Positions 1 to 64,000 of a stretch of 64,000 nucleotides of DNA are shown here, piece by piece (the stretch's first letter is position 1; each line of letters opens with the position of its first letter). The notes under the pieces were generated by a model that had not been told where the DNA came from, did no database searches, and was given only the letters and a program-made list of their open reading frames with translations. This DNA is from Flavobacterium sp. N502536. Its GTDB lineage: Bacteria; Bacteroidota; Bacteroidia; Flavobacteriales; Flavobacteriaceae. A program made the position numbers and the translations under genes. Location: NCBI RefSeq assembly GCF_025947345.1, contig NZ_CP110011.1, positions 3,100,001 to 3,164,000 on the forward strand. Direction: 5' to 3'.

Positions 1-692
1 TTATTTTTTCTATTACAAGTTATCAGATATTCACGCAAGTCAATAAAAATAAGATTGAAGTTGCCGTTACCAAAACATTCAATGACGATATCCGCCTTTT
101 ATGCTTGTCAGACGGAACGAGAGTATGGCTTAATGAAAATTCAGAAATTGGATATCCCATTCAATTTGCAAAAAATGAAAGGTTAGTAACTTTAAAAGGA
201 GAAGCTTTTTTTGAAGTCAAACGTGATCCTTCCCGTCCATTTATTATCACATCAGGAACAATAAAAACCACTGTTTTAGGAACATCATTTAATGTAAAAG
301 CATACGATGAGAACAAACCGGAAGTAAATGTGAGAACCGGTAAAGTACAGGTTGAAAGTTTGAAAAACACGGTTTTACTGGAACGAGGTGATAAGGCAGT
401 TTATAGACCAGATAATTTGTTACTTCAAAAACAAAAAACAAATGTATTAGAACCCGAATGGAAAAAGGTTTTGATATATGTGGATGGATTGACCTTAGAA
501 GAAGTTTTAACCAAACTAAAGACAGACCACCAATTTGAGGTAAATTACCTCACAGCTGATTTAAAAAATCTGACAATTAAAGGAACTCTTGATACCCGAC
601 AAGGTTTGTATGAGATGCTTCAAACCATTGCTTTTGCTCTCGAAATTAAAATCAGGTCGACGGGCAATAATACTTATTTAGTCAGCAAATAA
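1..692 (+). CDS. FecR-like anti-sigma factor, C-terminal part (5' end outside window)
   Basis: The frame is open from the first bases, so the window cuts the gene; a TTG at 105 is internal and not the start. The visible part carries the FecR signature: a segment ending LSDGTRVWLNENSEIGYP, then GEAFFEVKRDPSRPFII, then TTVLGTSFNVKAY. It ends in the short C-terminal domain (STN-like, around VNYLTADLKNLTIKGTL) that Bacteroidota FecR proteins use to contact the TonB receptor. FecR proteins sit in the inner membrane and relay a signal from a loaded receptor to a FecI-type sigma factor. The receptor that follows at 839 begins with the matching STN domain, so the two are probably partners. The sigma-factor gene would lie upstream of the window. 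Confidence 0.88.
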   Translation, partial: IFSITSYQIFTQVNKNKIEVAVTKTFNDDIRLLCLSDGTRVWLNENSEIGYPIQFAKNERLVTLKGEAFFEVKRDPSRPFIITSGTIKTTVLGTSFNVKAYDENKPEVNVRTGKVQVESLKNTVLLERGDKAVYRPDNLLLQKQKTNVLEPEWKKVLIYVDGLTLEEVLTKLKTDHQFEVNYLTADLKNLTIKGTLDTRQGLYEMLQTIAFALEIKIRSTGNNTYLVSK

Positions 693-838
693 GCCAACAC
701 AAATTTATTGAAAAACGATCGTCGCTCAAACAAGTATTCCAAACTTACATTTTTAGCGACAGGATGCCTGCTGAATTTCTGCAGCAACATTACCCTAATA
801 CAAATTAAATTAATTACATAAACTAACAATCATCAATT

Positions 839-3800
839 ATGAACAATTGCATTTCCAGGCAATTTGCCTTTTGGATTTTATTTTTTGGTTTTTTTCTCGG
901 AATAAACACAATTTACGCACAAACCGGAACAGTATCGGTTGATTTTAAAAATTCATCACCTCAAAAAGTTATCGATAACTTAAAATCCCGCACGCCTTAT
1001 CAATTTGTCTATCAAAAGGATCTCGATTTAAGTTTACCTCTTGTTACCCTTAAAAAAGATAATGTTTCAATAGATGAAATTTTAAGTGATTTACAAACGC
1101 TGACAAACTTAAATTTCAGAAGAAATGAAAATAATATAGCCGTAAACAGTAAAGAATCGGCTAAAAAAAAAAAGAAAGGAAAAATCACAGGTAAAGTAGT
1201 AGATGTCAACGGACTTTCATTACCGGGTGCCAATATTAATGTTACCGGAATGGGTTTGGGAACACAATCAGACATAGATGGTAACTATATCTTAGAATTG
1301 GAACCAGGTGAATATACGATTGAGATTAGTATTATATCGTTTCAAACGCAAAGAATCACCGGAGTTAAAGTAAATGAAGGGGCGGAAACACCTTTAGTAG
1401 TTTCTCTAAAAGAAGATGCACAATCGCTTAACGAAGTAATTATCATCCAAGATTATAAAAAGGCAACAGCATCGGTTCAGGGAATGCTGTTACAGCAAAA
1501 AAAAGCAGCTCAATTCTCTGATGGAATTTCCTCAGAACAAATCGCAAGAACTCCGGATAAAGATGTGGGAAGTGCGCTAAAGCGTATAACGGGTGTAACA
1601 ACGGTGGGGGATAAATACGTTGTGGTGCGTTCTATGGCAGAACGATGGAATCAGGCTGTTATGGACGGAATCACACTGCCAAGTACAGACGCTTATCAGC
1701 AAAACTTTTCTTTTGATATAATTCCGACTGCCATCGTTGAAAGTATTGTCGTGAGTAAATCTGCAACTCCCGATATGTATGCCAATTTCGCCGGAGGATA
1801 TGTGGAGGTAAAAACCATGGATATTCCGAAGGAAAACTTCACCAATTTCTCTATCGGTACTTCTTATAATAGTGAAAGTACTTTTAAAGAAAGACTAACC
1901 AAAAAAGAAGGAGATCATGATTATTTGGGTTTTGATGATGGAAGACGCGATTATCCCACGAATCTGACGGCATTGGAAATACCAAAGACAGCAGCTGAAT
2001 CAGGTCCTTTTATAGCGCAGTCCAAACAATTTACACAGGATAATTTTAGTACTTATAAAACCTATGGTGCCCCGGGAACAACGCTTCAATTTGGTATTGG
2101 ACGAACGTATAAACTGAAGGACGATAACAAGTGGGGATTTGTAGGTTCCTTAATCTTTAAGAATACACAGGAAAAATTAGATATTGAACATACAGAAAGA
2201 GGGAATTATAAAAGTAATTCAGAGTTTTTGGCAGAAACGAAAAAGACGCCCTATTCTACTTTTACAAAATATGGGTTCAAGAATTCAGGAGCAAATTACA
2301 ACTACAATTCCACTTTAGGCGGAATGTTCAATGCGGCAATACAATTGGGCAATCATAAAATTACAAGCCGTAATACCGTAATGCACATTTACAACAATCA
2401 ATTGAATCAAATTGCAGGCTGGGACATTGGTGAAAGCACTTCGGATATTGTAAGCGGGAACGATCTGGGGTCTGTAACCGAATCTAATTATCCGGTTTAC
2501 ACCACTTTTATTCAGAATAAAATTGAAGGAAATCACAAATTCGACAAACTGGAAATCAACTGGTACGGTGCTTACGGAAACGTAACAAAAGATACCAAAG
2601 ACGCGACATTTCTAGAAATCATGAAACAAAAAGTAGGAGACGATGAGTTACTTTATTATGATGTTTATAATGCCGGAGCAAGATTTCCTTTCAGCAGAAG
2701 TAATTTTACTAATGACGAGATCGATTACAATGCCGCGATTAATTTCAAATACTCTTTTGACTTTAGTGATTTTTTTACAAACGATATAAAGGCAGGTTAT
2801 TTTGGAACCTATAAAAAAGCAACCAACCAACAGGAATCGGCAAAATTGGTTACCGTAGGTCAAACTTCCGACAGAGCAAAAATTTACGATCCTTTGACAA
2901 AATTTTTAGACGGATCCAATTATTATTACGGTGGTTTTGGCTGGCAGGATTTTGGAATTTATGGCAACAAATATGTTGGAGATGTAAAAATACATTCCCC
3001 ATTTTTAATGCTCGATGATAAAATAAGTCGCTTTGCAAGACTGGTTTGGGGAGTAAGAGCCGAAAGTTATATTTATACACAAATTGAAAGTCAGTCTGAA
3101 ACGCCGGATGGATTTTCAGAAATTCAGGGAGACGATAAAGTTTGGCAATTTCTGCCATCAGCGAGTTTAATTATAAGTCCCACCAATAAAACGAATGTAA
3201 GATTCGGTTACAATAAATCGGTTTTACGTCCTCAATTTGCCGAGCGTTTGACCATTCCGTATTACGACCCAATCCGTTCTGCTAAAATTTATAACTACAC
3301 AGGAGGATTAGTTTCCAGTATTGCCAATAATTATGATTTAAAATTCGAATGGTTTCCTTCAGGCGGCGAGATTTTATCTTTTGGAGTATACCATAAAAAA
3401 ATTGATGATCCGATTGAAGCTGTTGGTTATTTGAATCCGTCAGGAGTTAGGGATATCTATAATATCAATTCAAATAATGCCAAGCTTTGGGGTGTAGAAT
3501 TAGAGTTTTACAAAAGTCTTTCTTTTTTGGGTGATGGCGAAATTTTAAAAGATTTATTTGTTTATGGGAACGCTTCCGTAAACGATACAAAAGTGACATC
3601 GTATGTTAATTTAGATGGAACAGGCGGACTTTATGAAGCCAACAGACCACTTTACGGGCAATCGCCTTACACCTACAATTTAGGTTTAGATTATGTAGGA
3701 GAACGTTTAGGATTTAGCCTTAGACACAATGCTATTGGCGATCAGTATATACTGGTAGGTTTTGAGTATTTCGCTGAGGAAATCCGCAAACCTTATGCTG

Positions 3801-4072
3801 TAACAGATGCTCAGGTGAGTTATAAATTTTTTAAAGAAAGAAACCTGGAACTAAAATGCAGCATGAAAAACATGTTTGATGCCGGTATCGAAACCTATAA
3901 CAACGCCAACAGTTACAGTAAAATTGAGAATGTTCCCGACGGAACAAATCCAAGAGCGAGATTCAGTCTGGGAGCCGGTGCTACTACAAAATTTGATCAG
4001 GATATCGACAGAGAAGTATTTAAAGCTAAAAACGGAAGAACCATAAGTGTATCAATCAATTATTCGTTCTAA
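839..4072 (+). CDS. TonB-dependent outer-membrane receptor with STN and carboxypeptidase-regulatory-like domains
   Basis: This 1077-residue protein begins with a signal peptide (about residues 1-28). An STN domain (about 30-105) follows, then a CarboxypepD_reg-like beta-sandwich (about 116-205; ITGKVVDVNGLSLPGANI, SDIDGNYIL). A TonB plug (about 225-345; SSEQIARTPDKDVGSALKRI, FAGGYVEVKT) leads into a long beta-barrel ending in aromatic SVSINYSF, typical of an outer-membrane protein. The STN domain implies transcriptional feedback through the FecR-like protein just upstream, 147 bases away. Such receptors import iron chelates or other large ligands by TonB energy; the substrate cannot be read from the sequence. 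The next genes encode secreted or lipid-anchored proteins, probably part of the same surface system. Confidence 0.92.
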   Translation: MNNCISRQFAFWILFFGFFLGINTIYAQTGTVSVDFKNSSPQKVIDNLKSRTPYQFVYQKDLDLSLPLVTLKKDNVSIDEILSDLQTLTNLNFRRNENNIAVNSKESAKKKKKGKITGKVVDVNGLSLPGANINVTGMGLGTQSDIDGNYILELEPGEYTIEISIISFQTQRITGVKVNEGAETPLVVSLKEDAQSLNEVIIIQDYKKATASVQGMLLQQKKAAQFSDGISSEQIARTPDKDVGSALKRITGVTTVGDKYVVVRSMAERWNQAVMDGITLPSTDAYQQNFSFDIIPTAIVESIVVSKSATPDMYANFAGGYVEVKTMDIPKENFTNFSIGTSYNSESTFKERLTKKEGDHDYLGFDDGRRDYPTNLTALEIPKTAAESGPFIAQSKQFTQDNFSTYKTYGAPGTTLQFGIGRTYKLKDDNKWGFVGSLIFKNTQEKLDIEHTERGNYKSNSEFLAETKKTPYSTFTKYGFKNSGANYNYNSTLGGMFNAAIQLGNHKITSRNTVMHIYNNQLNQIAGWDIGESTSDIVSGNDLGSVTESNYPVYTTFIQNKIEGNHKFDKLEINWYGAYGNVTKDTKDATFLEIMKQKVGDDELLYYDVYNAGARFPFSRSNFTNDEIDYNAAINFKYSFDFSDFFTNDIKAGYFGTYKKATNQQESAKLVTVGQTSDRAKIYDPLTKFLDGSNYYYGGFGWQDFGIYGNKYVGDVKIHSPFLMLDDKISRFARLVWGVRAESYIYTQIESQSETPDGFSEIQGDDKVWQFLPSASLIISPTNKTNVRFGYNKSVLRPQFAERLTIPYYDPIRSAKIYNYTGGLVSSIANNYDLKFEWFPSGGEILSFGVYHKKIDDPIEAVGYLNPSGVRDIYNINSNNAKLWGVELEFYKSLSFLGDGEILKDLFVYGNASVNDTKVTSYVNLDGTGGLYEANRPLYGQSPYTYNLGLDYVGERLGFSLRHNAIGDQYILVGFEYFAEEIRKPYAVTDAQVSYKFFKERNLELKCSMKNMFDAGIETYNNANSYSKIENVPDGTNPRARFSLGAGATTKFDQDIDREVFKAKNGRTISVSINYSF

Positions 4073-4512
4073 AATGGGTTTTTAGCGGCTCTTTTACTTC
4101 AAGTTTAACTGATATAGCGGGATGTATTAAGAAACCGTTAACAATAAAAAAAGACATGATATTTTGGTTTTTCAAAAGCTAATGTATGTAGTTGTAAGTC
4201 TCAGATTTCTTTTTTGTTTAGTGCATTAAACAAAGATGTAAAAATGAACTTTAAGATGTTCTTTTAAAAATACAAAGTTCTTCATTATAAGATAAGGTTT
4301 TAAAAGAATGGAAAGTAAACCTTTTACTGCGTTAAAAAAAACCTATGAGTAAAAAGACGGAATAATAGGTATAAACCCCGATGGTAAAGCGGGATCGTTT
4401 ATTGAAAAAGTTCTTTACTAAAAAAAGAGAAAGACCTAAGGAGAGATATTTTGCTGCTCTCTCCAAAGGCCTAATTTGTAATAGCAGCAAATATAGCATT
4501 AATAAAATTATT
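4073..4512. other. Intergenic leader with an imperfect hairpin
   Basis: About 440 bases without a credible gene. An imperfect stem-loop spans roughly 4434-4473, with paired arms GGAGAG and CTCTCC around a loop ATATTTTGCTG and partly paired flanks. It would lie in the 5' leader of the lipoprotein gene at 4513. An ATG at 4381 is in frame with that gene but would put 44 lysine-rich residues ahead of a perfect lipoprotein signal, so I treat it as non-coding. I see no clear consensus promoter. Confidence 0.4.
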
Positions 4513-5820
4513 ATGAAAAAAATTTTTCTATGTGCAATGATAGCTCTGGCTCTGGGCTCTTGCCAAAATGATGATTCATCTGCTGATTCTTCTTTTTCAA
4601 TGAAAGCTTCTGGTGCTGATTACACAGGATATCCGGCAACAGTACAAACTGTAAGTGGTGATATTACAACAAACACTACTTGGACTAGTGATAAAGTTTG
4701 GGAAATTGAAGGAGTAGTACGTGTAAAATCAGGGGCTACATTAACCATACAGCCAGGTACATTTATTAAAGCTAAACCATTAGCAGCTGGAGTTGCTTCA
4801 GGAGTTCTTGTAATTACTAAAACAGGTAAGATCGATGCTCAGGGAACTGAAACAGCGCCAATTATTTTTACAAGTTACAATTTATTAGATGGCAACGCAG
4901 CTACAGGAGCTACTCCGGGAGATTTTGCAGGAGTAGTTATTTTGGGTGATGCTCAGGTAAATAACGGTTCAGTTACTAACATCATCGAAGGATTAGGAGA
5001 TCAGCCAACTGTTTCTGATTTTTATTATGGAGGTTCAAACAATGCTCATAACGGTGGAATCTTAAACTATGTTCGTATCGAATTTGCAGGACGTATTTTA
5101 GATGCTGCAACAGGAGTTGAAATCAACGGATTAACTTTAGGAGGTGTAGGTTCTGGTACTGTGATCGATCACATTCAGGTATCTTACGGAAGAGACGATT
5201 CATTCGAATTTTTTGGAGGAACTGTAAATGCAGGACATTTAGTTTCTTTTGCACCAGACGATGATAATTTTGACTTTGATCTTGGTTATACAGGAACAAT
5301 CACAAAAGCTATTGCAATTGCTGACAGTAATTCTACACATAGTTTAAGCGGAGGAAATCCGGATTCTAATGGTATTGAGTTAGACAACAATGCTACAGGA
5401 ACAGTTACAGCATTGATCACACGTCCGGTAATCAACCAATTATCAATTATTGGTGTAAGCTCAACTGTAGTAGCTGATTTATACGAAAATGCTATTCACG
5501 TGCGCAGAGCAGGTAACATAAGCCTTACTGATGTTACTGTTACAGGATACAACAGAGGAGTTAATTTTGAGTCTCCTTCATTGCCAGGTGGTTCAACGTA
5601 TTCTAAAGTTTCTATTCACGGTTTTGACAATGTAGCATTACCTGTAGGAACAACTTTTACAGGAATTGGTACTGCAACTTCTACGGTGAACCCAGCTACA
5701 AAATGGGCCTTAACACAACCATTCTTTAATGATGGTGCGTTAAACCTTGGTGGAGCTACAGGAGCATTTAAAACAGAAGCTGCGTGGACTAACACATGGA
5801 CTAAGTTTACAAATTTTTAA
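4513..5820 (+). CDS. Lipoprotein with parallel beta-helix-like repeats, unknown function
   Basis: I chose the ATG at 4513 because the protein then starts with a lipoprotein signal (MKKIFLCAMIALALGSC) whose lipobox cysteine is residue 17. The mature chain is about 418 residues of Gly/Thr/Val-rich, regularly spaced segments (TWTSDKVWEIEGVVRVKSGA, TLTIQPGTFIKA, GKIDAQGTETAPIIFTS), the pattern of a right-handed parallel beta-helix. Similar proteins occur in Bacteroidota next to TonB receptors, but I know of no assigned activity. It follows the receptor at 839 and is closed by a perfect hairpin terminator at 5842. It could be a surface ligand-binding accessory of the receptor; that is inference from position only. 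Confidence 0.82.
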   Translation: MKKIFLCAMIALALGSCQNDDSSADSSFSMKASGADYTGYPATVQTVSGDITTNTTWTSDKVWEIEGVVRVKSGATLTIQPGTFIKAKPLAAGVASGVLVITKTGKIDAQGTETAPIIFTSYNLLDGNAATGATPGDFAGVVILGDAQVNNGSVTNIIEGLGDQPTVSDFYYGGSNNAHNGGILNYVRIEFAGRILDAATGVEINGLTLGGVGSGTVIDHIQVSYGRDDSFEFFGGTVNAGHLVSFAPDDDNFDFDLGYTGTITKAIAIADSNSTHSLSGGNPDSNGIELDNNATGTVTALITRPVINQLSIIGVSSTVVADLYENAIHVRRAGNISLTDVTVTGYNRGVNFESPSLPGGSTYSKVSIHGFDNVALPVGTTFTGIGTATSTVNPATKWALTQPFFNDGALNLGGATGAFKTEAAWTNTWTKFTNF

Positions 5821-5841
5821 TAAGAGGTTAATTAAAATTAT

Positions 5842-5873
5842 ACATGGGCAGAATATTTCTGCCCATGTTTTTA
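5842..5873 (+). terminator. Rho-independent terminator after the beta-helix lipoprotein
   Basis: A perfect 12-bp stem (5842-5853 ACATGGGCAGAA and 5857-5868 TTCTGCCCATGT) with a TAT loop is followed by a T-rich run. An ATG lies inside the 5' arm (5844), which argues against using it as the start of the next gene. Confidence 0.9.
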
Positions 5874-5885
5874 ATACATAAAAAA

Positions 5886-6749
5886 ATGAAAAAAACTATA
5901 CTTTTATTTGTGCTTGCTTTTGTTTCTGCAGTTTCATCAGCTCAGGTTACCGTTTGGGAAGATAATTTTGATGATGCAGATTTAGCTGGCTGGACATTAC
6001 TGGACAGGGACGAAGACGGAATAAACTGGATTGCCAGAAAAAATATAAACCTTGATGAAAGCGGAAGCGCGATAGTAGATGGAGAACACAGTATTTTAGG
6101 AAACTACCTAATGAATCTGGATGATTTAAGCACAGTAGTTCGTTTAGTGGAGAACTGGGCTATTACACCAGCAATAAATTTAGCACAACATTCCGGCAAA
6201 AAAATACAGGTGGTTCTAAATGCACAAACCAGTATTTATGATACTAATCAGGATCTATTAGTATACGGATCTACTTCAAAAGACCCTGATACATTTACAC
6301 TTTTGAGTACCCTTAAATTACAAAGACAAACAGAACTTGAAGCAGAATTTAAGGACTACAGTGTCGATATTTCTCAATATGCCGGCGAATCGGTGGTATA
6401 CCTAGCCGTATCCAATGTAGCAGACGAAAATCTGAATTTCATAGGTTTTGAAATAGATAAAATTTCAATTGTAGCAGGAGGAAATTTAGGAATAGGGGAT
6501 CATATATTGGATAAAAACCGTTCATTTCTTGCAGAAAACCCTGTTAGAGAAAATTTAGAATTGCAATTGGCAGATCAATTTAAAGACAATAAAACCGCAT
6601 TGAAAATTTATAATGCAGCAGGCAATCTGGTTAAGGAAGTAAATTACAATAACCAAAATATTTCTGTAGCCGATTTACCTCAGGGCTTCTATTTTCTGTT
6701 ACTAACTAACGATACAAATTCGCAAACAATAAAATTTATTAAAAAGTAA
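5886..6749 (+). CDS. T9SS-exported protein with choice-of-anchor J-like domain
   Basis: The ATG at 5886 gives a clean signal peptide (MKKTILLFVLAFVSAVSSAQ). An ATG at 5844 lies inside a terminator stem and is rejected. Residues about 21-210 resemble the cleaved-adhesin / choice-of-anchor J fold: VWEDNFDDADLAGWTLLDRD at the start, NWAITPAINLA and an acidic FIGFEIDKISI near the end. The last about 75 residues are a type IX secretion C-terminal sorting domain (LKIYNAAGNLVKEV, ISVADLPQGFYFLLLTND, ending IKFIKK). The protein is therefore probably exported through the outer membrane by T9SS and anchored or released. It sits between two lipoprotein genes of the TonB-receptor group. Ligand or enzymatic activity is unknown. 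Confidence 0.88.
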   Translation: MKKTILLFVLAFVSAVSSAQVTVWEDNFDDADLAGWTLLDRDEDGINWIARKNINLDESGSAIVDGEHSILGNYLMNLDDLSTVVRLVENWAITPAINLAQHSGKKIQVVLNAQTSIYDTNQDLLVYGSTSKDPDTFTLLSTLKLQRQTELEAEFKDYSVDISQYAGESVVYLAVSNVADENLNFIGFEIDKISIVAGGNLGIGDHILDKNRSFLAENPVRENLELQLADQFKDNKTALKIYNAAGNLVKEVNYNNQNISVADLPQGFYFLLLTNDTNSQTIKFIKK

Positions 6750-6807
6750 AAAAGGGCAGTAGGTTTTATTCCTGTATTAAAATTGCTGCCTTACTAAAAA
6801 ATAGCAT

Positions 6808-7596
6808 ATGAAAAATAAGATTGCAAAAGCATTTTTCCTTTCTGTTGTACTCGCACTTTTGGGTGCCTGTGCTAATGATGAGCTAACGCCTTATTACGAT
6901 CAGAGAAAAAGAGAAATTGGTAAAATCGTTATACACGGTTATAACGCTTTAAGCGATTCCATTCAAATGACCGTAAATGGCAAATTGATTGAAATAGGAA
7001 ACGAAAAAAACAATACAGCTTTCGTAAAAAAAATAGAAAAAGAGCATGACTTTGTTTTTTTTAATGATGAGGTAAAAACGTTGGTAGTCACCAATAAAAA
7101 AACGAGTCAGATCTTGGGAACTTACCTTTTTACAAACCGGACACCTGTTAGTTCTCTATATTTCTACGCTAAAGAAAATTTATGGATAGACGATGTTTCC
7201 TTTTTAAAACCAGGCACATTGAGCCAAACTGGATATGCGGGTTTTAAGTTTATATTTCCATCACTCAATAAATATTCAGGCAGTACCTATAAGGGCGCGT
7301 TGGATGGTATTATTACAAAAAGCAATGGTCAGGTTTTAGGGATTGTAAAAAATATCAGCAAAGACGCTCCAAGTGATTTTATCGAATTTCCATTCAGTAC
7401 ACCGGCAGCCTTAAAAATGGAACTTGTAAAACACGGCACAAAGGAATCTTATGTTGCAGGACAAAAAGTTATTGTGGCGATGACCATGACAAACAATAAA
7501 TCAAAACTAATTATTCTTGAAGAAGAACAAGATGTAAATGGTAAATTCTCCGGTGTGGGAGGCGTCATCAATTTAGCCGATTACTTTACTTTTTAA
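6808..7596 (+). CDS. Lipoprotein of unknown function
   Basis: The 262-residue product begins with a lipoprotein signal (MKNKIAKAFFLSVVLALLGAC, lipobox LLGAC), so it is probably attached to a membrane by the cysteine. The rest is mainly beta-rich, with alternating polar and hydrophobic segments (IGKIVIHGYNALSDSIQMTV, FKFIFPSLNKYSG). I do not recognise a family. It lies 58 bases after the T9SS protein and 56 bases before an S41 protease lipoprotein. These genes and the receptor at 839 read in one direction and may serve one surface function. Confidence 0.75.
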   Translation: MKNKIAKAFFLSVVLALLGACANDELTPYYDQRKREIGKIVIHGYNALSDSIQMTVNGKLIEIGNEKNNTAFVKKIEKEHDFVFFNDEVKTLVVTNKKTSQILGTYLFTNRTPVSSLYFYAKENLWIDDVSFLKPGTLSQTGYAGFKFIFPSLNKYSGSTYKGALDGIITKSNGQVLGIVKNISKDAPSDFIEFPFSTPAALKMELVKHGTKESYVAGQKVIVAMTMTNNKSKLIILEEEQDVNGKFSGVGGVINLADYFTF

Positions 7597-7652
7597 GGAG
7601 TGAACGGGCAGGGTTGAAGAGTCAATATTTTTTTGGAATTAAAAATTAAAAA

Positions 7653-9008
7653 ATGAAATACTCCTATTACAGTCGAATATTTATTTTTCTTTTGCTTTCT
7701 TTTTTAATCCTTTCCTGTGAAAGTGATGATACACCAATAATTTACAATAAAGACTCTAATGAGTATGTAAATGAATGGATGTACGATCAAATGAAAAAGT
7801 ATTATCGTTGGAATACATCAATGCCGGCTCAGGGTAATTTAACTTTAAACTCTAAGGAGTATTTTAAAAAATTATTACAAAAAGAGGATGTTTATTCTTA
7901 TGCTGTTCATCCTGCATTGCCCGACACTGCACCACAAAGTCTCAGACGGAGCTTTGGTTTTGATGTGTCTTTTGTCGAATTTGAAGGAAAATATTATGGT
8001 GTAATACTATATACATTGGCAGGTTCTCCGGCCAAAAACAGTGGTTTGCAAAGAGGTCAGTTGATCACTAAAATCGATGGAACAGTTGTGAACGCAGGAA
8101 ACTATGAGCAATTGTATAAAAATATGGTAGGTGCAGCAAAATTAAATCTGGAGACGGTTTCATTTTCTTCAAAATCCGGTTTTTCGAATCCAAAAGAAAT
8201 TTCAGTATTGCAGGGATTTAGTTTTTCTCAGCCCATTCCATATCAGGTTATTTCGGATAAAAATGCTAAGATTGGTTATGTTGAAATTCCACATTTTGAT
8301 GTCGGCCAAGCACAACAATTTTTACAAATCTTTCAGGAACTAAAAAACAAATCGATTACTGAACTTGTCTTGGATTTAAGATACAATGGAGGAGGAGATA
8401 TTGCATCTGCGACCGCGCTGAGCATTATCCTGGCTCCAAATATTAAAGCAACTGATCTTTTTATAAAATTTGAAGGAAATGCTAACGGGGGCAATGTCGA
8501 TCAATCATTTGAGCAAGCCTTAAAAAGTAATGAGTCAAAAATAAGTTTTGATGCTTTGCGTGGTGTCCATCCGTCAATAAACAGAATATATATATTGTGT
8601 GGAAGCCGCACCGCATCTGCATCAGAGCTTATAATCAATAATCTGAAACCTTACATGAATGTAATTGCTTTAGGCGGAAAAACTTTTGGGAAAGATGTGG
8701 CAGGATTTCCAATAGAAGATGATCGGATTCCCGGAAGTAAAGGTTGGGTATTATATCCGTCTATTTATAAGTTGTTTAATTCCAGACATGAAGGGGGGTA
8801 TTCTAAAGGAATAGATCCCAATATTTATACAGATGAATTTCAGGGATTAGAAGTTTTTCCTTTAGGCAATCGGTCAGAAATTCTGTTAAGTGCAGCATTG
8901 ACAAACATCTCGGGAAATACCGGTAAAATGAAAGCTGCAGAATTGCGATTACTGACTTTGCCTAAAGCCTATGCTGATTCGGACCCATTATTACGTTTTA
9001 ACCCTTAA
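7653..9008 (+). CDS. S41-family (C-terminal-processing-like) serine protease lipoprotein
   Basis: The lipoprotein signal MKYSYYSRIFIFLLLSFLILSC places the enzyme on a membrane. A PDZ-like region (about 100-165; GVILYTLAGSPAKNSGLQRG, LITKIDGTVV) precedes the S41 catalytic domain (IGYVEIPHFDV, LVLDLRYNGGGDI). The Ser-Lys dyad is visible: Ser324 in TASASE and Lys347 in GKTFGKDV, at a spacing close to that of CtpA/Tsp enzymes. The short helical N-terminal region (YVNEWMYDQMKKYYRWN) is usual for Bacteroidota S41 lipoproteins. Its substrate is unknown. As the last large gene of the receptor-linked run, it might process a surface partner, which is inference. Confidence 0.9.
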   Translation: MKYSYYSRIFIFLLLSFLILSCESDDTPIIYNKDSNEYVNEWMYDQMKKYYRWNTSMPAQGNLTLNSKEYFKKLLQKEDVYSYAVHPALPDTAPQSLRRSFGFDVSFVEFEGKYYGVILYTLAGSPAKNSGLQRGQLITKIDGTVVNAGNYEQLYKNMVGAAKLNLETVSFSSKSGFSNPKEISVLQGFSFSQPIPYQVISDKNAKIGYVEIPHFDVGQAQQFLQIFQELKNKSITELVLDLRYNGGGDIASATALSIILAPNIKATDLFIKFEGNANGGNVDQSFEQALKSNESKISFDALRGVHPSINRIYILCGSRTASASELIINNLKPYMNVIALGGKTFGKDVAGFPIEDDRIPGSKGWVLYPSIYKLFNSRHEGGYSKGIDPNIYTDEFQGLEVFPLGNRSEILLSAALTNISGNTGKMKAAELRLLTLPKAYADSDPLLRFNP

Positions 9009-9043
9009 TATTTTTTAAATTTTAGTCAAATAGTAATGTTATT

Positions 9044-9334
9044 ATGCAAGGAATAAATTCTAAAGAGCATCGGATCTTGCTGACCGCTTTTCATAAATTC
9101 GAACATCTTTCTACTGTTTATAAAAATAAAATTGAAGAGGCCGAAGATGCCAGAACGCGAAAAGCTATGGAAGAACTGGATGCTCTATATGATAAATTTC
9201 AGCTATTGTATACTGAGCTTGAAAAATGTACCAAGGCTTATGAGATCAAGAAAAAATCGACAAGAAGTCTCCTAAACAGAAGCGTTCGGAAATTAATTCC
9301 AATCGCACAAAACAATAAGGATTTGCCCCGTTAA
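9044..9334 (+). CDS. Small helical protein, unknown function
   Basis: A 96-residue, highly charged, alpha-helical protein. Residues about 10-75 form a likely coiled coil (FHKFEHLSTVYKNKIEEAED, MEELDALYDKFQLLYTELEK). There is no signal peptide and no recognised domain. It begins 35 bases after the S41 protease stop and is closed by a strong terminator at 9384-9424, so it is probably a real gene co-transcribed with or following the protease. No function can be assigned. Confidence 0.6.
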   Translation: MQGINSKEHRILLTAFHKFEHLSTVYKNKIEEAEDARTRKAMEELDALYDKFQLLYTELEKCTKAYEIKKKSTRSLLNRSVRKLIPIAQNNKDLPR

Positions 9335-9383
9335 ATCATATTATTGGATTAGAAAACGTGACAGAAGTAAAAGCATATCAAAC

Positions 9384-9424
9384 AAAAGCCTTTAGACATC
9401 GGAGTTTAAAGGCTTTTGGTTTTT
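9384..9424 (+). terminator. Rho-independent terminator
   Basis: A 14-bp stem (9384-9397 AAAAGCCTTTAGAC with 9404-9417 GTTTAAAGGCTTTT, one G-U pair) and a 6-nt loop are followed by GGTTTTT. It closes the 9044 transcript. Confidence 0.85.
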
Positions 9425-9582
9425 AAAGTTTTTTGAGACTTCTACTGGCTTTGATTTAAAAACAATTATCCCTTTCATTTTGCATCGTTGAACTTATCAT
9501 TTTGATAGGAATTAGCAAGTTGAAAATTAAGTAAAAATTTTAACTTATTGGTTATTAGTGTTTTGTTTCATGTTGAGTTGTT

Positions 9583-9599
9583 TTGGCACACCAATTGTA
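9583..9599 (+). promoter_or_regulatory. Candidate sigma-54 promoter
   Basis: TTGGCACACCAATTGTA matches the -24/-12 pattern TTGGCAC-N5-TTGC(A/T) at the spacing sigma-54 needs, except for T in place of C in the -12 element. It lies about 130 bases before the small membrane peptide at 9733, after a terminator, with no other gene between. No rpoN or enhancer-binding protein is in the window. Confidence 0.45.
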
Positions 9600-9732
9600 T
9601 CTAAAGGGGAAATCGAGACCATAATTTTAAGGTATAAAGCATCACCATAAGATTAAGTTTGAAAACGAAAAGAGTTTTCCGGATTTGCTCAGAATAGTAT
9701 AGATAAATGTAAAACACCGTAAAATAAAAGAG

Positions 9733-9879
9733 ATGAAAGCAGATAAAATAAGAAAGAAGAACATCGAAAAACTGGGGATATCAAACAAAGGCATCAAACA
9801 AAAAGACAGAGTCATCAACCTAATGGTGTTTTCTATAGTATTCTTTATTGCACTTTTGATGATTTCGCAAATCGTATAA
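9733..9879 (+). CDS. 48-residue single-pass membrane peptide
   Basis: The ATG at 9733 opens a 48-codon frame. The peptide has a strongly basic N-terminal half (MKADKIRKKNIEKLGISNKG) and a C-terminal hydrophobic helix (INLMVFSIVFFIALLMISQI) ending in V. This is the layout of a small inner-membrane protein with its basic end in the cytoplasm. A strong terminator follows at 9902, and a sigma-54-like promoter precedes it by about 130 bases, so it is probably a separate transcription unit. Small membrane proteins of this kind often act in envelope stress, but no family is recognised. A frame on the opposite strand over the same bases is its shadow. Confidence 0.65.
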   Translation: MKADKIRKKNIEKLGISNKGIKQKDRVINLMVFSIVFFIALLMISQIV

Positions 9880-9901
9880 AACATATTTTAATTAAGATAT
9901 T

Positions 9902-9950
9902 AAAAGAAGTAAAGCTCTCGACAACGATGAGTTTTACTTCTTTTGTTTTT
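9902..9950 (+). terminator. Rho-independent terminator of the membrane peptide gene
   Basis: AAAAGAAGTAAAGCTC (9902-9917) pairs with GAGTTTTACTTCTTTT (9929-9944), with one G-U pair, and is followed by GTTTTT. Confidence 0.85.
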
Positions 9951-9990
9951 ACATAAAAATGGCCGAGGACCATACTCTTCGAACGGCAGT

Positions 9991-10031
9991 CTCAAAATGA
10001 TAAAATCGTATCATTTTGAGGCGTTTTTTTT
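9991..10031 (+). terminator. Second terminator-like hairpin with no gene of its own
   Basis: CTCAAAATGATA (9991-10002) and TATCATTTTGAG (10009-10020) pair perfectly, followed by GCG and a run of T. It lies 47 bases after the preceding terminator. The remaining bases up to 10195 show no gene; they form the upstream region of the GNAT gene. Confidence 0.7.
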
Positions 10032-10195
10032 ACAGTTAAAATAGCTGTTTTAAGTGTAATGTGCTGATTTTTATAGGTTTTGTTGCGGTTTAGATATAGT
10101 GAAAATCTATTGGTATGTAATTTGAATATTATGCATTGTGTCTCCATCTCCTAAAATAACAAGGACAGTAAGAAATAGGAGTTACACCAAATCAT

Positions 10196-10879
10196 ATGAG
10201 AACCATAGCATGTAAAATAGGCCCTACGGAGAGAAGCTTTATGCTTTCGAAACCCTTACCAACCCAAACAGTATTTTTACCGCTAAAAGAGGCAGAGGAA
10301 TCCGGTGATTTTATTATTGAAAAAGCCCGACCTATTCATACCTTTTGGATAAAACAAATTTGTGAAGTAACACTTGCATCAGCCATAGCTCGCGGAACCG
10401 GAATTTCCGGACGCTCTCCCGAGCTGCTGGAAACAAAAATGAAAAAAGGAGAAGCTGTCATCGCTTTTGCATCAGATGGGAGATGGGCAGGCTTTTCTTT
10501 TATCTCTTCCTGGGAAAATGGCAACTATGTCTCTAATTCGGGATTAATTGTAGCTCCAGAATTCCGACATACCGGACTTGCTAAAAGGATTAAAAGAAAA
10601 ATTTTTGAGCTTAGCCGACAGAAATATCCCGATGCCCGTATATTCAGCCTAACTACTGGTCTTGCTGTAATGAAAATGAATCATGAACTCGGTTTTGAAC
10701 CCGTCACTTACTCCGAACTAACTTCAGACGAGACATTCTGGGAAAATTGTAAATCATGTGTAAACTGCCCGATTTTGATGAATAAGGACAGGAAAAACTG
10801 TTTGTGTACGGCTATGCTTTATGACCCCAAACAAAATGGAACTAAGATAGATCTGGTAAAAGATCTAGAGATTATGTAA
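10196..10879 (+). CDS. GNAT-family acetyltransferase with Cys-rich C-terminus
   Basis: The 227-residue protein has the GNAT core: a beta strand pair (GEAVIAFASDGRWAGFSFIS), then SNSGLIVAPEFRHTGLAKRI holding the acetyl-CoA loop R-H-T-G-L-A, and MKMNHELGFEPVTYSEL as the usual last helix and strand. The tail carries a cysteine cluster (CKSCVNCP and KNCLCTAM) unusual for GNAT enzymes. I recall similar proteins at the head of arginine-biosynthesis clusters of Bacteroidota, but no arg gene follows here. A degraded copy of the last two thirds of the gene lies at 26225-26576, so this locus has been split or duplicated around the accessory region. The acetyl acceptor is unknown. Confidence 0.8.
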   Translation: MRTIACKIGPTERSFMLSKPLPTQTVFLPLKEAEESGDFIIEKARPIHTFWIKQICEVTLASAIARGTGISGRSPELLETKMKKGEAVIAFASDGRWAGFSFISSWENGNYVSNSGLIVAPEFRHTGLAKRIKRKIFELSRQKYPDARIFSLTTGLAVMKMNHELGFEPVTYSELTSDETFWENCKSCVNCPILMNKDRKNCLCTAMLYDPKQNGTKIDLVKDLEIM

Positions 10880-10932
10880 TAGTTCTACAAATATTGACTG
10901 GGGTTTCAATCTTAGGGATACAATACATTACC
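10526..10932. repeat. Direct repeat, intact copy (GNAT 3' part plus downstream bases)
   Basis: These bases recur at 26225-26629 in the same orientation at about 93% identity by eye, with one 2-base length difference after the stop codon. The two copies bracket 15.7 kb of accessory DNA. The match ends at the shared bases TACATTACC. Confidence 0.92.
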
Positions 10933-11060
10933 ACGATCTAAATAATTTAAATTTCAAATTCCATTTCATAATCACAATTTTAATATCTAGGAAATGATAG
11001 ACAAAATTTGCTAGTTTTACTGAAAAGTAAATTGTAATAAAAAAGAATAGTATACAGAAT

Positions 11061-11891
11061 ATGAAGGAACAACTTACTGAAATTATAAGGCAAGTTTATC
11101 AGAAACAAAACAGAAATCTATTTACATTTTTAACGGGTGCAGGAATTTCCGCAGAAAGCGGTATACCAACTTACAGAGGAGTAGATGGTATTTGGATAAA
11201 AGGAACTAAATTTCATAAACCAGAGGAGTTTGGAACATTTAAATATTTCAAAGAAAATCCCGAAGAGGTTTGGCAATACTCACTGTTTAGAAAAAAGATG
11301 TTTGAAAATGCTCAGGCCAATGAAAGCCATCATGAGATAGTTGCAATTGAAAATCTTTTACAAGACAGATTTCATTTAATAACTCAAAACATAGACAATC
11401 TGCACCGACGTGCCGGTAACGAAAGAATCTATGAAGTACATGGAAAAACCAGAGAAATTAAATGTTCGAATGGATGTAAAGGAATAGAAAATTTGCCTGC
11501 TGAAATTCAAGGCAAAGACATAGATGAAGATTTAACAGATAAAGATATCGAATTGCTAAAGTGCAAAGAATGCGGCAGCTGGATGAGACCAAATATTTTA
11601 TGGTTTGACGAGTATTATGATGAAAAAACAAATAAAAAATTCAGTTCTTTAAAAATTGCTAAAAATTCAGGGGTTCTGTTTATTGTAGGAACTTCAGGAG
11701 CGACAAATTTGCCAATGGCAATCGCAGAAACCACATTGAAATATGGCGGAACAATCGTTGATATTAATACTGAGGATAATTTATTTACAGCGCTTATTAA
11801 AGACAAGAAAAATAAAATGATCATTCGTGAAACTTCAACAGAAGCATTAAAAACAATTCGGGAAATATTAGAAAATATAGTAAAAGAATAA
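11061..11891 (+). CDS. Sir2-family NAD-dependent deacylase (sirtuin)
   Basis: All sirtuin landmarks are present in 276 residues: GAGIS-AESGIPTYRG (residues 26-40), TQNIDNLH (108-115), the catalytic His in VHGK (His127), and a zinc ribbon with Cys135, Cys139, Cys168 and Cys171. The NAD-binding IVGTSGATNLPMA and a final DINTED segment follow. Sirtuins remove acyl groups from lysines using NAD, and some Sir2 domains act as NAD-depleting phage-defence effectors. This one is a compact stand-alone enzyme without an Argonaute, HerA or other defence partner, so a deacylase role is more likely. It lies in the accessory stretch between the GNAT gene and the tRNA-Ser island. Confidence 0.9.
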   Translation: MKEQLTEIIRQVYQKQNRNLFTFLTGAGISAESGIPTYRGVDGIWIKGTKFHKPEEFGTFKYFKENPEEVWQYSLFRKKMFENAQANESHHEIVAIENLLQDRFHLITQNIDNLHRRAGNERIYEVHGKTREIKCSNGCKGIENLPAEIQGKDIDEDLTDKDIELLKCKECGSWMRPNILWFDEYYDEKTNKKFSSLKIAKNSGVLFIVGTSGATNLPMAIAETTLKYGGTIVDINTEDNLFTALIKDKKNKMIIRETSTEALKTIREILENIVKE

Positions 11892-11913
11892 ACTGTTTCT
11901 AAGAGTAAAATTT

Positions 11914-12357
11914 ATGTGCGAAACTGGAAAAGAAATTAAGCTTTGTACTTGCGTTCCAAACGGGATGAATAGAATTGTACACAATAAAAAATCCCGTAGA
12001 TTTAAAAATTTGCCTAAAGAATTCACCTGGACATTACGAAAATATGTGGGTTTTAGTAATTGCATGATGGATGGTATGATAATTTTTCCACTCGATATTT
12101 TATCAGAAGATTTGACAACTGAAAAAATGCTTGCAGATCTAAATAATAGAAATTGTTTTGATTTTGATTATCAACCCAATGAAGGTGATAATCTTCAAAT
12201 TTTTACCCCTGAAAAGTATTCGAGACAGTTTTTATCTTTTATCTATCGAAATGGGGAATGGATTGCTGACTATTATAACGGTTTCAGAGATGCAACTGAA
12301 AAAATAAATCATGGAAAAGTATATTTTGATGAAAAAACTGAAAATAAAAATGATTAA
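11914..12357 (+). CDS. 147-residue conserved protein, copy 1 of a duplicated pair
   Basis: The product begins MCETGKEIKLCTCVPNG and has no signal peptide or membrane segment. Central segments are MMDGMIIFPLDILSEDLTTE and ADLNNRNCFDFDYQPNEGDN. Almost the same protein is encoded at 13267-13710, differing mainly around residues 18-55 and 85-100. The stop overlaps the start of the lipoprotein at 12350, so the two are co-transcribed. No family is recognised. The copy-lipoprotein-copy order resembles the tandem-duplicated immunity or accessory genes of toxin loci, but no toxin is visible nearby. Confidence 0.75.
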   Translation: MCETGKEIKLCTCVPNGMNRIVHNKKSRRFKNLPKEFTWTLRKYVGFSNCMMDGMIIFPLDILSEDLTTEKMLADLNNRNCFDFDYQPNEGDNLQIFTPEKYSRQFLSFIYRNGEWIADYYNGFRDATEKINHGKVYFDEKTENKND

Positions 12358-13207
12358 AAAAACATTACTATTATTAATAACATTCGCAATCGTTACAAGT
12401 TGTAAAAATCAAAAAGAGGAGAGTAAATTTATAGATGTAAAAAGTGATAGTTCAAAATATCTTTTAGTAAAAGATGAAAATTACAAAGGTTTTAATTTGC
12501 AAAAGATTAAAGGCAAATGGGAACTTGAAAATGCTTCAATTGGGGATAATTCTAAAAATTATAATTTTGAATTAGGTGACAGTGAATTTACCCTGAATGA
12601 AGGAACTTGCGATACATCATTTGAAATTGATAGTATTCATAATCTGGAATATCATATACAAGGGCATTTTTATGGTCATTCAATAAAAGATGAAATGGAA
12701 ATTTTAAGTGACAAATTCTACAATTTATTTAATGTTAATATATTAGACTTTAAAGGCGTTATCACCACAAAATGTGCCGTTCCGTTTCATAAAATATATG
12801 TGTTTGGAGATGATTTGTTGGTTTGGTATTCGGGAAATTATATGCATTTTTTAAAGAAGAAAGAAAACCCTAAAGAATTACTTTTTAAATGCAAAGAAAA
12901 TGACAATGGCATTTCAAGATATGACGATCCTCTTAATAAAACATGTGTATGCAATGAAAACACATTCAATAACGCATATGAAATATTTTATGAGGAATCA
13001 CCGGATTACTTAAAAGAGAGTTTATTGAAAAAATTACCGCAGAAAAATCATGAATGGAAAGCTGCGGATGCAGATGTGACCTATACTTGGATTTTGCAGG
13101 ATACTCTAAAAATAAATATGTTTTTTCAGGGAGGTGAAAACCGTTATGTCTTTTATAAAAATAGCGACAATAAAATTGAATACAAAGAATATCTGTCGCT
13201 TCCTTAG
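12350..13207 (+). CDS. Lipoprotein of unknown function between the duplicated genes
   Basis: I chose the ATG at 12350 because it gives a lipoprotein signal (MIKKTLLLLITFAIVTSC) and overlaps the previous stop by 8 bases (AATGATTAA), the usual form of translational coupling. A longer in-frame start at 12311 would hide the signal behind 13 extra residues. The mature 268 residues contain repeated short beta segments (KGKWELENASIGD, NYNFELGDSEFTL) and a cysteine-bearing NKTCVCNEN segment. I recognise no domain. It lies between two nearly identical 147-residue genes and probably belongs to the same unit. Confidence 0.75.
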   Translation: MIKKTLLLLITFAIVTSCKNQKEESKFIDVKSDSSKYLLVKDENYKGFNLQKIKGKWELENASIGDNSKNYNFELGDSEFTLNEGTCDTSFEIDSIHNLEYHIQGHFYGHSIKDEMEILSDKFYNLFNVNILDFKGVITTKCAVPFHKIYVFGDDLLVWYSGNYMHFLKKKENPKELLFKCKENDNGISRYDDPLNKTCVCNENTFNNAYEIFYEESPDYLKESLLKKLPQKNHEWKAADADVTYTWILQDTLKINMFFQGGENRYVFYKNSDNKIEYKEYLSLP

Positions 13208-13266
13208 TTTTAATATTTGATCATAACAGTAAACAGAAAGATAAACTATTTTAGTACTAAAAATTT

Positions 13267-13710
13267 ATGTGCGAAACCGGAAAAGAAATTAAACTTTGTA
13301 CTTGTGTTCCAAATGGTATAAATACAATTGTACATAACAAAAAATCCCGACGATTTAAAAAATTGCGCAATGAGTTTACCTGGACATTAGAAAAATATGT
13401 TGGTGATAGTCAGTGTATGATGGATGGAATGATGATTTTTCCTCTCGATGTTTTATCAGAAGATTTGACAACTGAAAAAATGCTTGCCGATCTAAATAAT
13501 AGAAATTGTTTTGATTTTGATTATCAACCCAATGAAGGAGATAATCTTCAAATTTTTACTCCGCACAGATACGAACGGGAGTTTTTATCCTTTATCTATC
13601 GAAATGAGGAATGGATAGCTGATTATTATAACGGTTTCAGAGATGCAACTGAAAAAATAAATTATGGAAAAGTATATTTTGATGAAAAAACTGGAAATAA
13701 AAATGATTAA
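13267..13710 (+). CDS. 147-residue conserved protein, copy 2 of a duplicated pair
   Basis: Nearly identical to the protein at 11914: same length, same opening (MCETGKEIKLCTCVPNG), same DLTTEKMLADLNNRNCFDF segment, and same ending (KVYFDEKT-NKND). The 10 or so bases before each start also match (AATTTATG), so the duplication covers the translation start. Differences cluster in residues 18-55 and 85-100, which suggests partial diversification after duplication. Function is unknown. Confidence 0.75.
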   Translation: MCETGKEIKLCTCVPNGINTIVHNKKSRRFKKLRNEFTWTLEKYVGDSQCMMDGMMIFPLDVLSEDLTTEKMLADLNNRNCFDFDYQPNEGDNLQIFTPHRYEREFLSFIYRNEEWIADYYNGFRDATEKINYGKVYFDEKTGNKND

Positions 13711-13866
13711 AAAAGTCAAAATTCTAAAGTAGCATCCTTGGAGAGTTTGTCGGTTTCATCACTTTTAATGATTAACAGCTATTAAAGACATTACCTGTGT
13801 TTTTGACGACAGGAACATAGTAAAATTTCGGGATATATTTTTTTAAAACTTGAAGAAATCATTCCG

Positions 13867-13929
13867 GTATAAAACAACAAAACCCTCAACAATGTTGAGG
13901 GTTTTGTCTTTTGCGGAGAAAGAGGGATT
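13867..13929. repeat. Left 63-bp direct repeat of the island (tRNA-Ser 3' end plus its terminator), att-like
   Basis: These 63 bases are identical to 26670-26732. They contain the tRNA-Ser terminator hairpin (AAAACCCTCAAC 13879-13890 and GTTGAGGGTTTT 13894-13905) and the last about 15 bases of the minus-strand tRNA gene (GGAGAAAGAGGGATT). After GGGATT the sequence differs completely from the tRNA, so only the tRNA 3' end is present here. This is the pattern left by integration into a tRNA 3' end. Bases 13930-14210 then hold no gene; a minus-strand frame across this site is a chance reading of the repeat. Confidence 0.85.
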
Positions 13930-14210
13930 TGTACTCCTTCTCTAATGCTTTTATATATAAGGATTATATATTTTTTTCCTATTTTAGGGTCTCGCTTTTG
14001 CCCCTCTATTTTGAGTTGCAAATTTTGAAATCTTATAAGACAAATATAAAGAAATAAAATTACAATCAAAAAATAGTGAAAATTTAGATGTTCAATTATT
14101 GAAATAGTTTTAGAATATAAAATCAATTTGGAAGAAAAAACATTATAAATGATTTGGTTTTTCTTATCTTTCTAAAGCCTTTTAAAAGAAAAATAATGAA
14201 TTTTTAATGT

Positions 14211-15566
14211 ATGGAATTTTATAAAAAACGCCAACCAATTTCAGGGATTCCTGAACAGGAAATTGATAATTCATTTAAACGTTTTATAGATTTAATATCT
14301 GAGGAATGGTTAAACAAAAACAATTATCATCCTCTTAGAGCCCTATGGAAAAGAAGTGATATTTTATCCTCAAATGAAATTTTCTCGCTTGGGACTGCTA
14401 TTGATGAATTGTCTACTATAGATTCTAATTGGCTTCGTAATCAAGTTAAACTGATGAAATCAGCAGAGCGAAATAATTATCTTGGTGCATTTGCAGAAGT
14501 TTTTAGCATATATCTATTAAATGGAGACAATCATGTTACTGTTCCTGCAAAAACAAACCAACCGGGTTATGATGCATTAATGTCATTAACTCCTTCTGGT
14601 CAAACAATACGATTATCAATTAAAAATTATGGTCAATCTAAACATGAAGAAACATTTGTAAAATGGGCAACTAAAACAGAAGAATTAATAGTCAAACTTC
14701 TGAAAAAATACAAATACCATCCCGTAACAATTTGGATCGATTGTCCAAGTCAATATCCGAGTGAAGCAAAATGGAAATTGCTTCATTCTCATCTCGACAA
14801 TATTTTTAAAATAAAAAAAAATGCAACAGATCCATTTTCTGCTTTATGTACAGACGTTCCTGAATGGATTGTTATTATTAGTCCCCATATCGCAGCTGAT
14901 GGTCTACTTCACCCTAAATACAATTCATACACTTTTGTATTGAGTAGTGTTTATCACCCGAACGAAAATGACAATTTGTTAAGCAAGATTCAAGATGCCT
15001 GCTCTAATCTTTCAAAACACTCAGCAACCGAAGATGAATTTGTTAAAAATTTTCTATTTATACATCTCTCACCGTTGGCTTCAGTTGCAAAATGTAAAGA
15101 ATGGCTAGATGAATATTTTATCGAGTTTCCTGATAAACCAATTTCATCTGTTTTATTTCACCAACCATCGGTTGTGACAAATGTGAAAACAGGCTCATCA
15201 AATATCAATCATTTCTTTTTCCCATATATAAGAGAAGAACGAATGGAAGATTGGTTACCCTCAGGCTTCCAATTTAATTTCAAAGTACCCATAGGTACAA
15301 TATCAATGGAACCGGCAACCTATTCTTTAAATTTCACACACCCGGATGGTAAAATTGAAGTTATTACTGTTAATGATAGATATATGTATCAAAGAGGTAA
15401 TCACTATATCCAAATGCAACCAAATGGTAAAGATGGTTTTACAGCTAATATTAGCCAGTTAGCACCTGGTGTATTTTCGAATATTGTTGTTGAATTTCCT
15501 AATCAGCCAGGTCAAGCAGTAATAACTGGCAAATTCCCTCCCAACGATGAATTATTAATTTTATAA
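14211..15566 (+). CDS. Possible PD-(D/E)XK-type nuclease protein, otherwise unknown
   Basis: The 451-residue protein is not one I recognise. Residues 92-140 look like a restriction-endonuclease core: helix GAFAEVFSIYLL with Glu96, then PGYDALM with Asp121, then RLSIKNYG with Lys138. The arrangement E-x24-D-x16-(S)xK fits the PD-(D/E)XK fold with a Ser in the (D/E) position, so catalytic competence is uncertain. The C-terminal third is beta-rich (residues about 345-445; FNFKVPIGTISMEPATYSL, PGQAVITGKF). It starts the island's only plus-strand pair, 18 bases before a GGCT-like gene and convergent with the restriction/OLD/helicase operon. A defence or self-recognition role is inference from this position. 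Confidence 0.55.
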   Translation: MEFYKKRQPISGIPEQEIDNSFKRFIDLISEEWLNKNNYHPLRALWKRSDILSSNEIFSLGTAIDELSTIDSNWLRNQVKLMKSAERNNYLGAFAEVFSIYLLNGDNHVTVPAKTNQPGYDALMSLTPSGQTIRLSIKNYGQSKHEETFVKWATKTEELIVKLLKKYKYHPVTIWIDCPSQYPSEAKWKLLHSHLDNIFKIKKNATDPFSALCTDVPEWIVIISPHIAADGLLHPKYNSYTFVLSSVYHPNENDNLLSKIQDACSNLSKHSATEDEFVKNFLFIHLSPLASVAKCKEWLDEYFIEFPDKPISSVLFHQPSVVTNVKTGSSNINHFFFPYIREERMEDWLPSGFQFNFKVPIGTISMEPATYSLNFTHPDGKIEVITVNDRYMYQRGNHYIQMQPNGKDGFTANISQLAPGVFSNIVVEFPNQPGQAVITGKFPPNDELLIL

Positions 15567-15584
15567 AAAATAGGTTATTCAATC

Positions 15585-16145
15585 ATGAAAATAGCAATAT
15601 TAGTTTGGGGCTCATTGTACTGGGATCCAAGGAATTTACAAATTACAGGTGATTGGTTTTATGGTGGCCCATCATTACCAATAGAGTTTGCGCGAATATC
15701 TGGAGATAATAGACTAACCTTGGTTCTTAAACCCGGCTTCGATTCTGTCACTGTTCTATATGCAATTTCGTCACATAATACTTTTGAAGCAGCAAGGGAG
15801 AATCTTCGCAATAGGGAAAACACTCCCAATATTGATAATATTGGCTTCATAGATTTCACAAATAATACTCAACAGGTTAGACCCGCAAATTCCTTTATTA
15901 TTGAAATACTTCGTTTGTGGAATGAAGACAAAGGTTTCGATGCAATACTCTGGTCAGATTTCTCGCCACGTTTTACCGATATCATAGGAAGACAGTTCAG
16001 CTTACAAAATGTAACAGCTTTTATTGATGATTTACCAAATAATGAAAAACAAATAGCATTAAGTTATATAAGAAATACACCCGCTCAAGTAGATACTCGT
16101 TTTAGAAAATCTATCGAACAATATTTTGAGGGAGTCTACCCCTAA
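15585..16145 (+). CDS. Gamma-glutamylcyclotransferase-fold-like protein
   Basis: The 186-residue product begins MKIAILVWGSLYWDPRNL. The V-W-G-S-L turn matches the YGSL substrate-binding loop of the GGCT/BtrG fold, and PIEFARISGDNRLTLVL followed by TVLYAIS fits its beta barrel. The family also carries an acidic residue after the LR-x-RE motif, here LRNREN. GGCT-fold enzymes cyclise or hydrolyse gamma-glutamyl amides, but this branch is uncharacterised as far as I know. It follows the putative nuclease gene by 18 bases, so the two form an operon, and it converges on the helicase gene with 26 bases between stops. Confidence 0.6.
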   Translation: MKIAILVWGSLYWDPRNLQITGDWFYGGPSLPIEFARISGDNRLTLVLKPGFDSVTVLYAISSHNTFEAARENLRNRENTPNIDNIGFIDFTNNTQQVRPANSFIIEILRLWNEDKGFDAILWSDFSPRFTDIIGRQFSLQNVTAFIDDLPNNEKQIALSYIRNTPAQVDTRFRKSIEQYFEGVYP

Positions 16146-16171
16146 TTTTTTTCAGAAATAAAAACAAAAAA

Positions 16172-18085
16172 TCAACTTATCAAATCAAGATTAACTATAT
16201 TTTCACTTCCAAACCAATTTACAGCTTGTTTAATAATTTGAGCATCTGGATTATAATAGAAAATAATAAGATTGTCTTTTGCTCTAGTACAACAAACATA
16301 GAAAATTTTTTGAGTACGGGATAAAATTCCGGGATGAGATTTCTTTTTCGCAGCTGTTAATGTACTATATATGCTTGGGTTTAATAGGTATTCAAAATTA
16401 TAATTATTCCATCCACCATTATCAAGTACAACTAGTACATTTTTAAATTCAGCACCTTTAATTTTATGTTGTGTTGAAAACGGAGTAAATCCTTCTAGAT
16501 AATAAAACAAATTTTGGAACTGCTCAAATTTCACTTGCTTTACTCTTTCAAAAATATACGGATATTCATTAATAAATTTAGAGTATTTATCATCCTTTCT
16601 GCAAAGTCCTTTTTGATCTGCAAAATCAATAACTGTGGCAATTGTTTGTTGCGACATCTCATCTAATTCTTCAATTATCTTTTTAATGTTTATTTTATCT
16701 TTGACAGATCTTACTTGATATTCCGTACGTCTTAAAAACTCATTATATTGTTTTGTCTTATAAAAATGAATATTACGCTGAATTTTAAAAAGATGTTTAA
16801 TCAGGTTATCTCTTTTAGATCCTTTTCTACTTTCATCTTTTTCATCCTGTTTTTTATCATCGATAAGAGAATCTTTATTAAGATAGGTTCTTTTTAAAAT
16901 TTCGAAATTAGAATTTGAAGCATAAATAAACAATATAGAATTAGCATCGATGAACTCTTGTTGTGCTGGTGTTGGCGTTATACTTAATTCTTTGCAAACT
17001 TGACCAAATGTATACGCAGAAAAATCTTTTGTAATATTATTATCCTTTATATAATCTGTAACTCTCTTCTTGTAATCTAAAATTTTATCGCGATCATATA
17101 TTTCCATGAGATCTCCAAAACCAGCCTTTGGAGCTATCAAATTGTGTGTCAAGTTCAATTCCTTTGTTTCTTTAGTGTCGTCAGATTTCCAACCAATTTT
17201 TACTTTATGTTTTTCTAAATCAGGATTTTTCGAATATATAAACTTTATTTTGCCTTGTTTTATAGCTGTTCCTTCCATATTTGGAGCAGTAATATCTTCA
17301 GAAGGTTCTTGTTTCAATCCATCAGTACGCAGTCTATTTGCTAAGTCAATTACTGTCATCGGATTTCTACGATTTTGTTTTTTTTGGACTTCTACTATTG
17401 ATGAATCTAAAATATATTTTTTTAAATCGCCAACTCCATCATCATAAATTGCCTGCATTGAATCCCCAAAAAAACCAATAATATTTTTCTTTTTACTTTG
17501 CTTTAAATGCACCAAAAAGATCTCTATCACAAGTGGATGGGTATCTTGATATTCATCAATGAATATGAATTTATATTTATCTTTCAGAATATCAGATAAT
17601 AATCTATATGTTTTAAAAAGATGATTTGATAGTTCAAGTACATCATCATGAGAAATAATCCCATCTTGAATTTTTGTCCATTCTTTATATTGAATACCTT
17701 CACTAATATCTTTAAAGTAGTGTACGTTGACGATACCTCCAGTAGGGCTTTTAATTTTTGAATCTTCAGTATTTATTAATTGTATTAAACCAGCCTTTAG
17801 CTCACTCTGATATAGTTTGATATTATCCCATAGAAAATCGTGAATAGTTGTGACACTTAAATTAGGATGGTTTACTCTTTCCTCTATTTCTTTTACAGCT
17901 GCATTCGTGTATGTCATACAGGCAATTTTCGAAGTGGGATTATCTTCAATTGCCTTCTTTATTACTTGTACCAGAGAGTATGTTTTCCCACTTCCAGCTC
18001 CTCCACTTAATAAAAAATTTTTCCCTTTGGTAATATACTCAAAGATAGTTTCGACCTCTTTCTCTAATTTTATTTCCTCAACCAT
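16172..18085 (-). CDS. UvrD/Rep-like superfamily 1 helicase (partner of the OLD nuclease)
   Basis: A 637-residue SF1A helicase. Motif I (Walker A) is GGAGSGKT at residues 28-35. Motif Ia is MTYTNAAVKEI, and motif II is IDEYQDTH with Asp177 and Glu178. Motif III is FFGDSMQAIYD, motif V STQHKIKGAEFKNVLVV, and motif VI YVCCTRAKDNLII. It is short for UvrD and lacks clear extra domains. Its start overlaps the end of the OLD-family gene by 16 bases, so the two are translationally coupled. An OLD ATPase/TOPRIM protein with an adjacent UvrD-like helicase defines class 2 OLD and also the Gabija defence pair (GajA/GajB). It is the last gene of the five-gene operon. Confidence 0.88.
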   Translation of the reverse strand: MVEEIKLEKEVETIFEYITKGKNFLLSGGAGSGKTYSLVQVIKKAIEDNPTSKIACMTYTNAAVKEIEERVNHPNLSVTTIHDFLWDNIKLYQSELKAGLIQLINTEDSKIKSPTGGIVNVHYFKDISEGIQYKEWTKIQDGIISHDDVLELSNHLFKTYRLLSDILKDKYKFIFIDEYQDTHPLVIEIFLVHLKQSKKKNIIGFFGDSMQAIYDDGVGDLKKYILDSSIVEVQKKQNRRNPMTVIDLANRLRTDGLKQEPSEDITAPNMEGTAIKQGKIKFIYSKNPDLEKHKVKIGWKSDDTKETKELNLTHNLIAPKAGFGDLMEIYDRDKILDYKKRVTDYIKDNNITKDFSAYTFGQVCKELSITPTPAQQEFIDANSILFIYASNSNFEILKRTYLNKDSLIDDKKQDEKDESRKGSKRDNLIKHLFKIQRNIHFYKTKQYNEFLRRTEYQVRSVKDKINIKKIIEELDEMSQQTIATVIDFADQKGLCRKDDKYSKFINEYPYIFERVKQVKFEQFQNLFYYLEGFTPFSTQHKIKGAEFKNVLVVLDNGGWNNYNFEYLLNPSIYSTLTAAKKKSHPGILSRTQKIFYVCCTRAKDNLIIFYYNPDAQIIKQAVNWFGSENIVNLDLIS

Positions 18086-20259
18086 AATAAGCTTTCTTTT
18101 ATATAAGATGGAATTTGCCAGTTAGTATAAGATTCATCACTTGCAAATAAAATGTCTAATGCAAAGGAAGTTTTTTTCAAAATACAGTTCTCTGCAATGT
18201 CATATGAATCATAGTCATTGATATCATCAATATTTTTCAGTCCCTTAAATTTATCAATATTGTTTTTAATAAAATCCAAATTTAATGATATGAATGCATC
18301 TTCATAGCTCCTTGCATGGTAAGTCCCTTCAATAGACTGAAATGCAATATAGACATTCCCATTTTTGTCCAATTCCCATTTACCCTCAATTTTACTACAA
18401 ATTGTCTCGTTGGTTTTTAGTAATTTTAAAGCATCAAAAGTAATTTCATTAAAAAAAAGTCTAATTGCGTTATTACCATAATCTGCAGCATCAGCAACTC
18501 TAGATTTTGTCCGGATCATTTTAGGTGTACCATCCGTATTCTCTCTGAAATTACCGAACCTGTCTTTTGACTGCTCTAGTTTATAAGTATCTATATCAGT
18601 TATAATAACTGTTTTAATATTTAAAAAATGAATTAATTTTTCAAATATTTGAGAATGTGCCCCCACTTCAATTACAGATATATTTTGAGATAGCAAAGGT
18701 AAATCTATATCACTTTTATTTTCTATATCTAGTTTTTTCATCATTGTTGCTAGCAATAATCTTTCTGTATCGCCTTCGATTAAGACTACTTTATCAGCAA
18801 AAAACAATTCTGTCCTGTTAATAGTCAAATATTGCTTTAAGAAATCATATTGTGTGGAATCTTCTGAATATTCTTTCCTTAGATCTTTTAGGTTCTTAGC
18901 AATAACCTTGTTTTCAGTTTCTTTGGAAAAATATTTAATATCATCAAAGTCACTGTCGGCGGTAATATGTGATGAATGTGTTGTAATTATTGTCTGTAAA
19001 TCAAATGAGTGATTAACTCCTGCTTCACCTTTGCTTGCTTCTTTCAAAATGTTTTTTATGTTTTTTATAAAAACATATTGCATTTGGGGATGCGTGTGGG
19101 CTTCTGGCTCCTCAATAAACAACAAATTGATATCGGATGGTTTTTCATTTTCTTTATTATTCTTTCTAAAATCAGTAAGTAGGACTTCTATCTCAAATAT
19201 AATTCCTATTAGATTCATATAGCCCAGACCATTATAATGTTCCGGTAATGAATGTTCATCGTTATGATCATACATTACTGTTGTATTCCCTTTTAGAAGC
19301 TCTTTATGTTGTAAGGTTGAAATAACTTTAATTATGGAATCACCCTTTTTAATCCCTCCAAACATTTCTACTTTTTGTATAATGCTTTTAAATAGTCTCC
19401 CATAAACCTCGTCAAGTTGTGCATCGGTTTCGGTTAGAGTGTCTTTAAACTTTTGAATTGCTTCAGATTTATTTTCAAGACCTTCTCTTTTTTCATAATA
19501 CTTTGAAGATAATAAGGAAAGTGTCTTATCGGTGTCTTTATTTGAAACATCTCTTCGCGCATTTATTATCTTCAGATTAATAATTTTATCTAGTTGAATG
19601 TTCTCAGTGGTCAAGTCAATAAAATTACTATCATCTTCAACATTAGCTTCAATATTGAAAAGAATGGTTTTTCTTGATGACTTAAAATATGTTTTCTGAT
19701 ACTTTTTGAAAAAGTCATAAAATAAAGAGCTTACTTTTTGTTTTTTCTGGTTTTCAAATAAAACTTTTTGTTCAGGAGTTGTTGAGTCCTTTTCTTTTTC
19801 ATTAAAATATTTATTAATCTTTGAAATTTGCTCTTTTTGAAACTCTTTGAATGCAGCTTTTAATTTAGGAAGATCATCAGGATTTAATGAATATTCAAAT
19901 CCTAATACAACAGTTTTGTTGTCAGGATCAAGATCCATAATTACTTTACTCAAATTTGAAAGATCATCAGTTTCATCATAGACAATAAATAGTTTTAATG
20001 AAATTCCTAAAAACGGAATTTCAATATTTTCATCAGATTCAATAATTTTTTTTAGCTGCTTTTGGAAATCAATATTAAAATCATCACATGTAAAATCTTT
20101 GGTATTCGATTTATCGCTAAGAAATTTATCTAATACCGATAAAAGAGAAGTTTTACCACAATTATTTTTTCCTATTACAAGTGATAAGTTTTTTTCAAGA
20201 TCTAACTCAAAATCCTGTAACAAACGATAATTTATAATTTTAATCTTCGTAATTTTCAT
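18070..20259 (-). CDS. OLD-family ATPase-TOPRIM nuclease (class 2, GajA-like)
   Basis: The 729-residue protein has an SMC/ABC-type ATPase followed by a TOPRIM domain. Walker A is IGKNNCGKTS (residues 29-38), the signature region is HYNGLGYMNL, Walker B is LFIEEPEAHTHPQ, and the His switch is TTHSSHI. The TOPRIM domain shows VVLIEGDTE with Glu495 and ITDIDTYK with Asp555 and Asp557, the residues expected for metal-dependent cleavage. It is longer than typical GajA (about 580 residues); the extra length lies in a charged helical insert (about residues 130-200) and a C-terminal segment. It is coupled to the helicase gene downstream and lies 40 bases after the second methyltransferase gene. Confidence 0.88.
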   Translation of the reverse strand: MKITKIKIINYRLLQDFELDLEKNLSLVIGKNNCGKTSLLSVLDKFLSDKSNTKDFTCDDFNIDFQKQLKKIIESDENIEIPFLGISLKLFIVYDETDDLSNLSKVIMDLDPDNKTVVLGFEYSLNPDDLPKLKAAFKEFQKEQISKINKYFNEKEKDSTTPEQKVLFENQKKQKVSSLFYDFFKKYQKTYFKSSRKTILFNIEANVEDDSNFIDLTTENIQLDKIINLKIINARRDVSNKDTDKTLSLLSSKYYEKREGLENKSEAIQKFKDTLTETDAQLDEVYGRLFKSIIQKVEMFGGIKKGDSIIKVISTLQHKELLKGNTTVMYDHNDEHSLPEHYNGLGYMNLIGIIFEIEVLLTDFRKNNKENEKPSDINLLFIEEPEAHTHPQMQYVFIKNIKNILKEASKGEAGVNHSFDLQTIITTHSSHITADSDFDDIKYFSKETENKVIAKNLKDLRKEYSEDSTQYDFLKQYLTINRTELFFADKVVLIEGDTERLLLATMMKKLDIENKSDIDLPLLSQNISVIEVGAHSQIFEKLIHFLNIKTVIITDIDTYKLEQSKDRFGNFRENTDGTPKMIRTKSRVADAADYGNNAIRLFFNEITFDALKLLKTNETICSKIEGKWELDKNGNVYIAFQSIEGTYHARSYEDAFISLNLDFIKNNIDKFKGLKNIDDINDYDSYDIAENCILKKTSFALDILFASDESYTNWQIPSYIKESLLWLRK

Positions 20260-20298
20260 ATTTTAAATGTTATCGTTAGATGTTTCAAAATTTTGGGG

Positions 20299-22143
20299 TT
20301 AGATTTTAATTCTATATTTTTTTACTAAAAAATCATCCACTTCCTCTTTAGTTGCTCCGTTTGATAAAAAATATTTGTCCTGTTCATTTAACTCGCAAAT
20401 ACCAAAATTCTTGACATAATTTTTACCATACGATAAATAGCCTGATGAATATGGCTTACTAGTATTTGCAATGTAATATTCAAACACCTTAGATTCTAAG
20501 ATACGTTTTAGAATTTTGAGTTCTTTTACCGAATCATTAAATATTGCATATCCACAATATAACATCATTTCCTTCTGATCGGTAAATACAAAATATGGTT
20601 TTTTTGCCATATATGGGAAAAGCAATTTATAACCTTTATCACTGAGTGCCTGTGTTCTTCCAAATGCATACCACTCTCCATAATTGCCATTCCCTTTATC
20701 CCTTTTATGGAGATCTACTTTATGATCTAACAGATAATCATATGCTTTCGGAAAATTATTCTTTAGATACTCTTCTTTCATTAGAGAAAGTGGAGAAATC
20801 CCGTTAGTATAAGGGTAAATTAATTTTTCTTTAACGGTTTCTATTTCATGCTCAAATTTCAAAATATTGGGCTTAATAATATCCCTACAAATGCTTTTTT
20901 CAATTTGATATTCTTTATTATTTCGAATCAAGAGATAATGTTTTTTGGTTTCTGAAACTGGCTTGAAAATGTAAATATCATTACTAAGAGTTGCAATCCC
21001 GTTTTTGATGGTATATAAATCACCTAGTGTTTTACCTGTTGATTCAATACGTCTGATATTTTCTACTATTATTTTATTATTAAGTAGCCATCCTTTATGA
21101 TAATTAAGATCGTTGAATGAAATATGGTTGAATGATGTAAGTCCATTTTTTGTTAGTGACTTTGCTGATTCTTTTTTATAAGCAATAGTATCACTTTCTT
21201 TTTTTGTGATGAAGCAGATACAGGTGTAAGCCGATATTTTATCAAATATTTTTTCATCACCAAAATCAATAATACTTATATCATATTTCTTTTCCTCAAA
21301 ATATTTTCTAAGCTGTCGTGCATTGACACTTTTAAAGAAAGAATTTACAGTAATATATCCTAAAATTCCATTTACATTGAGATATTTCAAACCAATTTCA
21401 AAGAAAGGAATGTATAAATCAGGATTTCCTGATTTTGTTACAGCCCAATCGGAGAGCATTTTTTTTGTCCCTTCATCAAGATTTTTAGCTCGTACATAGG
21501 GTGGATTTCCAATAATTATATCAAACCCTTCATTGTTTTTAATCCTGTTGCATGATGTGAACCAATCAAATGACAATGCATTTCCACAATACAAATTAAA
21601 TTCAAATTTTTCTTGATCCTCACCATTTGAAAGTGCTAAAAGCGTAAGTAATATTTCTGTTCTTCGAATACTAGTTTCACTAATATCTAGCCCAAAAATA
21701 TTATCCCTAAATATCTTATTGAAAGACTTTTTTGTTGAATAGTGTATTTTGTTAGCCAATGTAAAAAGGAATGCACCACACCCGCATGAAACATCACCAG
21801 ATAAAAGTTTATCTTGATTTTTATCTGTTTTACTCAACGCATTTTCAACAATGAAAGATTTTATAAAGTTTGGCGTGTAAACAGCTCCATTTATTATTTT
21901 TTCTACTGATGGAATCGCCAATTCGAATGCTTCAATCAGATCATCAAAAGAAAAACTTTGCAATTGCAATGATAATGGTTCTGAAAATACTTCTGAATTT
22001 TCAGTAAGCAACAAATCTCTAATTAAAATATTTTTCTCAATTTTAATTGCATTTGATTTAACGAATAATGAGACAAGTATTTTATTAAGAGTCGTCTCAT
22101 TTTCACTAAATTTCTTAATTATATTTATAAAATCTTTATTCAT
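20299..22143 (-). CDS. N6-adenine DNA methyltransferase (Eco57I/TaqI-like), no nuclease domain visible
   Basis: A 614-residue gamma-class methyltransferase. Motif I is DVSCGCGAFLF (residues 117-127) in place of the usual DPxCGSG, and motif IV is IIGNPPYVR with NPPY at 213-216. YTPNFIKSFIVE (residues 89-100) is the helix that normally precedes motif I. The C-terminal half (about 370-600) is a TaqI-like target-recognition region (YCGYAIFNDSV, KPYSSGYLSYGKNYVK). No PD-(D/E)XK motif is seen, unlike its longer neighbour at 22146. It starts 2 bases before that gene's stop. Two such methyltransferases in one operon may modify the two strands of an asymmetric site, or one may have another role. Confidence 0.88.
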   Translation of the reverse strand: MNKDFINIIKKFSENETTLNKILVSLFVKSNAIKIEKNILIRDLLLTENSEVFSEPLSLQLQSFSFDDLIEAFELAIPSVEKIINGAVYTPNFIKSFIVENALSKTDKNQDKLLSGDVSCGCGAFLFTLANKIHYSTKKSFNKIFRDNIFGLDISETSIRRTEILLTLLALSNGEDQEKFEFNLYCGNALSFDWFTSCNRIKNNEGFDIIIGNPPYVRAKNLDEGTKKMLSDWAVTKSGNPDLYIPFFEIGLKYLNVNGILGYITVNSFFKSVNARQLRKYFEEKKYDISIIDFGDEKIFDKISAYTCICFITKKESDTIAYKKESAKSLTKNGLTSFNHISFNDLNYHKGWLLNNKIIVENIRRIESTGKTLGDLYTIKNGIATLSNDIYIFKPVSETKKHYLLIRNNKEYQIEKSICRDIIKPNILKFEHEIETVKEKLIYPYTNGISPLSLMKEEYLKNNFPKAYDYLLDHKVDLHKRDKGNGNYGEWYAFGRTQALSDKGYKLLFPYMAKKPYFVFTDQKEMMLYCGYAIFNDSVKELKILKRILESKVFEYYIANTSKPYSSGYLSYGKNYVKNFGICELNEQDKYFLSNGATKEEVDDFLVKKYRIKI

Positions 22144-22145
22144 GA

Positions 22146-25100
22146 CTAAGAATGAAGAATTTGTATTCGGTTAATGTTTCTATTTCTCTCTCTAAAAAAA
22201 TCTTTTTCCTCTTGAGATAATTCATAAAGCTCATAACATAAATCATCTATGGTATTCCATTCTCTATTCAGAAGGGTTTCTATTCCTCTTTTTTGTGAAG
22301 GAGAAGAAGTGCTATGTTGAATTTGCATTGTTGAGATTCTCATGACTGAACGAGCAAGCTGGGCTTTTAAAGCTGCATTATTGGTAAAATTTCCAACGGG
22401 AAATGGCACAGGTTCAAGGAACTGCTTATTGAATTTGAAATAACCATTTGTTTGGGGATTCGCAATCGATCTGGCCAAAACAGAGAAAATGGTTGAATTA
22501 ATAATTGCCGCCATCGCCTGTAAATTTATTTCATTAATTTGAGGAAGCTCTATATAATTTACATTAGCATTGTCACAATAATGTCTTTCAGAATAAGTTA
22601 TAGCTCCAAAAGTATCCTGAGCTGTCATTGGTATATATATTTTTGGGAAATTCCTAGCAATATTATTTGCTCTTGTATAACAATGCCAGCGTTCACCAAG
22701 AAAAGTCTCTACTTTAAGCTGTATTTGCTCTTTATTTCTAAGTAAATAAGCTCCCGCTAGTGGAAATCGTTCATTAAAAAGTGTAAAAGGGATTTCTGTC
22801 GAAACTCCATTTTCAATTACATAAGGAAAAATACAATACGTTTCAGGAGTATCATCTCTAAAGGAATAGAAATGCTCATTTGGCAAAAGTGCACAACAAG
22901 CGTCCAACTCAATTTCAAATGAATCTTCCAAATGGGTTTTACCGGTAAGGATACCATTTGCTAATGATATTGGGCGAATATGATAAGCATCATTCCATAA
23001 TGATTGTATACCAACTCTCACAACAGCATAATCACCAAGACACCCTAGTTCTAAAAGTTTTGCACGTATAGCTATGAGATCATTATCTCCGAAATTCCAT
23101 GCGTTTCCTGATAATGAATTAGAGGGTAACAAAGTATATTCCTCTGCTGCTATATCTGGTGTTGCAACCTCTCTAAGTTCGAACTGTAAAGTTTCTGGTT
23201 TATCTTTAAATAATTTATAACTGAAATGGTCAGGAGCCAATCTGTCAAGTATTAATATTGTTACATATGTAATCCTATCTTTAAAAATAGCAGTTGTATC
23301 AAAATCAATTACCGAAGAAAGATAACTTAATCCAGAAATTATTTCTCTTATTTTTTTCCCATAATCAGTTTTAAAAAATCTTTTCTGAATAATAAAGCCA
23401 AGCCGTCCACTTGGATTTAGCAACTTGACTGACAACTCAATAAAAGGTATCGCAAGATCAATTTTTCCATTTTTTGCAGAAGGAAATTTTTCCTTAATGT
23501 ATTGATGCATGAATGGCAGGTCAGTATTATAATTCTTCACTTCAACATATGGCGGATTTCCAATAATATAATCAAATCCACCTTTTTGACGGAATATCTC
23601 ACTAAATCCATGTTCGCTGTCCCAATCAAAAATATTTGTCCTCAACAATTCTTCTTGATTATTTTCAATATCCGGGAATAAATCCAATATATCGGATTCA
23701 ACTAAAGAGTTTCCGCATCTAATATTATTACCAATTCCATGAAGAATTTTACTTCCAAAAAGACCAATCTCATTATAAGATTCAGGATGTTCAGATGAAT
23801 CTATTATTTTTAGAGATAATGACATTTTAGTAACCTCTACTGCTTCTGCATCTATATCCACCCCAAAAATACAATTGTCGAGAATAGCTTTTTTACCTGA
23901 CAAATTAACTATTGTCTCTGTTTCTGTGACATGAAAGTATTGTATAAATTCAGGATGACCAGTAGCTATAAACAATTCTTTGAAATTATCTTCAATATAA
24001 TCGTAAGCTTCAATAGCAAAAACTCCGCTACCACAAGCTATATCAAGAATTTTTTTGGAAAATATATTTTCAATTCCATCTCTCTGCAAATGTGATTTTA
24101 AAATTGTTCTTCGAATAATTTCCTGAACAATATATTGAGGTGTGCTGACAGCTCCTTTAGTTTTTGTATACTCACTTTTGATTTCGTCTTTTACAACCGA
24201 ATCTTCAATTAAAAGTTTTCTAGAAAGAAATATTTCATAAATATCACTAAGGAGTTTAGTTGGTATAACATCAAAACGATATGGTGAAGGATAATATAAA
24301 TGCTGAAGCAAAATATCAAAAACCGAATCTGATATATTAAGTTGGTGTATTTCATTAATTCTGTCAAACAACGGTCCATCATAGTGATCATAAAAATTAA
24401 AATAGGATGAATGTTTAAATTCCCTCCAGAATCCATTTCCTTTAAACATATTTAACAATCCATCTTCTTCAATCTTTCTTGCTTCGCAAACTCTTATAAA
24501 AAGAACTCTATTAATAATTACCTGTGTTATGTAGCTTAAATTAGTAGCATTGTTCTGAATATAGTCAGGATTATTTTCTAGAATATCTGCAGCTAACGCT
24601 AAGCGAAATTCTGATAGTTCTTTTGCAAATTTTAAGTCTGGTGTAATTTTCTCAATATATCTATTATCTTTTAATGTTGAAGAATAGATTTCAGCAAGAA
24701 CTCCTTTATATACATTTTCTTTTAAAAGATGTTTTTCTAAAGTTTCAAAGTTGCCCAAATAATTATCCAAACTAAAATATAAACAACCAAAATTGGCATT
24801 TTGTCCTCTCACTGGAGTATAAGTACAGTCATAAATTGCGAATTCTTCAAAATTTGAAATAAAAGCGCATGGAGCGAGAATTGACCAACCGTAAGATTTA
24901 ATTTGAAATGCTGAGTCAACATCATTTTTGATGTTTACACTAATATCTTTAGCATCTAGAAATGTTAATTTCTGCTTTGCTATTTTAAATGTATAATCAG
25001 GGCGTGTATTAGTTGATCCAATAGAGGTTAGTTGCTCTTTTTCTGCTTTTGATAAAACTTTCTCCTGCAAAATTTGAGAAGTATCTCTCACATCCCAACC

Positions 25101-25235
25101 AAATATTTCGAGAAATTGATTTAACCAAGTTCGAATTGTTTCCTCAGATGTCAAATCAAGTTTACCTTTTTCTTTAAATTCAGTATATTCTGAGATTAGA
25201 TTTGATAATCTTTGTTTTCTATTTTCTGAACTCAT
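22146..25235 (-). CDS. Type IIG restriction-modification enzyme (fused endonuclease and N6-adenine methyltransferase)
   Basis: The 1029-residue protein joins three parts. The N-terminal nuclease shows Pro79-Asp80 in NTRPDYTF and Asp94-Ala95-Lys96 in TFLDAKD, a PD-(D/E)XK core. A helical linker leads to a gamma-class methyltransferase with motif I LDIACGSGVF (Gly402 and Gly404) and motif IV NPPYVEV (560-563). The last about 330 residues form the target-recognition region (NPQTNGYFKFNKQFLEPVPF). This is the layout of Eco57I-type enzymes, which both cut and methylate. Its ATG overlaps the XRE regulator's stop by one base (TAATG). The recognition sequence cannot be read from the protein. Confidence 0.9.
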   Translation of the reverse strand: MSSENRKQRLSNLISEYTEFKEKGKLDLTSEETIRTWLNQFLEIFGWDVRDTSQILQEKVLSKAEKEQLTSIGSTNTRPDYTFKIAKQKLTFLDAKDISVNIKNDVDSAFQIKSYGWSILAPCAFISNFEEFAIYDCTYTPVRGQNANFGCLYFSLDNYLGNFETLEKHLLKENVYKGVLAEIYSSTLKDNRYIEKITPDLKFAKELSEFRLALAADILENNPDYIQNNATNLSYITQVIINRVLFIRVCEARKIEEDGLLNMFKGNGFWREFKHSSYFNFYDHYDGPLFDRINEIHQLNISDSVFDILLQHLYYPSPYRFDVIPTKLLSDIYEIFLSRKLLIEDSVVKDEIKSEYTKTKGAVSTPQYIVQEIIRRTILKSHLQRDGIENIFSKKILDIACGSGVFAIEAYDYIEDNFKELFIATGHPEFIQYFHVTETETIVNLSGKKAILDNCIFGVDIDAEAVEVTKMSLSLKIIDSSEHPESYNEIGLFGSKILHGIGNNIRCGNSLVESDILDLFPDIENNQEELLRTNIFDWDSEHGFSEIFRQKGGFDYIIGNPPYVEVKNYNTDLPFMHQYIKEKFPSAKNGKIDLAIPFIELSVKLLNPSGRLGFIIQKRFFKTDYGKKIREIISGLSYLSSVIDFDTTAIFKDRITYVTILILDRLAPDHFSYKLFKDKPETLQFELREVATPDIAAEEYTLLPSNSLSGNAWNFGDNDLIAIRAKLLELGCLGDYAVVRVGIQSLWNDAYHIRPISLANGILTGKTHLEDSFEIELDACCALLPNEHFYSFRDDTPETYCIFPYVIENGVSTEIPFTLFNERFPLAGAYLLRNKEQIQLKVETFLGERWHCYTRANNIARNFPKIYIPMTAQDTFGAITYSERHYCDNANVNYIELPQINEINLQAMAAIINSTIFSVLARSIANPQTNGYFKFNKQFLEPVPFPVGNFTNNAALKAQLARSVMRISTMQIQHSTSSPSQKRGIETLLNREWNTIDDLCYELYELSQEEKDFFRERNRNINRIQILHS

Positions 25236-25543
25236 TAATTTTTCTTTTTAATTTGATTATTAATTTGCTCTTCAGCTGCATGAAGAATATCTTTAGCATA
25301 TTTTTCACCTGCTAATTGACACGCAAGTTGCTTACTCATAAACATTATAACTAACTGTTTCTCATCAACATTAAAAGTTTTTGCAACTATCGGTAGCATC
25401 TGTCTATTCACTGGACGTTCACCACGCTCAAGCTTGCTTAAAGTACTTTGATCAATATCTAAAATGGCTGCTAATTTTCGTAATGGCATTTCTGATTTTT
25501 CTCTTAAATGCCTGATATATTCTCCAAAATTTTCTACTTGCAT
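25235..25543 (-). CDS. XRE-family regulator of the restriction operon (C-protein-like)
   Basis: A 102-residue protein with a Cro/C1 helix-turn-helix in residues about 5-62 (YIRHLREKSEMPLRKLAAIL, DIDQSTLSKLERGERPVN). The size and position match controller proteins of restriction-modification systems. It is the first gene of the operon, one base from the type IIG gene. A 7-2-7 palindrome centred 23 bases upstream of its start overlaps the -7 element of the only visible promoter, so autoregulation is likely. Such control delays nuclease expression until the DNA is methylated; that timing role is family knowledge, not shown here. Confidence 0.85.
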   Translation of the reverse strand: MQVENFGEYIRHLREKSEMPLRKLAAILDIDQSTLSKLERGERPVNRQMLPIVAKTFNVDEKQLVIMFMSKQLACQLAGEKYAKDILHAAEEQINNQIKKKN

Positions 25544-25558
25544 CTTGATTTTGTTTTC

Positions 25559-25579
25559 TTGACAATGTTGTCAAATATA
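25559..25579 (-). promoter_or_regulatory. Promoter -7 element overlapped by a palindromic operator
   Basis: TTGACAATGTTGTCAA (25559-25574) is a perfect 7-2-7 inverted repeat. On the minus strand the -7 box TATATTTG (complement of 25572-25579) overlaps its end. It lies 16 bases before the XRE start codon, so regulator binding would block this promoter. Confidence 0.75.
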
Positions 25580-25740
25580 AGAAAAAAGAAGCGGATTAAC
25601 TTGGTCTAAAAGGTACTGCAAGTACTTAATTATCCACATAATTATTAACTATTATAAACAAGTAATTCAATATAAAAACTAAACAAAAAAACCGCATCAC
25701 ATCTCTGCAACACGGCTTTTCCAATCAACCAAATCAAAAA

Positions 25741-25905
25741 CTATTTTTTTGCTTTCGCCTTCACAACTTTACCACCTTTAACATAGCGATAACCCTTTTT
25801 AAGCGTTCCGTCTTTTTTAACGCCCTCTCGAGTAATTACACTACTGCATAATTTTTTTGCCGATACTCTTTTTGTCTTCTTCAATTTTGTTTTCTTTGCT
25901 ACCAT
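25741..25905 (-). CDS. 54-residue lysine-rich basic protein
   Basis: The minus-strand frame from the ATG at 25905 gives 54 residues, starting MVAKKTKLKKTKRVSAKKLC and ending KGYRYVKGGKVVKAKAKK. The composition is strongly basic, with repeated Lys-Ala/Lys-Lys steps like short histone-H1-like or DNA-binding proteins, plus a conserved-looking ITREGVKKDGTLKKGYRYV segment. I recall similar small basic proteins in Bacteroidota, without a known function. It lies between the restriction operon promoter and the GNAT pseudogene, near the right end of the island. It is read away from the tRNA toward the restriction operon but is not contiguous with it. Confidence 0.6.
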   Translation of the reverse strand: MVAKKTKLKKTKRVSAKKLCSSVITREGVKKDGTLKKGYRYVKGGKVVKAKAKK

Positions 25906-26224
25906 GATTTATGATTTTAAATTAATTTGCTGTGAATGATAATTTTTTCTTTTTGGGTTCGCTGACTACTTTTTTGTAGAACATTGAATATTTTAAAGTG
26001 AGATCGTTTCCTCTGTTTTTCTCCAGAGTAGCGAACCGCTGTTTAGGATCTTGATGAGAGGAACAATGAATTACTTAAGTTGGATTGTGTGTCATTTTAT
26101 TACCTCAGTACATTGCGCTATTTTTTTGCTTGGGAAATGAAGCACCAAATGATTTTTGGGTATTTGGTACGAAGATAATTTAATGGTTGGTTGTGATTTT
26201 CAAGTTTGTAACCGAATCGAGATA
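25906..26224. other. Non-coding stretch at the right end of the island
   Basis: No frame, strong hairpin or repeat that I can support. It ends where homology to the GNAT gene begins at 26225, so a recombination junction lies at about 26224. Confidence 0.5.
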
Positions 26225-26576
26225 TGTCTCTAATTCGAGATTAATTATAGCTCCAGAATTCAGACATACCGGACTTGCCAAAAGGATTAAAATAAAAATT
26301 TTTGAGCTCAGCTGACAGAAATATCCCGATGCTCGTATATTCAGCCTAACTACTGATCTTGCTGTAATGAAAATGAACCACGAACTCGGTTTTGAACCCG
26401 TTACTTACTTCGAACTGACTTCAGACGAAACATTCTGGGAAAATTGTAAATCATGTGTAAACTGCCCCATATTGATGAATAAGGACAGGAAAAACTGTTT
26501 GTGTACGGCTATGCTTTATGACCTGAAACAAAATGGAACGAAGATAGATCTGGTAAAAGAGTTAGAGATTATGTAA
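26225..26576 (+). pseudogene. Truncated GNAT acetyltransferase copy with in-frame stop
   Basis: This matches codons about 111-227 of the GNAT gene at 10196 in the same orientation, about 93% identical by eye, including the Cys-rich tail. The 5' half is missing, and the CGA (Arg) codon of the intact gene is TGA here (26313-26315). A 69-codon open tail remains from 26367 but is unlikely to be expressed. Homology continues about 50 bases past the stop to 26629, just before the tRNA-Ser terminator. It marks an old recombination or duplication that placed the end of the GNAT gene next to tRNA-Ser. Confidence 0.92.
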
Positions 26577-26669
26577 TAGTATTACAGATATTGGCTGCGG
26601 TTTCAACGGTAGGGATATAATACATTACCGCAACGTATATCTTTTGTAAAGTATCAGGAAACCATTGTA

Positions 26670-26732
26670 GTATAAAACAACAAAACCCTCAACAATGTTG
26701 AGGGTTTTGTCTTTTGCGGAGAAAGAGGGATT
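26670..26732. repeat. Right 63-bp direct repeat of the island (att-like)
   Basis: Identical base for base to 13867-13929. It covers the tRNA-Ser terminator (stem 26682-26693 with 26697-26708) and the 3' end of the tRNA gene. The distance between matching points is 12,803 bases. The third occurrence at about 33377-33439 differs at three positions, so the two island copies are each other's closest relatives. Confidence 0.88.
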
Positions 26733-26801
26733 CGAACCCCCGGACCTGTTACAGTCAACAGTTTTCAAGACTGCCGCATTCGACCGCTCTGCCATTTCTC
26801 C
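26717..26801 (-). tRNA. tRNA-Ser(UGA), copy with one extra base before the T stem
   Basis: Read on the minus strand, the gene starts GGAGAAATGGCAGAGC and ends in TTTCTCC followed by discriminator G; CCA is not encoded. The anticodon loop CTTGAAA gives anticodon UGA (complement of 26765-26767). A long variable arm, typical of tRNA-Ser, is present. This copy is 85 nt, one base longer than the copy at 33425, because of an additional C at the junction of variable arm and T stem. Its upstream region matches the other copy only to about the -33 position, and the TTTG box of that copy reads TTTA here. It may be weaker or defective. Confidence 0.9.
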
Positions 26802-26885
26802 AGTATGTCGCGATCATTTGCTGATTGCGAGTGCAAATATAAGATGCTTTTTTGGTTATTAAAAATATATATTAACCTTTTATTT

Positions 26886-26918
26886 AATTTAGATATTAAT
26901 ATACCCAGTGTACCAAAT
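26886..26918 (+). repeat. Left terminal inverted repeat (33 bp)
   Basis: Pairs with 33268-33300 in inverted orientation. The innermost 22 bases, which include CCCAGTGTACCAAAT, match perfectly; mismatches occur only at the 5th and 11th positions from the outer end. Confidence 0.85.
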
Positions 26919-26988
26919 GAAAATCTTCTAATACACAACGGGATAATTGTTTAATTATATATACTATATAACTTCAAACAAAGATATC

Positions 26989-27132
26989 ATGAAAACACTT
27001 TCTAATCACATTCAAGAAAGTTTTACTACTGTAAAAGAAAATCAGGAAACAATTGTAGAAAATAAAATAGACAACACAGAAGAAGTTGTTAATGAAGATG
27101 AATCTGTAGAAAAAGAAAAACCGTCCGAGTAA
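26989..27132 (+). CDS. 47-residue acidic peptide with HIQES N-terminal motif
   Basis: I chose the ATG at 26989, which gives MKTLSNHIQESFTTVKENQE and a very acidic second half (EEVVNEDESVEKEKPSE). The first 12 residues match those of the 53-residue peptide on the opposite strand at 29834 (M-[KR]-T-L-x-x-H-I-Q-E-S), so they are paralogues with unrelated tails. The stop codon lies in the loop of its own terminator (27117-27142). No family is recognised. The conserved head with variable tail suggests a targeting or binding segment, which is inference. Confidence 0.6.
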   Translation: MKTLSNHIQESFTTVKENQETIVENKIDNTEEVVNEDESVEKEKPSE

Positions 27133-27142
27133 GGACGGTTTT
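27117..27142 (+). terminator. Terminator overlapping the end of the HIQES peptide gene
   Basis: AAAACCGTCC (27117-27126) and GGACGGTTTT (27133-27142) pair across a 6-base loop, GAGTAA, that contains the stop codon. Confidence 0.82.
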
Positions 27143-27370
27143 AAGAATTGAACAAGTATGTACAGTTACCTAACGTATTTAATAAGCTACTAAACAAATA
27201 TTTTCGATATTGATATATATTTGAAGAATCATTTTTTGCTAACAGTTAAAAAAGGGTATTTATACCTATTGAAAATTAAAATATTGATGATAGATTTGTA
27301 TTACAGATAGCAAATCTGTATTGAGTATCAGAAATGAAATCTATATAGAATTGCAATTATTTTTAAAATA

Positions 27371-27403
27371 TTGTATCTTTATATATAAATAACTATATTT
27401 TTG
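27371..27403 (+). promoter_or_regulatory. Bacteroidota-type promoter for the retropepsin pair
   Basis: A -7 element TATTTTTG (27396-27403, consensus TAnnTTTG) is preceded by TTG at 27371-27373, 22 bases upstream. It lies 25 bases before the start at 27429. The preceding part of the 286-base gap (27143-27370) shows no gene. Confidence 0.55.
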
Positions 27404-27428
27404 CACACTAGTTTTAAGAACACATATT

Positions 27429-27668
27429 ATGTTAGAGAAAGAATTTCAATATTATTTAGACAATCAAGATGAACTTCTTAAGAAATATGCTGGTAAAATT
27501 ATTGTTATCATAGGTGAAGATATTATTGGTGAATATGATACTGAAGTGCAAGCTTTAGTTGAAACAAGAAAGAGTCATGAGATAGGCACTTTTTTAATTC
27601 AAAAATGTTCTCCAGGAAACAATGATTATACAGAAACATATCATTCAAGAGTAGTGCTTCATGGTTAA
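27429..27668 (+). CDS. Small protein coupled to a retropepsin-like protease
   Basis: A 79-residue protein: a helical start (LEKEFQYYLDNQDELLKKYA), then GKIIVIIGEDIIGEYDTEVQ and a final basic-acidic stretch. It resembles the short DUF5678-like partners found before aspartic-protease-like genes in many bacteria, where one strand and turn read GKxVVIxGxxVIG. Its last 8 bases overlap the protease gene at 27661 in another frame, so the two are translated together. The molecular role of the pair is unknown. A -7-type promoter lies 25 bases upstream. Confidence 0.7.
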   Translation: MLEKEFQYYLDNQDELLKKYAGKIIVIIGEDIIGEYDTEVQALVETRKSHEIGTFLIQKCSPGNNDYTETYHSRVVLHG

Positions 27669-28185
27669 TAATAGTAAAGCGTTTACATTAAAGGGAAAAG
27701 GCAGAATGAATCAATTGAAAACTCAATGTGGAGTTTCTGATGCTGTTGATATTAATAATCCTTTGGTTAGACCCGTAATTAATAATTATGAAGCTATATG
27801 GGATACTGGAGCAACAGGAACAGTTATTACATCAAAAGTTGCTATCGATTTAGGTCTAAAACCCACAGGTAAAGTTACATCTAATCATGCTGGTGGATCG
27901 GATCAAGTTAATACTTATTTAGTTAATGTATATTTGCCAAACGGTATTAATGTTATTGGTGTTAAAGTAATTGAAGCTGTTTTATCTGGAAACACCGAAA
28001 TGTTGATAGGTATGGATATAATATCTTTAGGAGATTTTTCTTTTACAAATTTTAATGGTGAAGCATGCTTTACTTTCAGAATTCCTTCTGCAAAACAGAT
28101 TGATTATGTTGAGGAATGTAAGCCCAATAAACGATCTTGGTTAAAGCCATCTACTAGCTACAAAGGTCCAAAAAACAAAAAATAA
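27661..28185 (+). CDS. Retropepsin-like aspartic protease-fold protein
   Basis: The 174-residue protein has the active-site motif W-D-T-G-A-T-G-T (Asp48) of retroviral-type aspartic proteases. The flap-like strand SNHAGGSDQVNTYLVNVYLP follows, and then the hydrophobic LIGMDIISLGDF that matches the second half-motif (I-G-x-D). Such single-domain proteases act as homodimers. The N-terminal about 35 residues and a basic tail (PNKRSWLKPSTSYKGPKNKK) are extra. It overlaps the 79-residue gene before it. A strong bidirectional terminator separates it from the convergent gene at 28215. Substrate unknown. Confidence 0.82.
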   Translation: MVNNSKAFTLKGKGRMNQLKTQCGVSDAVDINNPLVRPVINNYEAIWDTGATGTVITSKVAIDLGLKPTGKVTSNHAGGSDQVNTYLVNVYLPNGINVIGVKVIEAVLSGNTEMLIGMDIISLGDFSFTNFNGEACFTFRIPSAKQIDYVEECKPNKRSWLKPSTSYKGPKNKK

Positions 28186-28214
28186 ATCCCGCTCAATGAG
28201 CGGGATTTATTTTT
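28179..28214. terminator. Bidirectional terminator between convergent genes
   Basis: A stem of about 14 bp, AAATAAATCCCGCT with AGCGGGATTTATTT, around CAATG, with A-run and T-run flanks. It serves both the protease gene and the minus-strand gene ending at 28215. Confidence 0.9.
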
Positions 28215-29132
28215 TTACATCCCAAGCACCACCTTCGAAGCTCCTAAGTTATCTGTGAATTGCCTTCTCAAACCGGTCATCTGATCAAACGGTGTGAAAG
28301 AGTAATTTCCGGCATATTGTTCTCCAAGTTTCGAGATTTGATCGTTTATCTTTTGTGCTTGCACCGTTGCATTTTTCCAAGCATTTATGTTTGCAGAAGA
28401 CATTTTATTTCTTTGAATTCGATAAAGACTTAAATGCTTGTCAAGAATCTTTGAATGTGGGATCGTTTGCTGAATTAATGATTTTAGCTTAATCTGATAA
28501 TTATCTAATGAAGAAATGTAAGATGGATTCTTTTTTAGTTCATTATAAGTCCAGTTGTCCAGTTTTATTTCACACGTTTTAGATTTGATGTAGTAATAGT
28601 TTTCGTAGTAAGCTTCATTAGTTTCATAAACTTTGTACCCTAACTTTTGAACAATTTTAATCATTTCTTGTGCTTGAATGTAGTCAGTAAGAGATTTTAA
28701 ATTTTCTTCTCTTATTCCATACAATTTACCAGTTGAATCGTTTTTATAGATGAAATAAACAATCTCAGATAACCCATAGTTATTAAATTCTTTCGATTTA
28801 TCTACTAATTCATTTTCGATATAATTCCCCTGTGGATCATTTCTTCTAGCATGCAAATATTGAGTTGGTATTTTTGAATACGATCCTACTAATTCGTTAT
28901 CACTTATACCTTCATTGCTTAAAAACAATACAGGTCTTTTAGTTCCAATAATAGTGTCGTGAAGTATTGCATTCCATTTTAAATCTTTATTTTTAAAGTA
29001 AACGAGTGTACTTTCCGAAATTGATAATGAATGGTTTTCTTGACCGACTGTACGTGTTGTAAATAAGAATGTTGAAATGGAAATAATGGCGTACGCGAAA
29101 TGCATGCAGTACTTTTGATAGTGCTTTTTCAT
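28215..29132 (-). CDS. Secreted or periplasmic protein of unknown function
   Basis: A 305-residue protein with a probable signal peptide (MKKHYQKYCMHFAYAIISIS, then TFLFTTRTVGQ). The mature part is mixed alpha/beta, with a long helical second half (about 185-275; NPSYISSLDNYQIKLKSLIQ, ATVQAQKINDQISKLGEQYA). No domain is recognised. It lies in the transposon as a passenger gene. The 190 bases before its start are an unusual folded region with an attC-like palindrome, so it may have arrived as a cassette; that is inference. Confidence 0.7.
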   Translation of the reverse strand: MKKHYQKYCMHFAYAIISISTFLFTTRTVGQENHSLSISESTLVYFKNKDLKWNAILHDTIIGTKRPVLFLSNEGISDNELVGSYSKIPTQYLHARRNDPQGNYIENELVDKSKEFNNYGLSEIVYFIYKNDSTGKLYGIREENLKSLTDYIQAQEMIKIVQKLGYKVYETNEAYYENYYYIKSKTCEIKLDNWTYNELKKNPSYISSLDNYQIKLKSLIQQTIPHSKILDKHLSLYRIQRNKMSSANINAWKNATVQAQKINDQISKLGEQYAGNYSFTPFDQMTGLRRQFTDNLGASKVVLGM

Positions 29133-29133
29133 T

Positions 29134-29325
29134 GTGTGGTAATTTGGATTTATAAATGTTTAGTGCAAAAAATAAGCGTGGACATTTACACCACACTAAA
29201 TCCAGGGTTACCACACCCTTAAACAAGCAATGATGCAAAGCCACGCCATAGCGGCGTACCTCACATACATTATTGGCTTGTTAAATCTAGAAGCTGTTGA
29301 GCTTCAGGGTGGTAATTTGGATTTA
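29134..29325 (-). other. Highly structured region with attC-like palindrome upstream of the secreted-protein gene
   Basis: Bases 29222-29282 form a 61-bp imperfect palindrome with ends AACAAGC and GCTTGTT and inner arms with mismatches and bulges, like a folded integron attC site. One end reads ATTTAAC on the minus strand, which fits the RYYYAAC core; the other end (GTTTAAG) does not fit GTTRRRY. Beside it, GTGGTAATTTGGATTTA at 29136-29152 pairs with an inverted near-copy at about 29197-29216 and is repeated directly at 29309-29325. No integron integrase is in the window. Confidence 0.45.
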
Positions 29326-29462
29326 GCAATAACGTAATTAAGCACGAATATTTTTACAATACAAAAATAATTAAAAAGGATAACGTGGGAAAATGAAAGA
29401 GAACAATGTTTTGATAGCTTATGAACATTGTTATATTATAAATAATCTAAAACATTAATATC

Positions 29463-29837
29463 ATGTTCAGACTTCGACTTTATAAGTTTTTAGGTATCTT
29501 TATTCCTTACTTCAAAAGGAAACTTATGGATTCAATATATAATGCAATTAAAAATGAATTTGACAATCGTATTAGAAAATACGAAAAGAAAGAATTATTT
29601 AATTTAAACTTAATTGATAATTTAAAAAAGAAATATGCTGTCAAATATTCTGGATTTTGTCAAGAAGTAGAGTTTTCGATAGAAGTTGAATATATTAATG
29701 AGCAAATAATTTTCTCACATTATGTGGGTGTATCTTATTCTGATGCTTCATTTGAAATAACAGATTTTATAAGATGGATAGTAAAAATGCCAAAAGAGGA
29801 CTTAATAAGAAGAATTCAATATTCTTCAACTAATTAA
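29463..29837 (+). CDS. Hypothetical protein, 124 residues
   Basis: The frame begins MFRLRLYKFLGIFIPYFKRK, then MDSIYNAIKNEFDNRIRKYE. Translation could instead start at the second ATG (29526), which would remove a basic-hydrophobic head that could be a membrane anchor. The body has a charged helix followed by beta strands (EVEFSIEVEYINEQIIFSHY) and ends MPKEDLIRRIQYSSTN. No family is recognised. Its stop overlaps the stop of the convergent 53-residue gene (29834-29837), so the two genes meet tail to tail. Confidence 0.6.
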   Translation: MFRLRLYKFLGIFIPYFKRKLMDSIYNAIKNEFDNRIRKYEKKELFNLNLIDNLKKKYAVKYSGFCQEVEFSIEVEYINEQIIFSHYVGVSYSDASFEITDFIRWIVKMPKEDLIRRIQYSSTN

Positions 29838-29995
29838 TTATCCTCTTTCTCCTTTAAAGTTCCTCTCGTTATTCCTCCACCTTTTGCAGGATTCGTCCTC
29901 ATCAAATCAGATAAATCTTCTTCAACAGGTTTTTCTTGAACTTTCTTTGTTGATTTATTTAGCGATTCTTGAATATGTTGAGTTAATGTTCTCAT
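29834..29995 (-). CDS. 53-residue peptide with HIQES N-terminal motif
   Basis: The minus-strand ATG at 29995 opens MRTLTQHIQESLNKSTKKVQ and continues to the stop at 29834 (ending ITRGTLKEKEDN). The first 12 residues match the peptide at 26989 (TL-x-x-HIQES), while the rest differs. Two short paralogues with the same head at different places in one transposon support both being real genes. The tail has a Gly-rich segment (NPAKGGGITRGTL). Function unknown. Confidence 0.6.
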   Translation of the reverse strand: MRTLTQHIQESLNKSTKKVQEKPVEEDLSDLMRTNPAKGGGITRGTLKEKEDN

Positions 29996-30164
29996 AATTT
30001 ATGTTTATAATATTTATAACACTCTTAAAAACACCTTTGTTAAATGTTGTATTTCATCGAGTATATTTTCCATTCATCGATTATATACTATTGTCAAAAT
30101 ATTCAGCATAAAATTTGGTTTTGTTTTTTATATATTTGAATAATTTACCCCAGATAATTAATTC

Positions 30165-30752
30165 ATGAATACTGAAAACCAAATTGACGAATACGATAAT
30201 TTAAGACAAGATTGTTGGAATGATGCATTACATTCTTTCGGAACATCATATATTTATTCTAAAAGAAGCCGAAAAATTGGAAAGCTTTTAAAATTAAATA
30301 ATTTTTTGGGAATTATAGTTCCTGTTGTTATAGGTGGAATAGTAACTTCGTATAACGTATCTGCAGATGCATTACAAATTATATTAATTATTGCAGCGCC
30401 TATTTCTGTACTTCAATTAGTCTTATCTGTACTTTCACTAACAAATAAATGGGATGATTCTTATTCGTATTATTTAGAGTCTACAAACGATAATGGTCAA
30501 TTATCTAATGACTATACTAACTTAGCAAAATACCCACCACAAGAAAAAAGTGATTTAAAAACGAAAAAGGATATAATTAATATAAAGTATCAAATTAGAA
30601 ATACAAATGATACAAAATATCCTTTAACAGACGAAGAAAAACGTGAAGGAATGAAATATTCTTTAAGAAACTTTCGCCGTTCATGTGCTGGATGCAATGT
30701 AACACCTACCGATATGAAATCAACCAATTGTGGTGTTTGTGGAAATTTTTAA
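30165..30752 (+). CDS. SLATT-like two-helix membrane protein with CxxCx(11)CxxC tail (mobilome family)
   Basis: The 195-residue protein has a helical start rich in Tyr/Trp (YDNLRQDCWNDALHSFGTSY). Two membrane segments follow (about 48-85; NNFLGIIVPVVIGGIVTSYN, ALQIILIIAAPISVLQLVLS). The C-terminal tail carries Cys174, Cys177, Cys189 and Cys192 in the exact spacing C-x2-C-x11-C-x2-C. That layout matches what I recall as the mobilome CxxCx(11)CxxC protein family and the SLATT fold, whose members are proposed membrane effectors in mobile elements. A -7-like TATATTTG lies at 30131-30138. It is followed 22 bases later by a short gene that also ends in a Cys motif. Confidence 0.78.
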   Translation: MNTENQIDEYDNLRQDCWNDALHSFGTSYIYSKRSRKIGKLLKLNNFLGIIVPVVIGGIVTSYNVSADALQIILIIAAPISVLQLVLSVLSLTNKWDDSYSYYLESTNDNGQLSNDYTNLAKYPPQEKSDLKTKKDIINIKYQIRNTNDTKYPLTDEEKREGMKYSLRNFRRSCAGCNVTPTDMKSTNCGVCGNF

Positions 30753-30774
30753 TACTTAACTAATAAATTATAAT

Positions 30775-30996
30775 ATGACCAACAACAAAGATGTACTTAG
30801 GGTACTTAATGGCTTTTTAGAATTATCCACTGCTGAAAAAATTGAATTAAAAAAAGAAATTGATAATTTAATAATTTCTGGAGTTTTAACCGATTTATCC
30901 ACTAACCTAAGTAAAAAGAGAGAAATTAGTGTAAAAATGTCAGCAAATTTAGGACCAACGAATAATAATAACTGTAAGTGCTGTGGAAAAAGTTAA
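30775..30996 (+). CDS. 73-residue peptide with C-terminal CKCC motif, partner of the SLATT-like gene
   Basis: The product is a helical leader-like segment (VLRVLNGFLELSTAEKIELK) followed by a short linker (SANLGPTNNNN) and the tail CKCCGKS. It begins 22 bases after the SLATT-like gene and ends at a strong terminator (31003), so the two form one transcript. Both proteins end in cysteine clusters, which suggests shared metal binding or a modified peptide. A precursor peptide of a modified natural product would look similar, but no modifying enzyme is seen. I recognise no family. Confidence 0.65.
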   Translation: MTNNKDVLRVLNGFLELSTAEKIELKKEIDNLIISGVLTDLSTNLSKKREISVKMSANLGPTNNNNCKCCGKS

Positions 30997-31002
30997 TATT
31001 AT

Positions 31003-31029
31003 ATCCCAATCTAATGATTGGGATTTTTT
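31003..31029 (+). terminator. Terminator of the Cys-motif gene pair
   Basis: ATCCCAATC (31003-31011) and GATTGGGAT (31016-31024) pair around TAAT, followed by TTTTTT. Confidence 0.85.
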
Positions 31030-31038
31030 ATTTATGTA

Positions 31039-32280
31039 TTAAACCTTTGCAATCAACTCCTTGTATCTTAATCTTTCATCACAGTTAACTAAAGTAAAAT
31101 TAAACTGTTCTCCCAAGGGCATTTTGCTAATGTTATAGCGGTAAGCAAATTCATCACAATAACGATGTAAATGCTTTTTACTTGTAAAATGATATATCCC
31201 AATGATACCTCGTTTTAAAATCCCCCAAAATCCTTCAATTCCATTCGTATGGTAAGCTCCTACCTTATATAATCCTAAGTTATGCTGGATAACTTTATGG
31301 TCATAATACTTGTCTAATCCACGATACCCTTTCCATCCATCACTTACAATAGTAGAACCTTCTTTAACTTTATCATTGATGATGGGCTTGAGAGTTGCAC
31401 CTGTAGTATCCCCCACAACTTTAGTATATACAATTCCATTGTTAAGCATTCCAAATACGATTGTTTTTGTTTTAGGACTTCTACCCTGCGTATTGGGAAT
31501 CTTTTTACCTTTACTACGATTTTTATTTTTCCCTCCGACAAAAGTTTCATCAACTTGGGTAATACCGTCAAATTCGAAATCATCTCTCATTTTAACTGAA
31601 TTCCGAATTCTACTTAACATAAACCAAGCAGTTTTTTGAGTAACTTCTATTTCTCTCATGAGTTGATAGCTACTAATACCTTTCTTACTTGTTAAAAATT
31701 TAAAAATAGCTATAAACCATTTATCTAAGGGAATTGTTGATTTTTCAAATATAGTTCCAACAATTACAGTAAATGGTAAGCGACAATCTTTACATTTGTA
31801 ACGAAATTTCTCTTCTGTTCTTCCTTTAATTTTATAATGATTTTCACGTTGACTTCCGCAATGAGGACAAATTGGTTCTCCGTTCCATCGCAATTTTTCT
31901 AGGTGTTCACGACATGCTTTAAAATTGTTTAAAGTCTTTCCCATACTATGTACAGATTTAAAAATCTGTGCAGTATCAAGTTCAATATCAGGATGTTTAC
32001 TCATCTTTGTTTTATTAAAAATAATACTTTTTGGTGTTATAGGCAAGGTTTTTCTTATATTTCTTAAACGAGTTGTTAACAATTTCACTGGGTCAGGGAA
32101 CCTAACAAAGATTGGTTTAGGAAGTACTATTCCATATTGAACTAGAATTTTGTTTAAAAGATCTTCACAGGTTTCTTGTAATGCAGTTGGTTCTAAATCT
32201 GGGTAGATTTCTTCATAGTCAACATGTGAGAAATCGTATGCATCGTAGCAAGAAGTGAAGTCATATTTAATAGAAGCCAT
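31039..32280 (-). CDS. IS1595-family (ISXO2-like) transposase
   Basis: I chose the ATG at 32280 (MASIKYDFTSCYDAYDF), which leaves a 413-residue protein; a frame from 32373 adds an unlikely 31-residue head. After about 120 extra N-terminal residues comes the family's zinc ribbon (ICPHCGS with Cys138 and Cys141, then YKCKDCRL). The DDE-like core shows Asp244 in QVDETFVGG, Asp314 in VSDGWKGY, and Asn346 and Glu349 in HTNGIEGFWGILKR, as expected for ISXO2-type enzymes. No inverted repeats flank the gene closely, so it probably mobilises the whole 6.4-kb element. Its 5' leader (32281-32330) is duplicated before the small gene at 32436. Confidence 0.9.
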   Translation of the reverse strand: MASIKYDFTSCYDAYDFSHVDYEEIYPDLEPTALQETCEDLLNKILVQYGIVLPKPIFVRFPDPVKLLTTRLRNIRKTLPITPKSIIFNKTKMSKHPDIELDTAQIFKSVHSMGKTLNNFKACREHLEKLRWNGEPICPHCGSQRENHYKIKGRTEEKFRYKCKDCRLPFTVIVGTIFEKSTIPLDKWFIAIFKFLTSKKGISSYQLMREIEVTQKTAWFMLSRIRNSVKMRDDFEFDGITQVDETFVGGKNKNRSKGKKIPNTQGRSPKTKTIVFGMLNNGIVYTKVVGDTTGATLKPIINDKVKEGSTIVSDGWKGYRGLDKYYDHKVIQHNLGLYKVGAYHTNGIEGFWGILKRGIIGIYHFTSKKHLHRYCDEFAYRYNISKMPLGEQFNFTLVNCDERLRYKELIAKV

Positions 32281-32330
32281 AATTTTAGATTTAAAAATTC
32301 TGGCTAATTCAACAATGTTTAAAAATGAAA
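32281..32330 (-). repeat. Leader repeat before the transposase
   Basis: Matches 32583-32631 at most positions: both contain AATTCAACAA, then TTTAAAAATGAAA, and end next to an ATG on the minus strand. It probably holds the promoter or translation leader of both genes. Confidence 0.65.
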
Positions 32331-32396
32331 TCAATCTGATTTGAAACTTTGGAAAGCATTCAGAGTAAATCAAGAATATTGTTTAATTTATAAAAT

Positions 32397-32425
32397 AAAA
32401 CCACCTGCTACGAACAGGTGGTTTT
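32397..32425 (-). terminator. Terminator of the 48-residue minus-strand gene
   Basis: AAAACCACCTG (32397-32407) and CAGGTGGTTTT (32415-32425) pair around a 7-base loop. On the minus strand it follows the stop at 32436. Confidence 0.75.
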
Positions 32426-32435
32426 GAAAACATCA

Positions 32436-32582
32436 TTAGAAAAATAAATCTTTAAAAAAGTGTATTATTTCGTAAAGATTGTAAAGAAAAATCATTGAAT
32501 GTAGTAGCTTTTTCAATGGTTCTGAAAATTTTGAAATTTGTTCGTGTAAGAACTTCAATGTCTGTTTAAATTTGTTTATCAT
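32436..32582 (-). CDS. 48-residue amphipathic peptide sharing the transposase leader
   Basis: The ATG at 32582 opens MINKFKQTLKFLHEQISKFS and runs to an aromatic, hydrophobic end (MIFLYNLYEIIHFFKDLFF). The 49 bases before it are a near-copy of the 50 bases before the transposase gene, and a terminator follows. These two signals make it a likely real gene despite its size. The sequence looks membrane-active or helix-forming. It could regulate the transposase or act as a small toxin; neither is shown. No family is recognised. Confidence 0.5.
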   Translation of the reverse strand: MINKFKQTLKFLHEQISKFSEPLKKLLHSMIFLYNLYEIIHFFKDLFF

Positions 32583-32631
32583 AATTTTAAAATTTAAAAT
32601 TTCGATAATTCAACAAGATTTAAAAATGAAA
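32583..32631 (-). repeat. Leader repeat before the 48-residue gene
   Basis: Second copy of the sequence at 32281-32330, in the same orientation relative to its start codon. Confidence 0.65.
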
Positions 32632-32665
32632 CTCTACACTTTTGTTAAGTTAGAAAATGATGCAA

Positions 32666-32695
32666 AAAAAGCATGCTTTAGAAAGCATGCTTTTT
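32666..32695. other. Strong hairpin between divergent small genes
   Basis: AAAAAGCATGCTTT (32666-32679) and AAAGCATGCTTTTT (32682-32695) are fully complementary and symmetric, with GCATGC inside each arm. It looks like a terminator, but no gene ends here on either strand, so it may insulate the divergent transcripts. Confidence 0.6.
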
Positions 32696-32746
32696 AATTG
32701 TTTTTCAGAACATCTTTGTATCTTTATGGAAACTAAAAATTATAAT

Positions 32747-32974
32747 ATGAGTTGGATAGATTATCCTCAAATTAGACCCGCTACTTCGAGAACTTATTTA
32801 GTTTCTATTCAAAGACCTTATGTTGGTGGAGACTTCACTTTTAAATATGTTGCATATTATAACGTCGCTACTGGTAATTGGTATAAATCTGATGGATTTG
32901 AGGACGATAGCGTTAAAGAAATAATTACTGATAGAGTTGTTGGATGGATAGATGTACCTACATATCTCGTTTAA
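32747..32974 (+). CDS. DUF551-like small protein
   Basis: I chose the ATG at 32747 because AATTATAAT precedes it, as in other starts here; a longer start at 32726 is possible. The 75 residues begin MSWIDYPQIRPATSRTYLVS and continue KYVAYYNVATGNWYKSDGFE, ending VVGWIDVPTYLV. The spacing of W-I-x-x-x-P-Q, Y-L-V, W-Y and the final G-W-I-x-x-P resembles the DUF551 domain of phage and plasmid proteins, whose role is unknown. The next gene starts 11 bases after its stop, so they are probably co-transcribed. Confidence 0.6.
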   Translation: MSWIDYPQIRPATSRTYLVSIQRPYVGGDFTFKYVAYYNVATGNWYKSDGFEDDSVKEIITDRVVGWIDVPTYLV

Positions 32975-32985
32975 AATTTTAGACT

Positions 32986-33219
32986 ATGAAGAATAAACTA
33001 GTATCATTGCTTCAAGAATTACTAATTGAAACAGATGAAATAAATAAAACTAATATAAAAGTTTCTATAATGTTGAATACTTCATTCTTAGCTAAACCGT
33101 CAACTTTTGGAGAACTTAGTAATTTAATGAAACATGTGAATGCTTATATGGAATCTTCAACTGATGCAAATAAAGTCAATATCGAAAAAGTTATAGATCG
33201 AATTAATGAAAAGTTCTAG
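32986..33219 (+). CDS. Small helical protein of the transposon
   Basis: A 77-residue protein that appears all-helical (MKNKLVSLLQELLIETDEIN, FGELSNLMKHVNAYMESSTD, NIEKVIDRINEKF). It has no signal or membrane segment. It lies 11 bases after the DUF551-like gene and is closed by a terminator at 33236, just inside the right inverted repeat. No family is recognised. Confidence 0.6.
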   Translation: MKNKLVSLLQELLIETDEINKTNIKVSIMLNTSFLAKPSTFGELSNLMKHVNAYMESSTDANKVNIEKVIDRINEKF

Positions 33220-33235
33220 AACTCTTATAAATAAC

Positions 33236-33266
33236 AAAAAAATCCACCAGAAAAAGTGGATTTTTT
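33236..33266 (+). terminator. Terminator at the right end of the transposon
   Basis: AAAAAAATCCAC (33236-33247) and GTGGATTTTTT (33256-33266) form the stem. It closes the last passenger transcript and adjoins the right inverted repeat. Confidence 0.85.
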
Positions 33267-33267
33267 A

Positions 33268-33300
33268 ATTTGGTACACTGGGTATATTATTATCTTAATT
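33268..33300 (-). repeat. Right terminal inverted repeat (33 bp)
   Basis: Inverted copy of 26886-26918 with two mismatches. The next bases outward are TATTT, the same as outside the left end. Confidence 0.85.
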
Positions 33301-33389
33301 TATTTTAATGTAAAGGCAAAGATAAACGTATTGGGTTGATTAGGTGTTTTTTAGTAGAGTATGGAGAAACCATTGCTGTATAAAACAAC

Positions 33390-33416
33390 AAAACCCTCAA
33401 CAATGTTGAGGGTTTC
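33390..33416 (-). terminator. Terminator of tRNA-Ser(UGA)
   Basis: AAAACCCTCAAC (33390-33401) and GTTGAGGGTTT (33405-33415) pair around AAT. The same hairpin follows the other tRNA copy and occurs in the left island repeat. Confidence 0.85.
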
Positions 33417-33424
33417 GTCTTCAG

Positions 33425-33508
33425 CGGAGAAAGAGGGATTCGAACCCCCGACCTGTTACAGTCAACAGTTTTCAAGACTGCCGCATTCGACCGCTCTGCC
33501 ATTTCTCC
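33425..33508 (-). tRNA. tRNA-Ser(UGA), standard-length copy
   Basis: The 84-nt gene on the minus strand has acceptor arms GGAGAAA and TTTCTCC, discriminator G, an anticodon loop CTTGAAA (anticodon UGA), a long variable arm and a T arm GGGGG-TTCGAAT-CCCTC. CCA is not encoded. A near-perfect promoter (TTTG, 18 bases, TATATTTG) lies upstream. This is likely the working copy; the copy at 26717 has an extra base and an altered -33 box. Confidence 0.95.
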
Positions 33509-33541
33509 AGTATGTCGCAGATCATTTGCTGATTGCGAGTG

Positions 33542-33571
33542 CAAATATAAGATGCTTTTTCGGTTCTCAAA
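33542..33571 (-). promoter_or_regulatory. Promoter of tRNA-Ser(UGA)
   Basis: On the minus strand: TTTG (complement of 33568-33571), 18 bases, then TATATTTG (complement of 33542-33549). This fits the Bacteroidota consensus TTTG-N17-20-TAnnTTTG exactly. Confidence 0.8.
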
Positions 33572-33660
33572 ACTTTTTTTAGACTTTTTTTGAAAGTTTT
33601 TTTTAATAATTTTCAAGTGTCTAGTTACCAGTATTTACGAGAAACTGATTTTTGAAAAAA

Positions 33661-34059
33661 TTAATCCAGGTCGTCTAAAACCGGTACTGGTTTTTTGTTT
33701 TCATCAACCGCAACAAACGAAAAAGTTCCTGAAACTACGGTTTCGCGAAGTTCAGAATACATTTGTTCCATAAAAATATCTACGTGAATTTTACAGCTCG
33801 TTCTTCCAACGCTAATCACTTTGGCTACTAATTCGATTAAAGTTCCGGCAGGAATTGCTTTTTTAAAATCAATTTGGCCGGTTGAAATCGTAACTACCTT
33901 TTTTCGGCTGAATCGTGTCGCACAAATAAAAGCAACTTCATCCATCAAATGAAGTGCAGTACCTCCGAATAAAGTGTCATAATGGTTGGTTGTACTCGGA
34001 AAAACCGCTTTAAAAATGTGTGTTTCCGATTTTGCAATTCTTTCTTCTAATGTTCCCAT
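33661..34059 (-). CDS. Acyl-CoA thioesterase, hotdog fold (YciA/BACH-like)
   Basis: The 132-residue protein has the hotdog core with the catalytic segment NHYDTLFGGTALHLMDEVAF, in which the Asn/His and the Asp of LMDE match acyl-CoA thioesterases. RRKVVTISTG-type strands follow (here SRKKVVTISTGQIDFKKAIP) and then SGTFSFVAVDENKKPVPV. It hydrolyses fatty acyl-CoA to free acid and CoA in the cytoplasm. It is the first core gene after the tRNA island, read 6 bases after ribB, so probably in one transcript with it. The exact chain-length preference is not readable. Confidence 0.88.
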   Translation of the reverse strand: MGTLEERIAKSETHIFKAVFPSTTNHYDTLFGGTALHLMDEVAFICATRFSRKKVVTISTGQIDFKKAIPAGTLIELVAKVISVGRTSCKIHVDIFMEQMYSELRETVVSGTFSFVAVDENKKPVPVLDDLD

Positions 34060-34065
34060 ATTTAT

Positions 34066-35199
34066 TTAGTAGCTAACGTATTCGGTAATTTCAAGACCAT
34101 ATCCAATCATTCCCACACGTTTTGTTTGTTCCGTGTTAGAGACCAGTCTGATTTTTGAAATATCAATATCGTGTAAGATCTGAGCGCCAATTCCGTAATC
34201 TTTACTGTCAATGATCACTTTTGGTGCTTTCATTGTTCCTCCTGCCTGTAAGGCTTTAAGTTCTGCAATTCTATTCAACAGATTCACAGCTGTCATGTCC
34301 TGGTTAATGAATAATACAGCGCCTTTGCCATTTTCATTAATCACCTTAAACATATCGTCTAATTGCTGCTCGGCATTATTGGTTAATGTTCCTAACAGGT
34401 CATTGTTTACCTGCGAAGAATTGATTCTCGTTAAGATAGGTTCTCCCAGATTCCAGGTTCCTTTTGTTAACGCAATATGAATTTGTTTGTTGGTAGTCTG
34501 CTCGTATGCTCTTAATCTAAAAGTTCCAAAGCGTGTTTCGATATCAAAATCTTCTTTTTTTACAATCAAACTATCGTGCTGCATTCTGTAGGCTACTAAA
34601 TCCTCAATCGAAACTAATTTCAAATTGAATTTTTTAGCCACTTTAACCAGTTCCGGTAAGCGGGACATGGTACCATCTTCATTTAGAATTTCGCAGATTA
34701 CACCAGCCGGCTTGAATCCAGCTAGTCTCGCAAAATCAATTGCAGCTTCTGTATGTCCTGTTCTTCTTAAAACACCCCCTTGTTTGGCTACCAAAGGGAA
34801 AATATGCCCCGGGCGTGCCAGTTCATGAGGCTTAACATTTGAATCGGTTAGTGCTAACACTGTTTTAGATCGGTCAGCTGCTGAAATTCCTGTAGTTACT
34901 CCATGTCCTTTTAAATCAACAGAAACCGTAAAAGCAGTTTCCATATGATCCGTATTGTTGGTAACCATTGGTCTTAAATCTAATTCCTTACAACGGCTTT
35001 CTGTCAATGGGGCGCAAATTAACCCACGTCCGTGAGTCGCCATAAAATTGATCATTTCCGGAGTTACCTTTTCGGCAGCAGCCAGAAAATCACCTTCATT
35101 TTCACGATCTTCATCATCGACTACAATGATTACTTTACCCTGACGAATGTCTTCAATAGCTTCTTCAATGGTATTCAGTTGTATTTTTGTTGTTGACAT
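34066..35199 (-). CDS. ribB: 3,4-dihydroxy-2-butanone-4-phosphate synthase with degenerate GTP cyclohydrolase II domain
   Basis: Residues about 1-205 are a complete DHBP synthase: the acidic loop VDDEDRENEGDF (27-38), MATHGRGLICAPL, and RPGHIFPLVAKQGG with RRTGHTEAAIDFA. The enzyme makes the four-carbon unit of riboflavin from ribulose 5-phosphate. Residues about 206-377 keep the GTP cyclohydrolase II fold (FGTFRLRAYE, MIGYGLEITEYV), but its zinc-binding Cys-x-Cys is replaced by asparagine and alanine (LLGTLTNNAEQQL) and the usual SECLTGD is SSQVNND. The second domain is therefore probably inactive, and a separate RibA must exist elsewhere. It lies 6 bases before the thioesterase gene and 3 after the LptF/G gene. 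Confidence 0.92.
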   Translation of the reverse strand: MSTTKIQLNTIEEAIEDIRQGKVIIVVDDEDRENEGDFLAAAEKVTPEMINFMATHGRGLICAPLTESRCKELDLRPMVTNNTDHMETAFTVSVDLKGHGVTTGISAADRSKTVLALTDSNVKPHELARPGHIFPLVAKQGGVLRRTGHTEAAIDFARLAGFKPAGVICEILNEDGTMSRLPELVKVAKKFNLKLVSIEDLVAYRMQHDSLIVKKEDFDIETRFGTFRLRAYEQTTNKQIHIALTKGTWNLGEPILTRINSSQVNNDLLGTLTNNAEQQLDDMFKVINENGKGAVLFINQDMTAVNLLNRIAELKALQAGGTMKAPKVIIDSKDYGIGAQILHDIDISKIRLVSNTEQTKRVGMIGYGLEITEYVSY

Positions 35200-35201
35200 A
35201 A

Positions 35202-36656
35202 TTATTTTTGATTTTGAGCAGGGAAGAACCGCTCTGAAATTTTTTGAAATAGTTGTGATATTGGAGTTGTAATTGCGTCAAAGTTGATTAATCCGTTGTC
35301 GTTAGTAGCACGATACGTTAATAAAACAGCTAAAGGCAATAATATAAAAGAAGACATCCATGATCCTATAAACGGACTCATTCCGCCTTCCTGCGAAAGT
35401 CTTTTCCCAAAAGTATTGATGAAATGGAATGTAATAAAAATTAAAACAGCAAACACTATAGGTAAACCAAGTCCTCCTTTACGGATGATGGCTCCTAATG
35501 GTGCGCCAATAAAAAACATTAAAAAACAGGCAAACGCAATAACGAACTTTTCATATAAGGCCGTTAAGTGTTTGTTGATGTCTCTTTGTTTGTCTTTTAA
35601 ATCGTTTTGTGTGGTTTCAATCGAATAGATGTTGCTCGTAACATTGCTGGTGGCCATTTTGAGAACATCAGATTTCTCTTTGGTGGTATATAGTGATAAA
35701 AGATTATTGGGTAAATCTTTTTTCTTTATAGCTGTTTTTAAGGTTGGCGGCGATTTTCGGATCCCAACACGCTGATTGATGTTTTCTGAAAAAGAAATGA
35801 TTTCATTGTCCAGATTTTTGTTCAGGGAGTCTAGTGTGTAGCGAAGCTCGCTAACATTCAGCATTCCGTTTGTATTGCTTATATTTTCCTTATCGTCATC
35901 GGTTTTGTTTAATTCAGATAAGTCGATATTGATGATCTGCTTTTTGAAAGCTCCTTTTATGAAAGGCAGTTTGGCGCGATCCTCGTATTTTTTCGGAGTA
36001 ACATCCTGATAGTAATAACCATCATTTAAAACTAATTTTAAAATGCTGGATTTTTCGTTACTCATTAATTTACCACTCTTGGCCTTAATAACGGTTTTGT
36101 TTTCACCGGTATTGTTTGGCTTTTCGTGAATAGTTACGCCTGTTAAATTGTTTCCGTTTTCTCCCGATTTTTTGTTGACCTTAATATTGTAGAATCCAAC
36201 ATCATTAAACTGTCCTTCGGCAATTGCCATTGCTGGCTTGGCTTGCGCGATGTTTTTTCGAAAATTAATAAACTTGTATTCCGCATACGGAATCACATTA
36301 TTGGCAAACCAAAAAGCGACAATACTTAAGACAAAGATAAACACGATTAATCCCCGCATCGCTCTTTGAAGCGATATTCCGGATGATTTCATGGCCGCGA
36401 ATTCATAATTCTCAGCCAGATTTCCAAAAGTCATAATAGAGGCCAGTAAAACCGATAAGGGTAAAACCAACGGGATGATTCGGGGCATCGAGAATAAAAG
36501 GAATTTTACCACCAGTATCAAATCCAGATCTTTACCTGCAAGTTCTGAGATAAAGAGCCATACGGTTTGAAGTATGAAGATAAAAAAAAGGATTACAAAT
36601 ACCGTAGTAAATGTAATCAGAAATGTTTTTAGTAAGTATTTGTCTAAAATTTTCAA
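35202..36656 (-). CDS. LptF/LptG-family lipopolysaccharide export permease
   Basis: A 484-residue membrane protein beginning MKILDKYLLKTFLITFTTVF, the typical start of YjgP/YjgQ permeases. There are three membrane helices in the first about 120 residues, a long periplasmic jellyroll-like region (about 130-360), and three more helices near the end (AFACFLMFFIGAPLGAIIRK, GLPIVFAVLIFITFHFINTF). LptF and LptG form the inner-membrane channel that, with the LptB ATPase, drives lipopolysaccharide to the outer membrane. I cannot tell F from G. It lies between the LolA-like gene (8 bases) and ribB (2 bases), so these outer-membrane biogenesis genes form an operon. Confidence 0.9.
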   Translation of the reverse strand: MKILDKYLLKTFLITFTTVFVILFFIFILQTVWLFISELAGKDLDLILVVKFLLFSMPRIIPLVLPLSVLLASIMTFGNLAENYEFAAMKSSGISLQRAMRGLIVFIFVLSIVAFWFANNVIPYAEYKFINFRKNIAQAKPAMAIAEGQFNDVGFYNIKVNKKSGENGNNLTGVTIHEKPNNTGENKTVIKAKSGKLMSNEKSSILKLVLNDGYYYQDVTPKKYEDRAKLPFIKGAFKKQIINIDLSELNKTDDDKENISNTNGMLNVSELRYTLDSLNKNLDNEIISFSENINQRVGIRKSPPTLKTAIKKKDLPNNLLSLYTTKEKSDVLKMATSNVTSNIYSIETTQNDLKDKQRDINKHLTALYEKFVIAFACFLMFFIGAPLGAIIRKGGLGLPIVFAVLIFITFHFINTFGKRLSQEGGMSPFIGSWMSSFILLPLAVLLTYRATNDNGLINFDAITTPISQLFQKISERFFPAQNQK

Positions 36657-36664
36657 CCTTGTAA

Positions 36665-37357
36665 TTAGTCTAATTTATTGATGTAGTATTTTGGATATTT
36701 GCTCGCTACAAATGTAAATTGATTTTTTGATAAAGGCTGATTGGTTTTAAAAGAATTAACGGTTAAAGTGGTTTTTGTTCCATTTTTTCCGGTTTCAATC
36801 AAATTATAGATGTGTTTAGTCTGAACATCAATACCTAAAAGAATCTCTTTTCTTTGGTCTTTCGAATTTGTAGGGGCTAATTTGATGTATTGAATTTTTC
36901 TTCCTTTTACGTTCTGTACAATATCCATATTGTATTTGTATCCTGAATTGAAGAAAGTCAGCATTTTTGAAGGCGTAATAGCAGTGTCGTCTTTTTCGTT
37001 TACTTTAGAAATGGTTACTTCCTCATCTTCCGGAACGATAGTGTATGTTTTCTGACCGTCAAAGATCTTCGTTACTCCCATAAAATTCAATACGTATTGA
37101 TTGCCTTTCATTGTCACATTACCTTTACTGTCCTGGTTGATGTTTTCTTTGGCGTTATTCAGAGTGTATTTAAAGTCAATAACAATATTGTTGTAGCTCT
37201 TTATTTTAGAAGTTACTTCATTCAATAAATCTTTGGCTTTTTTATCCTGAGCCTGAATAGAAGTGAAGCTCAAAAGCAATAAAACTGCCATTTGAATGCA
37301 CTTTTTAGTCGTCTTAGTAATAGAATTGTTTTGGATTTCCTGAATTTTTGTTTTCAT
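36665..37357 (-). CDS. LolA-like outer-membrane lipoprotein carrier protein
   Basis: I chose the ATG at 37357 (MKTKIQEIQNNSITKTTKKC) because it lies 7 bases after the FtsK stop; an earlier start at 37378 would overlap it. A signal peptide (IQMAVLLLLSFTSIQAQ) leads to a LolA/LolB-type barrel: DLLNEVTSKIKSYNNIVIDF, GNVTMKGNQYVLNFMGVTKI, FDGQKTYTIVPEDEEVTI and LGIDVQTKHIYNLIET. LolA carries lipoproteins across the periplasm to the outer membrane. Placing between ftsK and lptF/G is the usual arrangement in Flavobacteria as I recall it. Confidence 0.87.
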   Translation of the reverse strand: MKTKIQEIQNNSITKTTKKCIQMAVLLLLSFTSIQAQDKKAKDLLNEVTSKIKSYNNIVIDFKYTLNNAKENINQDSKGNVTMKGNQYVLNFMGVTKIFDGQKTYTIVPEDEEVTISKVNEKDDTAITPSKMLTFFNSGYKYNMDIVQNVKGRKIQYIKLAPTNSKDQRKEILLGIDVQTKHIYNLIETGKNGTKTTLTVNSFKTNQPLSKNQFTFVASKYPKYYINKLD

Positions 37358-37364
37358 GATGGGC

Positions 37365-39818
37365 TTAATTTTGTTCATTATTAAAAAATTGATCAAGAGC
37401 ACTTAAGTCAGTTATGTTTACAGTTCTTGCTTTACTGCCTTCAAAAGGGCCAACAATTCCGGCTGCTTCCAGCTGATCGATCAAACGACCGGCTCTGTTG
37501 TATCCTAATTTTAATTTTCTTTGCAGTAATGAAGCGGAACCTTGTTGTGCGTTGACAATAATCTCAGCAGCTTCTCTGAATAAAGTATCTCTTTCGGAAA
37601 TATCCACATCAAGATTGATGCCAGTTTCTTCTCCAATAAACTCCGGAAGCAAATAAGCCGTGGCATACGCTTTTTGCGAACCGATAAAATCCGTAATTTT
37701 TTCTACCTCAGGAGTGTCGATGAAAGCACACTGTACGCGTACTACATCATTTCCGTTGGTGTATAATAAATCTCCACGTCCAATTAACTGATCGGCGCCC
37801 TGAGTGTCCAGAATCGTTCGGGAATCAATTTTAGAAGTTACTCTAAAAGCAATTCTCGCAGGGAAATTCGCTTTAATTAAACCTGTAATAACGTTAACCG
37901 ATGGTCTTTGTGTGGCAATAATTAAGTGAATACCAATAGCACGGGCCAGCTGGGCCAAACGCGCAATCGGAATTTCGACTTCCTTGCCAGCCGTCATAAT
38001 CAAATCGGCAAACTCATCGACTACCAGAATGATATATGGCAAAAAGCGGTGACCTGCTTCGGGGTTTAATTTTCGTGCTCTGAATTTTTCGTTATACTCC
38101 TTAATATTACGCACCATTGCGTCTTTTAACAGGGAGTAACGGTTGTCCATTTCAACACAAAGAGAGTTTAGGGTATTTACTACCTTGGCATTGTCTGTGA
38201 TGATGGCGTCTTCGGTATCCGGAAGTTTGGCTAAATAATGTCTTTCAATTTTATTGAAAAGCGTAAGCTCTACTTTTTTCGGATCTACCAGTACAAATTT
38301 GACTTCTGCCGGATGTTTTTTGTATAGAAGAGAGGTTAAAACGGCATTCAAACCTACAGATTTTCCTTGTCCGGTTGCACCTGCCATCAATAAGTGAGGC
38401 ATTTTGGCTAAATCGACCACGAAAGTCTCGTTTGAAATGGTTTTTCCTAAAGCAATTGGCAGCTCCATTTCGGCTTCCTGAAATTTCGCTGACCCAATAA
38501 CGCTTTTCATCGAAACCATTGTCGGGTTCTTATTTGGGACCTCGATACCAATTGTTCCTTTTCCTGGAATTGGGGCGATAATACGAATCCCTAATGCCGA
38601 AAGGGATAGCGCGATATCGTCTTCTAAACTTTTAATTTTAGAGATTCTGATTCCGGCTTCAGGTACAATTTCGTATAAAGTTACCGATGGACCAACGGTT
38701 GCTTTGATTTGTGCAATTTCAATTTTGTAATTGCGCAGAGTATCTACAATTTTGTTTTTATTTTCTTCTAATTCTTCCTGATTGATAGTGATTCCGCCAG
38801 TCGAATATTCTTTTAATAAATCAATTGTTGGGAACTTGTAATTGGATAAGTCCAAAGTTGGGTCAAATAAACCAAAATCGGCTACCAAACGGGAAGCCAG
38901 ATTTTCTTCGATAATATCCTCTTCTTCCGCTTTTTCAATTACAAATTCTTCTGTGTGAACAGGGGCTTTTACAGTTACCGGATTTACATCCATCTGAACT
39001 GGTTTTAAAACCGGATTCAAATCAATTTCTGACGCATTTGAAATGGTTGGTTTCAAGGCTTCTTTGTTGATTTCGAATTGGCTGACATCCGATTTTAAAT
39101 GAATGTTATCCAATTCCGGATCTTCTTCCTCGATTGCAAATTCTTCTAAATTATAAGCGCTTTCAGCTTCCTGAGGCTTTTTTATAGACGCTAGTTCTGA
39201 ACTGAATTCCTTTTTAGTAGAATCAAAAAACGACTGAATTTTTTCAGGTGATAGTTTGATTTTAAAAATCAGGTATACAATTAACCCGAAAAGAAGTGTA
39301 AGTAAAGTACCTGTTTTTCCAATATAATCTTGTAAAAACAGGTTGAGTTCGTATCCAATTGTTCCGCCTAATTCAGGTGCTGATGTGGCGAAAAATCCAA
39401 ATAGCACAGAAACAATAATAATGGCAAACAGATCCCAGAACCAAATGTTTTTTAACTTTTTGGTAGAGAGTTCCAAAGCCAGAAACATTCCGGTAAGAAA
39501 AAATAAACGCACCAGTACAAAGGCGGCAATACCAAAACCTCTGTATACAATAAGATCGGCGAGGAAGGCCCCAAATTTTCCGAGCCAGTTTTCTACAACT
39601 TCAGTACGATCACCAAACTGGGTTACCGCACTTTGGTCAGATTGCCATTGTCCGTTGACATAAAAAGAAATAAATGCCACTAATAGTGCAACTGAAAAGA
39701 GCACCAAAAGGCATCCCAAAACAAACTTTTGCTGTTTGGTTAATTTCAAGTACTTCGCTGTTTCAGTCTTTGATTCGTTTTTTTTGTCTAAAGTTTCTTT
39801 TTTGGTTGTTTTTGCCAT
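37365..39818 (-). CDS. ftsK: DNA translocase FtsK/SpoIIIE
   Basis: An 817-residue protein. Four membrane segments lie in the first about 190 residues, then an acidic linker (about 210-330). The FtsK motor follows, with Walker A GATGQGKS (residues 480-487) and Walker B IILVVDEFADLIM. The C-terminal winged-helix gamma domain (ASLLQRKLKLGYNRAGRLID, AAGIVGPFEGSKAR) reads polar DNA motifs. FtsK pumps chromosome ends through the division septum and activates XerCD at dif. It is shorter than E. coli FtsK because the linker is short, as in other Bacteroidota. It lies 18 bases from dgkA and begins the lol/lpt run. Confidence 0.95.
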   Translation of the reverse strand: MAKTTKKETLDKKNESKTETAKYLKLTKQQKFVLGCLLVLFSVALLVAFISFYVNGQWQSDQSAVTQFGDRTEVVENWLGKFGAFLADLIVYRGFGIAAFVLVRLFFLTGMFLALELSTKKLKNIWFWDLFAIIIVSVLFGFFATSAPELGGTIGYELNLFLQDYIGKTGTLLTLLFGLIVYLIFKIKLSPEKIQSFFDSTKKEFSSELASIKKPQEAESAYNLEEFAIEEEDPELDNIHLKSDVSQFEINKEALKPTISNASEIDLNPVLKPVQMDVNPVTVKAPVHTEEFVIEKAEEEDIIEENLASRLVADFGLFDPTLDLSNYKFPTIDLLKEYSTGGITINQEELEENKNKIVDTLRNYKIEIAQIKATVGPSVTLYEIVPEAGIRISKIKSLEDDIALSLSALGIRIIAPIPGKGTIGIEVPNKNPTMVSMKSVIGSAKFQEAEMELPIALGKTISNETFVVDLAKMPHLLMAGATGQGKSVGLNAVLTSLLYKKHPAEVKFVLVDPKKVELTLFNKIERHYLAKLPDTEDAIITDNAKVVNTLNSLCVEMDNRYSLLKDAMVRNIKEYNEKFRARKLNPEAGHRFLPYIILVVDEFADLIMTAGKEVEIPIARLAQLARAIGIHLIIATQRPSVNVITGLIKANFPARIAFRVTSKIDSRTILDTQGADQLIGRGDLLYTNGNDVVRVQCAFIDTPEVEKITDFIGSQKAYATAYLLPEFIGEETGINLDVDISERDTLFREAAEIIVNAQQGSASLLQRKLKLGYNRAGRLIDQLEAAGIVGPFEGSKARTVNITDLSALDQFFNNEQN

Positions 39819-39836
39819 TCTTGCGTTTACTGTTGC

Positions 39837-40211
39837 CTATATAAATTTTGGGAGATAAATGATCAAGCCTATTGCTATTGCGGTCATTGCAGCAAAAAAT
39901 ACCGCTCCGGCGGCAATATCTTTAATAAAACCGATTCGTTTACTGTAATCAGGGTGAATAAAATCGGCGATTTTTTCGACTGCCGTATTCAGACCTTCAA
40001 CACTTAAAACTAAACCTATGGCTAATGTTTGGCACAGCCATTCGGTCTGTGAAATATGAAAATAAAACCCGGCAATGGTCATGATAATTCCCAATGAGAA
40101 TTGAACCATAATGCTGTGTTCTGTTTTGATCAATTTTACGGCTCCATTAAAAGCATAGGTCATACTTTTTAATCGGCCAGTAACAAAGGTATTGTCTTTT
40201 TGAAATTCCAT
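39837..40211 (-). CDS. dgkA: Diacylglycerol/undecaprenol kinase, DgkA family
   Basis: The 124-residue protein has three membrane helices and the family signature EGLNTAVEKIADFIHPDYSK, followed by RIGFIKDIAAGAVFFAAMTA. In Gram-positive bacteria such proteins phosphorylate undecaprenol, and in Proteobacteria diacylglycerol; which applies here is not known. The N-terminal amphipathic helix (FVTGRLKSMTYAFNGAVKLI) matches the family. It lies 9 bases after tpx and 18 before ftsK, on the same strand. Confidence 0.92.
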   Translation of the reverse strand: MEFQKDNTFVTGRLKSMTYAFNGAVKLIKTEHSIMVQFSLGIIMTIAGFYFHISQTEWLCQTLAIGLVLSVEGLNTAVEKIADFIHPDYSKRIGFIKDIAAGAVFFAAMTAIAIGLIIYLPKFI

Positions 40212-40220
40212 TTAAAGGTC

Positions 40221-40718
40221 TTATAGTGCTGCTAAAGCTGCTTCGTAATTTGGTTCGTTTGCAATTTCAGCTACTTGTTCTGTGTGAACTACTTTTCCAT
40301 CAGCATCCACTACAATGATTGCTCTTGAATGTAATCCGGCTAAAGGTCCGTCAACAATTTCTAAACCATTAGTTTTTCCGAAATCTCCCGCTTGGAAATC
40401 CGATAAATTAACTACGTTTTCTAATCCTTCAGCACCACAAAAACGTTTTTGAGCAAATGGTAAATCTCTTGAAATACACAATACAGTTGTGTTCTCTAAA
40501 TTACTAGCGCTTTCGTTGAATTTTCTAACAGATGTAGCACAAGTTCCGGTATCGATACTTGGGAAAATGTTTAAAACTAACTTTTTTCCGCTGAAATTCC
40601 CTAAAGAAGCAACTGATAAATCGTTTTGTACTAATTTGAAATCAGCCAGTTGTGATCCAACTGCTGGTAACTCGCCTGAAGTATGAATAGGATTTCCTCC
40701 CAATGTTATTGAAGCCAT
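40221..40718 (-). CDS. tpx: Thiol peroxidase
   Basis: The 165-residue Tpx-type atypical 2-Cys peroxiredoxin has the peroxidatic Cys60 in SIDTGTCATSVRKFNE and resolving Cys94 in RFCGAEG, one residue from the E. coli positions. It reduces hydroperoxides with thioredoxin. A thioredoxin-family gene lies 800 bases upstream on the same strand. The start (MASITLGGNPIHTSGELPAV) matches the family. It is probably cytoplasmic or periplasmic; no signal peptide is present. It is the first gene before dgkA. Confidence 0.95.
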   Translation of the reverse strand: MASITLGGNPIHTSGELPAVGSQLADFKLVQNDLSVASLGNFSGKKLVLNIFPSIDTGTCATSVRKFNESASNLENTTVLCISRDLPFAQKRFCGAEGLENVVNLSDFQAGDFGKTNGLEIVDGPLAGLHSRAIIVVDADGKVVHTEQVAEIANEPNYEAALAAL

Positions 40719-41002
40719 GATTTTTATTTAAATTAATGAGGTTCAAAAGTAAGGATTAATATTTGAATCTAAAAGTATTTGTTAATGGGTTTAAGGAGAG
40801 ATTAAGGATAGTTTTTGGGCTGGTATGAATTAACGAATTTGAATGGAGAGGGCTTTGTTAAAGTTTTAAATTTTAACAAAACGGGAGGAGGGAGTTTGTT
40901 CCTAAACTTGCGTTTTTTGTTTGTTGGTCTGAGCAGGGAAGAAGATCTTTTGCAGCGTGAAAGTCCTTCGATTTCGCTTAGGAAGACACCATTGGTTTAA
41001 AC

Positions 41003-41079
41003 CGAGACTGAAAACTGAGACAGAAAACTGCCACTGAGACTGAGACTGAACACTGAGACTGAGACTGAGACTGAAAACT
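41003..41079. repeat. Short tandem repeat of GAGACT/GAAAACT units
   Basis: Between 41003 and 41079 the hexamer GAGACT recurs about nine times, interrupted by AAAACT, GACAG and CACT. It lies in the 428-base gap (40719-41146) upstream of tpx, which otherwise holds only a terminator for the gene at 41147. No gene is supported there. Confidence 0.8.
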
Positions 41080-41081
41080 AA

Positions 41082-41113
41082 AAAAAAGCGTCTCAAAATT
41101 GAAACGCTTTTTT
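41082..41113 (-). terminator. Terminator after the gene at 41147
   Basis: AAAAAAGCGT (41082-41091) and ACGCTTTTTT (41104-41113) pair around a 12-base loop. Read on the minus strand, it lies 34 bases past the stop of the 85-residue gene. Confidence 0.8.
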
Positions 41114-41146
41114 CCTTGTCATGTTTTTTTTATTTGTAATGCTCGA

Positions 41147-41404
41147 TTATTTATCGATGGAACCTAAAACACGTTTCATAAACGCATTTAGAGCTTCTTT
41201 TTTATCGGTACCCTGAACTACCATTTTGTGTACTTCAAGCGCACCATACATATTTGAAATTAATTCGCCAATTACATCTAATTCTTCATCCTTTAAAGAT
41301 GGAATTTCAGTCATAGCTTCTAAAACTTCGATGGTTTCAATGATATAATCCTGATCGTTTTCTTCGATGAATTGGGTCAATTGCTTTATTACGGGTAATT
41401 TCAT
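41147..41404 (-). CDS. Small conserved helical protein in the thioredoxin/peroxiredoxin group (DUF6952-like)
   Basis: The 85-residue acidic protein is mostly helical (MKLPVIKQLTQFIEENDQDY, LDVIGELISNMYGALEVHKM, ALNAFMKRVLGSIDK). I recall this as a Flavobacteria-specific conserved family (DUF6952) that sits next to thioredoxin and peroxiredoxin genes, as here. No cofactor motif or cysteine is present, so it is not itself a redox protein. It is followed by a good terminator. Function unknown. Confidence 0.75.
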   Translation of the reverse strand: MKLPVIKQLTQFIEENDQDYIIETIEVLEAMTEIPSLKDEELDVIGELISNMYGALEVHKMVVQGTDKKEALNAFMKRVLGSIDK

Positions 41405-41510
41405 AATTAGATTTCTTAGATTTTATACATTCTTAGACTTCTTAGACTTTCTTGAAAATTTAGACATCATCTAAGAAGTCTAAAAATCTAAGTAAGTCTA
41501 ACCAATCTCA

Positions 41511-41819
41511 TTACGCGATTGCGTTTACCAAGTCGATTAAAACTTCTTGTTTATTGGTTTGAGTTTCTCCAACCAATTGTCCGTTTACAAAAGTGGCGAA
41601 AGTAGGCAGATTGCTTACATTGGCTAACTTTCTTGATTCCGGTGAATTTTCAGCATCAACCAAAACAAAAGTGATAGCTTCGTTTTCTGTTGCTAATTTT
41701 TTGAATTTTGGTTTCATAATACGGCAATTTCCACACCATGAAGCTGAATATTGTACTACTACTTTTTCGTTTTTAGCAACTAAATCTGCTAACGTATCTT
41801 CGTTTAAGTCGATTAACAT
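41511..41819 (-). CDS. Thioredoxin-family protein
   Basis: The 102-residue protein has the thioredoxin fold with active site WCGNC (Cys29 and Cys32) in place of the standard WCGPC, followed by RIMKPKFKKLATE. The cis-Pro strand is NVSNLPTFATFVNG. It is a disulfide reductase, probably serving the peroxidases encoded on either side (41988 and 40221). Asn in the active site changes the redox potential from that of TrxA; this is known for such variants in general. No signal peptide is seen. Confidence 0.93.
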   Translation of the reverse strand: MLIDLNEDTLADLVAKNEKVVVQYSASWCGNCRIMKPKFKKLATENEAITFVLVDAENSPESRKLANVSNLPTFATFVNGQLVGETQTNKQEVLIDLVNAIA

Positions 41820-41987
41820 ATCATTTTATTTAAATTCCAATATTATAAACTCCAAATTCCAAATCTTACGATTGAATTCAGGAATTTTATTTTTTTGAAA
41901 TGTTATTGTTTTTTGTGAAAAGGAATTTCAATTTATAAATTCCAAATCCCAAAGTTGGAATTTGGAATTTTAAAAATTGAGATTTTA

Positions 41988-42626
41988 TTAGTTTGCGCTC
42001 AAATACTCAGCAGTACTAAGTCTGTCTGCGCTCATTGCTTCTTTTCCGGCTTCCCAGTTTGCAGGACAAACTTCACCTTTAGTTTGAATGTGTGTGTAAG
42101 CATCAACCATTCTTAAGTATTCGTTTACGTTACGTCCTAATGGCATATCGTTAACACTTTCGTGGAAAATTTTTCCAGTTTCGTCAATTAAATAAGTAGC
42201 TCTGTACGTTACGTTTGAACCTTCGATGATAACTGAATCAGTCTCTTCGCTGTAGCTTGTAGCTTCGATATCAAGGATCCCTAAAATGTTAGCTAAGTTA
42301 CGGTTAGTATCTGCTAAGATTGGGTAAGTTACACCTTCGATTCCACCATTGTTTTTTGGTGTGTTCAACCAGGCAAAGTGTACTTCGTTGGTGTCACATG
42401 AAGCTCCGATTACGATAGTATTTCTTTTTTCAAATTCTGGTAAAGCAGCTTGGAAGGCGTGTAATTCAGTTGGGCAAACAAAAGTGAAATCTTTTGGGTA
42501 CCAAAACAATAATACTTTTTTGTTGTTGTTTACTGCTTCTTCAAAAATGTTGATTTTTAAATTATCACCCATTTCAGAGATAGCATCAACTGCAATACTT
42601 GGGAATTTTTTTCCTACTAAAGACAT
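41988..42626 (-). CDS. 2-Cys peroxiredoxin (AhpC/Prx1 type)
   Basis: The 212-residue protein has the peroxidatic Cys51 in FTFVCPTELHAFQ and the resolving cysteine in GEVCPANWEAGKEAM (Cys187). It reduces hydrogen peroxide and organic peroxides using thioredoxin or AhpF. NDMPLGRNVNEYLRMVDAYT is the usual arginine-containing segment. The thioredoxin-like gene is 168 bases downstream. A role in peroxide defence with Tpx is inferred from clustering. Confidence 0.95.
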   Translation of the reverse strand: MSLVGKKFPSIAVDAISEMGDNLKINIFEEAVNNNKKVLLFWYPKDFTFVCPTELHAFQAALPEFEKRNTIVIGASCDTNEVHFAWLNTPKNNGGIEGVTYPILADTNRNLANILGILDIEATSYSEETDSVIIEGSNVTYRATYLIDETGKIFHESVNDMPLGRNVNEYLRMVDAYTHIQTKGEVCPANWEAGKEAMSADRLSTAEYLSAN

Positions 42627-42763
42627 ATTTTTCGTTTTAAAGTTAAAAATTTATTTCTGCTGCAAAAGTAGGGTATAAGTATAGAATCTTATAATAAGAT
42701 GTGATTATTAATATTTATTAACTGATAGTTTTTGGTTATGAGTAATGGTTTTTGTATTGTAAG

Positions 42764-44377
42764 TTATTGAATGTCAATATTTACAGGAAGACTTCCTTTA
42801 CAGTTGCTATTTTCAAGAAATTGATTTCCGGCATTTTTTTGAAACTCGTCAAAATCCTGATACACCTGAATAAGTCCTGAGGCCTTTGAAAGGTTCGGGA
42901 TTATTGGTAAAACATAAGGATTTCCAAAAACATAAAGAATACATTTTTTGGTTTGAAGCAAATCAGACAGCAATGTCAAAACTTCGGCATTGATTTCAAA
43001 ATTGTTCATCGGTTTTGCTTTCGGAACAAATAAAGAAATGATAATCGTTTCAAACGGCTCCAGACTTTTTTGAATTTGCTGAAGGTCTGAAACTTCCAGG
43101 TTCTCAAAAGCAAATTCTGCTGAATTTAGCTTTGAATTTAAGGTTTGAAAGAATGGATTATTGCTGTTTTTGTACAAACTCAGTTTGGCCAGCTGATTGT
43201 TTCTTTGTGCTTCGAAAACCTGCTCAGTAGTGAAATTGCCGATGATTTTGGTGATGGAATTTTGAGCGATTTCAAGGTTCAGGGCTGAAGCTTTTTCAAA
43301 ATTGAGTTCTCCTGAGGTAAAGGAAGTTTCAGCTAAGATCCCAACTTTTTGTTTGGCTTTTAGGATTCGGTTAAAACTTTCTTCAATGCGTTCCGGAGAA
43401 GCATTTTTAAGAATGGCTTCAATTCCTTCGGGTACATTTTCGGCGAAACATAAAACGTCGTTGCCGGCATTAAAGGCTTCCCATTCGAGTTCTCCTTTGG
43501 TTTCATACAGTTTAGAAACGCTGTGCATGTTTAGGGCATCAGAAATTACCAAACCATCATAACCCAATTTTTCTCGTAAAAGGGTTTCGATAATAGGTTT
43601 TGATAAAGTTGCCGATGTATTTTTGCCGTCATTTAAACTTGGAACGGCCAAATGTCCAATCATAATCGAATCGACATTGTTTTCAATTCCTTTAATAAAT
43701 GGGTACAACTCATTTTCGAGTAATTCTTCCAAAGTTTCGTTTAAAACCGGTAATCCCAGATGCGAATCGACATTGGTATTTCCGTGTCCCGGAAAGTGTT
43801 TCAGACAGCCCAAAATTCCAACTTCGGACATACCTTTCAAATATTCGACAGCAAAATCGGCTACTTTTTCTTTGTTCTCACCAAAAGAACGATAGCCAAT
43901 TACCGGATTATTCGGGTTGTTGTTGATGTCTGCCAGTGGCGACAAGTTGTAATGAATTCCGGCCGCTTTTAAATCTAAACCAATCTGTTTTCCAACTTCA
44001 TAAACCAAATGTGATTTACTCTGAGGTAAAGCTCCCAAAGTGATCGCGTAGGGGTATTGTGGTGTTTTTTCGATGCGCATTGCAAGACCCCATTCGGCAT
44101 CAATACTGATTAAAAGTGGGGTAGAGGCTACTTTTTGGTAGCGAACGATCAGGTCTTTTATTTTTTGATAACTATCGTCATTGAATTCGACTTTTTTCTG
44201 GCTTTCGTAGTTTGTCGCGGCACTGGCACGGCTGTGAAAAAAGGTAAGTCCGCCAATGTTGTGTTCTTTTATTAAACGTTCCGTTTCCTGAATGTTTTCT
44301 TCAGTATCGTTTATAAAAACGGCAGGAAAAAAGAATTGTCCCACTTTTTGTCTTAATGCTTGTGCTGTCATTTTCAT
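42764..44377 (-). CDS. nagZ: Beta-N-acetylhexosaminidase, GH3 family, NagZ-like
   Basis: I chose the ATG at 44377 (MKMTAQALRQKVGQFFFPAV), which avoids the overlap with the upstream GNAT gene that a start at 44401 would create. The GH3 domain shows KHFPGHG followed by DSHLGLPVL, the NagZ His/Asp loop, and DGLVISDALNMHSV with the catalytic nucleophile Asp. NagZ removes GlcNAc from GlcNAc-1,6-anhydroMurNAc peptides after AmpG import. The C-terminal part (about 350-537) is an extra Rossmann-like domain. It ends a run with ampG, anmK and murQ, all steps of the same pathway. Confidence 0.92.
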   Translation of the reverse strand: MKMTAQALRQKVGQFFFPAVFINDTEENIQETERLIKEHNIGGLTFFHSRASAATNYESQKKVEFNDDSYQKIKDLIVRYQKVASTPLLISIDAEWGLAMRIEKTPQYPYAITLGALPQSKSHLVYEVGKQIGLDLKAAGIHYNLSPLADINNNPNNPVIGYRSFGENKEKVADFAVEYLKGMSEVGILGCLKHFPGHGNTNVDSHLGLPVLNETLEELLENELYPFIKGIENNVDSIMIGHLAVPSLNDGKNTSATLSKPIIETLLREKLGYDGLVISDALNMHSVSKLYETKGELEWEAFNAGNDVLCFAENVPEGIEAILKNASPERIEESFNRILKAKQKVGILAETSFTSGELNFEKASALNLEIAQNSITKIIGNFTTEQVFEAQRNNQLAKLSLYKNSNNPFFQTLNSKLNSAEFAFENLEVSDLQQIQKSLEPFETIIISLFVPKAKPMNNFEINAEVLTLLSDLLQTKKCILYVFGNPYVLPIIPNLSKASGLIQVYQDFDEFQKNAGNQFLENSNCKGSLPVNIDIQ

Positions 44378-44379
44378 TA

Positions 44380-44829
44380 TTATAAAGTCTTTTTCATGCA
44401 AACGCTATTCTCCATTTTTTCGTAAGGAGGATAATTTGGAATAATGGTGTAACCTAATTTTTGGTACAAATTAATGGCTTCGGGCTGATTTTTACCGGTT
44501 TCTAAAATCGTATAACGGTATTCAACTTCCTTGGCCCATTGTTCCAGTTCTGCCAGTACCTGAGAAGCAATCCCTTTTTTACGGAAATCCGGATGTACAA
44601 ACATGCGTTTGATTTCTACCGTATCTTTTTCTTTTTCTCTGAAAGCGCCACAACCTACAGCCACATCATTTTCGTAAAAAACCACAACATGTTTTATTTG
44701 ATCGGTCTTATTGAATTGATTGTAAAAGGCATGGTCGTCTCCATCTCTGATTTTTAAATCCTGATCCAGTAAAACTACCAGGTTTCTAAAATCAGTATCG
44801 TCAGAGTTGGTTCTTTTTAAAGCAATCAT
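44380..44829 (-). CDS. GNAT-family N-acetyltransferase
   Basis: The 149-residue protein is a compact GNAT: VAVGCGAFREKEKDTVEIKR, then MFVHPDFRKKGIASQVLAEL holding the acetyl-CoA loop R-K-K-G-I-A, then EYRYTILETGKNQPEAINLY and LGYTIIPNYPPYEKM. Acceptor unknown; proteins like this often acetylate small molecules or amino sugars. Its stop is 2 bases before the nagZ start, so the two are co-transcribed and an amino-sugar substrate is possible. Confidence 0.88.
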   Translation of the reverse strand: MIALKRTNSDDTDFRNLVVLLDQDLKIRDGDDHAFYNQFNKTDQIKHVVVFYENDVAVGCGAFREKEKDTVEIKRMFVHPDFRKKGIASQVLAELEQWAKEVEYRYTILETGKNQPEAINLYQKLGYTIIPNYPPYEKMENSVCMKKTL

Positions 44830-44853
44830 GGCAAATTGTATTAAAAGTTAGGT

Positions 44854-45195
44854 TTATTTCAGTTTGCTTTTCTTTTGTTTGGCAAGTTGTGTTTTGGTAT
44901 GTAATGCTTTTTCTAATCGGTTTTTAAAGCGGAAGAGTTTTGGCAAACCTTCAATTCTGTCTTCGATTGTAATTTCTTCGTATACGATAATGGCTTTTTC
45001 CAAAACTCTAATTTCATTATCAATACTATTTTCGTTTTTGTAGATCGTTGCTAATCGATCATAAGGATGATTTCCTTTAAAGCTTTCCTTGACATTTTCC
45101 TCATACAACTCAATTGCTTTTTCTAAATTTCCTGCTTTCTCGAACTCAGCTCCTTTCAGGTTGCGTTCGGCCTGCAGATTCTCATTGATTTCCAT
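44854..45195 (-). CDS. Small TPR-like protein
   Basis: A 113-residue helical protein with a tetratricopeptide-like unit (GAEFEKAGNLEKAIELYEEN, then RLATIYKNENSIDNEIRVLE). A basic C-terminus ends QLAKQKKSKLK. It has no signal peptide. It lies between ampG and the GNAT gene in the peptidoglycan cluster, 23 and 24 bases away, so it is probably part of the operon. It may mediate protein contacts, but no partner is apparent. Confidence 0.75.
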   Translation of the reverse strand: MEINENLQAERNLKGAEFEKAGNLEKAIELYEENVKESFKGNHPYDRLATIYKNENSIDNEIRVLEKAIIVYEEITIEDRIEGLPKLFRFKNRLEKALHTKTQLAKQKKSKLK

Positions 45196-45218
45196 ATGTA
45201 AGATGTTTGATTTGGGGT

Positions 45219-46541
45219 TTAAACTTCTTCAGCTTTTTTCCCAAAATCTTTCGGGAAAATTAAAAAACGTGATAAAATAAGACCTGGAATTGTGGCAATT
45301 ACTACCCAAATAAAGAAGTTTTCATAACCTAAATATTTTTGTATAAAACCGCTTAGCATTCCCGGAAGCATCATTCCTAATGCCATAAAACCAGTTGCAA
45401 GTGCATAATGTGCCGTTTTCGATTCTCCTTCTGCAACATGTATCAAATACATCATAAACCCTGTGAAACCAAAACCGTATCCAAATTGTTCGAGAATCAC
45501 AGTAATGCAGGTATAGAGATTTAGAGGAGAGTTAATTTCGAAAAAATAAAAATTTAAATGCAGATGGAAAATATCTTGCGGTTGAAAATGGGCCAATCCG
45601 ATAAAACCAAGAATAGGCAGATGCATCGTAAGGAACATAGGAAACATCCATTTGGTAAGACCGTGTTTAGAGAGTGCAATTCCACCCAGGATTCCACCAA
45701 CAGTCAAAGCAAAAATCCCTAAAGTTCCGTAAATTATTCCAACTGCTTCGGTATCTAATCCCATTCCGCCCAGTTCTTTTCCGTCCAATAAAAAAGGACT
45801 TAACATTTTAAGTAATTGTGATTCACCAAGTCTGAAAACAAGGATAAAAGCGAGAATTATTCCAATTTGTTTTTTTTGAAAGAAACTGGTAAATACAGTC
45901 GCAAAATTTTGATGATGTGCTTTGTCAGTACTTTCTGATGCATTTATTTCGTCTTTTGGAGTAAAGATGAAATTGTAAAGCGTGATAAAGGTCATTAACA
46001 AACCAACAATAATCATGGTATAGGACCAGGCTTTTGTATTGTCACCGTATTTATGTTCTAAATAACCGGCAAGCAAAACAATTAATCCATTTCCGGCAAG
46101 CATCGAAAGTCTGTAAAATGTACTTCTGATTCCTAAGAAAAAGGATTGTTGCTCTTTTGGTAAAACCAGTAAATAAAAACCATCACTGGCTATATCATTA
46201 GAAGCCGAAGCAAAAGCGGCCACCCAGAAAATCGCTAAGGTCATCATGAAAAATCCACTCGCCGGAATCGTAAATCCGACTACTAAAAAAGCAATGGAAA
46301 TAAGCAGCTGCATCGATAAAAACCATTTTCTCTTGGTGCCGGTCAATTCGATTAAAGGGCTCCAGAGTGGTTTGATCACCCACGGTAAGTATAATAAACT
46401 GGTGTAAACACCAATGTCTTCATTCGATATTCCCAGATTTTTGTACATAATTACAGAAACGGAGATAATTATGGCATAAGGCAATCCAGATGCGAAATTG
46501 AGAAACGGAATCCAGAACCACGGTTTATTATCTGTTTTCAT
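45219..46541 (-). CDS. ampG: AmpG-like muropeptide permease (MFS)
   Basis: A 440-residue membrane protein with about 12 helices. The opening matches AmpG (WFWIPFLNFASGLPYAIIIS, then YTSLLYLPWVIKPLWSPLIE). A soluble loop (about 195-215) divides two six-helix halves. AmpG imports anhydro-muropeptides released from the cell wall into the cytoplasm. Its start overlaps the stop of the GHL10 gene by 14 bases. It fits between the outer steps (SusC/D, GHL10) and the cytoplasmic steps (NagZ, AnmK, MurQ). Specificity is inferred from the neighbourhood. Confidence 0.88.
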   Translation of the reverse strand: MKTDNKPWFWIPFLNFASGLPYAIIISVSVIMYKNLGISNEDIGVYTSLLYLPWVIKPLWSPLIELTGTKRKWFLSMQLLISIAFLVVGFTIPASGFFMMTLAIFWVAAFASASNDIASDGFYLLVLPKEQQSFFLGIRSTFYRLSMLAGNGLIVLLAGYLEHKYGDNTKAWSYTMIIVGLLMTFITLYNFIFTPKDEINASESTDKAHHQNFATVFTSFFQKKQIGIILAFILVFRLGESQLLKMLSPFLLDGKELGGMGLDTEAVGIIYGTLGIFALTVGGILGGIALSKHGLTKWMFPMFLTMHLPILGFIGLAHFQPQDIFHLHLNFYFFEINSPLNLYTCITVILEQFGYGFGFTGFMMYLIHVAEGESKTAHYALATGFMALGMMLPGMLSGFIQKYLGYENFFIWVVIATIPGLILSRFLIFPKDFGKKAEEV

Positions 46542-48099
46542 TAGGCTGGGCAGGGGTATAAGGTTTAAATGTCTTTTTTAAGTCGATCGCAGCGGGCGTA
46601 CTTTCGTTGGCATAATAATCGATAAAGGTTACAGCACAGGCTTTGTACTGACTGATTTTTTCGGCAGGAATGCTAAAGGTGATCACGTCACCTGTTTCGC
46701 GAACGGTAATTTTATCGATAATTTTTGTAGCGTCATTAATGTCTACTTTCGAGACATGATCGCCACCGTAAATTACCATATAACGCACTTTTGTGTTCAA
46801 CGGATTTTTGATCGTGAAGGTGTATTTACTGCTGTCTTTTGAATACTCATTTACAAACGGTGTATCGATTATAATGTGTTTTAAATTAGGAACTGCAGCC
46901 GGAAGTGCCGGATATTTATATTGATTTTCCTCTAAAAGACGAACAATGTCAAAGTTTTTGTTCATGAACCATTTAGAGCTGAAATAGGCGCTTCCGCTTA
47001 CTTTTTTGAAACTTCTGGCATAATCAATCTGAGTTGGGATTTCACTGGCAAAATTCCAGCTTTTGTCATTGTCTCCTCTAATTTTATAAGAAGCGTGTCC
47101 AATATACAAAGCAGTATTGTTGGAGTTCTCCGACCACCATTTCACTAATTTTGAATAGGAAGCTTTCGGATTGTTCATGCTCCAGTACAATTGAGGCAGA
47201 ATGTAATCGATCCATTTTTGGTCCATCCATAAAACAGGATCGGCATACAAGTCGTCATAATTGGAAGTGGATTGGGTTTCAGAACCTTTAGGATCCTGCG
47301 ATTTATTTCTCCAAACGCCAAACGGACTGATTCCGAATTGTACCCATGGTTTGCTGGCTTTGATCATGGTAGAAATGGTGTGCACAAAATTGCTCACATT
47401 CGCACGACGCCAATCGCCAATGCTTAGTCCGGCTCCATATTTTTTATAAGAGGCGGTATCGTTAAAGGTTTTCCCTGGAACAGTATACGGGTAAAAATAA
47501 TCGTCAAAATGAATGGCGTCGATATCGTATTTGTCGACTACTTCTTTTACGACTTTGGTTAAATGCTCCTGAACTTCAGGCAGTGCCGGATCATAATATA
47601 TTTTCCCGGCATATTCGATCATCCATTCCGGATGTTTAAAAATGTCGTGATTAGGACTTAGCTGCTGTTTGTTGAGATCGAAAGTGGCGCGATACGGATT
47701 CAACCAGGCGTGAAATTCAAAACCTCTTTTATGAGCTTCTTCGATCATCCAGGCCAATGTGTCGTAATACGGATTGGGTGCCTGACCTTCTTTACCCGTA
47801 AGAAAACGAGACCAGGGAGCGAGTTCTGTAGGATACAAAGCATCACCAACACTTCTGACCTGAACAATTACGGCGTTGTAATTTAATTTTTTATAGGCTT
47901 CTAAAATTTCAAGATAGTCTGCTTTTTCTTTCTCCACGCCGTCTGTAGCCGTTTTGGGCCAGTCGATGTTTACCACAGTTGCAATCCAGACCCCTCTAAA
48001 TTCGTTTTTAGGGTAAAGGTCTTTTTCCTGTGCATTGGATTTCCATCCAAAGAAAAATAAAAATAGAATAGAGAATAATAGTTGCTGATTTTTATGCAT
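46528..48099 (-). CDS. GHL10-family glycoside hydrolase (DigH/YddW-like), secreted
   Basis: The signal peptide MHKNQQLLFSILFLFFFGWK-SNAQ leads into a TIM-barrel domain of the GHL10 family: EFRGVWIATVVNIDWPKTAT, NAVIVQVRSVGDALYPTELA, EFHAWLNPYRATFD, and YDIDAIHFDDYFYPYTVPGK. The acidic HFDDYFYP loop is the likely active site. E. coli DigH (YddW) of this family cleaves glycan strands of peptidoglycan lacking stem peptides. The C-terminal about 130 residues are beta-sandwich-like. It is followed by ampG with a 14-base overlap, supporting a cell-wall recycling role. Confidence 0.87.
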   Translation of the reverse strand: MHKNQQLLFSILFLFFFGWKSNAQEKDLYPKNEFRGVWIATVVNIDWPKTATDGVEKEKADYLEILEAYKKLNYNAVIVQVRSVGDALYPTELAPWSRFLTGKEGQAPNPYYDTLAWMIEEAHKRGFEFHAWLNPYRATFDLNKQQLSPNHDIFKHPEWMIEYAGKIYYDPALPEVQEHLTKVVKEVVDKYDIDAIHFDDYFYPYTVPGKTFNDTASYKKYGAGLSIGDWRRANVSNFVHTISTMIKASKPWVQFGISPFGVWRNKSQDPKGSETQSTSNYDDLYADPVLWMDQKWIDYILPQLYWSMNNPKASYSKLVKWWSENSNNTALYIGHASYKIRGDNDKSWNFASEIPTQIDYARSFKKVSGSAYFSSKWFMNKNFDIVRLLEENQYKYPALPAAVPNLKHIIIDTPFVNEYSKDSSKYTFTIKNPLNTKVRYMVIYGGDHVSKVDINDATKIIDKITVRETGDVITFSIPAEKISQYKACAVTFIDYYANESTPAAIDLKKTFKPYTPAQPNENR

Positions 48100-48182
48100 T
48101 TCAATCTTTTTTAACAGAAACCAAAAATAGTTTTTTTAGATGAGTATAAGAAATTATATGCTCTTCGTTTTTTTTACAAAAA

Positions 48183-49451
48183 TTATACCTTAAAAATGAG
48201 TCCTTTTTTGTAAAAATATCCTAACATACAACTCCATAAAAGAACATATAGTATAGAATAGGTCAGAGAAGATACCATTTGATTTTCAAAAAGCGGACTG
48301 ATCCAATATTGGTACGCATAGTCTCTAACGTTGATGGAATCTGAAATATTTTGAGGATCCTGAACTTTAAGCAGTGCGAGTGCACGCGGTAATATTCCGG
48401 AAACAAAGAATACGATCATCGGGTTTACACCCCAAGCTAGTAAAAACGGTGTCCATTTTTTGTGATTCAGCACGTCTACGATATAATAAATCAGGGTGAG
48501 AAGGAAAAGCGCAATTCCGGCGGTAAATAGCACATACGAACTGCTCCAGAGTGCTTTGTTTAATGGGAAGACGATGGACCAAAGTAATCCTGAAAGAAGC
48601 AGTGCAATGCTCAGGATTCCCATTTTTTTGGCAATTTTGATTTTAGGTAAAGGCTTAAGAAGCAGTTGCCCAATTAGTAAACCAATCAATCCGTTGGCTA
48701 TAGTGGTTACCGTGCTTAAAATGCCTTCAGGATCCCAGGTTTTAGTAGCGATGTACATATGATCTTTGAGTAAAATACTATCCAGCCACGAAGCTAAATT
48801 GGTACCCGGTTCTAGGTTTGCAGGACCAATTCCGGGAACGGGAATCAGCGTCATGATGCCCCAATATCCCAATAAAATAAGGATACTTAGAAGGATCTGG
48901 GTTTTTATGGTTGTTTTTAAATAAACAATCGACACCACTAAATAGACAATTCCAATGCGCTGCAGTACACCCGGAAGTCTGACATCGCTGAAATTTTCGT
49001 GTCCGCCGTAAGCCAAAGTCAGGAAAATAAGGAAAAGTCCAACGGCTAAAATGGTTTTGGTTTTAAGATTGAAGTTTCCAATTAAAGCATATCCGACCAA
49101 AAAGGTGATGACTAAACGAACTAGTAGAAGCGGGAATCCGTCGAGTCCTAAGAAATAAATACTGTTAAAAAAGTACAGAAAGAATCCGAGGCAAATAATG
49201 CGCAGGGAACGGGTGATTATTTTTAAGATATTTTCGGGTTTGTCCTGTTTGATGGGCATGGCAAGTGGAATCGCAATTCCGACGACAAGAATAAAAAACG
49301 GAAAAACAAGATCGGCCAGGGTACAGCCGTTCCATTTTGCGTGATCGAGAATGGGGTAAACGTAATCCCAGCTTCCCGGATTGTTTACAACGGTCATTAA
49401 CAAGACGGTAAGTCCTCTTAAAACATCAACTGAAATGATACGGTCTTTCAT
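48183..49451 (-). CDS. NagX-like membrane acyltransferase (DUF5009/HGSNAT-like)
   Basis: A 422-residue protein with about 10 membrane helices, beginning DRIISVDVLRGLTVLLMTVV and NGCTLADLVFPFFILVVGIA. This is the start of the acyltransferase family related to heparan-alpha-glucosaminide N-acetyltransferase, often called NagX in sugar-catabolic operons. It probably transfers acetyl groups to amino sugars across the membrane. It lies between anmK and the GHL10 gene, so its substrate may be de-N-acetylated glucosamine or muramic acid; that is inference. Confidence 0.82.
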   Translation of the reverse strand: MKDRIISVDVLRGLTVLLMTVVNNPGSWDYVYPILDHAKWNGCTLADLVFPFFILVVGIAIPLAMPIKQDKPENILKIITRSLRIICLGFFLYFFNSIYFLGLDGFPLLLVRLVITFLVGYALIGNFNLKTKTILAVGLFLIFLTLAYGGHENFSDVRLPGVLQRIGIVYLVVSIVYLKTTIKTQILLSILILLGYWGIMTLIPVPGIGPANLEPGTNLASWLDSILLKDHMYIATKTWDPEGILSTVTTIANGLIGLLIGQLLLKPLPKIKIAKKMGILSIALLLSGLLWSIVFPLNKALWSSSYVLFTAGIALFLLTLIYYIVDVLNHKKWTPFLLAWGVNPMIVFFVSGILPRALALLKVQDPQNISDSINVRDYAYQYWISPLFENQMVSSLTYSILYVLLWSCMLGYFYKKGLIFKV

Positions 49452-49490
49452 TTTTCTTATTTTATTTAATCCGTTTCGGGGTATTTGTTT

Positions 49491-49632
49491 TTAACACATA
49501 GTGACATAGCATTTTGCAAACTAAAAGCAGGCGTTTCACTTTTTCTTAACGCATATAGCTTTCTATGTGAAAGAAACGGGTTTCTTTTTTGTATTCCTTT
49601 TTTACAGATAAAATCTATGTTTCTATGTGTTT
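49491..49632. repeat. Intergenic inverted-repeat element, copy 1
   Basis: Left arm 49491-49509 (TTAACACATAGTGACATAG) pairs with right arm 49614-49632 (CTATGTTTCTATGTGTTTA). A similar pair of arms bounds 50949-51130. Between nagX and anmK these 218 bases hold no gene. Confidence 0.7.
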
Positions 49633-49669
49633 ATTTAAACTTTGAGAGATTGCTTCTAAAATGTTTTAT

Positions 49670-50878
49670 TTATTGTGGTAACGAAATTTTCCCCATGGTT
49701 ACGGATGGAATCCCTTTATGTGAACCAAAATTAAAATCTTCTCCGGCTATGGTTTCATTGGCAAGAATGGCAAATAAAACGGCTTCTTTGGCATCACCGG
49801 AAATACCCAGTTCGTCTGTTTTGTGAAAATCGCAAGGCAATAATTCTTTAAGCCATTGGACTAACAAGGGGTTGTGTGTACCTCCGCCGGACAGGTAAAT
49901 TTTGAAATCCTCCAGTTTTGAATCGGACTGGCTTACGGCGTACTGAATCGCCTCGGCAATTGTTTCGGCACTAAAACGGGTTAAAGTAGCCAGTAAATCG
50001 GGAGGGGAAATTGTATCGGGGGTGCTTTTAGCCAAAGCCGCTTTTACGTATTCGGCACTAAAAAGTTCAGGTCCAATTGTTTTTGGGAATTCCTGACGGA
50101 AAAAAGCATCGTCTTTTAAATGGTTTAGCAACAGCTGGTTTACCGTTCCTTGTTTGGCTATTTCGGCATCTTTGTCGTAACTTTTTTCAGGATAATACTG
50201 TTTGGTAAAAAGGTCGATCAGAGTATTTCCGGTGCCCGTATCAGTCACGAAGGTTTCTTCAGCATTTAAAGAAGCAGGTAAAAAAGTAAAATTAGCAATG
50301 CCGCCCATATTGAGCATGATGCGGTTTTCTCCCTTTTTTCCAAATAAAAAATAATCACCATAAACAGCCAAAGGAGCGCCTTCACCACCTGCAGCAATGT
50401 GTTTTTGTCTGAAATCAGACAGGGTGATGATACCCGTTTTCACCGCAATATGATCGCCATCACCAATTTGCAAAGTGGCGTTTGGAAATTTTTCCTGCTG
50501 ATGCAAAAACTTAGGTGCGTGCAAAACCGTTTGTCCATGTGAGGCAATCAAATCGATTTGGTTAGCAGGGATATTTCGTTTTTTTAAAAAATCGTTGATC
50601 ATATCGGCGTGCAAAATTCCAATCCATTCGTTGAGCATGACCAAATGTTGAAAATCAATTTCTTTCTTCGCAAAAACTTTACGGATTTCAATTTTAATGT
50701 CTTCCGAATAATCGATGGTTTCAAATTGATCTATTTTGACAACAGTATTTTGCCCTGAACCTGAAATTTCGCATAAAGCAATATCGAGTCCGTCAAGCGA
50801 AGTGCCAGACATTAGCCCAATAATGCTGCGGGTTTCTTTTTTTGCAATTTGGTACAGTGCGCTAATATTTTTATTCAT
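49670..50878 (-). CDS. anmK: Anhydro-N-acetylmuramic acid kinase
   Basis: The 402-residue AnmK has the ATP-binding start IIGLMSGTSLDGLDIALCE (Gly25 to Gly30), IASHGQTVLHAP, GGEGAPLAVYGDYFLF, the catalytic MLNMGGIANFTF, DTGTGNTLID, and SGGGTHNPLLVQWL. It hydrates and phosphorylates 1,6-anhydroMurNAc to MurNAc-6-phosphate, the substrate of MurQ encoded in the same cluster. The N-terminus has about 17 extra residues compared with E. coli AnmK. It is separated from neighbours by repeat-bearing gaps of 218 and 302 bases. Confidence 0.95.
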   Translation of the reverse strand: MNKNISALYQIAKKETRSIIGLMSGTSLDGLDIALCEISGSGQNTVVKIDQFETIDYSEDIKIEIRKVFAKKEIDFQHLVMLNEWIGILHADMINDFLKKRNIPANQIDLIASHGQTVLHAPKFLHQQEKFPNATLQIGDGDHIAVKTGIITLSDFRQKHIAAGGEGAPLAVYGDYFLFGKKGENRIMLNMGGIANFTFLPASLNAEETFVTDTGTGNTLIDLFTKQYYPEKSYDKDAEIAKQGTVNQLLLNHLKDDAFFRQEFPKTIGPELFSAEYVKAALAKSTPDTISPPDLLATLTRFSAETIAEAIQYAVSQSDSKLEDFKIYLSGGGTHNPLLVQWLKELLPCDFHKTDELGISGDAKEAVLFAILANETIAGEDFNFGSHKGIPSVTMGKISLPQ

Positions 50879-50948
50879 GAAATTTGAATTTTATGAAGAT
50901 GAATTTTTGTGTAAAAATTTTAAAATTAAGCTGTTGTGATGATTTGTT

Positions 50949-51130
50949 TTAACACATAGTGACATGGATTAAAGGTCATAAAGTTGTTTTCTGCCACGAA
51001 TTCACGAATTATTGCTTTGTACTAATTCGTGAATTCGTGGCTAAATTTTTTATTCACGAATCCTATGTAAATGCTGTATCATTTAGTTTTACCTTTTCTG
51101 AGCTTACAATATCTATGTTTCTATGTGTTA
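50949..51130. repeat. Intergenic inverted-repeat element, copy 2
   Basis: Arms 50949-50967 (TTAACACATAGTGACATGG) and 51113-51130 (CTATGTTTCTATGTGTTA) match those at 49491-49632. Inside is a second palindrome with CACGAATTCACGAATTA and TAATTCGTGAATTCGTG (about 50994-51042). The 302-base gap between anmK and the symporter contains nothing else I can support. Confidence 0.75.
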
Positions 51131-51180
51131 TCATTTTTTTGTTAACGGGTTAAAAATAGATTTTTTCGGCATTAATCGGC

Positions 51181-52686
51181 TTAAAAGTATATTTTTTTCT
51201 TTGATTTTTTACTGGTAAAATAAAGACCTGTATAAGTAATCAGAGCATTTACAATTATTAATTCATTGTCAAAAACATAACCCAAAAGGGCTTCGGAATT
51301 TTCGCTTAATAAATACGTCAGCAGAGGAGCCAAAATGCAAAACCAGGGCACCAGTTTGTCTTTTACAATTCTGTTTTTCTGCAATAATCCAAAAGCGTAT
51401 AAACCTAACAACGGTCCATAAGTATAAGAGGCGGCCTTGAAAACCAGTGCAACAACAGAGCTGTCATTAAAAGAATTCAGAACAATAATCACCAGAAAGA
51501 AAAGAAAGGAAAAGGCAAGGTGTACCAAATGTCTTCGTTTTACATTTTTGGGATTTGAAATGTTTTCGGCTTTATCCATCCCCAGAAAATCAACACAAAA
51601 TGAAGTGGTGAGGGCTGTTAAGGCAGAATCGGTAGTCGCAAAAGTGGCCGCGATAATTCCTAACAGAAAGACCAATGCAGGAATAGTCGCTAAATGATTC
51701 AGCGCAATTTCCGGAAAAAGCAGGTCGGTTCTGGGTTTGTTGGTTACTAAATCCAGTGGCACGGAAATATTATTTTTTGCGGCATACATGTACAGTAAGG
51801 CACCCAGACTTAAAAAAAGAAGACTGATGGTGACAAAAATAACGGTAAAGGTGTACATGTTTTTTTGTGCTTCTCCGATGTTTTTACAACTGATGTTTTT
51901 TTGCATTAAATCCTGATCGAGTCCCACCATTGCAATCATTATAAACAATCCTCCCAGAAATTGCTTGGCAAAATGGAATTTATTGGTCAGGAAATCATCA
52001 AAGAAAAAGGTCTTGGAATAATTACTGTTTCGGATTGCTGAAACCGATTCGAAAATGGTTAAGTCTAAGCTGTTTAAAACAAAATAAATGGTAATAAAAA
52101 CAGAGGATACCAGAAAGAATGTCTGTAGGGTGTCCGTGATAATAATAGCTTTCAGACCGCTGCGGTAGGTGTAGAGAAAAACAAAGGTCAGACCTAAAAA
52201 TACGGTGAGTGGAAACGGAATGTGATAGTAGTCAAAAACATAGCGCTGTAGTACAAGTACCACCAAATAAAAGCGCAAAGCAGAACCAACGGTACGACTG
52301 ACCAGGAAAATAGAAGCAGCTGATTTGTAACTGTTTGCCCCCATTCTTTTTTCGATATAACTGTAAATCGAAGTAAGGTTCATTCTGTAATACAAAGGAA
52401 GGAGTACTTTTGCAATAATGATAAGCCCTACGGCTTGGCCTAATATAAATTGAAAGTATTTGAACTGTTCTCCGTTTGGTGATCCAACCTCACCGGGAAC
52501 CGAAATAAAAGTAAGTCCGGAAAGTGAAGTACCAATCATACCAAAAGCAACTAAATACCATTTGGAGTTTTTATTGGCTTTGAAAAACGAATCATTGTCC
52601 TGTCCTTTTTTGCTGATGATTTGTGAAATCAGCAGTAATATTCCAAAATATACAATGATAAAAATTAAGATGGTGCTTGAAGACAT
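51181..52686 (-). CDS. Sodium:solute symporter (SSS family), probable MurNAc or related sugar importer
   Basis: A 501-residue protein with about 13 membrane helices. SSS hallmarks: GTSLSGLTFISVPGEVGSPN, GLDQDLMQKNISCKNIGEAQ and DSALTALTTSFCVDFLGMDK. Such carriers take up sugars or amino acids with sodium. In Tannerella forsythia the MurNAc-salvage cluster pairs an SSS carrier (MurT) with MurQ; here the carrier lies between murQ and anmK, so MurNAc or a derivative is the likely cargo. That assignment is inference from context. Confidence 0.87.
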   Translation of the reverse strand: MSSSTILIFIIVYFGILLLISQIISKKGQDNDSFFKANKNSKWYLVAFGMIGTSLSGLTFISVPGEVGSPNGEQFKYFQFILGQAVGLIIIAKVLLPLYYRMNLTSIYSYIEKRMGANSYKSAASIFLVSRTVGSALRFYLVVLVLQRYVFDYYHIPFPLTVFLGLTFVFLYTYRSGLKAIIITDTLQTFFLVSSVFITIYFVLNSLDLTIFESVSAIRNSNYSKTFFFDDFLTNKFHFAKQFLGGLFIMIAMVGLDQDLMQKNISCKNIGEAQKNMYTFTVIFVTISLLFLSLGALLYMYAAKNNISVPLDLVTNKPRTDLLFPEIALNHLATIPALVFLLGIIAATFATTDSALTALTTSFCVDFLGMDKAENISNPKNVKRRHLVHLAFSFLFFLVIIVLNSFNDSSVVALVFKAASYTYGPLLGLYAFGLLQKNRIVKDKLVPWFCILAPLLTYLLSENSEALLGYVFDNELIIVNALITYTGLYFTSKKSKKKIYF

Positions 52687-52764
52687 TTTGGTTTTGGATT
52701 AGTGATGAGATTATTTTTTGAAGTTGTATGATGTGCCTAGTAAAAGGTCAATTAAACACAATAG

Positions 52765-52866
52765 TGTCATTTCGACGAAGGAGAAATCACACTAGTAATT
52801 CGACAAAGTTTGGCGACTTTCTATGCGGAGTTTCGTGTGTGATTTCTCCCTTCGGTCGAAATGACA
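52765..52866. repeat. Imperfect palindromic repeat between murQ and the symporter gene
   Basis: Arms 52765-52792 (start TGTCATTTCGACGAAGGAG) and 52837-52866 (end GGTCGAAATGACA) are complementary over most of their length, with one extra base. Such TCATTTCGACGAAGG elements recur between genes in Flavobacterium, as I recall; copy number here is one. Confidence 0.75.
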
Positions 52867-52907
52867 GTTACTCTGCGGGAAATTGATTCATCATAGTATT
52901 ACGGAGT

Positions 52908-53729
52908 TTATTTCTTAGTGTTATTTGCTTGCAAAACGGCCCTCACGCTTTTGTGTTTCTCCAGCAACTCAGCAGCCGGATCGTGCTCGATATGAAGTTC
53001 TTCCATGATCATTTTAATGGCTCTTTTTACCAGTTTTTCGTTAGACAATTGCATGTCTACCATTTTGTTGCCTTTGATTCTTCCCAGTTTGATCATAACC
53101 GAGGTTGAGATCATGTTTAAAGTTAGCTTTTGTGCTGTCCCGGCTTTCATGCGGGTACTTCCGGTTAAGAATTCCGGGCCTACAACTACTTCAATGGGAT
53201 AATCGGCTTCCTGGGCAATCAGTCCGTTGCTGATGCAGGAAATACTTCCGGTTTTGATATTGTTTTCTTTGGCTTTTTGGAGTCCGCCCAGTACGTAGGG
53301 AGTGTTTCCTGAAGCGGCGATACCAATAACAAAATCTAAACTCGAGATCTGATGTTGGGATAAATCTTTCCAGGCTTGTTCGGTATCGTCTTCGGCCTTT
53401 TCTACAGCTTTTCTAATGGCGGTATCCCCTCCTGCAATAATTCCGATAATCATATCATGGGATACTCCAAAAGTAGGAGGGCATTCAGAAGCATCCAGAA
53501 TCCCGATGCGTCCTGAAGTTCCGGCGCCAATGTAGAATAAACGTCCGCCCAATTGCATTTTTTTGACGATGGCTTTGACTAGTTTTTCAATTTTCGGAAT
53601 TTGTTTTTCAATAATATCAGGTACCTTTTTGTCTTCTGTATTCATATTGATGAGCAGTTCTTTGGTGCTCATCTTATCCAGATTTTTATAAAGGGATTCT
53701 TGTTCGGTTTCTGGGTTTTTATTTTTCAT
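52908..53729 (-). CDS. murQ: N-acetylmuramic acid 6-phosphate etherase
   Basis: I chose the ATG at 53729 (MKNKNPETEQESLYKNLDKM); a TTG frame from 53783 adds 18 residues without family support. The SIS domain shows LGGRLFYIGAGTSGRIGILD, the active-site Glu in DASECPPTFGV, AEDDTEQAWKDL, and IGIAASGNTPYVLGGLQ, with NMISTSVMIKLGRIKGN after. MurQ removes D-lactate from MurNAc-6-phosphate to yield GlcNAc-6-phosphate. It is the first cytoplasmic gene after the SusC/D pair. Confidence 0.96.
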   Translation of the reverse strand: MKNKNPETEQESLYKNLDKMSTKELLINMNTEDKKVPDIIEKQIPKIEKLVKAIVKKMQLGGRLFYIGAGTSGRIGILDASECPPTFGVSHDMIIGIIAGGDTAIRKAVEKAEDDTEQAWKDLSQHQISSLDFVIGIAASGNTPYVLGGLQKAKENNIKTGSISCISNGLIAQEADYPIEVVVGPEFLTGSTRMKAGTAQKLTLNMISTSVMIKLGRIKGNKMVDMQLSNEKLVKRAIKMIMEELHIEHDPAAELLEKHKSVRAVLQANNTKK

Positions 53730-53802
53730 AATACATGCTGTAGTATTGTTTAATCTTTTAGCTGTTTGTTGTTTGGGAATCAAAAATCAACAATTAAAGA
53801 AT

Positions 53803-53940
53803 GTCAGTCTTCGACTTCGCTCAGACTGACAAATCGTATTTATTATAAATTGAGTTTAGATTTTATAAATCAAAAAATAATAATCAGAGAATGTCAGTCT
53901 AATCAAAGTCAAAATTGTCAGTCTGAGCAAAGTCGAAGAC
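53803..53940. repeat. Paired inverted copies of a short intergenic repeat
   Basis: GTCTTCGACTTCGCTCAGAC near 53808 and its near-inverse GTCTGAGCAAAGTCGAAGAC near 53921 flank about 90 bases. GTCAGTCT is also repeated at 53803 and 53893. The gap between murQ and susD holds no gene. Confidence 0.7.
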
Positions 53941-53949
53941 CAACAATTT

Positions 53950-55226
53950 TTAAATAGCCGGATCAACAGGGGTGTTGGTATTGTTGTTTCTTTCAGAATC
54001 CGGATAAGGATACCAGTTACGGTTTCTTTCGGCACCGGTTGTTCCTGCTGCCGGACGGTCAAATCTTCTGCTGTCTTCCAGTTTTAGACTTGACATGTAC
54101 ATTTCGATACAACGGTTTCTGTAAATTTCAGTTAAAATAGCAGCTTTGGTTACAGCTCCCGCATAGGGCGGAAGGTTGGCGCCAATACCATAGGTATCTG
54201 CTCCGGTCGTTTTGGTTAAAACCTTATTTAACTCGATAAGTGCTTGCGGTAAATTGTCTTTTCGGGCATAACCTTCGGCTTTAATCAGCATCATTTCACC
54301 CGGTAAATACAATGGGATTGATTTGGTATCTGAATCAAAAAATCCTGTGGCAACCGTAGGATTTGACCCGGTTTGATGTAAAAATTAAGTCTTCCGTCAG
54401 CATTTGAAGGGGCTAAGGCAGCAGGTAATCCCAAGGTCAGATCAACGGGCTGAAAAACATTGTTGGTCGTGATCGAAATATAGGCAATCGGATTCGCACT
54501 AATCTGATCAAAGGCAAATACCGATTTTACAGAGAGATCAACCATGCCGGCGTAGGCAATGGCATTGTCGTAATCTCCGGCCATAAGATAGGTTCGGGCC
54601 AACAGGGCATAAACCGTATTTTTGTAATTAATACTGTTCACCAATCCCGTTACTCCGGTGGCTTTGTCTAATAAAGGCTCTGTTAGTTTTAAAATTTTTA
54701 TGGCTTCGGCCAATACATCGGCTCTGGAATCAAAAGTGGCATTTTTACCGGTTTTTAGCGGTACGCTTTGAAAATATTGTACCAGAGTTGTAAGCGCCAT
54801 TGCCTTAAAAATAGTGGCATGAACAAGAACACTGGCTTTCTCAGTGTCTGAAGTTAATACATTAATATTATCGATTACTTTTTGCGATTCAGATTTAATG
54901 ACAAGGCACTGTGACCATAAATTATTTACGACCTGATTTTTGGTCGAAAGTACACCGGCGCCTACAGAAAGTTCGCCTTCGTCGACATTTCCGGCGTTTA
55001 GAAGTCGCAGTTCTTTTGTGGTAAATCCGTTTCCGGTAATGGTATTGTAAACGGGGCTTGTTCGGTCAACGCTCCACAGCAGTTGTAATCCGTTGGCAGC
55101 ACCAATAATTCCCTCTCGGGTTCCAATAACTAACTCCTGAGACGGTTTGGTTGGGTCTAAATAATCTTCATTACAGCTCGTTAAAAGTAATGTTAGAGCT
55201 ACTATAGGGATGAATATTTTTTTCAT
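53950..55226 (-). pseudogene. SusD/RagB-family outer-membrane lipoprotein, frameshifted
   Basis: The gene starts at 55226 with a lipoprotein signal (MKKIFIPIVALTLLLTSC) and SusD-type helices. The first frame ends at 54291 after an unnatural tail following NFYIK. One base later in register the family resumes: TGSNPTVATGFFDSD, then PLYLPGEMMLIKAEGYARKD to the stop at 53950. A missing A in the A-run at 54372-54374 (complement T) explains the break. It is either a recent mutation or a sequencing error in a homopolymer. SusD binds the ligand at the mouth of the SusC channel encoded 15 bases upstream. If the frameshift is real, uptake through this pair would be impaired. Confidence 0.9.
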
Positions 55227-55241
55227 GATGTTTTGATTTGA

Positions 55242-58200
55242 TTAAAATTGAACTTTTACCGCCAAGGAGTAAGAACTTGGAATTGGCACTGTTCCAAAAT
55301 TGTATTTCGCAACCGAAGACTGTCCGCCCGAGTTGGTTTCAGGATCGAAACTGGTAAAGTTATCCCATGAAATCAGGTTTCTTCCACTGGCAGTAACGGT
55401 TAAATCGTCAAAGAATTTGTTTAGTTTTCCGAAAGAATAATTGAGCGAAACTTCTCTTAATTTCAGGTAACTTCCGTCTACCACTCTAAATTCTTCCACG
55501 TTATAAACCGACCAGATGTACCCACGCGGTAACTCACCATTAAGTTCCTGAGTAACCAGTTTGCCTGATCCCACACCCTGTCTGGTTCTGTAATCGGCAT
55601 CAAAAACATCTACGCCCTGAACACCGTCAAACAATATTGAAAGACCAAATTTTTTGTAATTCAGATTCGCTCCGAATGCGATGATATAATCCGGATTTGG
55701 ATTACCGATTTGTTTGTTCAAAATAGTTCCTGTCGGCTGTCCTGAAGCATCTCTTTGTGGAGCTCCGGTATTTACATCTCCTTTTTCGGTTTGCGGATAT
55801 CCGCCAGGAGTCAGCAATAAACTTCCGTCGGCATTTCGGGCAAAATAAGTCCCGTAGAAAATCCCGATTGGTTTGTTCATTTCAACAAAAACAGGTGCTC
55901 CGGCCAGGTTACTGTCCAGTTTGAAACGGGTTTGCGGTAGGCCTGTTACTTTGTTTCGGTTGCTGCTGTAGTTTACAAATACATCAAGATGAAGGTTTTC
56001 TTTTTTGATCAGATCGTATTTCAAATTGATTTCGAACCCTTTGTTGTTCATTTTTCCGATATTTTTAATCGTATTGGTAGCGCCTTCAGAAGCAGCCAAT
56101 TGAACCGGCAATAACAAATCGTCAATATCAGCATTGTAGTAACTGAAAGACAAATTCAGACGGTCTTTGATAAAACCAAAATCACCTCCAATTTCATAGG
56201 TAACACTTTGTTCCGGTCTTAAATCTAAATTTCCCTGTTTGAAACCTTCAATGGTAAAAGTACTGTTTCCTAAAAGTGTTCCGGTAGAATAATTGGTGAA
56301 ACGCGCATAAGGTTTAATCGCAGTTAAACTTCCTGATTTTCCCCATGAAGCTCTAAAACGTACGGAACTTACAGCATCGCGAATGTTTTCCATGAATTTT
56401 TCATCTGAAAATACATAACTCACACTCGCTTTTGGATAAAACTGAGAACGGTTGGCACTCGAAAAAATAGTCGAAGCATCCTGTCTTCCGGCAATTGTCA
56501 GGTACAATTTGTCTTTGTAACCAACAGTTTCCTGCAGGTAATAGCCCCATAAATTATATTTGGACTGGCTGGAACTTGGCGAACCCGGAATCAAAGTATT
56601 AAAAGCATTTATGGTTTCGATAAATGGTTTTAAGTTACGGCCTTCAACTGCTGCAAAATTATCACGGTAGGTTTGTAGGTTGTAACCTCCGTAAGTAGTA
56701 GCTTTCCATTTGTCGTTAATGTTCCAAAGGTATCTTAAGTTCAAATCGTTATTGAATTGTACGACTCTGTTGGTCGCTTCAGAAACGTAACCGTCATTGT
56801 AATACGCTGGATTCACCACATACGGATATCTCGGAATGAAAACATTTCCTCTTTGATTGTAGTTGTCGATACCAAAAATCAAATCGGCATTGAAATTTTT
56901 AAACGGCGTATAGTTTAATTGTAAATCTGAAATAATACGGTCTGTATTTTGCTTGATTTTGAAAGTTTCGATGATCGAAAGCGGATTCACCCTGTTGGGA
57001 TCAACAGCCAGCAGATTGCCGTTTACGTCTCTTTGATTGATGTCGTAGATATTATTGGTGATATTGATCGCGTTAATCGGACTCCAGAAAACATTCCCGT
57101 CCGGTTTTTCATTCGAACTCGAGTTGATGTAATTTAATCCCACTGTAGCAGATAGCTTTGAATTGAAGTCATGTTTCAATCTTACTTTGGCTCCGGCTCT
57201 TTTAAAATCGGTATTTTTTATAATTCCTTCGTTTACCAGATAACCTAGAGAAGCAAAATATTTGGTTTTCTCGTCTCCTCCTTGCAGTGAGAAATAAGTA
57301 TCGGTTCCAACACCGGTATTGAAAATGTCATCCTGATAGTCGTAGCGTTGTACGTTAGTCGTTCTGGTTTCAAGGTTTCTGCCTAAAACGCTAACTGTAG
57401 TTGGACTAGCCGGATTACCCTGAATAGGGAACAGTGCCGGAGAAGTGCTTACAAACTGCTTGTCAGACATATTCATATCCAGTTTTTTACGAATTTGGTT
57501 TGACGTTACGCTGGTTGAAAATGTATATCTGGTTTCGCCTGCTACTCCTTTTTTAGTGGTAATCAAAACTACACCATTGGCTGCTCTTGATCCGTAGATG
57601 GCGGCTGCAGCACCTCCGTTTAACACTTCGACACTTTGAATGTCGTTAGGGTTAATGTCTGAAGATCTGTTCTGACCAATTTGCATGTTGGAGTTTCCGG
57701 TCGTTACATTTAAGTTGGTTACATTGGTAGTTGCATTGTTTAAAACCACACCGTCAATAACATATAAAGGATCTGAAGAACCTAGTATAGAAGAAGTTCC
57801 TCTAAGCTTGATGCTGAAACCTCCTGCCGGATCACCCGAGTTTTGAGAAACCTGAGCTCCCGCAATTTTCCCCTGCAAAGCCGTTGAAAGCCCTCCGGGT
57901 TGTGCTTTAACCAAATCTTCTCCTTTTAAACTGGTTACGGCATTTCCGAGCTCTTTACGGGTAGCGCGTACGGTGGAACCCAGTACAACCACTTCAGAAA
58001 GAGCGTTTGTTTCTTCGGACATTTTTAGGTTGATGGTGGTGGTGTTTGCTGAGATTTTAATTTTCTTCGAAGCAAATCCTACAAAACTAAAAACGAGCGT
58101 TTCGTTTTCTTTTGCAGTGATGCTGAATTTTCCGTCTAAATCAGTTGTAGTGCTTTTTGAAGTACCTTCAATCAAAACAGATACTCCTGGTAAAGAAAGT

Positions 58201-58304
58201 CCGTCGGTAGTACTGGTAATGGTACCGGTTACGGTTTTTGACTGCGCAAAAATGGGCTGCGCAAACAAAATAATTCCAAATAGAATAAATAACAGTTTTT
58301 TCAT
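55242..58304 (-). CDS. SusC/RagA-family TonB-linked outer-membrane importer
   Basis: A 1020-residue SusC homologue: signal peptide, CarboxypepD_reg-like domain (TVTGTITSTTDGLSLPGVSV), then the SusC plug signature GNAVTSLKGEDLVKAQPGG and SDPLYVIDGVVLNN, with DIQSVEVLNGGAAAAIYGSR. The beta-barrel ends PSSYSLAVKVQF. With SusD it imports large ligands into the periplasm. The downstream order (SusD, MurQ, symporter, AnmK, GHL10, AmpG, NagZ) points to a peptidoglycan-derived ligand. Its upstream region carries two copies of a 14-bp palindrome shared with the divergent deoR-type gene. Confidence 0.94.
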   Translation of the reverse strand: MKKLLFILFGIILFAQPIFAQSKTVTGTITSTTDGLSLPGVSVLIEGTSKSTTTDLDGKFSITAKENETLVFSFVGFASKKIKISANTTTINLKMSEETNALSEVVVLGSTVRATRKELGNAVTSLKGEDLVKAQPGGLSTALQGKIAGAQVSQNSGDPAGGFSIKLRGTSSILGSSDPLYVIDGVVLNNATTNVTNLNVTTGNSNMQIGQNRSSDINPNDIQSVEVLNGGAAAAIYGSRAANGVVLITTKKGVAGETRYTFSTSVTSNQIRKKLDMNMSDKQFVSTSPALFPIQGNPASPTTVSVLGRNLETRTTNVQRYDYQDDIFNTGVGTDTYFSLQGGDEKTKYFASLGYLVNEGIIKNTDFKRAGAKVRLKHDFNSKLSATVGLNYINSSSNEKPDGNVFWSPINAINITNNIYDINQRDVNGNLLAVDPNRVNPLSIIETFKIKQNTDRIISDLQLNYTPFKNFNADLIFGIDNYNQRGNVFIPRYPYVVNPAYYNDGYVSEATNRVVQFNNDLNLRYLWNINDKWKATTYGGYNLQTYRDNFAAVEGRNLKPFIETINAFNTLIPGSPSSSQSKYNLWGYYLQETVGYKDKLYLTIAGRQDASTIFSSANRSQFYPKASVSYVFSDEKFMENIRDAVSSVRFRASWGKSGSLTAIKPYARFTNYSTGTLLGNSTFTIEGFKQGNLDLRPEQSVTYEIGGDFGFIKDRLNLSFSYYNADIDDLLLPVQLAASEGATNTIKNIGKMNNKGFEINLKYDLIKKENLHLDVFVNYSSNRNKVTGLPQTRFKLDSNLAGAPVFVEMNKPIGIFYGTYFARNADGSLLLTPGGYPQTEKGDVNTGAPQRDASGQPTGTILNKQIGNPNPDYIIAFGANLNYKKFGLSILFDGVQGVDVFDADYRTRQGVGSGKLVTQELNGELPRGYIWSVYNVEEFRVVDGSYLKLREVSLNYSFGKLNKFFDDLTVTASGRNLISWDNFTSFDPETNSGGQSSVAKYNFGTVPIPSSYSLAVKVQF

Positions 58305-58359
58305 TTTTAAAATATTTGTTTGGTTAGAGATTCTAAATATAGGAATTAATTTTAATAAA

Positions 58360-58496
58360 TGCGATTTAATGCAAGCTTTTTATGAAAATTGTTATAAAAT
58401 GCATAATAATGCAGTTTTTGTTTTAATTTTTAGTGTTTTTAGGCTTGTGTAAGATAATTTGTAAATTATAGCAGGTAAATAGTGCATAATAACGCA
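58360..58496. promoter_or_regulatory. Three 14-bp palindromic operators in the susC-deoR intergenic region
   Basis: The sites are TGCGATTTAATGCA (58360-58373), TGCATAATAATGCA (58400-58413) and TGCATAATAACGCA (58483-58496). All fit TGCR-N6-YGCA. Two lie on the susC side and one overlaps the promoter region of the regulator. Three near-identical sites between a regulator and its divergent target are strong evidence for a binding site of the DeoR-type protein. Confidence 0.8.
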
Positions 58497-58504
58497 TTAT
58501 AATT

Positions 58505-58512
58505 TATATTTG
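58505..58512 (+). promoter_or_regulatory. Promoter -7 element of the DeoR-type gene
   Basis: TATATTTG matches the Bacteroidota -7 consensus TAnnTTTG. It lies 16 bases before the ATG and 9 bases after the third operator, so regulator binding there would overlap polymerase. Confidence 0.65.
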
Positions 58513-58527
58513 TTCAAAAAAGTTAAA

Positions 58528-59277
58528 ATGCTTAAGAAAGAAAGACATCAGTTTATCATGGATAAATTTAAGGATGTCGAAAAAATACATACGATCGATC
58601 TTGCCGCAGAGCTCAGCATCTCTGAGGATACCATACGCAGAGATTTTAATGAGTTGCACAACAAAGGCCTGATCAATAAGGTATATGGAGCTGCTTTTCC
58701 GGTAAAGGAGAAATCCAATAATGTATTTGATATTACCATTATCAATGAAGACAAAAAGATTGTAGTGGGACAAAAAGCCTTATCGTTTTTAAATGAAGGT
58801 CAGGTGATTATCATGACAGGAGGAACCACCAATTTGTCTTTTTGCAAACTCATTCCAATCGATTTTTCGGCTACTATATATACGTACAGTCTACCCATCG
58901 CGATGCAGTTGTCGCAGCATCCCAATATTGAATTGATTTTTATTGGTGGAAAACTACAGAAAAAAGCTATGGTAACCGTGGGCATCGACGTAGTTCAGGT
59001 GTTGTCTAAAATCAGAGCCGATGTTTGTTTCTTAGGGGTAAGCAGCTTAGATGTCAATCAGGGACTTACCGAAATGGGCTACGAAGTTTCGATTATCAAA
59101 AAAGAAATGATCAATGCGTCAGACAAAGTAATTGTACTGGCTACCTCAGATAAAATAAATGGTAAAATGCCACATCAGGTTTGTGGTCTCGATAAAGTAG
59201 ATGCTATCGTTACTGAGCTGAATCCGAAGAGTGCTAAGATTAAAAGCTTCGTGGAAGCCGGGGCGAGGGTTGTGTAA
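58528..59277 (+). CDS. DeoR-family transcriptional regulator of the peptidoglycan-salvage cluster
   Basis: I chose the ATG at 58528 (MLKKERHQFIMDKFKDVEKI); an upstream TTG at 58510 adds six residues. The N-terminal winged helix reads HTIDLAAELSISEDTIRRDF and NELHNKGLINKVYGAA, the DeoR signature. The C-terminal ligand domain has TGGTTNLSFCKLIP, IFIGGKLQKKAMVTVGID, and ASDKVIVLATSDK. Such regulators usually bind a sugar phosphate. Divergent from the susC gene with three palindromic sites between, it probably represses that cluster until a MurNAc- or GlcNAc-phosphate appears. Confidence 0.92.
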   Translation: MLKKERHQFIMDKFKDVEKIHTIDLAAELSISEDTIRRDFNELHNKGLINKVYGAAFPVKEKSNNVFDITIINEDKKIVVGQKALSFLNEGQVIIMTGGTTNLSFCKLIPIDFSATIYTYSLPIAMQLSQHPNIELIFIGGKLQKKAMVTVGIDVVQVLSKIRADVCFLGVSSLDVNQGLTEMGYEVSIIKKEMINASDKVIVLATSDKINGKMPHQVCGLDKVDAIVTELNPKSAKIKSFVEAGARVV

Positions 59278-59418
59278 GTAAATTTGCGTTTTTGTGCGGG
59301 ATTTTTATTGAGTGGAGTGTTTTAGGTAAATGAATCCCTTCGTTGGTGCGGGCGCCCCGCTCACGTCTGTGAAAGAGGGTTGTGAATCCTATATCTTCAT
59401 TTTAATTTTGGGACAATT

Positions 59419-59943
59419 ATGATTGAAAAAATAGTAGCGGAGTATATCGGTTTTATAAGGACATTTGAAATTTTATTAAAAAAGAAATATAAACAGGATA
59501 TAAATCCATGTTCGTTTTCGAGTACTTTTTTTGAAAGAAAAGGTACGATCGAAGGAATTGAATATTGGTTTCATGGAAGTGGCTGTAAGGCTGAAAAAGA
59601 CGGTATTATCTATGATTATGATATTACTGTAAATGAAATTAAGTTTTCGCAATGGAAATTTTCAGAGTTTGTTAGAACGCATCCAGAGTATCAGAAACTA
59701 AATTATAGTGATGATTTTATCGAATATGAATTGTATCAGCTCATAAATAAAGGAATATTAGATTGGGAGATTATTAAGAATACGGAAAAACCTCCCTTTG
59801 GGTGTGTTTTTATGAGTTATAGAGTTCTTCAAGAATCACCTTTTCTATATAATATCAAAAGCCCTAGCCCTGATGGGAGGGAAAATCCTTTTGTGGCGGG
59901 GTTCGGCACAAAAGATTGGAAGGACAGCAGGATTAGCTTCTGA
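59419..59943 (+). CDS. Hypothetical protein, 174 residues (DUF6896-like)
   Basis: The protein begins MIEKIVAEYIGFIRTFEILL and has a central segment IEGIEYWFHGSGCKAEKDGI followed by YDYDITVNEIKFSQWKFSEF. The WFHGSGC and FSQWKF pattern resembles a family I recall as DUF6896, common in Bacteroidota and sometimes near toxin-immunity loci. There is no signal peptide. It stands alone between the DeoR regulator and the D-lactate dehydrogenase-like gene. Function unknown. Confidence 0.65.
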   Translation: MIEKIVAEYIGFIRTFEILLKKKYKQDINPCSFSSTFFERKGTIEGIEYWFHGSGCKAEKDGIIYDYDITVNEIKFSQWKFSEFVRTHPEYQKLNYSDDFIEYELYQLINKGILDWEIIKNTEKPPFGCVFMSYRVLQESPFLYNIKSPSPDGRENPFVAGFGTKDWKDSRISF

Positions 59944-60106
59944 TAAAAAATAAAATTTCAATAATTTAAATCCCAAATTCCAAATGAAAAAGGGAGAATC
60001 AAAGAAAAAAAAACTTAGAACCTTAGCTTCTCAGAAGCTTAGAACCTTTAAAAAAAACTATTTTTGTAATTCACTGAATCCGTTTTAGTTCATAAATCAA
60101 GTTATA

Positions 60107-63013
60107 ATGTCAATAATTAAAGAGTTACAACACTTATCAGAATCATTAGAAGGAACACTTTTATACGACGATCTTCATAAAACACTTTATTCTACCGATG
60201 CTTCGGTATATCGAATCCGGCCAAAAGCGGTGGCCGTACCTAAAACGATCGAAGACATTAGCAAACTAATCCGGTTTGCGGGAAAACATCATATTTCGAT
60301 TACACCAAGAACGGCTGGGACTTCTCTTGCCGGACAAACGGTTGGTGACGGAATTGTAGTCGATGTTTCGAAGAACTTTACTAAGATTTTGAATTTTGAC
60401 CCGATTAAAAAAACGGTTACAGTACAACCCGGTGTCATTCGCGACGAACTGAATTTATTCCTAAAACCTCACGGTGTATTTTTTGGACCCAATACTTCGA
60501 CTTCCAACCGCTGTATGATTGGCGGAATGGTGGGGAATAACTCTTCAGGAACAACTTCGATTCGTTATGGGGTAACACGTGATAAAATTGTCGAAATCAA
60601 AGCCATTTTGAGCGATGGTTCGGCGACGGTTTTTAAGGAGCTGACGTCGGCTGAATTTATCGAAAAAACCAAAGGGGATACCTTAGAAAATAAAATTTAT
60701 AAAAGCCTTTATGACGAACTTTCGGTAAAAGCAACGCAGGACGAAATCATAAAAGAATTTCCGAAGCCCGAGATTCACAGAAGAAATACAGGTTATGCCG
60801 TGGATATTCTGCTGAAATCGGATTTGTTTGGAGGGACAGAACCTACTATTAATTTAGGGAAATTGCTTTGCGGAAGCGAAGGAACGCTGGCTTTTACAAC
60901 CGAAATTACATTAAAAGTCGACGATTTGCCGCCGGCCAATAATATTATGGTCGTGGCGCATTATCATAGCATTCAGGAATCGCTGGAGTCTGTTGTAGTG
61001 GTGATGAAACATCATTTGTATACCGCTGAAATGATCGATGATACGATTTTAGATTGCACGAAAACCAATCGTGAACAATCGAAAAACAGGTTTTTTTTAG
61101 TGGGTGAACCCAAAGCGATTATGCTCTTTGAAGTGGCTTCGCATGATGCACAGGATGCCGAAAACCAGGCCAACGCTTTAATTGCCGATTTGGAGAAAAA
61201 CAATTTTGGTTACGCACTCGTAAAAATTTATGGAACTGATATTGAAAAAGTAAACGAGCTTCGTAAAGCGGGTCTCGGACTTTTGGGAAGTATAGTGGGA
61301 GACGATAAAGCCGCCGATTCAATCGAAGATACTGCTGTTGAACTGAGTGATTTACCGGCTTATATTGCCGAATTTTCAGCCATGATGCAGCGCCACGGTC
61401 AAGAGGCGATTTATTACGCACATGCCGGAGCAGGTGAGCTGCATTTGCGTCCGGTTTTGAATTTGAAAAAAACATCAGACTTAAAACTCTTCAGAACGAT
61501 TGCAACCGATGTGGCTGTTTTGGTTAAAAAATACAGAGGTTCGTTGAGTGGGGAACACGGTGATGGAATCGTGCGCGGTGAATTTATTCCGTACATGATT
61601 GGCGAAACGAATTATGAATTGCTGAAAAGAATCAAGCTTGCGTTTGACCCAAATTCGGCTTTGAATATCGGTAAGATTGTGAATGCCTTAAAAATGGACG
61701 AAAATCATCGTGTCGTTTCGGGCAGGGTAGAACCGGATATTAAGACGTTTCAGGATTTCTCCGACAGTTTAGGGATTTTGCGTGCGGCCGAAAAATGCAA
61801 CGGTTCGGGCGATTGCAGAAAATTACCGTCGGCAGGAGGGGCTATGTGTCCGAGTTATCGCGCGACGAAAAATGAAAAAGAAACCACACGTGCAAGAGCC
61901 AACGCTTTACGCGAATATTTGACCTATTCAGAGAAAGAAAATAAATTTGATCAGAAAGAACTCTACGAAGTTTTTGAATTGTGTGTGAGCTGTAAAGCCT
62001 GTGCCAGCGAGTGTCCGAGTAATGTGGACGTGGCCACTTTGAAAGCAGAATTTTTATACCAGTACCAAAAAGCAAATGGCTTTTCGACCCGAAATAAGAT
62101 TTTTGCACACAACGCCAAACTGAATAAGATGGGAAGCCTGTTTCCGTCGATCACGAATTTTATTTCCAATCAGTCCCTCGTGAAAAAAAGCATGGGAATT
62201 GCACCGGAAAGACAGGTTCCCTTATTGGCGAAGAAAACGTTCCGAAAATGGTACGAAAATCATAAACCGCAGCAAAAGAATTTTCCAAACGGACAAGTGT
62301 ATTTGTTTAATGATGAGTTCACGAATTATTACGATGTCAATATCGGAATCGATGCTTTTGAATTACTGACGAAATTAGGCTACGAAGTTTTGATCGTCGA
62401 TCATGAAGAAAGCGGAAGAACCTATTTGTCGAAAGGATTTTTGGAAGAAGCGAAGAAAATTGCGGACGAGAACGTGACTATTTTCAAGGATTTGGTTTCT
62501 GCGAAAGTACCTTTAATTGGAATTGAACCTTCAGCAATTTTAACCTTCAGAGACGAATATTTACGTCTGGCAACCGATAAAGAAGCGGCAGCAAAAGTAG
62601 CGCAGCATGCCTTTACGATAGAAGAATTCTTTAAAAAGGAAATTAGTGATGGTAAGATTACGTCCGATTCTTTTTCAGGAGAAAAGAAAGAAATTAAGAT
62701 TCACGGACATTGCCATCAGAAATCACTGAGTTCGGTTGAAGCGACTTTTGCCATGCTGAATTTGCCAACAAACAATGTCGTTACCATTTACAATTCGGGT
62801 TGTTGTGGGATGGCAGGATCATTCGGTTACGAAAAAGAGCATTATCAGGTGAGTATGCAAATGGGAGAAGATACGTTATTCCCGAAAGTAAGAGCGACCG
62901 CTCAGGACGTAAAAATCGCTGCAGCAGGTACCAGTTGCCGTCATCAAATTTATGATGGAACGAGCAGGGAAGCACAGCATCCGGTGAGTATTTTGAGAAA
63001 CTGCCTGAAGTAA
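60107..63013 (+). CDS. FAD-linked oxidase with 4Fe-4S and CCG domains (D-lactate dehydrogenase type)
   Basis: The 968-residue fusion protein has an FAD-binding type 4 domain (about 20-260; TPRTAGTSLAGQTVGDGIVV, GNNSSGTTSIRYG), an FAD-linked oxidase C-terminal domain (to about 540; GAGELHLRPVLNLK, SGEHGDGIVRGEFIPYM), and a ferredoxin domain with Cys at 626, 629, 632 and 636 (CVSCKACASECP). Cysteine-rich CCG domains follow (GHCHQKSL, and NSGCCGMAGSFGYE with Cys899-Cys900). This is the order of membrane-associated D-lactate or glycolate/2-hydroxyacid dehydrogenases that feed electrons to quinones. MurQ releases D-lactate, so a link with the neighbouring salvage cluster is plausible but unproved. 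Confidence 0.9.
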   Translation: MSIIKELQHLSESLEGTLLYDDLHKTLYSTDASVYRIRPKAVAVPKTIEDISKLIRFAGKHHISITPRTAGTSLAGQTVGDGIVVDVSKNFTKILNFDPIKKTVTVQPGVIRDELNLFLKPHGVFFGPNTSTSNRCMIGGMVGNNSSGTTSIRYGVTRDKIVEIKAILSDGSATVFKELTSAEFIEKTKGDTLENKIYKSLYDELSVKATQDEIIKEFPKPEIHRRNTGYAVDILLKSDLFGGTEPTINLGKLLCGSEGTLAFTTEITLKVDDLPPANNIMVVAHYHSIQESLESVVVVMKHHLYTAEMIDDTILDCTKTNREQSKNRFFLVGEPKAIMLFEVASHDAQDAENQANALIADLEKNNFGYALVKIYGTDIEKVNELRKAGLGLLGSIVGDDKAADSIEDTAVELSDLPAYIAEFSAMMQRHGQEAIYYAHAGAGELHLRPVLNLKKTSDLKLFRTIATDVAVLVKKYRGSLSGEHGDGIVRGEFIPYMIGETNYELLKRIKLAFDPNSALNIGKIVNALKMDENHRVVSGRVEPDIKTFQDFSDSLGILRAAEKCNGSGDCRKLPSAGGAMCPSYRATKNEKETTRARANALREYLTYSEKENKFDQKELYEVFELCVSCKACASECPSNVDVATLKAEFLYQYQKANGFSTRNKIFAHNAKLNKMGSLFPSITNFISNQSLVKKSMGIAPERQVPLLAKKTFRKWYENHKPQQKNFPNGQVYLFNDEFTNYYDVNIGIDAFELLTKLGYEVLIVDHEESGRTYLSKGFLEEAKKIADENVTIFKDLVSAKVPLIGIEPSAILTFRDEYLRLATDKEAAAKVAQHAFTIEEFFKKEISDGKITSDSFSGEKKEIKIHGHCHQKSLSSVEATFAMLNLPTNNVVTIYNSGCCGMAGSFGYEKEHYQVSMQMGEDTLFPKVRATAQDVKIAAAGTSCRHQIYDGTSREAQHPVSILRNCLK

Positions 63014-63337
63014 TTTTAGATTTTAGAATGTAGATTTTAGATTTTTCTCACGCAGATTTTTTTTTAATCATTTTAATCCTCGTAATCTGTGGCAAAAGAA
63101 TAATTTGTACTAATTCGTGCAATTGCTTCGCCTGTTCGCTATCGCTCGGGTCGTGGCGGAAAAAAAACCAGCGTAAATCCGTTTAATCCGCAACAATCCG
63201 TGGGCAAAATAATTCATCACAAAAAACGATGCAAAACAAAATCGTTTTATATATTTGAAATCAGGATAATTTTTGCATTATTTGCAAAATAAAACCACAA
63301 AGACCGAATTAAATTAATTTTAAAAGCATAATTACAT
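63014..63337. other. Intergenic region before the amino-acid permease
   Basis: About 324 bases without a gene. It contains fragments of common Flavobacterium spacer repeats (CTAATTCGTGCAATT near 63107 and TAATCCGCAACAATCCGTG near 63185). A TATATTTG -7-like box lies at about 63249. An inverted repeat TTTTGCA-N5-TGCAAAA lies near 63271 and may be an operator or chance. Confidence 0.45.
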
Positions 63338-64000
63338 ATGGCATTATCAGGTTTATTCCGAAAAAAAACGGTACAAGATATTCTGAAGCAGGTTGCAAAA
63401 AACGATGCAGACGGTCATAATGCATTAGGAAAACACTTAACTGCCAGAGATTTAACTGCCTTTGGAATCGCTGCTATTGTTGGTGCCGGAATTTTTAGTA
63501 CTATCGGAAAAGCCAGTGCAGACGGTGGGCCAGCCGTTATATTTTTGTTCTTATTTACAGCAGTGGCTTGTAGTTTTGCTGCTTTTGCTTATGCTGAATT
63601 TGCCTCAATGGTACCCGTTTCAGGAAGTGCGTATACGTATTCGTATGTTGCCTTTGGAGAAATTATTGCCTGGGTTATCGGTTGGGCTTTAATCATGGAA
63701 TATTCGGTTGGAAATATAACCGTCGCCATATCGTGGAGTGATTATTTTACGGGACTGCTCGCCAGCGGAGGCATTCACCTCCCGCAGTGGGTTCAAATGG
63801 ATTATTTAACCGCTTCAAACGGATTTAATAATGCAACTGCTCTGATGCACAGCGGAAAAGCTTTTGATAATTTAGAACCAGCCCTGCAGTCGGCTTATAC
63901 CGCCTGGACGACTTCACCGGTTTTATTTGGTTCTTTTCATTTTGTTGCCGATCTTCCGGCTTTATTGATCATCATTTTAATTACAGCATTGATTTATCGT
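63338..64000 (+). CDS. APC-family amino-acid permease, N-terminal part (3' end outside window)
   Basis: The ATG at 63338 opens a frame that runs off the window: MALSGLFRKKTVQDILKQVA, then HLTARDLTAFGIAAIVGAGI and FSTIGKASADGGPAVIFLFL. AAIVGAGIFSTIG is the helix-1 substrate-binding turn of APC permeases, and FAYAEFASMVPVSGSAYTYS is the usual helix-3 start. At least five membrane helices are visible. It imports amino acids by proton symport or exchange; the substrate is unknown. A shorter frame in another register over the same bases is a shadow. Confidence 0.93.
   Translation, partial: MALSGLFRKKTVQDILKQVAKNDADGHNALGKHLTARDLTAFGIAAIVGAGIFSTIGKASADGGPAVIFLFLFTAVACSFAAFAYAEFASMVPVSGSAYTYSYVAFGEIIAWVIGWALIMEYSVGNITVAISWSDYFTGLLASGGIHLPQWVQMDYLTASNGFNNATALMHSGKAFDNLEPALQSAYTAWTTSPVLFGSFHFVADLPALLIIILITALIYR

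Follow-up and report, generated by a model that had tools for sequence, protein, structure and literature searches.

The window analysed here, a 64,000-nucleotide stretch of the Flavobacterium sp. N502536 genome, carries a five-gene operon that on balance we read as a probably mobile, co-regulated antiviral system of two layers, with a restriction-modification (RM) head of Eco57I type followed by a complete Gabija tail. Its parts are intact and lie in order behind a single operator-like site, the operon is flanked by repeats, and heads and tails are repeatedly joined and swapped in relatives. The features are as follows (positions are those of the window):

13867–13929, no strand: left direct repeat of the presumed island (63 bp, identical to 26670–26732)
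14211–15566, plus strand: gene R451, convergent on gajB
15585–16145, plus strand: second convergent gene, facing gajB
16172–18085, minus strand: GajB, UvrD-like helicase (637 aa; PADLOC GajB PDLC00135, 759 bits over residues 2–633)
18070–20259, minus strand: GajA, OLD ATPase-TOPRIM nuclease (729 aa; PADLOC GajA PDLC00079, 890 bits over residues 1–729)
20299–22143, minus strand: companion N6-adenine DNA methyltransferase (614 aa; PADLOC MTase_II PDLC03335, 399 bits; Pfam Eco57I, 110 bits)
22146–25235, minus strand: type IIG restriction enzyme-methyltransferase, Eco57I-like (1029 aa; PADLOC PDLC03604, 546 bits; Pfam Eco57I, 134 bits)
25235–25543, minus strand: XRE-family regulator, first in the operon (102 aa; Pfam HTH_3, 39 bits)
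25559–25579, minus strand: operator-like palindrome TTGACAACATTGTCAA (25559–25574), overlapping a promoter-like element TAnnTTTG (25572–25579)
26670–26732, no strand: right direct repeat, tRNA-Ser(TGA) 3' end with its terminator-like hairpin
26716–26801, minus strand: complete tRNA-Ser(TGA), right end of the presumed island

The genes for the XRE regulator, the IIG enzyme, the companion methyltransferase (MTase), GajA and GajB are five intact open reading frames on the minus strand (16172–25543). Their coordinates give a 1-base overlap between XRE and IIG, gaps of 2 bases (IIG/MTase) and 39 bases (MTase/GajA) and a 16-base overlap between gajA and gajB, in agreement with the original prediction of gaps of at most 40 bases and three overlaps or near-overlaps. 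That the five parts form one operon with one controller gene is likewise borne out by the reading frames, the Pfam and PADLOC scans and the sequence motifs. The IIG enzyme, matched by PDLC03604 over residues 5–1011, contains the PD-(D/E)XK motif PD79-x13-DAK, the SAM motif DIACGSG398 and NPPY560, and the MTase DVSCGCG117 and NPPY213; GajA has the Walker A motif GKNNCGKTS30 together with EGDTE495 and DID555, and GajB has GGAGSGKT28 and DEYQD177. The family scans agree with these motifs.

The OLD-helicase pair is Gabija, as had been proposed: both proteins match the PADLOC models, GajA combines an OLD ATPase with a TOPRIM domain carrying the catalytic motifs (Pfam OLD-like_TOPRIM, 57 bits), and the gene for the UvrD-like GajB adjoins gajA. 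Nuclease, methylase and specificity region lie on the single chain that defines a type IIG enzyme, the specificity-domain match (TaqI_C, 22 bits) being under the family cut-off. The MTase adjoins it 2 bp downstream, in keeping with the Eco57I plan, and gave no match to PF22837, the M.Eco57I C-terminal family, in a Pfam scan at E 0.001, so the RM system is filed as Eco57I-type in plan and not as a relative of M.Eco57I. The interval originally singled out (14211–25579) does hold the operon but also takes in the two convergent plus-strand genes, which lie outside it and found no support as members of the system. The first of them, R451, has no Pfam match above the cut-off, and a scan of 147 further genomes of the order found nothing like it; distant matches were found in 21 of 72,556 plasmid records, and its single-sequence structure model is uninformative (mean pLDDT 39.6).

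The XRE protein also matches the PADLOC models HTH_VI (45 bits) and Control_protein (30 bits), and the operon follows the C-protein-like plan of a small HTH gene in first place with a palindrome at its own presumed promoter. The palindrome overlaps the promoter ahead of XRE, presumed from TAnnTTTG, which we take to be the promoter consensus, and is the only such site in the operon. This operator-like pattern, which was defined only after inspecting the sequences, is present at 14 of 18 XRE genes (near-copies counted); seven of eight XRE-IIG-MTase-type operons with tails have it once and L033 has none, and TAnnTTTG is absent from all seven MTase-gajA gaps (7/7). Gabija is not free-standing here but lies behind the RM operon, apparently controlled by its XRE regulator; XRE would repress the entire operon and the tail would be transcribed from the promoter of the head. 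The whole operon lies within a 12.8-kb stretch bounded by the 63-bp repeats of the tRNA-Ser 3' end, and this small island is probably mobile.

The order XRE-IIG-MTase-OLD-UvrD, whose recurrence the original prediction had proposed to search for, was sought in the 80 GajA loci that ranked highest among 290, a selection that does not sample them at random. Six of these loci have it; they hold two near-copy pairs and hence represent four lineages without near-copies. Four further loci have an IIG enzyme of three other families directly upstream of GajA, whereas in these scans nothing of the IIG, methyltransferase or type III kind appeared in that place at 68/80 (3 of these 68 are cut there). The resulting RM label covers 12/80 loci, counting L101, a contig-edge fragment, and omitting L028, which has an IIG-like N-terminal part upstream of gajA. 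An initial impression that the RM pair and GajA move independently was revised by this survey. The Pfam Eco57I domain is present in 10/31 close upstream neighbours of Gabija genes and in 0/25 close downstream ones (Fisher p 0.0013; p 0.005 when two upstream near-copy pairs are each counted once), the upstream scan covering the 31 loci with a same-strand gene within 150 bp, a limit chosen after looking. The other loci (28 with a larger gap, 18 with a gene on the opposite strand and 3 at a contig edge) were compared by phmmer with a handful of RM proteins only. PF22837 matched 6/31 upstream neighbours of other gajA genes, including that of L047. Type IIG matches are not confined to the genes adjoining gajAB. 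Of the 98 non-adjacent reading frames of at least 600 aa, the 28 of 875 to 1386 aa were scanned, a range that omits the shorter ones and three that are longer; at least two of the 28 match IIG families, one of them in L053, some 340 bp downstream of gajB. Viral contigs, when scanned, yielded three GajA relatives.

On the GajA tree, in which near-copies were kept and long branches leave parts of the deep topology unsure, RM linkage must have been gained or lost 12 times or more, and starred branches force every one of these changes. The RM label is nevertheless more clustered than when shuffled (4/500 as low), so the linkage is partly inherited.

Heads and tails are exchanged within this framework. 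In one conjugative element, L061 and L068 carry XRE-IIG-MTase-GajAB and XRE'-GajAB, respectively, between flanks that are 91% identical; 5.0 kb of XRE-IIG-MTase in L061 replaces a 360-bp stretch with another XRE, and the right-hand match begins 35 bp ahead of gajA. Between L061 and L062, XRE (87% identity) and GajAB (70/77%) are kept, whereas the IIG-MTase pair is divergent (37/41%). The nearest RM relative of the window, G281 (XRE 78%, IIG/MTase 68/70% identical), has a different tail; elsewhere in the genus the RM triad of the window, at 68–78% identity, carries SIR2-HerA. Related heads are followed by SIR2-HerA in L128, by a GmrSD/RelA-SpoT/TOTE set in L162 and by a GHKL ATPase in L134. No Gabija-like tail was found behind plasmid IIG-MTase genes in 8/8 records examined (8 of 28 hits), which indicates that the head works alone; in one of these records, from Ancylobacter, the gene for a GIY-YIG nuclease follows IIG-MTase at a distance of 115 bp. 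Plasmid GajA matches were examined in 4/5 records. The warning attached to the original prediction, that its parts might rarely co-occur, is half justified: the RM triad occurs without Gabija and Gabija without the triad, and their exact pairing is seen in the window alone, but this kind of joint recurs.

These exchanges also bear on a simpler reading, that two independent defences merely share a mobile operon for co-transfer and a common promoter, with no functional interplay. Each half exists alone, RM on plasmids and Gabija at L027, and one tail can take the place of another to which it is unrelated, which speaks against a specific biochemical link. Plain sharing is, however, at odds with the preference for the upstream side on the same strand (10/31 against 0/25) and with the recurrence of the joint in several RM families, and we regard it as a serious though rather unlikely alternative.

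We consider it quite improbable that, as originally proposed, the two methyltransferases mark self DNA while the OLD-helicase pair attacks unmarked DNA. Only the order of the genes and their probable joint regulation favour such guidance, and most Gabija loci (the 68/80 above) show no RM gene directly upstream, among them L027, the nearest GajA relative among the loci compared (63%), whose upstream gene lies on the opposite strand. Furthermore, none of the 25 close downstream neighbours scanned matches Eco57I or N6_Mtase, the enzymes joined to Gabija come from several families and probably differ in their targets, similar triads carry unrelated tails, and the Pfam matches of GajA and GajB include no methylation-reading domain.

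Co-occurrence was counted in two draws, each of 395 genomes from the phylum and seemingly of the same ones, with IIG in 13 and GajA in 17. Both are present in 3 genomes against 0.56 expected (p 0.015) with the window included, and in 2 against 0.49 (p 0.08), a weak excess, without it. The figure of 3/16 from this draw is a lower bound; Pfam was run on neighbours in 3/15 stretches, two stretches stop a short way upstream of gajA, and the gajA of L194 was missed by the gene caller. That the genes merely happen to be neighbours in a defence island, the joint not being selected, would suit this weak excess and the clustering of both RM and Gabija in islands, but we consider it quite improbable too, given that 2/3 genomes with both have them adjoining (the window and G755) and given the upstream bias, the repeated joining and the cassette exchange between near-identical flanks.

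Under the preferred reading of a two-layer operon, the head, made up of the XRE regulator, the IIG nuclease-methylase and the companion methylase, would cut unmethylated DNA while its methylases protect self. Gabija would serve as an independent backup, blind to methylation, acting on linear DNA whose ends are unused by the host RecBCD/AddAB nuclease, so that phages which survive restriction and block RecBCD/AddAB would meet a second layer. The host encodes a RecB/AddA-like protein, with a match under the family cut-off. Action of Gabija on ends devoid of RecBCD is described in a single preprint on Pseudomonas (PMC12407980), and an earlier paper proposes that Gabija senses nucleotides (PMC8136825). 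More tentatively, RM operons might be general heads that dock interchangeable tails (Gabija, SIR2-HerA, the GmrSD/RelA-SpoT/TOTE set and GHKL ATPases), with conjugative elements reshuffling both and the tail being armed, once a phage blocks RecBCD/AddAB, by DNA ends that the head produces. The joint suggests a route by which a restriction system could pass the DNA it has cut on to another nuclease. Closely related elements that naturally differ in having or lacking an RM head before the same Gabija allow a direct test of whether clustered defence systems cooperate, and looking immediately downstream of type IIG operons is a simple rule for finding more tails.

A literature search of partial coverage, and thus weak evidence of absence, found no paper describing a type IIG and Gabija operon. 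The tail resembles known Gabija in the near full-length matches of both proteins and the overlap of their genes, and differs in its position behind an RM operon, apparently under XRE control. The head follows the plan of Eco57I, a bifunctional IIG enzyme and a separate adjoining methyltransferase (PMC12602166), in having a distinct N6-adenine methyltransferase next to its IIG enzyme, so the second methyltransferase is not new; the XRE controller, the Gabija tail and the lack of a PF22837 match in the companion set it apart. A second antiviral module within an RM operon that begins with a small repressor gene is also described in PMC12255303, where DarTG2 lies inside a type I RM system controlled by the repressor RptR, with the effector between hsdS and hsdR; the window has a different RM type, effector and repressor family. 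BREX operons with OLD-TOPRIM backup effectors, among which PMC12839542 names PARIS-like and other OLD modules, similarly place OLD ATPases as a proposed backup behind a modification-based system, which in the window is type IIG and not BREX. Each half is a known system, and the unusual part is the manner of their joining.

Within the 5.05-Mb, single-contig genome of Flavobacterium sp. N502536, a restriction-modification (RM) head precedes a Gabija tail in one apparent operon, and two tRNA-Ser-associated units are recognizable around it:

25543 down to 16172, minus strand: XRE, type IIG enzyme (IIG), methyltransferase (MTase), GajA and GajB, five genes in this order
14211-16145, plus strand: a pair of neighbouring genes (451 and 186 aa), opposite in strand to the operon, converging on gajB and inside the same 63-bp repeats
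33424-33508: second tRNA-Ser copy, marking a further 6.7-kb unit

XRE and IIG overlap by 1 bp and GajA and GajB by 16 bp, with gaps of 2 bp between IIG and MTase and 39 bp between MTase and GajA. PADLOC models score GajA at 890 bits, GajB at 759 bits, the type IIG enzyme at 546 bits and the type II methyltransferase at 399 bits, and active-site motifs were found in all four enzymes. Family scans of the convergent pair gave no match over the cut-off; distant relatives of its 451-aa gene are found on Burkholderia and enterobacterial plasmids. An exact 63-bp direct repeat (13867-13929 and 26670-26732), containing the tRNA-Ser(TGA) 3' end with its terminator-like hairpin, encloses 12.8 kb in which the operon and the convergent pair lie. 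This stretch looks like an insertion at a tRNA gene; no integrase was recognized among the ORFs listed or scanned inside it. The tRNA-Ser region at 26642-26887 recurs at 33350-33594, which suggests a tandem 6.7-kb unit; its genes include one that is aspartyl protease-like and one for an IS1595-like transposase. Two other duplications lie nearby: the segment 26223-26629, directly left of tRNA-Ser, repeats with 92% identity 10526-10932, the 3' part of a gene (10196-10879) that is acetyltransferase-like, and a direct repeat of ~500 bp (88%; 11864-12361 and 13212-13714) duplicates a 147-aa gene.

Of 290 relatives of GajA found among species genomes, the best 80 were surveyed with flanks of up to 10 kb. 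The order XRE-IIG-MTase-GajA-GajB recurs in six of these loci (L033, L047, L050, L061, L062 and L066), whose IIG enzymes are ~27-31% identical to that of the window. Since L047/L050 and L061/L066 are near-copies, the six represent four lineages. In four further loci, a type IIG enzyme is encoded immediately upstream of gajA on the same strand (PDLC03609 in L057 and L082, PDLC03610 in L070, and the MmeI-like PDLC03627 in L094); the same position is occupied in L037 by a type III Res gene and in L101, at the edge of a contig, by a type ISP fragment. RM genes thus lie immediately upstream of gajA in 12/80 loci, the sequence ending at that point in 3/80. Among same-strand neighbours no more than 150 bp from Gabija, the Eco57I domain is found in 10 of 31 upstream versus none of 25 downstream (Fisher p 0.0013, or 0.005 with the two upstream near-copy pairs each counted once); one of the 25 downstream proteins has a GmrSD domain match. 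At least 2 of 28 non-adjoining long ORFs in the GajA loci are IIG enzymes, so IIG genes also occur in the neighbourhood of Gabija but not next to it.

A GajA tree was built with 99 rows, 16 of them labelled as RM-linked; the label cannot be placed on it with fewer than 12 changes, each forced by starred branches, versus a mean of 15.1 in shuffles, of which 4/500 were as low as 12. The linkage is therefore inherited in part but has changed many times, gains and losses being inseparable on the tree. The RM partners are drawn from several RM families. Of 395 genomes drawn from the phylum, 17 contain GajA, the window among them, and GajA is RM-linked in at least 3 of the other 16. GajA adjoins an IIG-MTase pair in genome G755, and Gabija lies within type I loci in L193 (HsdR-YhcG-HsdS-GajA-GajB-HsdM) and L200 (HsdM, two genes, HsdS-GajA-GajB-HsdR). 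Finding IIG and GajA together in a genome (3 versus 0.56 expected, p 0.015; 2 versus 0.49, p 0.08, without the window) is weak evidence. Plasmid matches to GajA came from five records, four of which were examined: apparent type III RM genes lie just downstream in Aliarcobacter and an IIG-like gene ~1.3 kb downstream in Pontibacter, and no RM gene is annotated in the stretch examined in Bartonella and Gluconobacter.

Exchange of heads and tails can be seen directly among relatives. The Epilithonimonas locus L061 matches L068, from a Bacteroidetes MAG, at 91% across L061 1-4941 and 9966-14230, the right-hand match beginning 35 bp before gajA; between these flanks L061 has 5.0 kb with XRE-IIG-MTase, whereas in L068 the interval is 360 bp long and holds a separate XRE (37% identical to that of L061). 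The L061 slot is flanked by conjugation genes for a TraG P-loop protein and a coupling protein. L062 shares a flank with L061, with XRE at 87% and GajA/GajB at 70/77% identity but IIG/MTase at just 37/41%. L133 and L134, which belong to a remote clade, carry the same RM pair (98/99%) in the order MTase-IIG, followed by Gabija in L133 and by a GHKL ATPase in L134; a relative of the L133 Gabija (87/89%) is the one placed within the type I locus of L200. Related heads precede other tails, two of which are:

L134:6186-8186, minus strand: 667-aa HATPase-domain protein downstream of the IIG-MTase pair, where L133 has Gabija
L162:13808-18793, plus strand: GmrSD_N protein, RelA/SpoT-like protein and TOTE primase-helicase behind an XRE-IIG-MTase head, same genus

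The closest relative found of the window head, in genome G281 of the same genus (XRE 78%, IIG 68%, MTase 70%), is immediately followed by SIR2 (430 bits) and HerA (807 bits). All four chromosomal IIG-MTase pairs with enough downstream sequence (L128, L133, L134 and L162) have a tail gene within ~170 bp; L160, where the sequence ends behind the pair, is outside this count. In the eight plasmid records examined, the IIG-methyltransferase genes are never followed by Gabija or a comparable tail, so the head can stand alone. On an Ancylobacter plasmid, a gene for a GIY-YIG nuclease lies 115 bp downstream of these genes, and L. brevis pKB290-1, whose gene table is incomplete, has same-strand OLD and UvrD genes ~1.2 kb upstream. 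Proteins related to the window methyltransferase (44-48%) are encoded last in a four-gene row in 5/6 loci (L142-L145 and L147; L146 departs from it), behind genes for proteins of ~780, 350-380 and 230-250 aa; the ~780-aa protein has two HATPase domains in L142, the one locus where it was scanned. The row is possibly a separate defence operon.

A candidate operator palindrome, TTGACAACATTGTCAA, sits immediately ahead of the start of XRE. It overlaps TATATTTG, which matches the Bacteroidota promoter element TAnnTTTG. The combined pattern, formulated after the sequences were inspected, is present at 14 of 18 XRE genes (8/10 with an RM head and 6/8 without), and in 12 of 22 shorter regions versus none in 200 dinucleotide-shuffle rounds. 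Scans of whole operons found exactly one site in 7/8 and none in that of L033. TAnnTTTG is absent from the MTase-gajA gap in 7/7 loci, and a scan for sigma-70-type promoters performed no better than shuffles. Six of eight RM-free Gabija loci examined (L068, L069, L071, L080, L083 and L189) have an XRE gene that starts with a palindrome of this type, so Gabija may often be under XRE control in Bacteroidota.

The sequences document the modules, their order, one likely control site and repeated joining. In the mechanism proposed here, the head would restrict unmethylated DNA. The original prediction that methylation also guides Gabija is not supported: most Gabija relatives have no adjoining methyltransferase gene, so the tail is probably not methylation-guided. 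According to passages of a preprint (PMC12407980), Gabija acts on linear DNA with ends that RecBCD does not use and is licensed by phage end-binding proteins. Restriction enzymes produce such ends, and phages blocking RecBCD to save cut DNA would, by the link we propose, become exposed to Gabija. The host encodes a RecB/AddA-like protein (C1:1424949-1427432) scoring below the family cut-off. The response of Gabija to the anti-restriction protein Ocr, stated in PMC12255303, is also consistent with a backup role; nucleotide sensing by Gabija was proposed earlier (PMC8136825).

No description of a type IIG-Gabija operon was found in the literature searched. Defence systems embedded within others are already known: published reports describe DarTG2 within type I RM (PMC12255303) and OLD modules within BREX (PMC12839542). 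OLD genes have been noted in species-specific operons with defence genes among their members (107/837; PMC6755086).
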